From Acidobacteriota bacterium (lineage in GTDB: Bacteria; Acidobacteriota; Vicinamibacteria; Vicinamibacterales; JACQTH01), in assembly GCA_016178075.1 (NCBI GenBank), contig JACOUA010000055.1, positions 1 to 36,164 of the forward strand: a DNA stretch of 36,164 nucleotides. The letters run 5' to 3'. Under the pieces are notes generated by a model. It worked only from the letters and a program-made list of their open reading frames with translations. It was not told the DNA's origin and did no database searches. This document shows, piece by piece, positions 1 to 36,164 of this stretch. Each line of letters starts with the position of its first letter. Position 1 is the stretch's first letter. The position numbers and the translations under genes were made by a program.

Positions 1-616
1 GCGCCCACTCGAACAGGAGGACCGGGCGCCAGGGCACCAGCGCCTGCCGCAGCGCCTCGCGCGAGAGGGCATAGACGCCGATCAATGCGAGGCACGTCAG
101 CATCAGCCACCCACACAGCCTGTACAGACCCGCCTTCTCACTCGACTGGCTGAACAGCAGCAGCGGAAAGAGCGACAGCGACGCGAACATCACGAACGCG
201 GCGGCACCGTGCGCGGCGCCGATGATCGGCGGCTGCGTCAGTCCGGCCGGCGGTGTCGTGGGGAGCAGCGCCACGAGCACGGCCGCCACGCCGGCGCACT
301 TCCCGAGATATGCGTCGGCTCGACCCGATCGGATGGTGGGGCGGTGCGACTTCGCCAGCTCGGGGTGCAGCGGTCGGTACTGGTAGAAGATCAGGAACAC
401 GCCGATGACGCACAGCGTGCCGACGAACCAGTCGCGGCCCGCCGTGTAGTAATAGGCGCTGATGGAGCTCTGCACGCCCTGGTCCATGGCCCAGACGAGC
501 AGGACAGGCGGCAGCGCCACGCCGAGGACTCCGACCGCAGTTCTGTACTTCGGGTTGGGTTCGAGAACGGACCCTACGAGGACCTGCTGAGACGCGGCCT
601 TCAGCTGCTGCAACAT
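1..616 (-). CDS. Multi-pass membrane protein (DUF998-like or similar), 3' end beyond the window
   Basis: Reverse-strand frame from ATG at 616 stays open to the window edge: MLQQLKAASQQVLVGSVLEPNPKYRTAVGVLGVALPPVLLVWAMDQGVQSSISAYYYTAGRDWFVGTLCVIGVFLIFYQYRP... with several hydrophobic helices. Absent from the ORF track because its stop lies outside the window. Confidence 0.75.
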   Translation of the reverse strand, partial: MLQQLKAASQQVLVGSVLEPNPKYRTAVGVLGVALPPVLLVWAMDQGVQSSISAYYYTAGRDWFVGTLCVIGVFLIFYQYRPLHPELAKSHRPTIRSGRADAYLGKCAGVAAVLVALLPTTPPAGLTQPPIIGAAHGAAAFVMFASLSLFPLLLFSQSSEKAGLYRLCGWLMLTCLALIGVYALSREALRQALVPWRPVLLFEWA

Positions 617-788
617 GGCGCACTCCTCTCGTATACGGAGCGAAGTCCACTACCAGTTACCCACTACCACGACGTTGTCAGTGGGCATGAGCCCTTCGGG
701 GTCACCCTAAACCAGAAAAACAGAGTAAATCGTAAACCCTGCGGCGTTTTCAGGAGTAATCGCAGACGCGCGCCACATCTCTCAAAGA

Positions 789-817
789 TTGACACCCGGA
801 ACGCTTCGCCGTACATT
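789..817 (+). promoter_or_regulatory. Sigma70-like promoter TTGACA-17-TACATT for the PadR gene
   Basis: TTGACA 789-794, 17-nt spacer, TACATT 812-817, 8 nt before the ATG at 826. Confidence 0.6.
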
Positions 818-825
818 CCTATGCG

Positions 826-1173
826 ATGACCAAAGGACAGGGGCGCTCGGAGGTCCTCCAGGGCACGCTCGACCTGATGGTGTTGAAGACTCTCGAGGTT
901 ATCGGGCCCCAGCACGGCTATGGGATCGCGCGGCGCATCGAACAGATTAGCGACGATGTATTTCAGCTCAACGAAGGGACAGTCTACGCGTCGTTGCTCC
1001 GTCTACGCCAGCGACGCTGGATCTCGTCGAGCTGGGGGTACTCTGAGAACAACCGGAAGGCGAAGTTCTATGCGATCACCCAGAGCGGCCGTCGCCAGCT
1101 CGCCAAGGAAACACAGGACTGGGAGCGTATCGCCGGAGTGATGGCGCGGCTCCTGCGTCTGTCCGAGGGGTAG
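826..1173 (+). CDS. PadR family transcriptional regulator
   Basis: MTKGQGRSEVLQGTLDLMVLKTLEVIGPQHGYGIARRIEQ...LNEGTVYASLLRLRQRRWI is a typical PadR winged-helix N-terminus; sits 5 nt upstream of a permease gene, the usual acidobacterial pairing. Confidence 0.93.
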   Translation: MTKGQGRSEVLQGTLDLMVLKTLEVIGPQHGYGIARRIEQISDDVFQLNEGTVYASLLRLRQRRWISSSWGYSENNRKAKFYAITQSGRRQLAKETQDWERIAGVMARLLRLSEG

Positions 1174-1178
1174 TTCCC

Positions 1179-3920
1179 ATGTGGGTGCAAGTGGTGGCTT
1201 TTGTCTCTCGCGTTCGGGACCTGCTGACGCGTCGCAAGATCGAGCGGGACCTCGACAGTGAGATCGAGACGCATCTCGATCTTCTCACCAGTGAGAATAT
1301 CCGACGGGGAATGCCACCGGGAGAAGCCCGTCGCATGGCCCGAGTCCGGTTTGGTGGCGCGACTCAGGTCCAGGAGGCACTGCGTGAACAGGCCGGATTC
1401 CCGTGGCTGGAAACCGCAATCCAGGACATCGGCGGCGCCCTTCGCTACTTTGGACGCAACCGCGGGTTTTTCGCCGTCGCCATCGTGATTCTGGCCCTCG
1501 GGATCGGAGCGACGACCGCCGTGTTTAGCGTGGCTGAGACGTTGCTGTTCCGCCCGCTACCCTATCCTGAGAGCGATCGCCTGGTGACGCTGCGAAGCAT
1601 CGACACGATGAGCGACTACCCGTCCACGCGCGTAGCCCCGGGGCTGCTCGCCGATTGGCAGATCAAGGCGACGTCGTTCGAGGCAATCGCCGGGTACCGT
1701 TGGGCGACCGTCGATTTGATCGATGGTGCGCAAAGCGACCGGTTGAGTGGACTTCTCGCCACGCCAGAATCCTTCGACGTGTTCGGCGTGCCGCTTCTCG
1801 GACGTTCCTTTCGCGCCGAGGACCGAGGCGCCAAGCGCCCTTTTGAATCGACGGATACGGGGGAAACGTTGGTGCTCGGCAACGAGGTCTGGCGCCGGCG
1901 TTTCGACGCGGATGAGGCGCTGGTAGGCGGCGCCGTCGATCTCCACATTCTCAATTTCTCTCGCGTCGGTCCCACCAGGTATACCGTTGTCGGTGTAGCA
2001 ACGGCGCCGGTTCGGTTTCCTCCTCTCGAGGCCGATTTTCAGCTCGGAGACTCCAATGTCATTGACACGATCGACTTCTGGATGCCGCAGTTCGTCTCGG
2101 CAACCCAATTAGGCGAGCCGCGCTCGGGAGACTCCTGGTTTGACGTCGTCGCAAGGCTGCGGCCGGGCGTGACCCTCGCACAGGCGCAAGCCGAAATGGA
2201 CGTTATAGCTCGCCTTGAGGCAGAGCAATACTCGGAGACGAACCGCGGCCGGAAAATCCGAGTCGTGCCGTTGCGGGAGCATATACCGGGCGAGGCGCGC
2301 AACGGCCTGTTGCTGCTGTCGGCCGGCACCGCCATGCTCCTGCTCATCGCCTGTTCGAATGTGGCGACGCTGCTCCTCGCGCGCGGCCTCGCACGTCGTC
2401 GCGAGGTGGCGATCCGCACGGCGCTCGGTGCGCCCTGGTGGAGAATCGTGCGGCAGTTTCTCATGGAGGCCCTCATCCTTGCTGCATGCGCAGGACTGCT
2501 CGGCGTCTTGCTCGCGGCGTGGGCCATCAATGTGACGAGACCCTGGATGCCGCAGAGTCTGCCCCTACTCCAGGAGATGGGGATCAACCTGACAGTTCTG
2601 GTGTTCGCGCTAACCAGTGCCGTCGTCACTGCGTGTATAACCGGCCTCGCGCCGGCCTTTCGATCCGCCCGGGCCGATGGCGCGCCGCTGACCAGTCTCG
2701 TCGAACGTGGTGTGACGCTGGGCAAGTCGCATTCCCGGCTGGTTGGCGTTCTTGTCTCTGCCGAAGTCGCGCTGACGGTTGTCCTGCTCGTTGGGGCAGG
2801 GCTGTTGGTCCGGAGCGCATTCCGAGCCAGTCAGGTTGAGACTGGGTTCAACCCAGACAACCTGCTGACGATGACAATCTCGCTGCCGGCCAACAAGTTC
2901 GACTGGGATCACAACGCGGTCTTCGTGCGTGAGGCCATCGAAGCGGTTCGGTCGCTCTCATCAATCAGCGACGCAGCAGTGGTGCACGGCGTTCCGATGG
3001 TAGCCGGGGACTTCTCCGTTGGACGGGGCACCATCGAAGGGTACGTGCCCCCGAACGACACCGAAAAGCTGACCTATAGCGTCCGCGTGGTGAGCCCGGG
3101 CTACTTTGCCACCATGCAAATCCCCATCGTCGCGGGCCGATCATTCGAGGCCCGCGATGAGGAGGGGCAGCGTGGGGCGGCCCGCAGCATCCTGGTCAGC
3201 GAGTCTTTCGCGAAGCGCTATTGGCCGGGGCGGGATCCGCTGGGGAGGTATGTAAGTTTTGGCGAAGCTTTTAGGGACTGGAAGATGACGGTGGTCGGCG
3301 TCGCGGGAGATGTACGGTATTCGGGGCTCGAGATGGGGCCGACCATCGACCTCTATCTTCCTCAAGCCTTGTTCCCGCAAAGGGCGATCACCCTGATTGC
3401 GCGAACAAGGGGTGACCCGCTCAACGAGGCGCCGGCAGTGCGGGAACGCATTCGCGCCGTGGATCAGCACGCCTTCCTGGCAGACATACGCTCGATGGAT
3501 CAGCTGATCGCCGGTTCGCAAGCCGAGCGCCGTGCTGGGACCCTCCTCGTCTCGGCGTTCGGGCCAATGGCCCTCGTGTTGGTCGTGGCCGGCGTTTATA
3601 GCGTCATCATGCAGGCAGTCGTCGGGCGCCGGCTCGATCTCGCCATCCGGTCGGCCCTCGGCGCTGGACCACGGCGGGTTGTCGCCACGGCGATGCGGAC
3701 GGCGCTGCAGCCCGCCGCCGTCGGTATCGCACTCGGCGCGTTGGCTGCGCTGGGGGTGACTCGCGTCATGACGTCATTACTCTTCGAGGTGAGCGCCTTG
3801 GATATCGTGACGTGGGTCGGGGGAGGCATCGTGATTCTCACCGCTTGTGTCGCGGCGAGCTACGTGCCGGCGCGGCGCGCAGCTCGAATTGACCCGATGG
3901 CGGCGCTCAGAGCCGAGTAG
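1179..3920 (+). CDS. MacB/FtsX-type ABC transporter permease, acidobacterial duplicated orphan permease (ADOP) type
   Basis: 913 aa; N-terminal permease prefix (RRKIERDLDSEIETHLDLLTSENIRRGMPPGEARRMARVRFGG), two FtsX-like TM blocks (LLLLIACSNVATLLLARGLARRREVAIRTALGA; AVVGRRLDLAIRSALGAGPRRV), end PARRAARIDPMAALRAE. Confidence 0.93.
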   Translation: MWVQVVAFVSRVRDLLTRRKIERDLDSEIETHLDLLTSENIRRGMPPGEARRMARVRFGGATQVQEALREQAGFPWLETAIQDIGGALRYFGRNRGFFAVAIVILALGIGATTAVFSVAETLLFRPLPYPESDRLVTLRSIDTMSDYPSTRVAPGLLADWQIKATSFEAIAGYRWATVDLIDGAQSDRLSGLLATPESFDVFGVPLLGRSFRAEDRGAKRPFESTDTGETLVLGNEVWRRRFDADEALVGGAVDLHILNFSRVGPTRYTVVGVATAPVRFPPLEADFQLGDSNVIDTIDFWMPQFVSATQLGEPRSGDSWFDVVARLRPGVTLAQAQAEMDVIARLEAEQYSETNRGRKIRVVPLREHIPGEARNGLLLLSAGTAMLLLIACSNVATLLLARGLARRREVAIRTALGAPWWRIVRQFLMEALILAACAGLLGVLLAAWAINVTRPWMPQSLPLLQEMGINLTVLVFALTSAVVTACITGLAPAFRSARADGAPLTSLVERGVTLGKSHSRLVGVLVSAEVALTVVLLVGAGLLVRSAFRASQVETGFNPDNLLTMTISLPANKFDWDHNAVFVREAIEAVRSLSSISDAAVVHGVPMVAGDFSVGRGTIEGYVPPNDTEKLTYSVRVVSPGYFATMQIPIVAGRSFEARDEEGQRGAARSILVSESFAKRYWPGRDPLGRYVSFGEAFRDWKMTVVGVAGDVRYSGLEMGPTIDLYLPQALFPQRAITLIARTRGDPLNEAPAVRERIRAVDQHAFLADIRSMDQLIAGSQAERRAGTLLVSAFGPMALVLVVAGVYSVIMQAVVGRRLDLAIRSALGAGPRRVVATAMRTALQPAAVGIALGALAALGVTRVMTSLLFEVSALDIVTWVGGGIVILTACVAASYVPARRAARIDPMAALRAE

Positions 3921-4269
3921 CCCCGGCCCTAGCGCCAAGGTGCAGCTCCGTCAGGCAATAGGTCCTGCCTTGTCGCCATGTGGCGGCCTATTCGCAGCCG
4001 ATGATGCTCGGAGTGCCGCGGCGTTCGCGACACGGTGCTCAGTATCAGAGGCGTCTCCTGGAGAAGAGCGGCGCGCGCGGTTCGATTGACTATTGGGGAT
4101 CGAGATTCCGGTCGTTTGGAATCAACAGGTTGGGGTTGGTGAGCCAAAATTTCACGAGTTGGAACCGCATTCGCGAATGGCTCAGACGGCTGGACAACCT
4201 TCGGCGCGTGGCGTAACCGGCGAGATTGCGCGATGGGCAGCCCCGCGCGTTCGTAGAATCGGTTCCAGC

Positions 4270-5871
4270 TCAAGGTTCTTTCGGAAGCGATGACACGAAT
4301 GCCTCGATCTGCTGGAGGACTTCGCGGGGATTACTGATTATCAAGTCGTGGGTGCCCGAGAGTTCCACTACTTGTCCTCGCTCAGCAAATGCTTCGAACC
4401 ATTTCTCGTGGTTTCGAACGCGCTCGCGGGTCAATAGGTAGAGCTTCTCCACACGATCGCGAAGTGCGGCGTCATCAGCCGCTCGGGCGACGAGCTCGGG
4501 AAACGCGAGCCGGTCGGAGCTGCCTCGCCGCATCAGGTCATCTGCCGATTTCGGTACCGCGTAGATCGCCAGCGCCGGCACCCGGATACGTTCCGGGTCA
4601 TATGCCTTGTACCCGGCCTGGATCGCGCTCGACATCGCTTGACGAACAGGCGCGTCTGGCGCCCACAAACCACCGATCGTTCCATCAGCATTGCTGCGGT
4701 AGCGGGTTCGTAGGTACCCCTCAGGGCCGCCGCCGCCGAATCTTTCTAGGTACGCGCGTAGAGCCGCGAACGACGCGAGGTCACCGGCTGTCGGATTCGG
4801 AGCGGCAGGCACTGTTCGTGCGACCGCGTTGAACGTCTGCGTGTCCGCATCGTCTCCACGATCGAACGCCGCATCGACATACACCAGGCCTCTGATCTTC
4901 GTGGCGTAGCGCGCACCGAGCACGTGCAGTTCTTCGCCAGCGAACGAATGGCCAATCACTACCGGGTTCTTGATCTCCTTGGCATCGACGACGCGTGCCA
5001 CGTCTTCAGCGAGGCGCGCGAACCCGTAGCCGCTGGTGACGGCTGAAGATCCTCGGTGGCCACGGCGCGTCACACCGATGACGCGGTAGCGTGGGGTCAG
5101 CGCTTGTGCAAGGTCGTCGTACTGGTGCGCCGTGGCTCCGAGCCCAGACAAGAGCACCAGCGCCGGGCCCGAGCCACCCCAGTCCAGCACCTCAAGCTGC
5201 ACGTCGGTATCCACGGTCACGAGCTTCGTTGCATGCGGGGATGGGTCTCGCCATTCGATCTGCTGTGCCGATGCCGATGATGCCACCGAAAACACGCACA
5301 GCATGGCGATGGCGCCCATTGCGCGGCGGCGAGCGAGCGCTGCACCGGCTAGCAGCGGGACCGCGACGCCGAGCGCGATCACGAAGAACATCAGGATGAC
5401 AGGGCGAGACAGCACATGGGATCCTGCCGTGATGCCGATTGCCAGGAGCAGCGCTTCACCGATCAGCGCCAGCGTCGCGCACGCGGCCATGCCACGCCGT
5501 GGCGCTATGACGACTACCACCGCACCGGTCCAGAAGGCGCCGCCCCACCAGAAGAGAAACAGTGTCACCCAGTTGACGGGCGACCCCAGCCACTGCGGAA
5601 ACAACCCGACGGATGCCGCGCCGGCCAGTGCCGGCACCATCAGCATCAGCGATGCGACCGATGTCACTGCTAGCAATTGCCAGGGTGCTTCCGCCGCGGC
5701 ATTGCGCCAGAGCACGCAGGTGACGCGGGCCACGTGCAGCCAGAACCACGCGGGACCGCGGCGGTCCCGCTCCTGGGTCAGGTCGCCCGCGATTGCTTCG
5801 GCGCGGTCGGCAGACGTGAACAGCGAAAAGAGTCGTTCGATGACATCGTTACGCATGCGCGCCTCGCACAA
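4270..5871 (-). CDS. N-terminal multi-TM domain fused to alpha/beta-hydrolase
   Basis: 533 aa; about 190 N-terminal residues hydrophobic, then hydrolase core ALVLLSGLGATAHQYDDLAQAL...VIGHSFAGEELHVLGARYATKIRGLVYVDAAF and C-terminal GTHDLI. Confidence 0.85.
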   Translation of the reverse strand: MCEARMRNDVIERLFSLFTSADRAEAIAGDLTQERDRRGPAWFWLHVARVTCVLWRNAAAEAPWQLLAVTSVASLMLMVPALAGAASVGLFPQWLGSPVNWVTLFLFWWGGAFWTGAVVVVIAPRRGMAACATLALIGEALLLAIGITAGSHVLSRPVILMFFVIALGVAVPLLAGAALARRRAMGAIAMLCVFSVASSASAQQIEWRDPSPHATKLVTVDTDVQLEVLDWGGSGPALVLLSGLGATAHQYDDLAQALTPRYRVIGVTRRGHRGSSAVTSGYGFARLAEDVARVVDAKEIKNPVVIGHSFAGEELHVLGARYATKIRGLVYVDAAFDRGDDADTQTFNAVARTVPAAPNPTAGDLASFAALRAYLERFGGGGPEGYLRTRYRSNADGTIGGLWAPDAPVRQAMSSAIQAGYKAYDPERIRVPALAIYAVPKSADDLMRRGSSDRLAFPELVARAADDAALRDRVEKLYLLTRERVRNHEKWFEAFAERGQVVELSGTHDLIISNPREVLQQIEAFVSSLPKEP

Positions 5872-6184
5872 GTTTCAAACCGTCCAGCAGCCGCTCGTAC
5901 GCCTGCAAGGCGCGGGTGAGCGCCTCCATGCCTGCAGCCGTAACCGTCACGTGGCGCTTCGCTCGACCGCCGCGTTGTGGAGTCGGATCACTCATGCGCG
6001 AACTGATCAGGCCTTTGGTCTCGAGACGCTCCAGTGCGGTGTACAGCGCACCTGGCGCGACGGTGCGTCCCGCACGGTCTGCCAGTTCCGCGCGGATGGT
6101 CACGCCGTACGCGTCATCGCGCAGTCGCAGAATCGCGAGGAGGATCAGTTGTTCGAACTCGCCGAGATTCACCGGAGCCACCAT
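5849..6184 (-). CDS. PadR family transcriptional regulator
   Basis: MVAPVNLGEFEQLILLAILRLRDDAYGVTIRAELADRAGRTVAPGALYTALERLETKGLISSR; 3' end overlaps the hydrolase-fusion gene. Confidence 0.93.
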   Translation of the reverse strand: MVAPVNLGEFEQLILLAILRLRDDAYGVTIRAELADRAGRTVAPGALYTALERLETKGLISSRMSDPTPQRGGRAKRHVTVTAAGMEALTRALQAYERLLDGLKLVRGAHA

Positions 6185-6187
6185 TTG

Positions 6188-6221
6188 AACTGCATTGTAG
6201 TTAAAATCGACGAACTGTCAA
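6188..6221 (-). promoter_or_regulatory. Sigma70-like promoter TTGACA-16-TACAAT with overlapping near-palindrome AACTGCATTGTAGTT
   Basis: On the minus strand TTGACA (6221-6216), 16-nt spacer, TACAAT (6199-6194), 9 nt before the ATG at 6184. The 15-bp near-palindrome 6188-6202 pairs at 6 of 7 positions around its centre. Confidence 0.6.
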
Positions 6222-6466
6222 ACCGCGCGTGCGGGAAAGTTGTGAAGTGAAATCGCGCTGCCCTAGAAGTCGTTCACTGCTGACTTAGAGGCTGGCTGAG
6301 TAAGAAGGATTCGACCTGAGCGCCTCGGCTTGGATTGGTCCTGAGATCCCATGACGTGGCGAACGCCGCACGTTCGAACCAATGGACAGTGACGCTAACC
6401 GGCGATGAAAACCTTAGTCATGTGCGCATCGGGGTCTCGGCCATCGCAAAATATCGAAGAGCTATC

Positions 6467-6823
6467 TTAGCTAGACAACGGCAGGTACCGCACTTGGCCC
6501 TCCCATTCGTCTTCGAAGCTGCATTCAGCAATCAGGAGCAGATCGTCGATCACGCGTCCAACGCTCAGACTGGTCGGGACCTCGAAAACACCAGGCATCC
6601 TCTGGCCGGCTGCGGCGCGTTCGTAAGCATGCTTGCTGAGGGTAGACACATCATGCGAAACCATAACGCGGCCCTGCACTGCAGCCCACTGGAGAACGGT
6701 CGCGTCGTCGGCTCCGGAGAGGCCGACGTCCTGAATCCGCACGACGTCGACATCCGGTTTACGACGAAAGAGGCCGCGCACGATGTCGTTGTTGAAGTTT
6801 TCGTCTGCCGCCAGGCGCAACAC
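6467..6823 (-). CDS. DUF5615 (PIN-like) family protein, probable toxin component
   Basis: MLRLAADENFNNDIVRGLFRRKPDVDVVRIQDVGLSGADDATVLQWAAVQGRVMVSHDVSTL has the ADEN...DVVRxQD...VSHD pattern of DUF5615. Confidence 0.87.
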   Translation of the reverse strand: MLRLAADENFNNDIVRGLFRRKPDVDVVRIQDVGLSGADDATVLQWAAVQGRVMVSHDVSTLSKHAYERAAAGQRMPGVFEVPTSLSVGRVIDDLLLIAECSFEDEWEGQVRYLPLSS

Positions 6824-6835
6824 GAGAGGTCGTTG

Positions 6836-7159
6836 CTAGCTGCGGCGCGCTAGAAGACGCTCGCGCACGCCGGTTGGGTTGAAGCGTCGCTCGTTCTCCT
6901 GACGCACCTGCGCGGCCTGTTGCTGGCGTTGCGCCAGGTATGTGCGGACGTCCTGCTGGTGTCGAAGGTAGTACGCAATCACCGAGTAGACATCGGCCAA
7001 TGTGACCGAAGGGAACTGCTGGACGATTTCCTCCGCGGTGGCACCTGCGTCGAAGGCGGCAATGACCGTGTCGAGAGTCACGCGCGTATCGCCAACGCGA
7101 ATCACGCCATCAGCATCGGTCCGAATCGGAACCCGCTCCGTCGCGTCAGTTGAGCTCAC
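6836..7159 (-). CDS. DUF433 domain protein, probable antitoxin component
   Basis: IRTDADGVIRVGDTRVTLDTVIAAFDAGATAEEIVQQFPSVTLADVYSVIAYYLRHQ is a typical DUF433 motif; GTG start at 7159; 12 nt upstream of the DUF5615 gene. Confidence 0.87.
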   Translation of the reverse strand: MSSTDATERVPIRTDADGVIRVGDTRVTLDTVIAAFDAGATAEEIVQQFPSVTLADVYSVIAYYLRHQQDVRTYLAQRQQQAAQVRQENERRFNPTGVRERLLARRS

Positions 7160-7380
7160 GTTTCAATCCTTTGGAGCCGGCCCTCGGTATGCCCGCCGAG
7201 CATGTCGAAAACCCGTCACAGAACCCAGCGTAGGGCGAGCGCGAGGGACTGTCAACGACGAACATCATCTCTCGCGATCCGCTGCCAAAGGGCGATGTTC
7301 CCGTTGAATTGTCGCTTCTCTTCCTCCCTGGTTGGCATGGCCCGCATTGACGCGGCCGGCAGGTTGAAACGGGGAGGAGG

Positions 7381-7514
7381 ACGGGGAGGAGACGCCAGGG
7401 GCCGTCTCCTCCCCTCAGCGCTTCGTATCGCTGTGCTGTGGTGGAAGAGACACGGGAAGAACACCCAGGGCGCACTCTTCCCCCTTCCCGCTTCGTCCAA
7501 AGCATTGCTGGTGG
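7381..7514. repeat. Two tandem degenerate ~64-bp hairpin repeats
   Basis: Copy A 7381-7444 and copy B 7452-7514 align along their length. Copy A has a perfect 12-bp stem GGGGAGGAGACG (7383-7394)/CGTCTCCTCCCC (7403-7414); copy B has GGGAAGA...TCTTCCC. Confidence 0.6.
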
Positions 7515-7608
7515 CAGTACCGTGAAGTGTTGGCGCGGTTTACGCCTCCGGGTACTCCAACGGCCCCTTGAACTTGCGAACTCAGGGAGCAAGGACGCAG
7601 ATGTCGTA

Positions 7609-7629
7609 GCGCGGCGCTCTTCGCCGCGC
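7609..7629. repeat. Perfect 8-bp hairpin GCGCGGCG-CTCTT-CGCCGCGC
   Basis: Arms 7609-7616 and 7622-7629 are exact reverse complements with a 5-nt loop. Confidence 0.65.
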
Positions 7630-7648
7630 CCAATTGCGAGTACGGATA

Positions 7649-7732
7649 GCAGCCGGGACGTGAGCGACCCCCCTCTGTGGCCCGGTGTGCCGTCCCAGGC
7701 CCGTCCCGGAGGGTCGCTCACGTCCCGGCTGC
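7649..7732. repeat. 84-bp element with perfect 22-bp inverted repeats
   Basis: GCAGCCGGGACGTGAGCGACCC (7649-7670) and GGGTCGCTCACGTCCCGGCTGC (7711-7732) are exact reverse complements around a 40-nt centre. Confidence 0.8.
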
Positions 7733-8393
7733 GCGCTCATTTCTGTCGGCGATCGTCATCCCATTTCTCGCCGCGAAGAGTGTTGAATTGACGGCGAATG
7801 CCGCGCGGCAAATTACAGAGAAGTCGCAGCGCAATTCCCGCGAACTTTCCGCCCGCCTCGCCCAGAAGAACAACGACGCAACGTGCAGCGTGTTCGACCG
7901 GCCATCACGCGCCAGATTTTGGCGCTCTGCTCGACGCCGTCAATGCCTCGGTGCTGCGCACCGACCGCGGCGACGCGTTGTCCAATGCGGAGCGCGCTGC
8001 GGTCAGCGTCCCATTGATCCTGATCGCGCGCACCCCTCATACAGCCAACTTGCTGCGGAACGTTCGATACATCTTCAACGTTCGGGCAGCAAGCGTTCGT
8101 GCAGCGCAACGCGCGTCTCATCGACCCGCGTTGTTGATGCGCACGCGATCCTGAACCGGTCCGCAACCCAGGTCCCGGACACGTTCAGGGCTCTCGCCTT
8201 GTCGATGGCGACCGGCGATCGCCCATAGCCATCAACACCGGCGCCAAGTTGGTTGCCGGTGATCGATGTCGGCGCACCGCCCACATCTGCGCGACGAAAT
8301 CCAGCGCGTCGGCCTGATCCGCCGGCGCGCTGGAGCGCGCACATTCCCAGGACACGACTGTCGGTTCTGCGGGTTCGATGTGGAGCGCGGTGT

Positions 8394-8579
8394 ATGGATC
8401 ACGCGCGGAATGACGACGAGATTTTCGATCCCACTGCGATTGCGCGGTGCCGCGAGTTGCTTGGCGACGAAGCGGACGGTCTGTCGGATCGCGACATCGA
8501 ACGCGTTTGCCGACACGCCGAGGCGATGGCGCACGTCGTCGTCGAGATGTTTCTGGAGCAGCGCGACGCGCAGGAGTAA
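8394..8579 (+). CDS. Small 61-aa hypothetical protein upstream of serine recombinase
   Basis: MDHARNDDEIFDPTAIARCRELLGDEADGLSDRDIERVCRHAEAMAHVVVEMFLEQRDAQE; helical and acidic, ATG at 8394, stop 6 nt before the GTG at 8586. Confidence 0.6.
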   Translation: MDHARNDDEIFDPTAIARCRELLGDEADGLSDRDIERVCRHAEAMAHVVVEMFLEQRDAQE

Positions 8580-8585
8580 ATCGAA

Positions 8586-10187
8586 GTGAGGCGCGTACCG
8601 ATCACCTTGCCGGCTTCGAGAATTGGGTCTAAGCTGCGGCCAGTGACCGGTGCCGTGATCTACGTCCGCGTGAGCACGAAGGAGCAGACGGAGAATCTGA
8701 GTCTGCCAACGCAGCTCCGCGCCTGCGAGGAGTACTGTAACCGCCAGGGTTACGAGGTTCTGGAGCGATTCAGGGAAGAAGGCGAGAGCGCCAAGACCAC
8801 GGACCGTACTGAGTTGCAGAAGTTGCTCAAGTACTGCCGCGCGCACAAGGGCAAAGTCAACTTCGTGGTCGTGTACAACCTCACGCGGTTTGCTCGCGAG
8901 AAGTACGATCACTTTGCGCTCAGAGCGCACCTGAAATCGCTCGGTATCTCGTTGCGCTCCGCGACGGAGCCAATCGACGATACGTCTACCGGAAAGCTGA
9001 TGGAAGGCGTCCTCGCGGCCTTCGCGCAGTTCGACAACGATGTGCGCTCGGATCGGACGCGCGCCGGCATGCGCGCGGCACTCGAACTCGGGCGCTGGAC
9101 CTTCCCCGCGCCCCTCGGGTATTTGAACGCGCCGAGATGGTCCGAGAAGAGCCTGGTGCCCGATCCGGAACGAGCGCCGCTTATCGCGCGTGCCTTCGAG
9201 GAGTTCGCGACGGGACGGTTTACGAAGCAGGAAGTGATCGCCCGTGTCACCGATGGGGGGCTGCGCACGCGGCGTGGACTGATGCTGTCGCCGCAAAGTT
9301 TCGGACAGATGATGCGGAACTCGATCTACATCGGTAGGATCGAGAGCCCCGAATACGGCGTGTCCACGCGTGGGGATTTCGACCCGCTCATCAGCGAGCA
9401 GACGTTTTATCGAGCGCAGGCGATCCTGGACGGCCGCGTCCAGGTCGCGGGACCACGTGAACGCAATCATCCTGATTTCGCGCTCAGAGGCTTCGTGCGT
9501 TGCGAAACCTGCGGTCGTCCGCTGACGGGGAGCTGGTCGAAGGGCCGGAACGGTTATTACGCGTACTACCACTGCCAACGTCAGTGTCGCGCCGTGAACG
9601 TGAGCAAGACCAAGTTGGAAGGACTCTTCGCCGGGGAACTCGGGCTACTGCAGCCAACTCCTGGCTACATGCGCCTGGTAAAGGATCGCGTGCTCTACGT
9701 CTGGCAGCAGCGTACGTCGGAAGTCAAGGACCGAGCGACCGAGGTCCAGCGGCGAGCCAAGGTGGTTCAGCAGAAGCTGGACCGGCTCGATGAAGCCTTT
9801 CTCTACGCGCAGACGATCGACCTGACGAGCTATGAAAGGCAGCGCGACAAACTGCGCGAGGAATTGACGCTCGCCCAGATCGACCACCACGCCGAATCGA
9901 TCGAAGAACTCGACGTACAGGGCATCCTGGCGTTCGCAGAACGCGTTTTGCCGCGCGCCTCGGACCTTTGGGTGCAAGCGTCGCTGAATCAGAAACAGCG
10001 GCTCCAGCAGCTGTTTTTCCCGGAAGGGATCGCGTTCGACGGAAATCGATTTAATCGAACCGCCGCAACCGCGCCATTTTTCAAGTACTTGGCGCCGTCC
10101 GAGAGTGCTGATGAAAAGGTGGTGAGCCGCGCAGGAATCGAACCGACACCGGGCGACGATTGGAGGGAAGGAATCGGGGTTCGTTGA
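8586..10187 (+). CDS. Large serine recombinase (resolvase N-terminal domain, recombinase domain, zinc ribbon)
   Basis: AVIYVRVSTKEQTENLSLPTQLRACEEYCNRQGYEV, FVVVYNLTRFAREKYDH, LRGFVRCETCGRPLTGSWSKGRNGYYAYYHCQRQC. Alternative GTG start at 8643 places the catalytic domain at the N-terminus. Confidence 0.93.
   Translation: MRRVPITLPASRIGSKLRPVTGAVIYVRVSTKEQTENLSLPTQLRACEEYCNRQGYEVLERFREEGESAKTTDRTELQKLLKYCRAHKGKVNFVVVYNLTRFAREKYDHFALRAHLKSLGISLRSATEPIDDTSTGKLMEGVLAAFAQFDNDVRSDRTRAGMRAALELGRWTFPAPLGYLNAPRWSEKSLVPDPERAPLIARAFEEFATGRFTKQEVIARVTDGGLRTRRGLMLSPQSFGQMMRNSIYIGRIESPEYGVSTRGDFDPLISEQTFYRAQAILDGRVQVAGPRERNHPDFALRGFVRCETCGRPLTGSWSKGRNGYYAYYHCQRQCRAVNVSKTKLEGLFAGELGLLQPTPGYMRLVKDRVLYVWQQRTSEVKDRATEVQRRAKVVQQKLDRLDEAFLYAQTIDLTSYERQRDKLREELTLAQIDHHAESIEELDVQGILAFAERVLPRASDLWVQASLNQKQRLQQLFFPEGIAFDGNRFNRTAATAPFFKYLAPSESADEKVVSRAGIEPTPGDDWREGIGVR
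10120..10144 (-). other. tRNA 3'-end fragment (T-arm, acceptor strand and CCA), tRNA-Lys-like; candidate attachment-site remnant
   Basis: Minus strand reads GGTTCGATTCCTGCGCGGCTCACCA; the sequence that should complete the 5' T-stem (GCAGG expected) is GTCGG, so tRNA resemblance stops at 10144. Confidence 0.65.
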
Positions 10188-10261
10188 TCTCGACTGCCGT
10201 GCAGGACTCGAGCGACGTTAATGAGAGTGTGCCCGGCCCGATAGTGAATCACATCCCGTCC

Positions 10262-11896
10262 TCAGCCTTCCTCAATCCGATAGACTTGCTCCACCTCTTC
10301 GATTTCGCGCTGGATTCTGTCGCCGTCCCACCCCAGCTCCAGCGCCATGAGCCGCGCGGCTTCGGCCAGAGCCTCCGGTCCGGGGTGGCCCGCCGACCCC
10401 GCCTCGGTGCGGCGCAGGACGGCATCCGCCAGTTTGACGGCCATTTCCTCGCGCGTCGCGTACACAATCTCGGCTCGCGTCACCTCGCAGTGCTCGCCGA
10501 GCGGCGCGGATGATTCGGCATTCTCGTGCATGACGTCGAGGACCGCCCGATAGCTGGTGCCGTACGAGAGCGCGAGCCGGCGGCGCGCCGACGGTGGAAT
10601 CCCGTTGGGGTCCTGCGACACCGTGTGCTCGATGAAGCTCGGGAACGAGTCGATGTCGCCGCCGACGAGCGGCGTGCCGGCAGTCTGGCAGGGAGGCGGC
10701 GCCTTGCCGAGCAGATCGAAGACGAGATCGACCGCCTGTTCCGCCGTCCGCCTCGCCGTCGTGTAGCGCACACCGACGACCGAGGCGACGCCGGTCAGGC
10801 CGTCCTGCCGATGGTCGCGAATCTGGCTGTTCTTGAGGAGGACGATCCGAAGCGGGCTCGACGCGACCGCCGGCAGGAAGCCGCGGTGCACCAGCCGGAT
10901 GTCTTCGAGCCTGAGGCGCGCGCCCGGGAACGCTGTGCGGACGTCGCGGAGGAAGCGGCTGACGGTGTTGCGTCGGACCGAGAGCTCGTCCGGACCGCCG
11001 CGATGCGGGTCGTGGCTGGTCCCGACGATCGAGAACTCCCGCCACGGCGCTGCGAACAGGAGCCGCGACCCGGCCATTCCGGCGACGGCATGGACGCCCG
11101 TCAGCCGCCTCGTGACCAGATTCATTGCTTTCGAGAGCTTCGACACGACGGGATTCTGCCGGCCCGCGAAGAGCGGCGCGACGACGCGATGCGCCCAGGG
11201 ACCGGCGGCGTTGAGCACGACTCGGGCCCGAATCTCGAAATGGTCCCCGCCCAGCAGATCCACGGCCGTGATGCCGATGACGCGCGACTTGTCCCGCAGC
11301 CATCCGGTGCACTCGACATAGTTGGCGGCGGCGGCGCCCCGCTCCACCCCAGACAGCACGAACGAGAGCGCCATCCGGTCGGTGTTGTAGATCTGGCAGT
11401 CGTGCCAGACGATCCCGCCGGTGACCTTCGCAGGATTGATCAACGGGTCGAGGTGCAGGCATTCCTCTCGCGAGATGAGCCGGCTGGGCGGCAGGTGCTT
11501 GGACGGGTCGAGCGAGTCGTTGCGATCGCGCGACAGCGAATCGTTGAGCGCGAAATAGGCGCGCAGCAGCCAGCGGTTCTGCTTGAGGCCGAACGTCGTC
11601 GGGATGAGAAACGGGAGCGGGTGGATCAGGTGAGGGGCGATCCGGCACAGCGTCCGCCGCTCGCTCATGTACTCGCGCATCTCGCGAATCGCGCCGCGCT
11701 GCAGCGCCCGCACGCCGCCGTGCACGGTCTTGGCACTGTTGAACGAGGTGCCGCCGCCGAAGTCACCGCGATCGATGAGGGCGACGTCCAGGCCGCGGAG
11801 CGCCGCGTCCCAGGCGGCCGTCACGCCGTAGATGCCGGCCCCGATGATCAGGAGATCGAACTCGCGGCTGGTGAGTTGGGCGGGGTCCCGAAGCAC
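10262..11896 (-). CDS. glpD: FAD-dependent glycerol-3-phosphate dehydrogenase
   Basis: FDLLIIGAGIYGVTAAWDAALRGLDVALIDRGDFGGGTSFNSAKTVHGGVRALQRG; typical GlpD N-terminus and full-length domain. Confidence 0.88.
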   Translation of the reverse strand: MLRDPAQLTSREFDLLIIGAGIYGVTAAWDAALRGLDVALIDRGDFGGGTSFNSAKTVHGGVRALQRGAIREMREYMSERRTLCRIAPHLIHPLPFLIPTTFGLKQNRWLLRAYFALNDSLSRDRNDSLDPSKHLPPSRLISREECLHLDPLINPAKVTGGIVWHDCQIYNTDRMALSFVLSGVERGAAAANYVECTGWLRDKSRVIGITAVDLLGGDHFEIRARVVLNAAGPWAHRVVAPLFAGRQNPVVSKLSKAMNLVTRRLTGVHAVAGMAGSRLLFAAPWREFSIVGTSHDPHRGGPDELSVRRNTVSRFLRDVRTAFPGARLRLEDIRLVHRGFLPAVASSPLRIVLLKNSQIRDHRQDGLTGVASVVGVRYTTARRTAEQAVDLVFDLLGKAPPPCQTAGTPLVGGDIDSFPSFIEHTVSQDPNGIPPSARRRLALSYGTSYRAVLDVMHENAESSAPLGEHCEVTRAEIVYATREEMAVKLADAVLRRTEAGSAGHPGPEALAEAARLMALELGWDGDRIQREIEEVEQVYRIEEG

Positions 11897-11910
11897 GAGG
11901 CAAGTATCCT

Positions 11911-11986
11911 ATAAGGCGGGCAACCACGGGGGTTGCCCCTACGATGACCGACCTCTGTAGGGGCGGGCCCCGTGCCCGCCCCCTTA
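11911..11986. repeat. Imperfect ~31-33-bp inverted repeat element (MITE/REP-like)
   Basis: ATAAGGCGGGCAACCACGGGGGTTGCCCCTAC ... GTAGGGGCGGGCCCCGTGCCCGCCCCCTTAT; the right arm reverse complement is ATAAGGGGGCGGGCACGGGGCCCGCCCCTAC. Confidence 0.7.
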
Positions 11987-11990
11987 TCCC

Positions 11991-12752
11991 GTGACCTCCA
12001 TCGACCGGATCCGGCGCTACTGGGACACGCACATCCACGACCTCAAGATGACGACGCATGCCGTCGGGACGCGGGAGTTCTTCGACGACCTCGACGCCTA
12101 CCGCTTCGACAAGCTGCACTATCTGCCGACCGTCGTGGACTTCGCCGGGTATGGGGGCAGGGCGCTGCTCGAGGTCGGATGCGGCATCGGCACCGACCTG
12201 GTTCGCTTCGCCCGTGGCGGCGCGATGGTGACGGGCGTGGATCTGTCAGCGACCGCCGTCGAGCTGGCGCGAAAGAACTTCGAGCTGCACGGGCTGCAGC
12301 CCGCTGAGTTGCGGGTCGCGGATGGTGAGTCGCTGCCGTACGTCGACGAGTCGTTCGACGTCGCCTACGCGCACGGGGTCGCGCAGTACGCGGCCGATGC
12401 GCGGCAACTCATTCGCGAGTGCCACAGGGTCCTGCGACCAGGTGGCGAGGCGATCTTCATGGTCTACAATCGGATCTCGTGGCTCAACGCGTTGTCCAAG
12501 GTGATGCGCGTCGATCTCGAACACGAGGACGCCCCGGTTCTCAACAAGTACTCGGCGCGCGAAGTTCAGGAGCTGCTGACGGATTTCAGCAGCGTGCGGA
12601 TCGTGCCCGAGCGTTTTCCCGTGCGGTCGCGACTGCACGGTGGATGGAAGGGCGCGTTGTTCAACGGCGTGTTCGTTGGGACATTCAACCTCCTCCCCCG
12701 CGCCATCGTGCGGAGATTCGGTTGGCACTTGATGGCGTTTTGCCGGAAGTAG
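11991..12752 (+). CDS. Class I SAM-dependent methyltransferase
   Basis: LLEVGCGIGTDLVRFARGGAMVTGVDLSATAVELARKNF motif I; CHRVLRPGGEAIFMVYNR; GTG start. Confidence 0.9.
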   Translation: MTSIDRIRRYWDTHIHDLKMTTHAVGTREFFDDLDAYRFDKLHYLPTVVDFAGYGGRALLEVGCGIGTDLVRFARGGAMVTGVDLSATAVELARKNFELHGLQPAELRVADGESLPYVDESFDVAYAHGVAQYAADARQLIRECHRVLRPGGEAIFMVYNRISWLNALSKVMRVDLEHEDAPVLNKYSAREVQELLTDFSSVRIVPERFPVRSRLHGGWKGALFNGVFVGTFNLLPRAIVRRFGWHLMAFCRK

Positions 12753-12829
12753 TCAGCCTCGTCCAGAGCCAGGCGGTTGGCGCCTTTGCGCCGCACTCGT
12801 TCGGGAGATACAATCATCGACCTCTCAAC

Positions 12830-14551
12830 ATGGGCCGCCGGACACGCACGGCGAATCCTGCGAAGCCACAAGAGCCGGCCCTGCCGCCGGCCCCCTCCGG
12901 GCGGGGCTCGGTGTGGATTCTCGATCCCTGGCGCGACGTCGCGCTCATCGTGGCCACGCCGGTCATCATTCTCCCGGCAATCTGGCTGGCCGAGGATCGT
13001 TTCAGACCGGACCAGATTTACCTGTTCGTGGCATCCTTCGGCGCCCTCGGACACCACCTCCCGGGCATGATGCGCGCCTACGGCGACCGGTTCCTCTTTG
13101 AGCGCTTCAAGTATCGCTTCGTCCTGACGCCGTTGTTGCTAGGCGGCACGTGTCTCCTGTTTGCGGTCCGACAGCTGAACGCGATCGTTCTCGTCGCTTA
13201 TCTCTGGGGCGTGTGGCACGGGTTGATGCAGACCTACGGGTTTCTGCGAATCTACGACGCCAAGGTCGGGTCCGTGTCGAGGCTGACGGCCCGGCTGGAT
13301 AGCGCGGTGTGCGTGACCTGGTTTGGCGCGGCCGTCCTGTTGGCGCCCACGCGGATGACCAAGATCCTGACCGACTACTATCAGGCAGGGGGCGCCGTCG
13401 TGTCGCCGGCAATCGTTGGCGTCCTGACGGGCGTCTGGCTGATTGCGACCGGACTCGTGACGCTCGGCTTTGTTGGCCATCTGCTGTATGACCGGGCTCG
13501 TGGGAACGCTCAGAGTCCGGCGAAGCTGGTACTGCTGGCCATCAGCATTTCGTTCTGGTGGTACAGCAATGTCGCTGTTTCCAACATGCTGGTCGGGATC
13601 GCTCTTTTCGAGATCTTTCACGACGTGCAATACCTCACGATCGTCTGGATCTTCAATCTCAACCGAGTGGATCGCAACCCTGGGGTCGGCCGGTTCACGC
13701 GCTTCTTGTTCCGGCGGAGCTGGGGTTTAGCGGGCCTGTATGTGGGGTTGGTCGCCGCGTATGGGTCGTTGAATCTCATTCCGCCTGGGCTCTCGAGTCA
13801 GACACTCAGTCGGAGTCTGATGGGTGTGCTGACCGCGTCGGCGCTGCTGCATTTCTACTACGATGGCTTTATCTGGAAGGTGCGCGAGCCGGCCGTCCGT
13901 GAATCGCTCGGCTTGGGCGCTCAACGTGCTCGGCCGATCGAGCCATCTGGCCCTTCCGGCTGGGCGCACGGCTTGAAGTGGGCGGCCTTCATCCTGCCGG
14001 TGGCCTGGCTCGGGTCTGCGGAGACGCGGGGGCCGATGCTGGCGCTCGAGCGCGATCGGATGATCGTTCAGGCCGTGCCGCACAGTGCCGAAGCCCGGAA
14101 CAAGCTCGGCGGGGCGTTGCTCCTACGGGGTCAGGTCGACGAAGCCATCGAGCACTTGCAGGAGGCGGTACGTCTTGATCCCAAGCACGCCGGAGCCCAT
14201 TCGAATCTCGGCGTGGCGCTGGCACGCCTCGGCTGGCTGGCGGAGGCCATCGATCACTATCGAGAGGCGCTACGACTCGATCCCCGTCAGACGCAGGCGT
14301 ACTCGAACCTGGGGAACGTGCTGCTTCAGCAGGGGCAGGTCCGTGAGGCCATCGCCCGATTCAACGAAGGCCTCTCGATCGATCCCGCTGATCCGCAGGC
14401 GCGCACGAACTTGGCGGGCGCCTTGCTGCAGGAGGGGCGGATCGATGAAGCGATCAGCGAGCTCGAGCAGGTCCTCCGCGTCACGCCGGATTTCCAACCC
14501 GCTCGTCGAAATCTGGAGATCCTGCTACACCAGCGACAGCGAGAGCAATAA
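12830..14551 (+). CDS. Multi-TM protein with C-terminal TPR repeats
   Basis: ATG 12830 (MGRRTRTANPAKPQ...), about 8-10 TM segments, then TPRs (AEARNKLGGALLLRGQVDEAIEHLQEAVRLDPKHAGAHSNLGVALARLGWLAEAIDHYREALRLDPRQTQAYSNLG). The ORF-track extension to 12419 overlaps the methyltransferase and is not needed. Confidence 0.85.
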   Translation: MGRRTRTANPAKPQEPALPPAPSGRGSVWILDPWRDVALIVATPVIILPAIWLAEDRFRPDQIYLFVASFGALGHHLPGMMRAYGDRFLFERFKYRFVLTPLLLGGTCLLFAVRQLNAIVLVAYLWGVWHGLMQTYGFLRIYDAKVGSVSRLTARLDSAVCVTWFGAAVLLAPTRMTKILTDYYQAGGAVVSPAIVGVLTGVWLIATGLVTLGFVGHLLYDRARGNAQSPAKLVLLAISISFWWYSNVAVSNMLVGIALFEIFHDVQYLTIVWIFNLNRVDRNPGVGRFTRFLFRRSWGLAGLYVGLVAAYGSLNLIPPGLSSQTLSRSLMGVLTASALLHFYYDGFIWKVREPAVRESLGLGAQRARPIEPSGPSGWAHGLKWAAFILPVAWLGSAETRGPMLALERDRMIVQAVPHSAEARNKLGGALLLRGQVDEAIEHLQEAVRLDPKHAGAHSNLGVALARLGWLAEAIDHYREALRLDPRQTQAYSNLGNVLLQQGQVREAIARFNEGLSIDPADPQARTNLAGALLQEGRIDEAISELEQVLRVTPDFQPARRNLEILLHQRQREQ

Positions 14552-14588
14552 GGGCCTCAGATCGGAACTGAACTCCCACGATCGTTAG

Positions 14589-14647
14589 CGCGGAGCTCGC
14601 CGAGGCCAGGCAACCTGTCTCGAGATCTCTGCGAGCTCCGCGTTTTT
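14589..14647. terminator. Rho-independent terminator-like stem-loop between convergent genes
   Basis: CGCGGAGCTCGC (14589-14600) / GCGAGCTCCGCG (14631-14642), perfect 12-bp stem with 30-nt loop, followed by TTTTT. Confidence 0.65.
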
Positions 14648-14661
14648 CGTCGTAAGGGCTT

Positions 14662-17634
14662 TTAGAAATCGAGCTGCGCCCCGATCTTGAACAGCCGCGC
14701 CTCCAGAATGCTCACTGGCCGGCCCCATGCGCCCCCGGGGAACGCGTACGCGTCAGTTCGGCCGATGATGCTGCGTTGCAGCACGGCGTTGTTGTTGAGC
14801 ACGTTGTAGAGATCCATCATGATTCGTACCCGCCGGTTCACTCGGCCGAACACCTTCGTCGCTCTTAAATCCACCTGATACAGCCGGTCGTCGTACATCG
14901 TTCCCGGCTCGAGCAACTGCACCGTGACGGTCGGTGTGGCGCCAAGACTCGTGCGGGTGCTGTTGGGGAATCGGATCGTGCCGTTGAAATCGCGGCTGGT
15001 CCAGGCGGCGGTGATCTCGGGACCGCGGACGGACTGGAAGCTGCCGCTCGCCTGCCAGCCGCCAGGCAGCGGGTACGCCCCGAGGAGCTTGACCTGCAGC
15101 CCGCCGCGTACCAGGCCAAAGTTAGGATCAACGTTCCTGTCGCAGAACCGCAGCCTGGTGGGGTCGTCGATCACAAAGCACTCGTTGAGGTGCGCGTCCC
15201 CCCAGGTCATACCGCCGGCAATGGTGCCACCGTTCGGCATCCGCCAGTTGACGTTGAAGTCCGCGCCGTTGTAGGTGAGCGTGGTGTCGCCGCCGATGGT
15301 CGTGTCGAACGACCGGAAGTTGTCCACGAGCGGCCGCTTCGCGTCCTTGATGACGTGGAGCCCGGTGATGGTCTGCCCTCGGACGCTCGCCGGCAGGCGC
15401 GGGTCATCCGGAACCACAATCGTGAACTCATCGAAGTCCGCCGGTGTCACAAACAGGTTATCGGTCTCGAGCTGGTTGAAGTTCGTCACGTGGGAGTACG
15501 TCGCCGTGACGCCCAACCCCGGCCGCAGCTCGTGCTGCAGCGAGAGATGGTAGTTCCAGTGGCCAGAGCGCGAACCGAAGCCGTCGACATAGGCGGGGTC
15601 GAATCGGATGCTCTGCACGACCGTCCCGAAGCGCGCATTGCTGGTCGGACCGAGCTCGCTCAGATCGGGGATGCGATTGCCGTTCGTATCAGCCAGCCAG
15701 GCCCGCGTGTCGGTCTCCGCAATCTGGCGCATCGGGTTCAGCTGGCGTGTCGGCCCCGCGACCACCTGATCGACGTAGCGGCCGGTCGTGAACTTCAGGG
15801 CCGTCTTGGCGTTGCCGAATAGATCCCACGACACCCCGAGGCGCGGGTTGATATCGCGCCAATTCGGGATGTTCTCCACCCGCGGTGTTAATCGCGCACC
15901 GATCCACGTCCCCGGCCCGCTCCACTGCTCCGGCGCGTAGCCGTTGAAATAGTCGAACCTCAGGCCGCCGCTCAGCGCGAGGCGATTGAGCGTCCACCGC
16001 TCGTCCACGTAAAGACCGAGATCCCGAATGTTTTCGATTGCTGTCCGTGGCGACGCCCGGAGGACCACTTGATTGGGCCGGCCGTCGAGCCACCGGATCT
16101 CTCCAATGTCACCACGATAATGATCGTGCTGCCGACTCATGCCCTCCTGAAACTGCAATCCGACCTTGAACGACTGTGACCCGGTCACATACGACAGGGA
16201 GGCCGAATAGTCACGCACCGCCGAGATATGCACGATGTTCCCGGAGCGGAACGCGCCGCGGAAGAAGCCCGTCGTTTGGTCGAAGTTCGTAAAGAACGGG
16301 TCGTATTGGGTATTCGTGCGCGGGAATGTTCCGACGCGCTGCCCCGGCGCGGTCGGCAGCTCGGGCTCGTAGATCTCCCGGTACTGCTGGGTGTAAAGCC
16401 CCAGGCCTGCCTGCGCGAGGAGCGAGTTGCTGAGCATCCCAGTCCACTTGACGCTCGCGTTGAAGCTTTGCGGCATGTCTTCAATGGCCGCCGCCTCTTC
16501 CGACACGGTCGATGCCAGGCCCCAGTGGCCGCGATACTTGTGGTTGCGGTCGTAATGGGCGCCGAGCTTGTGCTTTTGGTTGATCTGCCACGTCAGCCGG
16601 AGCGCCGCGCTGTTGATGTGGCTGTCATCGATGCTCGGCCTCGTGGCGTCGATCTCAGAAAAGCTACCGGGCACGGTCCTGTTGACGCCCCAGTTCCGGT
16701 ACGCGAAGTGGAACCACAGCTTGTCGCGCTTGATCGGCCCGCCAATGCTCGGGTTGAAGTCCCAGATTTTCTGGATCTTCCCCACGCTTTCGAGCCTGCG
16801 GTCCTGGAGCCGCTGGTCCAGGTTGTTGCCGTGCCACTTGTCGAAGGTGAAGTTGGCGAAGACCGACCCGCGAAACGTGTTGCCCCCTTCTTTCGGAATC
16901 ATGTTGATGCGGACGCCGCCGGCCTGCGTTTCCGCCGAGTCACCGCTCGTCGTGTACTGGATCTCCTGAATCGTCCCGTCGTTCCAGTACATGCCGGAGT
17001 ACTGCCCTGCGCCCTCCATGTTGTTGAAGCGGATCCCGTCGACCTGTTGGACCGAGTTCGTGTTGCCGTGGTAGGCGAGCGGCGACTGCTGCATGCCAGC
17101 GGAGCCGCCGACGTCGACGTTGTAGGACGAGCCGCCACCTACCTGCAAGCCGGTGCCCGGGATAAGAATGCCGATGGCCTGGATGTTGCGGCCGGTGGGC
17201 ACGACGTCCAGGACTTCGCGCGTCATGACGGTCTGCGTCGTCACGCTCTGCGTATCGACCACCGGCGAGGCGCCCGCAACGGTGACGGATTCCTCGACGG
17301 CACCAACGGCCATCTGGACGTTCACCGTCGCGGTGAAACCGGCCGTCAGCTCGATGCCCTCACGCACGACCGTGCGAAAGCCCGGCAGCGTGAATGTCAC
17401 CTTGTAGGTGCCCGGCCGGAGCTCTCTGATCTGATAGCGGCCCTGGCCGTCGGTGACAGCGGCCCGAGTCCCCTCGATCAGGGCCGGACTACTGGCCTCG
17501 ACGGTCACGCCGGGAACGATGCCACCCGACGGGTCGGTGACCTGACCCGCGATCGCGCCCTGTGCCAGCGCGGCCACCGGGACGCCGGCAATCAACGTCG
17601 CAGCAATCAACGCCGTTCTGAACGCCGTTCGCAT
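14662..17634 (-). CDS. TonB-dependent receptor with N-terminal carboxypeptidase-regulatory-like domain (Oar-like)
   Basis: 990 aa; signal peptide, GAIAGQVTDPSGGIVPGVTVEASSPALIEGTRAAVTDGQGRYQIRELRPGTYKVTFTLPGF; plug-like region; C-terminal beta-barrel ending in F; SD AAGGAGGG upstream of ATG. Confidence 0.9.
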   Translation of the reverse strand: MRTAFRTALIAATLIAGVPVAALAQGAIAGQVTDPSGGIVPGVTVEASSPALIEGTRAAVTDGQGRYQIRELRPGTYKVTFTLPGFRTVVREGIELTAGFTATVNVQMAVGAVEESVTVAGASPVVDTQSVTTQTVMTREVLDVVPTGRNIQAIGILIPGTGLQVGGGSSYNVDVGGSAGMQQSPLAYHGNTNSVQQVDGIRFNNMEGAGQYSGMYWNDGTIQEIQYTTSGDSAETQAGGVRINMIPKEGGNTFRGSVFANFTFDKWHGNNLDQRLQDRRLESVGKIQKIWDFNPSIGGPIKRDKLWFHFAYRNWGVNRTVPGSFSEIDATRPSIDDSHINSAALRLTWQINQKHKLGAHYDRNHKYRGHWGLASTVSEEAAAIEDMPQSFNASVKWTGMLSNSLLAQAGLGLYTQQYREIYEPELPTAPGQRVGTFPRTNTQYDPFFTNFDQTTGFFRGAFRSGNIVHISAVRDYSASLSYVTGSQSFKVGLQFQEGMSRQHDHYRGDIGEIRWLDGRPNQVVLRASPRTAIENIRDLGLYVDERWTLNRLALSGGLRFDYFNGYAPEQWSGPGTWIGARLTPRVENIPNWRDINPRLGVSWDLFGNAKTALKFTTGRYVDQVVAGPTRQLNPMRQIAETDTRAWLADTNGNRIPDLSELGPTSNARFGTVVQSIRFDPAYVDGFGSRSGHWNYHLSLQHELRPGLGVTATYSHVTNFNQLETDNLFVTPADFDEFTIVVPDDPRLPASVRGQTITGLHVIKDAKRPLVDNFRSFDTTIGGDTTLTYNGADFNVNWRMPNGGTIAGGMTWGDAHLNECFVIDDPTRLRFCDRNVDPNFGLVRGGLQVKLLGAYPLPGGWQASGSFQSVRGPEITAAWTSRDFNGTIRFPNSTRTSLGATPTVTVQLLEPGTMYDDRLYQVDLRATKVFGRVNRRVRIMMDLYNVLNNNAVLQRSIIGRTDAYAFPGGAWGRPVSILEARLFKIGAQLDF

Positions 17635-17896
17635 GATCGCCCTCCTTGTCTAAACCATGACTTTGGGGGCCGTCCCTCGATCTGTGCGCCATTCGTGTCT
17701 GCAACCCTCAGCCCTGGCCAGTGGACGCGGCTGGGCAAGAGGTGTCCGCCCGGATGAACTCGCGGGCAGAAGTGATGGAGAGACGCGTCCATACTCCCGT
17801 TCGCCGCGCCTGTCAATGCGGCGGCTGAACAAAGACGTCGCGGCCTCGGGCCACAACGACGCGCTCGAGGCCGACACGTCCCACGCTGCGTAGGTT

Positions 17897-17940
17897 ACCG
17901 AACGGTCGGTCAGTATAGCACCTGAGCCTGGGTGCCACAA
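17897..17940 (-). promoter_or_regulatory. Predicted promoter plus TetR-type operator
   Basis: Minus strand TTGTGG (17940-17935), 17-nt spacer, TATACT (17917-17912) preceded by TGC (extended -10), then ACCGACCGTTCGGT (17910-17897) with ACCGA/TCGGT arms across the expected start site. Confidence 0.55.
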
Positions 17941-18059
17941 CGGCGACGGCGCCGCGGCCGGGGGAGAGGGCCTGCTTGGGAAGTTCCGGGCGTCGCGAAG
18001 GGGGTGCGAAGTGACCTGCGTCGTGTTGACCGGTGGCGAGATCCCACGGTATAAGGGGG

Positions 18060-18758
18060 ATGGGACGACCGCCGCGATCGCTCGTGCCCGCAGCCTCGTT
18101 GCCGCTTATGGCCGCACGACGATCAGCCGATGTCCGCCCGAACGCCCGCCGCGCCGAGATCTATCGGACTGCCGCCGCGATTATCTGTGAGCGGGGTTTC
18201 GCGGGGACCTCAGTCAACGAGATCGCTCGCGCGCTGGGCATGACAAAGGCCGGCCTCTACCACTACATCAGCAGCAAGGAGGCGTTACTCTTCGAGATCA
18301 TGAACTTCGGCATGGAGCGCGTCGAGGCCGAAGTCGTCCGGCCCGTGAATGGGGTGCGCGACCCGGCGGATCGCCTTCGCCAGCTTCTGGTCCGTCATGC
18401 CCGGATCGCGACCCGCGCCCGTGGGGCTGTGTCGCTCGTCATGGAGGAGACCCGCGCGCTGCCGCCCCCCCTGCGGAAGAAGATCGTGCAGCGCATGCGC
18501 GCCTACTTCGTTGTGGTCCGCGACACGCTGAAGGAGCTCGAGGCGGCCGGCCAGCTTCAGGACGTCGATCCGACCGTCGCGGCCTTCAGCTTGTTCGGCA
18601 CGATTCACTGGCTGCCCCGATGGTTCCGACCCGGCGGGCGCCTGACGGTCGACGACGCGGCCGACGAGATCGCCAAAGTGGCCTTGCATGGGATCCTGCG
18701 CCCGCGCAGTTCACGGCGGTCCGGCCGGGCGAAGGCGAAGACCCGAAAGTATCGCTAG
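18060..18758 (+). CDS. TetR/AcrR family transcriptional regulator
   Basis: RAEIYRTAAAIICERGFAGTSVNEIARALGMTKAGLYHYISSKEALLFEIM is a classic TetR HTH. Start uncertain (ORF-track GTG 18033, ATG 18060, or a later ATG near 18108). Confidence 0.92.
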   Translation: MGRPPRSLVPAASLPLMAARRSADVRPNARRAEIYRTAAAIICERGFAGTSVNEIARALGMTKAGLYHYISSKEALLFEIMNFGMERVEAEVVRPVNGVRDPADRLRQLLVRHARIATRARGAVSLVMEETRALPPPLRKKIVQRMRAYFVVVRDTLKELEAAGQLQDVDPTVAAFSLFGTIHWLPRWFRPGGRLTVDDAADEIAKVALHGILRPRSSRRSGRAKAKTRKYR

Positions 18759-18768
18759 GTCGAGGAAA

Positions 18769-18842
18769 GGGGCCTTCAGCGTTCTTCCTCGCTCAATCGT
18801 GCGAAGGTTTGGTGGCACCTGATGGCGTTCTGCCGAAAGTAG
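18769..18842 (+). pseudogene. Frameshifted remnant of the 3' end of a SAM methyltransferase gene
   Basis: With one missing nucleotide reads GAFSVLPRSIVRRFG/WHLMAFCRK*, matching the C-terminus GTFNLLPRAIVRRFGWHLMAFCRK* of the 11991-12752 gene. Confidence 0.7.
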
Positions 18843-18868
18843 GCGGGATCGCGTGGGCCGCTGCCGGG

Positions 18869-20197
18869 CTACGATCCTCGGAGCGTTCCCACCAGGATCA
18901 GAAGATCGCGTCCGCGTTCCTCCAGAACGTCCCCGGGCTTGAGGCTCACAGGTCTCAGATCGATCAGGCGCCCATCCTGCCCGTACCTTTGCAGGTCGAC
19001 CGGTCGCTGCACTTTGAGCGTCCAGGGCGGGCGTCCTCCGAACGCGATCGCCACGTAGGTGCCGCCTGGGGACGTGGCGCCGTAGATGCGGTAGGGTCCC
19101 CGGGCGAACGTGGGCTCGCCGAGAAAACCGGTGGCGCTCGTGATCGGGGCATCGGGCCAGTGACCGTTCACGAACGTCCACGCACCTGGATGGGTGGCGA
19201 GCGGCAGCGTCCAGAACACCTGCATGAGATCTTCGCCGGGATACCGTTCCAGCTTGGACCAGAGGCCGCCGTCGGCGTGATAACAGTAGCCGCTCGCGCC
19301 GCCGATCCAGGCCGCGAGCATGGCGCCGAGGGCCCTCACGGGCGAGTCGTCGTAGATCCCCTGCCGCGGGCGGAAGTCGAACCCCATGGGCTCGCCAAGG
19401 ACAATCGGCTTCCGCATCGATTCGGCGAAGGCAATCCCATCGCGGAGCTCCTTGACGTGCTCCCATCCACCATGGCCGTCGTCGCGGCGCGAATGCAGGG
19501 TCACGGCATCGAAGGGAGGACCGGTGACCAGGTGCGTCGCCTCCCCGGAGGCCAGTTCGCCGCTGCGAGGGCTCTCGGCATGGTCGGGCGTGCTGCCAAA
19601 CAGGATGCCCTCGTAGCCTGCCGATCGGATCATCGCCCCGGCCTCGCGAATCTGCTCCGGGCCGAGACCGTTGACATACCACTCGTTCGCGATTTCGATG
19701 ACAACGTTGACATGACGACGCGCATAGACGGCCGCGCGGCGTGCGGTGTCGGCGAACCGGGCCGGTGAGACGCCGGCCAGGCGGTTCCAATCGGCAAAGA
19801 CGGTGAACCAGACGACCAGGTTACGCTCGCGGGCGCGGTTTGCGAGCTCATCCCACGCGCGCCAGTAGCGCTCGGCATCGCTCCACGGCTCCCACGTGGG
19901 CTCCAGCCAGCTCAACATGCCGAACACGCGCACGTAGGTGAAGCCTTCGGCGCGATCCCGGTCGAGCAACTGATCGGCCAGCGTCCAGCGATCGTGATAG
20001 CCGTGCCACGCCAGCGCGAACTCGCTCCGGCCGAACGCCGGCCAGACCCGACCGTCGGCTGCCACCAGCCGGGCACCTTCGACGCGGATGGGGAAGGCGA
20101 ACGTCGGCCGCGCGCCGGGTTCCGCGGCGCGCCCCGGGGATCCCTGAAGCGCCAGGCACGACAGGATCACGCAAACGACACGAGCCGTGCGGGTCAT
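18869..20197 (-). CDS. Secreted cellulase-family (GH5-like) glycoside hydrolase-like protein
   Basis: Start MTRTARVVCVILSCLALQGSPGRAAEP (signal peptide); FTYVRVFGMLSWLEPTWEPWSDAERYWRAWDELANRARERNLVVWFTVF and IEIANEWYVNG resemble a TIM-barrel hydrolase with an NE(W) acid/base motif. The 5' extension in the ORF track to 20599 is not needed. Confidence 0.7.
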   Translation of the reverse strand: MTRTARVVCVILSCLALQGSPGRAAEPGARPTFAFPIRVEGARLVAADGRVWPAFGRSEFALAWHGYHDRWTLADQLLDRDRAEGFTYVRVFGMLSWLEPTWEPWSDAERYWRAWDELANRARERNLVVWFTVFADWNRLAGVSPARFADTARRAAVYARRHVNVVIEIANEWYVNGLGPEQIREAGAMIRSAGYEGILFGSTPDHAESPRSGELASGEATHLVTGPPFDAVTLHSRRDDGHGGWEHVKELRDGIAFAESMRKPIVLGEPMGFDFRPRQGIYDDSPVRALGAMLAAWIGGASGYCYHADGGLWSKLERYPGEDLMQVFWTLPLATHPGAWTFVNGHWPDAPITSATGFLGEPTFARGPYRIYGATSPGGTYVAIAFGGRPPWTLKVQRPVDLQRYGQDGRLIDLRPVSLKPGDVLEERGRDLLILVGTLRGS

Positions 20198-20298
20198 CGT
20201 TGAGGCACCCTGGCGTAGCTGCCACATCTTCACTGCGAGATCGCTCTCTCTTTTTTGACGTTGCCGGTTGGAGAAGGTCGGCCCCGAAGCCGATCGGC

Positions 20299-21450
20299 TC
20301 ACACAGATGAGGCGGAGGCGGGCACCAGGTCCCGTCCCTTCCGTCGCTCGTTCGAGGCCCGCAGCAGGAACTTCACGTACGGCACGACCTGCTTGATGGC
20401 GGCGACGTTCATCTGGCAAGGGCTCAGACAGGTCGGGCATTGATGATCGCGGACCCAGCGACGGTGGTCCTGGCTCGCCGTTCGGAAGTAGATCTCGGCG
20501 GCGTCCTCGTCCCGGACGTTGCCCATCACGTCGCTGTTCTCGCAGAAGAACAGGCCCCCGTCCGGATTCAGCATCACCCCCTGCGACTGGAACGGACACG
20601 GCGCGAGGCGGTGATAGCCGTTCGCGATCATGTCGGCGTAGTGCATGTAGATGTAGTTCTGGCCGTCGAGCAGCGGGTCCATCCGGATGCGCTCGAGGAA
20701 GAACTGCCGCGCGTGCTCCTCATCGGGCCCGATCGGCTTGCACGTGTCCTTCAGATCGCCGTTGCCCAGCATCGGGTCGGTGAACCGGACCATGTTGAAG
20801 ACGATGTCGAGCCGCTCCTTCTTCGCCCACGTCAGCAGGTTCTCCGCGTCGTCGAGATTGCGCGTGAAGAGCGTCGAGGAGATGCCGAAGTTGAAGCGGA
20901 AACGCGCCTGGAGCGCCTTCATGGCGCTGATGGTCTTGTTCGCCTTTTCGAACCCGCGCCGCACGTGGCGGATGCTGTCGTGCAGCTCGCCGACGCCGTC
21001 GATCGAGAGCCTCACGCTGTAGATCACGTCGCGTGCGTGGCACAGCTCGGCCATCTGCGTGAGCATCGGGATTGCGCGGTGTGGCGTCAGGCCCGTCGTG
21101 GTGATGCCGATCTTCCTCAGTCGCGGGAACCGGTCGAGCATGATGCGGCAGATGTCGACCAGGTCGTTTCGGGTGGTCGGCTCGCCCCCCGAGATCGCGG
21201 CGTTCTCGACGTTCTTCCACAGGCTCGAGGAGAAGGCGCGATCGATGTCGTCGAGCGACATGTCCGCTTTCCGATCGCCCCGCTTCCAGTTGTTGCACAT
21301 CTCGCAGCGGGCGTCGCAGACGAACGTGCAGTGGAAGATGAGGACCGTCGGGTGGATCGCCTTGAACTGCGCGACGTACGCGTTGGCGAGATCGCGCGGG
21401 GCGGAGAGCGCGGCCTTGGCAAGATACTTCGCCGCGTACACCTGGGCCAT
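20299..21450 (-). CDS. Radical SAM protein with SPASM-like C-terminal cluster domain
   Basis: HCTFVCDARCEMCNNWK (CX3CX2C), AAISGGEPTTRNDLVDICRI; C-terminal CPFQSQGVMLNPDGGLFFCENSDVMGNV...CPTCLSPCQMN. Confidence 0.92.
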   Translation of the reverse strand: MAQVYAAKYLAKAALSAPRDLANAYVAQFKAIHPTVLIFHCTFVCDARCEMCNNWKRGDRKADMSLDDIDRAFSSSLWKNVENAAISGGEPTTRNDLVDICRIMLDRFPRLRKIGITTTGLTPHRAIPMLTQMAELCHARDVIYSVRLSIDGVGELHDSIRHVRRGFEKANKTISAMKALQARFRFNFGISSTLFTRNLDDAENLLTWAKKERLDIVFNMVRFTDPMLGNGDLKDTCKPIGPDEEHARQFFLERIRMDPLLDGQNYIYMHYADMIANGYHRLAPCPFQSQGVMLNPDGGLFFCENSDVMGNVRDEDAAEIYFRTASQDHRRWVRDHQCPTCLSPCQMNVAAIKQVVPYVKFLLRASNERRKGRDLVPASASSV

Positions 21451-21463
21451 ATGTCCTTGGATT

Positions 21464-23587
21464 CTAGGAGCTTTTGGCAGATGAGTAAAGCGAATGACCG
21501 CGCGACGCAGCGCGCGGGAACAGCACGGAGTAGATGGTCACGGATCGATTGCGAAACACCGGCCGGAACCATTGCGGCGCGGCGTCGAGCAGGCTCTCGA
21601 GCCGGGGATACGTGTCCCGCTCGGCGGGCGCGACCACCAGGTAGTCGATCGCGAGCGCCCGTGCCTCCATCCATATCGTGCGGCTGTCGTCGTCGCGATA
21701 GATGTCGCGAATCTCTGAGCTGGCGTCCTGATACTTGCGCAACGGAATCATCGAGATCGGCAGTCCCGCGACCATCCGTCGTTCGGCGAATGCCGGGATG
21801 TACGCCCATGTCTCAGGATCCCGAACGCTTGGCTCGATCTGGACCAGAGCATTGGTCGGCGTGGTTTGTCTGATCCACTTGAGCGCCTCGAGCTCATCCG
21901 GGGTCAGGATGACGGTCCAGTGGAAGCCAGGGGCCATCCGGCGGTTGGAGGTGTCCTGTGTGTTGTACAGGTCGATCGCCGTGGTGGGGAGGGCGGCAAG
22001 CGCGACGAGCGCACCGATGCACGTTGTCAGCAGGCGTGCCCGAGGCCCTTTCGCCCAGAGATCCTGGAGCGCAAAGCCCACGAGCGGGGCAAGGGCCATG
22101 AACAGAAGGTGCCCCGCTCGCCAGCCCACGTACACATGCTGGTGATCGCGGACGTCGACGAAGAAGTAGAAGATGGCGCTCACCAGCATCATCGCACCCG
22201 CGACAGCTAGGCTGCCTGCACGGCGGCGGGCGGCGAGATACGCCCCAGCCGCGGCGCCCAACAGCATCGGCCCGAAGCTCAAGAAGATGACCGTGGGGAC
22301 CGCGTGTGCGGCGGTCGGATTGAGTCGGCCGACAGCCACGAGAGATCCGCCCGATCGGTCGACGTAGTGCAGTGCGTTCGATACCCAAACGGCGATGGCG
22401 ATCGGAATCGCTCCCATCAGGCCGGCGACAGCAAGGCGGTTCCACCTTCTTCCGGGTAGTAAGCTGACGAGCTGGCACAGCGCGATCACGGCGGCGATCA
22501 TGACGGCCAGGAACGAGCTCAAGAGCAAGCCGATCGCGAGCAGCCCCCCCGCGACCAGATTGACCGAGGGTCGAGCTGGGTCTCTGGCGTCGAGCAGCAC
22601 CAGCAGCGCTGACAGACTGAGTCCCCAGGCGGTCGCATGGTGCGGCTGATAGAGCAGCAGGCGTTGCAGGCCGTCAATCGGCATGCCGCCGAAGATCCAG
22701 CGGCTGACGGCGTCGATATTGAGGTTCGTGACGAGATGCAGAGGCGCGTTCAACCACCACAGCGCCACGAGCTGTTGTAGGCCTTCGAAGCTCGAAAAGA
22801 GCACCGCGCTCGTGCAGGCGATCGCCGCTGCGGCCGGCTTTTCGACGAAGTGCCGGACAAAAAAGTAGAAGAACGCCATGAACGCCAGGTCGAGCATCAG
22901 CGCGTTCGTCAGCAGGATCTGTTCTGTCGACGCGCGGTGTTGCGCCTGTCGATATTCGATCGCGGAGAGCAGATCGGGGAGCCAGTAGTAATGAAGCCGA
23001 TCGCGGCGCATGAACGGGTTGCGCGGCGGGACGTCCCCTTTGCTGACCTCCGCGACGACCGCCATCGCCCAGACAAAATCGGCGGTGAAGTACGCGCGAT
23101 AGGCCTTGCCTTCCGGTCGCATCTCACCGACGCGCGCGTATGGACGCCCGACGACGAGGGGAACGACGGCGAGGACGAGGAGCACGGGCAGGAGATCGCG
23201 TCGATCGAACGACGGAAGGTCCAGCGCGCCGGCGAGGCGTGAGGCGGGGATCGCGAGCAGTACGGCGCCGAGCGGCGCCAACGCGAGAACCGCCGCGCTC
23301 CGGACGCCGATCGTCCAGAGCGCGAGCAGCACGAGGCTCGTCGTCGCGAATCCCCACACGGGACCCACGAGCAGAGACGCGCCGGAGGTGCCGCGTTGCG
23401 CCCCGTACAAACGGCGCGCGATAATGACGCCGGGCAGCATCGCCCACGCCATCACGGCCACGAGCGCGAGCCCAACCTTGAGAGGCGCGATGGCGACGAG
23501 ACAGATCGCGATGGAGCCGCCGAGCGTCAGCGAGACGATGGTCGCGTATCGAGTAACGAAGCTTCGCCTCAAACTGACGCGTGACAC
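21464..23587 (-). CDS. Large polytopic membrane protein, probable glycosyltransferase-like
   Basis: 707 aa with many TM segments and a long soluble C-terminal tail; HYYWLPDLLSAIEY and late-loop features typical of C-type membrane glycosyltransferases. GTG start. Confidence 0.65.
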   Translation of the reverse strand: MSRVSLRRSFVTRYATIVSLTLGGSIAICLVAIAPLKVGLALVAVMAWAMLPGVIIARRLYGAQRGTSGASLLVGPVWGFATTSLVLLALWTIGVRSAAVLALAPLGAVLLAIPASRLAGALDLPSFDRRDLLPVLLVLAVVPLVVGRPYARVGEMRPEGKAYRAYFTADFVWAMAVVAEVSKGDVPPRNPFMRRDRLHYYWLPDLLSAIEYRQAQHRASTEQILLTNALMLDLAFMAFFYFFVRHFVEKPAAAAIACTSAVLFSSFEGLQQLVALWWLNAPLHLVTNLNIDAVSRWIFGGMPIDGLQRLLLYQPHHATAWGLSLSALLVLLDARDPARPSVNLVAGGLLAIGLLLSSFLAVMIAAVIALCQLVSLLPGRRWNRLAVAGLMGAIPIAIAVWVSNALHYVDRSGGSLVAVGRLNPTAAHAVPTVIFLSFGPMLLGAAAGAYLAARRRAGSLAVAGAMMLVSAIFYFFVDVRDHQHVYVGWRAGHLLFMALAPLVGFALQDLWAKGPRARLLTTCIGALVALAALPTTAIDLYNTQDTSNRRMAPGFHWTVILTPDELEALKWIRQTTPTNALVQIEPSVRDPETWAYIPAFAERRMVAGLPISMIPLRKYQDASSEIRDIYRDDDSRTIWMEARALAIDYLVVAPAERDTYPRLESLLDAAPQWFRPVFRNRSVTIYSVLFPRAASRGHSLYSSAKSS

Positions 23588-23662
23588 CGAAGCCTCGGGT
23601 CGCGAAGCTTCTTTACTAGTTGCGCGCCGCGGATGCGGCCGCGCCTAAGCCGGGCTTCCACG

Positions 23663-23745
23663 CCAACGCGGCTGCCGCGTTGGGGACCCCGGGCTTGCAC
23701 GGCGAAGTTGACTCGTTCGTACGCGTTTTAGCCGTGCAAGCACGG
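23663..23745. repeat. Cluster of two palindromes in divergent intergenic region
   Basis: CCAACGCGGC-T-GCCGCGTTGG (23663-23683) perfect; CCGGGCTTGCACGGC (23689-23703) / GCCGTGCAAGCACGG (23731-23745) pairs 14 of 15. Confidence 0.6.
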
Positions 23746-23781
23746 CTGGCGAAAGGTCGTTTCGACGGAACCGCGATTATC

Positions 23782-24816
23782 GTGACGCGACTTCTGAAAG
23801 TCAAACGGACCCACCTGTTGTTCGCGGCCCTCAACCTGATCCTCCCCATCGTGATCGTTGAGGCCTGGATAGTGGTGATGCTGGCGAGCCCACGGCTCGT
23901 CGCCGCGTCGCCGCCACCGATTCGCCAATTTGTGCAGAAAGTGTATCGGCACTTCAACCGCTCACTCATCCAGTTCGAGCCACGATGCGCGCGCTACGAT
24001 CCCGAGCTTGCTTACACCCTCCGCCCCGGCTCGTGCGTCTTTGGCAATGTCGAGTTCTCCAACGAATACCGAATCAACCGTGCCGGCGTGCGAGACGACG
24101 AGGCCTCGCTCGAGGCCCCAGACGTCATCGTGCTGGGTGATTCCCAGGCGATGGGGTGGGGCGTCGACCGGCCGGCGACCTTCGCGAAGAGGCTGGAACG
24201 GAAGAGCGGACTGAAGGTCTTGAACGCGGCTGTGTCATCGTACGGCACGGTCCGGGAGATGGAGCTGCTCGAGCGGCTGGACACGTCGCACCTGCGGTTC
24301 CTCGTGGTGCAGTACTCCGACAACGATCTGGCGGAGAACCGGACGTTTGCGCAGAACGACGGCCGGCTGCCGATGATGAGTCAGGGGGACTACGAGCGTG
24401 CCGTTCAGTACTATGCGTCGCAGCGCGGCTACTATCCGGGGAAATACATCTACCGGCTTCTCCTCAAGGGACTGCGCCTCGAGGAGCCGGAGCCCGATCA
24501 GTTCAGGATGGAGCCGATCGCGCCGCTCGGAGAAGCCGAGCTGTTCATCACCGCCATCACGCGCCGGCAGGCATCGCTCGATAACGTCCAGCTCATCGTC
24601 CTCGAGGTGAACGAGAAGCTGGACTCGCCGCGCCAGTTCATCGCCGCAGTGGCTGAAAGAAAGAGCCGAACGTCGAATCCGTTCGTGCGAGCACTGATTA
24701 CGATCGACACCGCGCGGTTTCTCACCCCACGCGACTTCTACGTCCTCGACGATCATTTGAATGTGCACGGGCACGAGGCCGTCGCCGACGCGCTGCTGGC
24801 TGTGATCAAGAGGTAG
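23782..24816 (+). CDS. SGNH/GDSL-hydrolase-like membrane-anchored protein
   Basis: Likely GTG start (VTRLLKVKRTHLLFAALNLILPIVIVEAWIVVML); ELAYTLRPGSCVFGNVEFSNEYRINRAGVRDDEASLEAPDVIVLGDSQAMGWGV; C-terminal DDHLNVHGHEAVADALL (catalytic DxxH-like). The ORF-track start at 23620 runs through palindromes. Confidence 0.75.
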   Translation: MTRLLKVKRTHLLFAALNLILPIVIVEAWIVVMLASPRLVAASPPPIRQFVQKVYRHFNRSLIQFEPRCARYDPELAYTLRPGSCVFGNVEFSNEYRINRAGVRDDEASLEAPDVIVLGDSQAMGWGVDRPATFAKRLERKSGLKVLNAAVSSYGTVREMELLERLDTSHLRFLVVQYSDNDLAENRTFAQNDGRLPMMSQGDYERAVQYYASQRGYYPGKYIYRLLLKGLRLEEPEPDQFRMEPIAPLGEAELFITAITRRQASLDNVQLIVLEVNEKLDSPRQFIAAVAERKSRTSNPFVRALITIDTARFLTPRDFYVLDDHLNVHGHEAVADALLAVIKR

Positions 24817-25738
24817 TCTTCGTCCGAAGATACAACCAGGCGCCCGGAAGATTCGCCACGATCCCCGTCACGATAATGAGCGTTGAGAGCGCAAATGACA
24901 CCGCGTCCGGCACGCCCTGCGGACGGAGCAGCCAGACGATCACGCCCTGTGGCAGCCCAAAACCGCTGATGGAAATCGGGATGAGCAGCATCAGGAGCCC
25001 GATCGGCATGAAGACCAGGTAATAGGTGAAGGGGACGTCGAGGCCCAGGCCCCGGCCGAGCGCGTAGGCTTGAAGAACCCGCAGGACCTGAACCGCTACC
25101 GACAGCAGCAGCACCGCGCTCAAAATGCCTCGGCGTCCGCGATATCGCCCGAGCGCGTCGAACAACCGCACGAGCCGGCCGCCATGGGGGGTCCCATGCC
25201 AGCTCGATGGCAGGGCGAGCGTCAGGATGCGGTCGGCCCAGAAGACTCCAGCCGCCCCGAGCCCGACCAGCATGGCCAGCACCACCGTCGTCTGCTGGAG
25301 TTCAGAATCGATCTGGCGCGTCCAGACGACGATCCCGATCGTGCCCAGCAGCACAATCGACAGCATGCCGAGCACGCGGTCGACCGCGACGGAGGCGATC
25401 GACTCGCTGCGCGGCGTAACGTCCCGCGTGAGGCTCAGGGCGCGCAGCGCGTCGGCGCCGACGCCGGCGGGCAGGAAGCTTCCCACGAACGAGCTGACCA
25501 GGTAGACGCGAGAGGCCGAAGCGGTCGAGACGACGGCGCCGCTGGCCCGCAGGAGCAGGATCCACCGCCAGATCATGATGAAGCGATCGACAGCGAGAAG
25601 CGCCAGGACAACCAGAGCTGCGCGTTGATCGAGACGCAGCATGGCCGCCCACGTGTCCCGCAGGTCGATGCGCGCGAGGAGATAGATGAGGATGGCGGCC
25701 GTCAGAGCCGCACGGAGGATCGAGGAGAAGTGGCGCAT
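24806..25738 (-). CDS. Lysylphosphatidylglycerol synthase TM-region (flippase-like, UPF0104) family protein, copy 1
   Basis: SSFVGSFLPAGVGADALRALSLTR...VAVDRVLGMLSIVLLG...LLIPISISGFGLPQGVIVWLL; start MRHFSSILRAALTAAILIYLLARIDL. Confidence 0.87.
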   Translation of the reverse strand: MRHFSSILRAALTAAILIYLLARIDLRDTWAAMLRLDQRAALVVLALLAVDRFIMIWRWILLLRASGAVVSTASASRVYLVSSFVGSFLPAGVGADALRALSLTRDVTPRSESIASVAVDRVLGMLSIVLLGTIGIVVWTRQIDSELQQTTVVLAMLVGLGAAGVFWADRILTLALPSSWHGTPHGGRLVRLFDALGRYRGRRGILSAVLLLSVAVQVLRVLQAYALGRGLGLDVPFTYYLVFMPIGLLMLLIPISISGFGLPQGVIVWLLRPQGVPDAVSFALSTLIIVTGIVANLPGAWLYLRTKTTS

Positions 25739-25792
25739 TTGAGGATGTGGTGATTTATCTCCAATCGCCAAATCCCAAATGCTCAGAGTTAT

Positions 25793-26701
25793 TTAGAACC
25801 TTCCCCTGCCGGTCCAGCGGCCGATCGTGTTGCCGGCGGCGGTGCTGGCAGTCTTGTCATCCCAGCCGGCGCCCGGGTTGGGTCCGCAGTGCCCGGTGAT
25901 GATGTCGATGATGTAGACGTCCGTGCTGCCCTCGTCCGGACCCGGTCCGAAGTGGTAGTCGATGACATCCAGTGACGGGTCACCCACGTTGCCGCGCTTC
26001 CAGTTGTAGCCCCACCGCGTGTCGATCTCCCGCAGGCGATCCACGACACGATCCATGAACTCCCAGGTGCCGCCGGTCTCCTGACAGGAGTTCCCGAGCG
26101 CTCTGGGGTACTGATCTGCGACTTCCCGGATGATGTGCTGCATTTGCGGCAGCGGCAGCCGCTGTCCGGGAGGAGGATCCGGCGTCCGTGATTCCGGCGG
26201 CTTCGGCGGAACCGGCGGCGGCGGCGGAGGCGGCGGCGGTGGAGGAGCCGACGTCGAGAAATCGGTGGTTCGTGAGAAGGTGCCGATGCCCCCATCGAAC
26301 TCCGGGCGCGCGCGCCAGCGATAAAGCGTGCCGTACTTCAGGTCAGGAACCTCCACGCTCGTCCGCCCGCCGCTCCCTTGGGGGACGCGGTACGTGTTCA
26401 GGATGTCGTTGCCTTCATAGAACTCGAAGAGGTACGTGAAGCTCGCGCTCACGTACTGGCCGGTTGAGTTCTGGATCTCGAGCGTGGTCGACAGCGAATC
26501 GATCGTTGCGCCGTGCGCCGGCGACATGTTCACCGGCGTCGTGGCCTTCAACGTGCTGCCGTCGGCATTTGCCGGCGCGTTCGTGCCGGCCCCAACGGTG
26601 GCCTCCGGTCCGACGAGTTCACGAGAGGTGTTGCTGCACCCCACTGCCAGGGCGAGCGCCACGCACGCCCCAATCAGGGGAAGCCTGATCCGTTCAAGCA
26701 T
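25793..26701 (-). CDS. Lipoprotein with FN3-like domain, Pro-rich linker and uncharacterised C-terminal domain (paralog 1)
   Basis: MLERIRLPLIGACVALALAVGCSN (lipobox LAVGC); PPPPPPPPPPPVPPKPPESRTPDPPPGQRLPLP linker; C-terminal 116 aa (25796-26143) shared with 27795-29369. Confidence 0.85.
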   Translation of the reverse strand: MLERIRLPLIGACVALALAVGCSNTSRELVGPEATVGAGTNAPANADGSTLKATTPVNMSPAHGATIDSLSTTLEIQNSTGQYVSASFTYLFEFYEGNDILNTYRVPQGSGGRTSVEVPDLKYGTLYRWRARPEFDGGIGTFSRTTDFSTSAPPPPPPPPPPPVPPKPPESRTPDPPPGQRLPLPQMQHIIREVADQYPRALGNSCQETGGTWEFMDRVVDRLREIDTRWGYNWKRGNVGDPSLDVIDYHFGPGPDEGSTDVYIIDIITGHCGPNPGAGWDDKTASTAAGNTIGRWTGRGRF

Positions 26702-26796
26702 TCGAAAGTTCTCCAGTGTTCGGGGTTCTCGAGCGGAGACCGGTCCGCGTCGAGCGCGGCTATCATACCATCGCCGTGCCGTTTTTCGGCCTCATG

Positions 26797-26830
26797 CATA
26801 CGCGGGTAGTGACCCACTACCCATACGCGG
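26797..26830. repeat. 9-bp direct repeats CATACGCGG flanking the palindrome GGGTAGTG-ACC-CACTACCC
   Basis: CATACGCGG at 26797-26805 and 26822-26830; inverted arms 26804-26811 and 26815-26822; lies between divergent lipoprotein and barrel genes. Confidence 0.6.
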
Positions 26831-26944
26831 AGAATCACGCCGGGTGCGCCCTCGAGTCCGGGACCGCGCGTCTGGGCCATTGAAGGCTTTGTGATAGCAT
26901 GCTGCCGCTTTCCGCGGTTTCCCTCTCGCGACCAGGACCCATAC

Positions 26945-27751
26945 ATGAGATCGACGATTCTCAAGGCTCTTGCGGCCGCCACCGTCCTGCTGTTCGTCGC
27001 GCCCCCCGTCCACGCACAGGTGTTTCGCGACTGGACCGATCGCGGCTTCGCCCAGATCAACCTGTCCAACCAGCTGACCTCGGCCGACCTGAACGACAGT
27101 TGGAGCCTCACGGCATACGACGAGCAGGGGAACGTCGAGACTCATCAGCGGATCAAGGGTGGCCGCGGCTTCGATGTCGGCGGGGGCGTGCGGGTCTGGC
27201 GTCATCTGGGCGTCGGACTCGGCGTGTCTCGATTCTCCGACTCGTCCAGCGCCGCGATCGTCGCACGGATTCCGCATCCGCTCATTTTCGATCGTCCCCG
27301 GACCGCGACCGGATCAGCCGATACGAAGCACTCGGAAACCGGGGTGCACCTTCAGGCGACCTGGCTGCTCCCGTTGAGCAAGCTGCCGTTCACCGCCCGG
27401 ACCACGGACAGGATCCTCATCGGCGCCTTCGTCGGCCCGTCGTTCTTCAAGGTGACGCAGACCTTCGTGAACGCGATCGGCTTCTCGGAAGTCGGGGCGC
27501 CGTTTACGTCCGCGAACCTCGGGGGCGTGACGACTCGCAGCCAGGGCAAATGGGCAACCGGCGTCAACGTGGGCCTCGACATCTCGTATCGAGTCACGGA
27601 GTCGGTCGGGGCGGGGCTTCTGCTGCGGTACGCCGGCGCGTCGGCCGACCTGAACGCCGGATCGGGCCGAACCCAATCGATTGACGCCGGAGGGTTTCAG
27701 ATCGGCGTCGGCGCCAGGCTCAGGATCAAAAACAACTGGCGCATTTGGTGA
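26945..27751 (+). CDS. Secreted outer-membrane beta-barrel-like protein
   Basis: MRSTILKALAAATVLLFVAPPVHAQ signal peptide; alternating hydrophobic/polar strands (GGGVRVWRHLGVGLGVSRF, GVNVGLDISYRVTESVGAGLLLRYAGAS, GGFQIGVGARLRIKNNWRIW). Confidence 0.75.
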   Translation: MRSTILKALAAATVLLFVAPPVHAQVFRDWTDRGFAQINLSNQLTSADLNDSWSLTAYDEQGNVETHQRIKGGRGFDVGGGVRVWRHLGVGLGVSRFSDSSSAAIVARIPHPLIFDRPRTATGSADTKHSETGVHLQATWLLPLSKLPFTARTTDRILIGAFVGPSFFKVTQTFVNAIGFSEVGAPFTSANLGGVTTRSQGKWATGVNVGLDISYRVTESVGAGLLLRYAGASADLNAGSGRTQSIDAGGFQIGVGARLRIKNNWRIW

Positions 27752-27766
27752 TTCAATCAATCACCA
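27746..27766. repeat. Hairpin TGGTGATT-CAATC-AATCACCA overlapping the barrel gene stop codon
   Basis: Exact 8-bp arms 27746-27753 and 27759-27766; convergent intergenic region. Confidence 0.5.
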
Positions 27767-27794
27767 GATCCCCAACTACCAAATCACAAGATTC

Positions 27795-29369
27795 TCAGAA
27801 CCTTCCCCGTCCCGTCCACCGCCCAATCGTCCCGCCGGCCGCCGTGGACGCGGTGACATCGGTCCACCCGGGCGACGGATTCGCGCTGCAGTGGCCGCCG
27901 ATCACGTCGATGATGTAGACGTCGGTGCTGCCTTCGTCCGGACCCCGGCCGAAGTGATAGTCGACGACGTCCTTCGAAGGATCCCCCACGTTCCCGCGCT
28001 TCCAGTTGTAACCCCAGCGCGAGTCATTCTGCCGCAAACGGTCGACGAGCCGGTCCATGAACTCCCAGCTTCCGCCCGAGTCCTGGCAGGAGTTCTTCAA
28101 CGCGCTCGGGTAGGTTCGCGCGACTTCCTGGACGATGCTGAAGGCATCCGGCAGCGGCAGACGCTGTCCGGGCGGCGGGTCCGGGGTGCGGCCGCCGGGC
28201 GGCGGTGCCGGAATCGGCACGGGCGACGGCGAGGGTGACGGTGACGGGGCTGGTGGCGGCGGCAGTGGCGCAGGCGGATCCGGCAGCCGAAGCGCCCGCG
28301 GATCCGACCACGCCCCTTGTTCGGTGCCATCACTCGCGCGCACGTGCCAGAACAGGTACTGCCCGTAGCTCCAGTCCTGAGGAGACGCGAAGCTCGTCTG
28401 GGTCGATTGTTCGGCGACTTGCCAGACCGCCAGCTTGTTTCCGAACGACTCGACGTCCGAGACCTCGACGGTGTACTTGATGGCGCCGGCTGGACCGCTG
28501 CGCGAAGCGTTGGACCAGGTGAAGGTCGGACGCAACGAGCTCACCCGCTCGTTGTTGGCCGGCGAGACCAGCGTCGGCTTGCCGATCACGACCGGTGTGA
28601 AGACGAGAAACGCTCTCGGGTCGGACCACGGTCCCTCTTCCGATCCGTCGCTGGTGCTCGCGCGCACGCGCCAGAAGAGGTATTGCCCGTGCGTCCAGTT
28701 CTGCGGGGATTGATACGTCGTCTGCGTCGGTTGCTCGAGGACTTGCCAGACCGCCAGCTTGCTGGCAAACGACTCGGCGTTCGCGATCTCGACCGTGTAC
28801 TTAACGGCTCCCACCGGACCGCTGCGCGGGACGTTTTCCCACCGGAAGGTCGGCCGAACCGACGGCACCTGCTCGTTGTTGGCTGGCGACAGCAGGTTCG
28901 GTTTGTTGATCGAGACCGGTGAGACGACCCTGAAGTCTACGGGCGAGGAATACGGCCCCGTGTTGGCGCCATCGGCAGCGCGCGCCCGCCAGTAATAGCT
29001 GCGCCCGCTGGCGAGCGGATCGGGCAGGCGCAGGCTGGTCCGGCCGCCCTCGCCGGGGGCCACCCTGTCCCGAACGAAGACCATGCCCTTGAAGTCGGTG
29101 TCCGTCGCGATCTCAAAGCTGTAGCTGAGTGGCCGCTGGCCGGTGCTGCTCGCGTTCTCGATGAGCAGGGTCAGCGGCTGGTCGCTGTCCCTCAGTTGCG
29201 TGCCGGCGCCCGGCTCGAGCGGCTTCGGCGCGGAGATCGAAACGCCCGGAATGGGGCCCGCAACCGACGGGCTGAGCGGATTGCTGCTCTTGGCGGTTTC
29301 GCAGGCCCCGGCAATGGCAGAAGCAGCCACCAGGCCGGCAACTGCCCGGAAGTGCACACGATGACGCAT
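27795..29369 (-). CDS. Lipoprotein with tandem FN3-like repeats, Pro/Ser-rich linker and uncharacterised C-terminal domain (paralog 2)
   Basis: MRHRVHFRAVAGLVAASAIAGACETAKSS (lipobox IAGAC); linker PAPLPPPPAPSPSPSPSPVPIPAPPPGGRTPDPPPGQRLPLP; C-terminal 116 aa (27798-28145) shared with 25793-26701. The ORF-track extension to 29939 overlaps the flippase gene. Confidence 0.85.
   Translation of the reverse strand: MRHRVHFRAVAGLVAASAIAGACETAKSSNPLSPSVAGPIPGVSISAPKPLEPGAGTQLRDSDQPLTLLIENASSTGQRPLSYSFEIATDTDFKGMVFVRDRVAPGEGGRTSLRLPDPLASGRSYYWRARAADGANTGPYSSPVDFRVVSPVSINKPNLLSPANNEQVPSVRPTFRWENVPRSGPVGAVKYTVEIANAESFASKLAVWQVLEQPTQTTYQSPQNWTHGQYLFWRVRASTSDGSEEGPWSDPRAFLVFTPVVIGKPTLVSPANNERVSSLRPTFTWSNASRSGPAGAIKYTVEVSDVESFGNKLAVWQVAEQSTQTSFASPQDWSYGQYLFWHVRASDGTEQGAWSDPRALRLPDPPAPLPPPPAPSPSPSPSPVPIPAPPPGGRTPDPPPGQRLPLPDAFSIVQEVARTYPSALKNSCQDSGGSWEFMDRLVDRLRQNDSRWGYNWKRGNVGDPSKDVVDYHFGRGPDEGSTDVYIIDVIGGHCSANPSPGWTDVTASTAAGGTIGRWTGRGRF
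28296..28920 (-). repeat. Two tandem ~100-aa FN3-like repeats within the lipoprotein gene
   Basis: KPNLLSPANNEQVPSVRPTFRWENVPRSGPVGAVKYTVEIANAESFASKLAVWQVLEQPTQTTYQSPQNWTHGQYLFWRVRAS / KPTLVSPANNERVSSLRPTFTWSNASRSGPAGAIKYTVEVSDVESFGNKLAVWQVAEQSTQTSFASPQDWSYGQYLFWHVRAS. Confidence 0.85.
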
Positions 29370-29425
29370 GGATACCCTCGCCCTGGAATGTCGGATAGAG
29401 AGGCGGACGGCTGTAGAAAGCCCGC

Positions 29426-30415
29426 CTATCGCACTGTATCGGACTGGAGCGGGGCGGGGATTAACCCACGACGCACGAGCAGAATGCCGCCGCTGATGCT
29501 GAAAAGCAGGATGAGCGCGGCGCCGAAGAGCGAGAGCGCCAACGCGGAATCGGTGCTGAACCCGAAGCTGGCGAAGAAAAAGGCAAAAACGGCCTCTCGA
29601 ACGCCCAGGCCGTTGATCGAGATGGGGAGCATCTGGACGATGAGGCTGATGGGGACCAGGACGGCGGCGTACTGAGGGGGCAGGCCAATCGACAAGCCGC
29701 GCGCGATGCACAGATAGAAGAGGACGATCCCGACCTGCACCAGCACGGCCCCGACGAATGCCTGGCCCAGATACCGGGGGCGCTGGCGGAAGCCTGCGAG
29801 CGTGTTGCCGAGTCGGCGCAGGCGCTCGTCCACCCATTCCGGCTCGATCACGCGAAGCGGCGAGAGCAGGCGAGGCAGCGCGTGTGGGAAAAAGAACGCG
29901 AGGATCGAGATCGCAATCGCCGCGGCGAACAAACCCCACACGTATCCGACCTCAGGAACCCCGACTCTGACGCGCGAGGCTGCCAGCAGCCCACCGCCCG
30001 CCACGGCAAAGAGCGCCAGCAGGCCCAGCACACGATCGACGAGGATGACGGTCGTCGCCACCGTCTTGGACGTTGTCAGCGGAGCCGTATCGGCGATCCG
30101 AATCACATCGCCGCCGATGTTGCTCGGGAGAAAATTGTTGAAGAACGTCGCGACGAGAAACGATTCCGCGAGCGTCGACAACGAGACCTTCACGGACTGG
30201 GCGGCGAGGAGCAGACGCCAGCGCCACGCGCCGACCCACACCATCGCGCTGTAGAGGCCGAGAGCGCCGATCATCCAGGACGGATTCATCCCGCGCAGGC
30301 GTGTGACGAGCGCCCGCAGATCGGTGCGGGCCAGCAGCAGCGTCAACAAGCCGACGCTGACCACAATCTTGCCGATGATGAGGAGGCGACTCGTTCGCCG
30401 GGAGAGCTTGGCCAA
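29426..30415 (-). CDS. Lysylphosphatidylglycerol synthase TM-region (flippase-like, UPF0104) family protein, copy 2
   Basis: ATFFNNFLPSNIGGDVIRIADTA...VILVDRVLGLLALFAV...LPISINGLGVREAVFAFFF. Confidence 0.9.
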   Translation of the reverse strand: MAKLSRRTSRLLIIGKIVVSVGLLTLLLARTDLRALVTRLRGMNPSWMIGALGLYSAMVWVGAWRWRLLLAAQSVKVSLSTLAESFLVATFFNNFLPSNIGGDVIRIADTAPLTTSKTVATTVILVDRVLGLLALFAVAGGGLLAASRVRVGVPEVGYVWGLFAAAIAISILAFFFPHALPRLLSPLRVIEPEWVDERLRRLGNTLAGFRQRPRYLGQAFVGAVLVQVGIVLFYLCIARGLSIGLPPQYAAVLVPISLIVQMLPISINGLGVREAVFAFFFASFGFSTDSALALSLFGAALILLFSISGGILLVRRGLIPAPLQSDTVR

Positions 30416-30447
30416 AGCGCCGGAAGGGTAGCATAATTGCGAATCCC

Positions 30448-31737
30448 TTGAATACCGACACGTCGAGCCGAGGTCACGCCGGGTTGCGCATCCTGATGCT
30501 GGCGCCGCAGCCGTTCTTCGAGCCGCGAGGCACGCCGTTCAGCGAATACCACCGGATCAAGGCGCTCGTCGAGCTGGGACACACGATCGATCTCGTGACC
30601 TACCCCTTCGGCCGCGACGTGTCGCTGCCCAACCTGCGAATCATCCGCGCGGCGCGGCCCCCGCTGGTGCGGACCGTCGCGATCGGTCCCTCTTTCAGGA
30701 AGCTCCTGCTCGATATGTGCCTCGCGGTCGCGGCCTGGCGCACGGCGCGGCAGGCGACTTACGACGTGGTCCATTCTCACGAGGAGGCCGGCCTGCTGGG
30801 GGTCTGGCTCGCGTCTCGGCTCGGCGTTCCCCACGTGTACGACATGCATTCGAGCCTCCCGCAGCAGCTCACCAATTTCGGCTACTCCCGGTCGCGAGTG
30901 CTGCAGCGACACTTCGAGGCCGCCGAACGCCGGATGGTCGAGAGGTCACAGGTCATCATCACGGTGTGTCAGCAGCTGCTGGACGCGGTCCGAGTCATGG
31001 GCGTGGGCCAGCGCGCGGTGCTCATCGAAAACGTCATGGGCGGCGATTTCGACCAGGCCGCGGCGACGGCCAGCGACGCTCGGTCGATTCGCGCGCGATG
31101 GCAGGTCGGCGCCGACGAGCCCCTCGTCCTCTACACCGGCACGCTGGAGACCTATCAAGGCGTCGATCTGTTGCTGTCGGCGGCGGCGATCCTCCGCCGG
31201 AGCCATCCCCGGGCGAGAGTCATGATCGTCGGAGGTACGGCGGATCAGGTGAGCGGCGCGCGCGCGAAGGCGGCTCGTCGGAGCGTTGACGCGATCTTCA
31301 CGGGCCAGCGCCCCGCGCAGGAGATCGCGGACTTCGTCGCTGCATCCGACATCCTGGTGTCGCCGCGAATCGCGGGGACGAACACGCCGCTCAAGATCTA
31401 CTCGTATCTCCGGTCGAAGCGGCCGATCGTGGCGACGGATCTGCCCACCCACACGCAGGTCCTGACGCCGGACATCGCCGTGCTCGTGCCGCCTGACGCC
31501 GCGCCGTTCGCGGCCGCGCTGGGGAGATTGATCGACCGGCCCGACGAGCGGGCGGCGATTGCCGAGCGTGCCGCCGCGTTCGCGGCGACGCGTTACAGCC
31601 GCGACGTCTTCATCGACCGCACGCGTGAGGCCTACGAAAAACTCCGGCTCGTGCCGGGCGGCGCGCCGGGTCTCGTGGCGGATCGGGCGTCGCGTCCGCT
31701 CCCCGACAGCCATCCCGTCGGTTCTTCTCGGCGGTGA
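30448..31737 (+). CDS. Glycosyltransferase family 4 protein
   Basis: RILMLAPQPFFEPRGTPFSEYHRIKALVELGHTIDLVTYPFG; VVHSHEEAGLLGVWLASRLGVPHVYDMHSSLPQQL; PLVLYTGTLETYQGVDLLLSAAAIL. Confidence 0.9.
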   Translation: MNTDTSSRGHAGLRILMLAPQPFFEPRGTPFSEYHRIKALVELGHTIDLVTYPFGRDVSLPNLRIIRAARPPLVRTVAIGPSFRKLLLDMCLAVAAWRTARQATYDVVHSHEEAGLLGVWLASRLGVPHVYDMHSSLPQQLTNFGYSRSRVLQRHFEAAERRMVERSQVIITVCQQLLDAVRVMGVGQRAVLIENVMGGDFDQAAATASDARSIRARWQVGADEPLVLYTGTLETYQGVDLLLSAAAILRRSHPRARVMIVGGTADQVSGARAKAARRSVDAIFTGQRPAQEIADFVAASDILVSPRIAGTNTPLKIYSYLRSKRPIVATDLPTHTQVLTPDIAVLVPPDAAPFAAALGRLIDRPDERAAIAERAAAFAATRYSRDVFIDRTREAYEKLRLVPGGAPGLVADRASRPLPDSHPVGSSRR

Positions 31738-32720
31738 TCGCACTTGTCACAGGCGTAACCGGGTTCACCGGTGGTCACCTCGCTCACCACCTGCTGACGC
31801 GCGGCTATCGAATTCGGGGGCTCGTCCGGCAGCGCAGCCTGGACAAGGCCAGGTCACTCGAGGCGGCTGGTCTGGAGACCGTCGTGGGTGACCTGGGTGA
31901 TCCACGTTCATTGGACGAGGCCTGTCGCGGCGTCGAGGTCGTCTTTCACGTGGCGGCGACCTATAGAGAGGCGGGTCAGCCCGGCGCGGCCTATCACGTC
32001 GTCAACGTCGAGGGGACGCGGCATCTGCTGGCGTCGGCGAAACGGGCGGGCGTACGCCGGTTCGTACACTGCAGCACCGGCGGCGTTCATGGTCATGTCG
32101 AACGGCCGCCTGCGAGCGAAGACGCCCCGCTTCGCCCGGGCGACGTCTATCAGGAGACGAAGCTGGAAGCCGAGACGCTGGCGCGCGAGTTCGGGCGTCG
32201 TGAAGGTCTTGCGGTCACGATCGTGCGGCCGATCGGAATCTACGGGCCTGCGGATACGCGGTTTCTCAAGATGTTTCGCGGGATCGCGCGCGGCCGATTC
32301 CCGATGCTCGGCTCGGGCGAGGTCTTCTACCACCTCACCTACATCGACGATCTGGTCGAAGGGTTTCGGCTGTGCGCCGAGCATGACGCGGCCGCCGATC
32401 GAACGTATCTTCTGGCCGGGCCGGAGTACACGACGCTCAACGAGCTTACGGAACTCATCGCGCGCGAGCTGGGTGTCGCGCCGCCACGATGGCGGCTGCC
32501 CGTATGGCCGTTCTGGATCGCGGGGGCGATCTGCGAGGCGGTCTGCGTGCCGCTTCGCGTCGAGCCACCGCTCTATCGCCGACGCGTGGACTTCTACGTG
32601 AAGAGCCGCGCCTTCGACATCTCGCGGGCCCGGCGGGAGCTGGGGTACGATCCGAAGGTCGATTTGAAGACGGGCATTCGACGAACCGTGGAATGGTATC
32701 GTGCGAACAGGTTGCTCTAG
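31734..32720 (+). CDS. NAD-dependent epimerase/dehydratase (extended SDR, HpnA-like)
   Basis: MIALVTGVTGFTGGHLAHHLLTRGYRIRGLVR Rossmann motif; YQETKLEAE (YxxxK); GTG start overlaps the previous TGA stop (GTGA). Confidence 0.9.
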   Translation: MIALVTGVTGFTGGHLAHHLLTRGYRIRGLVRQRSLDKARSLEAAGLETVVGDLGDPRSLDEACRGVEVVFHVAATYREAGQPGAAYHVVNVEGTRHLLASAKRAGVRRFVHCSTGGVHGHVERPPASEDAPLRPGDVYQETKLEAETLAREFGRREGLAVTIVRPIGIYGPADTRFLKMFRGIARGRFPMLGSGEVFYHLTYIDDLVEGFRLCAEHDAAADRTYLLAGPEYTTLNELTELIARELGVAPPRWRLPVWPFWIAGAICEAVCVPLRVEPPLYRRRVDFYVKSRAFDISRARRELGYDPKVDLKTGIRRTVEWYRANRLL

Positions 32721-32755
32721 TCGGGATTCGGGATTCGGGATTCGGGATTCGGGGG
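32721..32755 (+). repeat. (TCGGGAT)4 heptad tandem repeat with GGG tracts
   Basis: TCGGGATTCGGGATTCGGGATTCGGGATTCGGGGG directly after the epimerase stop codon; fits G3N4G3N4G3N4G3. Confidence 0.9.
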
Positions 32756-32756
32756 T

Positions 32757-33962
32757 GTGTCGAGCGTGAAGCGCCTGAACATCGTCCAGATCTGCGATCA
32801 CCTCGGGTGGCCCGGCTCACGCATGCACGGCGTGAAGCGGCTGTTCGCCTGGATGATTCCGAGGTTCGATGCCCGCCGCTTCAAGCTCTCGCTCGTCAGC
32901 CTGCGCAAGAAAGATCTCTCCGACGACACGTTGGAGGCGTTGGGGATCGACGTCACTTACCTGCACAAGGCCAAGTTCGATCCGGCCACGCTGCCGGCGC
33001 TCCTGAAGGTGCTCCGGCGCCAGCAGGCCGATCTCGTCCACATGCACGGCTACGGGGCGACCACGTTCGGCCGGCTGGCCGCGGCGCGCCTGCGCATCCC
33101 GGCGCTCCTGCACGAGCACGCCAATCACACCGACACGCCGTGGTTTCAGAAGATCGCCGACAAGGCGCTGGCCCCGTACACCGATCTGGCCATCGCGGTG
33201 TCGCAGTCGACGGCAGAGTTCGTCGCGCGGGCCCGACAGATACCGGCCGAAAAGACCCGGGTCGTGTATTTGGGCGTGCCGCTCGAGGAATTCGCGCGAA
33301 CGCGATCGCCGGCGGAGATCGAGGCGGCGCGCGAGGCGCTCGGCCTTCCGGGTCGGGCACCGATCGTGGGCACGATCACGCGGCTCATGCCGTCGAAGGG
33401 CAACCAGTATTTCGTCGGGGCGGTCGCCACCGTGGCCGCGCGGGTGCCGGATGCGAGGTTCGTGGTGGTCGGGGAGGGCGACCTGCGGCCCGAGCTCGAG
33501 GAGCAGGCTCGCGCGCTTGGGGTGGCGGACAAAGTCACCTTCACCGGGTTCGTGCGCGACGTGCCAGCCGCGCTCTCTGCGCTCGACGTCGCGGTGTTCC
33601 CGTCGCTCTGGGAGGGGACGCCGCTGACCGCATTCGAGGCGCTCGCCATGGGGAAGCCAATCGTGTCGACCGACGCCGACGGGCTGAAGGACATTCTGAC
33701 CAACGGGCACGACGCGATCGTCGTGCCGCGGCGGAACAGCGTGGCGCTCGGGGAAGCCATCGCGCATCTCCTGCAGGATGCCTTCCGTCGGGCCACGCTG
33801 GGCGCGACCGCTCGAATCACGGGCGCCCGGTACGACATCGACCTGTTTGTCAGGAAGCTCGAGCGGCTGTACGCGCTTCTGCACGAGACCTCACGGCCGA
33901 CGCGCCGTGCGGGCGCGCTGCAGGCCGACTTGAGCTTCCTGATCGATGGCGTCAGGACGTGA
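32757..33962 (+). CDS. Glycosyltransferase family 4 protein
   Basis: VKRLNIVQICDHLGWPGSRMHGVKRLFAWMIPRF; DLVHMHGYGATTFGRLAAARLRIPALLHEHAN; VAVFPSLWEGTPLTAFEALAMGKPIVSTDADGLKDIL. Confidence 0.93.
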   Translation: MSSVKRLNIVQICDHLGWPGSRMHGVKRLFAWMIPRFDARRFKLSLVSLRKKDLSDDTLEALGIDVTYLHKAKFDPATLPALLKVLRRQQADLVHMHGYGATTFGRLAAARLRIPALLHEHANHTDTPWFQKIADKALAPYTDLAIAVSQSTAEFVARARQIPAEKTRVVYLGVPLEEFARTRSPAEIEAAREALGLPGRAPIVGTITRLMPSKGNQYFVGAVATVAARVPDARFVVVGEGDLRPELEEQARALGVADKVTFTGFVRDVPAALSALDVAVFPSLWEGTPLTAFEALAMGKPIVSTDADGLKDILTNGHDAIVVPRRNSVALGEAIAHLLQDAFRRATLGATARITGARYDIDLFVRKLERLYALLHETSRPTRRAGALQADLSFLIDGVRT

Positions 33963-35887
33963 CGCCCGCGCCCCCACAGCTCGACGACCGCGGGGCGGCC
34001 CGCCTCGTCGGTTGGGTCGCGGTCTCGGTGCTCGGACTCTTCCTGGGCGGGTTTGCCTTCTCCGTCAACTTCCCGGTCGCTGCTCACGGATTTCAGAGCG
34101 ACGAAGCGACCTACTACAGCCTGGCGCACAGCCTGGCCAGCGATGGCGACTTCGTCTTCGAGCGAAAGGATCTCACTCGCGTCTGGAAAGAGTTTCCGAC
34201 GGGTCCCGAGGGCATCTTCCTCAAGCGCGGGCGAGATCTCGAGGTTCGCTGGGGCGGCCGCTTTCCCTTCGTCCACCTCGCGCGGCGGCAGGATCGTGGG
34301 GCGGATCGCCTGTACTACGGGAAGTCCTACATTTACCCGCTCGTCGCCGCGCCGTTCGTGCGGCTCTTCGGCACGAACGGCTTTCTGATACTGCACGCGA
34401 TCCTCATGGTTCTGAGCTTCGCCTGCACCTATGCGTTTCTGGTCGCGCGGGGCAGACCCCCGGTGGCGCTCTTGTATGCCGGCGTGTTCTTCGTCGGCTC
34501 GGTCGTCCCGGTCTACATGGTCTGGCTGACGCCGGAGCTCTTCAACCTCTCGCTCGCCATCTTCGGTCTGTTGCTCTGGACCTATAAAGAGGTGGCTGCC
34601 GGTCCAGGTGGCGGGGTCCTGCGCTCGGCGTCATCGGACTACTGGGCAGCGGGCATGTTCGCGATTGCCACGTTCTCGAAGCCCACCAACATCGTGCTCA
34701 TCCTGCCGGTCATCGGCCTCCACCTGTGGCGCCGCCAGTGGCGCGGGGCCGTCATCGCGGCCGTCGTCTACGGATCGCTCGTCGTTGCGCTACTGGCCGG
34801 GAACCTCGCCATCAGCGGCGAGGTCAACTTTCAGGGCGGCGATCGAAAGACGTTCTATGCCGCCACGGGCTTTCCGTTCCAGAGCGCCGAGGCGACGTTC
34901 GATACGGTCGGACAGGAACGGACGACCGATTCCATTCCGTTCGACGTGTTGCTCACGCGCGACGCGCTTGTCCGGGTCTTCCCGCACAACCTCGCGTACT
35001 TCGTGTTTGGCCGCCACACGGGCCTCGTGCCGTACTTCTTCCCAGGGGTCTTGAGCTTTTTGCTCTTTCTCGGCGCAGGATCCCGGCGCGAGCGCTGGCA
35101 GTGGCTTCTCGCCTCCACCGTCGTTGTCGCGAGCGTCGGGCTGCTGCTTTACATGCCGCACACCTATTCCGGCGGCGGCGGGCCGATCGGGAACCGCTAT
35201 TTTCTCGGCTTCTATCCGATCCTGTTGTTCCTGACGCCGCCGCTGCGATCGGTCGTGGCGCCCGTTGCGGCGCTGGCCGTTGGCGGTCTCTTCACGGCGC
35301 AGCTCGTGGCGAACCCGTTCGAGGTGTCGTTCCGACCGGCGGAACATCCGAAGAGCGGACCGTATCGCGTGTTGCCGGTCGAGCTGACGCTTCTGAACGA
35401 TCTGCCGGTCAACGTGACGCCGAGGCGGGTGCGGCAGCCGCTCGCGGGGGACCCGCCGGTCCTGGCATACTTTCTCGACAACAACGCCTACGATCGGGAA
35501 GGCGATCGCTTCTGGGTCCGGGGCGAATCCCGCGCCGAGCTGATCCTGCGCGCCCCGACCGTCCCACGCCCGGACGGCACGTACACGAGCCTGCATCTCG
35601 CCGGGGTGAACGTCGAGCTGCAGACGGGCGAGGTGGCGACCCAGGTGACGATGAGGTCAGCCGCCGAGTATCAGGAGGTGGCGCTGGCCGGGCGGGCGAC
35701 CGGGGTCGTGAGGCTCCGAATGGGAGCAGGGGTGCCGTATCGGCCATATCCCGGACAGCCGACGACATACGCCTATCTCCTGTCAATCGGCTGCGACGCC
35801 GGGTTCGTGCCGCTCTTCTCGTCGGCGTCACGCGACAGCCGGTACCTCGGCGTGCTGGTCCGCATCGTGCCGGTGTATGTCGAGTAG
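33959..35887 (+). CDS. Polytopic membrane protein, PMT/GT39-like glycosyltransferase candidate
   Basis: GTG 33959 overlaps the previous TGA (GTGA); VTPAPPQLDDRGAARLVGWVAVSVLGLFLGGFAFS...HGFQSDEATYYSLAHSLASDGDF, then multiple TMs. The ORF-track extension to 32489 overlaps coding sequence in another frame. Confidence 0.75.
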   Translation: MTPAPPQLDDRGAARLVGWVAVSVLGLFLGGFAFSVNFPVAAHGFQSDEATYYSLAHSLASDGDFVFERKDLTRVWKEFPTGPEGIFLKRGRDLEVRWGGRFPFVHLARRQDRGADRLYYGKSYIYPLVAAPFVRLFGTNGFLILHAILMVLSFACTYAFLVARGRPPVALLYAGVFFVGSVVPVYMVWLTPELFNLSLAIFGLLLWTYKEVAAGPGGGVLRSASSDYWAAGMFAIATFSKPTNIVLILPVIGLHLWRRQWRGAVIAAVVYGSLVVALLAGNLAISGEVNFQGGDRKTFYAATGFPFQSAEATFDTVGQERTTDSIPFDVLLTRDALVRVFPHNLAYFVFGRHTGLVPYFFPGVLSFLLFLGAGSRRERWQWLLASTVVVASVGLLLYMPHTYSGGGGPIGNRYFLGFYPILLFLTPPLRSVVAPVAALAVGGLFTAQLVANPFEVSFRPAEHPKSGPYRVLPVELTLLNDLPVNVTPRRVRQPLAGDPPVLAYFLDNNAYDREGDRFWVRGESRAELILRAPTVPRPDGTYTSLHLAGVNVELQTGEVATQVTMRSAAEYQEVALAGRATGVVRLRMGAGVPYRPYPGQPTTYAYLLSIGCDAGFVPLFSSASRDSRYLGVLVRIVPVYVE

Positions 35888-35954
35888 CCGTGATGCGACA
35901 AGGCTGTAGGCTTTTGGCTTTGCCCAAAGCCGGACGGTCGCTTCAAGGGCACCT

Positions 35955-36164
35955 ATGCGCGTCGCAGTTGTGACGTCGAGTCCGCCGTTTGCCGAGGGCG
36001 GTCACCTGGTCATTGCCCGGGCGCTCATCCGGGCGTTGGGCGAGCGCGGGCACGCGGCGGAGCTCGTGCTCACGCCGCAGAATCGATTCGGGCGCCAGGG
36101 CGCGGCCTACCTCGCGACCTGGCTGACCGACCTCGGCGTCGCCGCCGACGGCAGGCGGGTGGAT
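35955..36164 (+). CDS. Glycosyltransferase, 5' part only (runs off the window)
   Basis: MRVAVVTSSPPFAEGGHLVIARALIRALGERGHAAELVLTPQNRFGRQGAAYLATWLTDLGVAADGRRVD; typical GT4 N-terminus, open to the window end. Not in the ORF track. Confidence 0.75.
   Translation, partial: MRVAVVTSSPPFAEGGHLVIARALIRALGERGHAAELVLTPQNRFGRQGAAYLATWLTDLGVAADGRRVD

Follow-up and report, generated by a model that had tools for sequence, protein, structure and literature searches.

The window, which is the whole stretch of 36,164 nucleotides, carries five core genes in the order flippase-like (-), lipoprotein B (-), outer-membrane β-barrel (+), lipoprotein A (-) and flippase-like (-), together with a cassette of glycosyltransferase genes (Table 1). 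The initial annotation had given the order, strands and coordinates of these five genes correctly, and its naming of the outer two and of the central gene agrees with matches to PF03706 and OMP_b-brl, respectively. The start of lipoprotein A is taken as the ATG at 29369; the mechanical open reading frame, which runs up to 29939, overshoots into the neighbouring flippase gene.

Table 1. Features of the locus, in positions of the window
Feature	Position	Strand	Evidence and remarks
PF03706 flippase-like membrane protein 1, 329 aa	29426..30415	-	PF03706 E 2.8e-42; found at the same locus in relatives
Lipoprotein A, 524 aa	27795..29369	-	lipobox AGAC, three Fn3/Ig-like stalk domains, Pro/Ser-rich linker, T1 head
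T1 head domain of lipoprotein A	27798..28154	-	groups with the B head as its sister (support 97/92)
Outer-membrane β-barrel, 268 aa, signal peptide	26945..27751	+	OMP_b-brl E 9.7e-8
Lipoprotein B, 302 aa	25793..26701	-	lipobox LAVGC, one Fn3-like domain, Pro-rich linker, T1 head
T1 head domain of lipoprotein B	25796..26152	-	AlphaFold model, pLDDT 85.6, pTM 0.83
PF03706 flippase-like membrane protein 2, 321 aa	24806..25771	-	PF03706 E 1.4e-32
GT4 glycosyltransferase, cassette gene 1	30448..31737	+	kept in relatives
NAD-dependent epimerase/dehydratase-like cassette gene	31734..32720	+	named from sequence; homologues at the equivalent position in relatives
Second GT4 glycosyltransferase of the cassette	32757..33962	+	BLAST cluster shared with 30448-31737; order kept
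Polytopic GT-C-like membrane glycosyltransferase	33959..35887	+	named from sequence; position kept in relatives
Polytopic GT-C-like membrane protein	21464..23587	-	weak DUF6541 match; position kept in relatives
Radical SAM/SPASM protein, far side of the locus	20299..21450	-	homologue in L052 matches Radical_SAM and SPASM; position kept

Both flippase-like proteins are clear members of the PF03706/TIGR00374 family (flippase-like, LPG synthase TM), with 113.8 bits for 24806-25771 and 145.7 bits for 29426-30415 against a cut-off of 33.4. They differ from MprF, the full-length bifunctional lysyl-PG synthase and flippase, in that the synthase part is absent, and they score only 10-15 against the MprF equivalog model NF033480, the cut-off of which is 600. 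The barrel scores 32.8 bits against a cut-off of 28.7, and its signal peptide was read from the N-terminal hydrophobic segment. Its family (alignment A4) is present in 125 of the 162 genomes of the order, many of its paralogues lie elsewhere with neither a flippase nor a stalk lipoprotein nearby, and the family is thus wider than the locus, so that contact between barrel and lipoproteins is presumptive. The arrangement resembles RcsF-OmpA and the Slam-dependent lipoproteins, where, according to two published accounts (PMC7553776, PMC5449769), an outer-membrane barrel and a lipoprotein act in concert; the likeness consists in the presence of a barrel and lipoproteins, whose interaction at the window is putative. 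For the radical SAM gene, an identity as viperin was rejected, as only a weak viperin-like PADLOC match was obtained, which was read as generic radical SAM similarity.

The two lipoproteins have a lipobox with a cysteine, from which lipidation is predicted, and stalks of Fn3/Ig-like type. Lipoprotein A gives stalk matches to Ig_Rha78A_N and SusE (PF14292), the latter with 35.8 bits against a cut-off of 25.2 and for lipoprotein A only, which probably reflects a shared Ig fold. In being lipid-anchored with stacked Ig-like domains the protein recalls the SusE/SusF-type surface glycan-binding lipoproteins, but these belong to another phylum (Bacteroidota), the window lipoproteins differ from them in the C-terminal head, and no linked SusC or SusD genes were recognised among the window neighbours. 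The lipoproteins of relatives share, across families, the slot-A stalk signature 'KS.NPLSP..AGPIPGV.I.AP' and those of slot B the signature 'ADGSTLK...P..MSP'. The N-terminal regions of A and B, which had initially been described as diverged, do differ, but as two stalk families that are each conserved separately and not as products of mere divergence. Within the stalk of lipoprotein A, adjacent 300-nt copies at 28333-28956 are 74% identical and represent an internal duplication of an Fn3/Ig-like domain. In genome G368 (L049 67-2301), the frame of lipoprotein A apparently shifts inside the Pro-rich linker, leaving the head in another frame, by sequencing error or a real frameshift.

Both lipoproteins end in the same domain, referred to here as the T1 head. 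The two copies in the window are identical at 90 of 119 positions (76%, gapless, E 2e-69), in line with the 88 of 116 originally counted by hand. Synonymous sites are strongly diverged (dS ~1, dN ~0.2) and pN/pS is 0.33, which argues for selective constraint and not for recent copying; a very recent duplication is ruled out by the dS value, although the two heads are sisters in the tree. The motifs NSCQ, GHC, WEFMDR..VDRLR and RWGYNWKRG are found in both, as the initial annotation had seen for the first three, but H88 of GHC is lost in some homologues and is not conserved across the head family. The most conserved core consists of R46, W47, G48, K52, D62 and D83. C23 and C89 are invariant or nearly so and a further pair of cysteines has been acquired jointly in several members, a pattern that would fit disulfides in an extracellular domain.

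The domain had not been recognised at first, and it matches no characterised family: there is no match above cut-off in Pfam or NCBIfam and nothing significant in profile searches against PHROGs and PDB sequences. An AlphaFold model built on 16 homologues shows helices, four strands and then a short helix. Foldseek against the PDB returned a best E of 1.4, with probabilities of at most 0.06 among the matches listed, and the sole significant structural neighbour is the uncharacterised phage protein A0A6J5QSJ9 (E 9e-7, TM 0.76). A C39 or papain-like cysteine protease, to which C23, H88 and a PDB hit with an E of 0.32 had pointed, was rejected because this value is not significant, H88 is missing in some members, and one phage form (L069) has neither the Cys nor the His.

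In many genomes the same lipoprotein slots hold other head domains. On the conserved slot-A stalk the head is T1 in the window and elsewhere T2 (A5; 'WNP.GPD.NWCIK.GG.GRP.SDDVIVRC..RDAWDLI'), T3 (A6; 'GPFG.L.K.SG..C.GYSCDI.C...QWDVL') or T4 (A7; 'GWNLKRGGPE.SID.I'), while the heads found in slot B are T1, a divergent form of T1, T2 and one of ~230 aa that looks unrelated (A8). The latter appeared lectin-like by eye, a candidate assignment that was dropped since no profile backs it. The head types may be variants of one fold: T1 and T4 align with an HHalign probability of 87%, the T1 and T2 models have the same order of structural elements, and the uncharacterised phage protein A0A6J5MLQ7 is matched by both models (T1, probability 0.87 and E 0.03; T2, probability 1.00 and TM 0.82). 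The profiles of T1 and T3 compare with a probability of only 1.6% though their motifs align in register, and kinship of T3 is a suggestion at the level of motifs. An extra slot-A-type lipoprotein in two loci (L054 5464-6561 and L013 752-1849) ends in a further head, 'FFSLVAAKGGPTVSDAGMRAMRGDLLARGADFQNGWRGDMRPRIFLPV', and with FFSLVAAKGGPTVSDAGMRAMRGDLLARGADFQNGWRGDMRPRIFLPV the head repertoire is therefore larger than T1 to T4. Two slot-B lipoproteins (L005 10009-10788 and L051 10237-10971) carry a strongly diverged T1-like head (RWG..K...DVVA) with no HC motif, which MAFFT misaligned in alignment A3.

T1 homologues occur in Acidobacteriota, Elusimicrobia, 9 of 189 Myxococcota genomes and only 1 of 288 Patescibacteria genomes, with up to six copies per genome; across phyla they are 42-55% identical to the window domain. 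No significant match was obtained by tblastn against plasmids and isolated phages. The domain forms the C-terminus of 76 out of 77 distinct proteins and is mostly preceded by Ig/Fn3-type or low-complexity stalks (matches to Ig_Rha78A_N, SusE, fn3, TIG and He_PIG), with a signal-like region ahead of it in 67 of the 71 proteins that have enough upstream sequence. In the head tree, the window pair is separate from the slot-B heads of families f8 and f3. As the two window heads are sisters to each other and not to other slot-B heads, lipoprotein B gained its head in this lineage, and slot B as a whole has acquired T1 heads more than once. Conclusions are drawn from the tree for this pair and for the distinct slot-B clades of f8 and f3 only; several slot-A heads (L050_11, L052_5, L053_10 and L055_11) carry a B label that was assigned by pattern. 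Four Myxococcota proteins (L079-L082) contain two tandem T1 domains. Tandem proteins of 740-770 aa with DUF5719/TIG-type stalks, each ending in T1, form a second locus (L061 8132-13091 and L062 7727-15246) devoid of flippase and barrel genes.

The conservation of the locus was surveyed with the barrel family as an independent marker. Of 69 distinct barrel loci, 41 have a flippase gene at most six genes away; these represent 41 distinct genomes and 11 families of the order, and as some contigs end near the barrel the true share may be higher. In genome G126 the locus is contained in one complete contig. These loci usually also contain two lipoproteins and the GT4/epimerase/GT-C cassette, the order in relatives being GT-C, GT4, epimerase, GT4, flippase, lipoprotein A, barrel, lipoprotein B, methyltransferase, flippase and radical SAM; the methyltransferase is absent from the window. 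Eight genomes that were checked have only 3-7 PF03706 genes each, two of them at this locus in six genomes and one in the other two. By our own arithmetic, a flippase would fall by chance within ~14 kb of roughly 1-2% of sites. T1 copies elsewhere, be it at other Acidobacteriota loci or in Myxococcota, Elusimicrobia and Patescibacteria, have neither a flippase nor a barrel gene beside them, and the same applies to paralogues in the same genomes (L057-L059, L061, L062 and L064-L066). Since domain and barrel paralogues occur elsewhere in other company, the linkage defines the locus and not the domain. The recurrent neighbourhood that was expected of the homologues thus exists at the locus in 11 families and is missing around the other copies, and the proposal that the five genes form one module is supported by synteny as a property of one order's locus. 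A GDSL/SGNH-like gene (23734-24816, +) is convergent with flippase 2, and a GDSL esterase gene lies inside the locus of L052 (7284-8318).

Heads of the same type are shared with phages. T1-like heads were found in three IMG/VR contigs adjoining structural genes: in L067 the protein bearing the head has a coil-like N-terminus and is encoded immediately after a structural protein of 1344 aa, in L068 the head stands behind a signal peptide, and in L069 it is followed by a coil, with genes for a C92-like amidase and a GH108/peptidoglycan-binding lysin nearby. T2 heads occur in L148, between a signal peptide and a coil and near a YiiX-like gene similar to the C92-like gene of L069, and in L149, followed by a Pro-rich linker and a coil. 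Coils and signal peptides of phage proteins were read by eye, and no T3 or T4 heads were found in phage contigs. The Caudovirales proteins A0A6J5QSJ9 and A0A6J5MLQ7 have the predicted fold of T1 and T2, respectively, but are encoded by phages. The phage copies close to lysis genes and those with Sec-type signals suit a periplasmic role better than adsorption.

Taken together, these observations suggest, with a probability of about 0.42, an envelope module in which outer-membrane stalks present ligand-binding tips, probably for the envelope glycan of the adjacent cluster. The initial proposal of surface-glycan or lipid export and anchoring is plausible given the neighbouring glycosyltransferases. 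The glycosyltransferases, the epimerase, the GT-C proteins and the two PF03706 transporters would assemble a lipid-linked sugar or glycolipid and move it to the periplasm, and the barrel and two lipoproteins would constitute the outer-membrane end. Each lipoprotein consists of an Fn3 stalk, predicted to be anchored by a lipid, a proline-rich linker and, at its tip, a presumably disulfide-stabilised α-α-β4 head. The heads may be exposed at the surface and would bind a ligand, most likely an envelope or extracellular glycan and probably that of the locus. Their observed exchange as whole units, with the stalks conserved, would follow from a ligand that differs from lineage to lineage, and the phages that share them, in exported form or attached to coiled coils, would use them to bind this ligand as well. 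Against this stand the barrel paralogues that lie away from such neighbours, the better fit of those phage copies to a periplasmic role, the conservation of R46, K52/R53, D62 and D83, which is sufficient for an active site, and the fact that genes may stay syntenic throughout an order although they act in no common pathway. What the locus indicates is a system for recognition or tethering at the cell surface that has not been described before; the literature searched yielded no account of a locus of this kind. It is doubtful, but conceivable, that it is a recognition system with head cassettes in a fixed slot, in which phages carry the same heads, as competitors that are exported or as parts of the virion, and a single envelope ligand is the object of an arms race between head type and phage. 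As heads are common to host lipoproteins and phage proteins, the ligand question is directly testable. T1 is predicted to be a compact extracellular domain that occurs in several phyla and phages and has no Pfam, NCBIfam or PDB relative, so that one structure would annotate many unknown proteins.

In an unlikely alternative, the lipoproteins tether the outer membrane to the cell wall, their heads bind peptidoglycan or another polymer in the periplasm, and phage copies break or block the tether during lysis. With a lipid anchor, a flexible Pro-rich linker and a C-terminal head that is conserved, the lipoproteins are built like tethers, the L068 and L148 copies begin with a signal peptide, and phage head genes lie near the lysis-type genes of L069 and the YiiX-like gene of L148. 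However, replacement of heads between lineages would be unexpected if the bound polymer were invariant, neither sequence nor fold searches matched a peptidoglycan-binding domain, and the three Fn3-like domains of the A stalk make a long spacer.

It is rather improbable that the head is an enzyme acting on envelope glycan or envelope proteins, with head types of different specificity. The identity retained across phyla, the charged residues R46, K52, D62 and D83 and the up to six copies per genome speak for this; yet only a short core is common to T1-T4 and the phage forms, Cys and His are lost from the L069 form, and the fold has no relative among solved enzymes. Still harder to credit is a protein-glycosylation locus, in which lipoproteins and barrel are mainly substrates or passengers and the glycosyltransferases and GT-C proteins modify the Pro/Ser-rich stalks. 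Such linkers do adjoin GT-C-like membrane glycosyltransferases in a fixed gene order, but conservation is not highest in the linker and same-head lipoproteins exist elsewhere without such genes. That unrelated envelope genes were kept together by slow rearrangement alone, as the confinement of all syntenic cases to one order might suggest, is very improbable, because order and slots are kept over 11 families while heads are replaced and flippases are rare in these genomes.

Elsewhere in the window, two small ORFs (6467-7105, -) give the impression, from their sequence only, of a DUF5615/DUF433-type toxin-antitoxin pair, and a large gene at 8643-10187 reads as a serine recombinase, a possible remnant of a mobile element.
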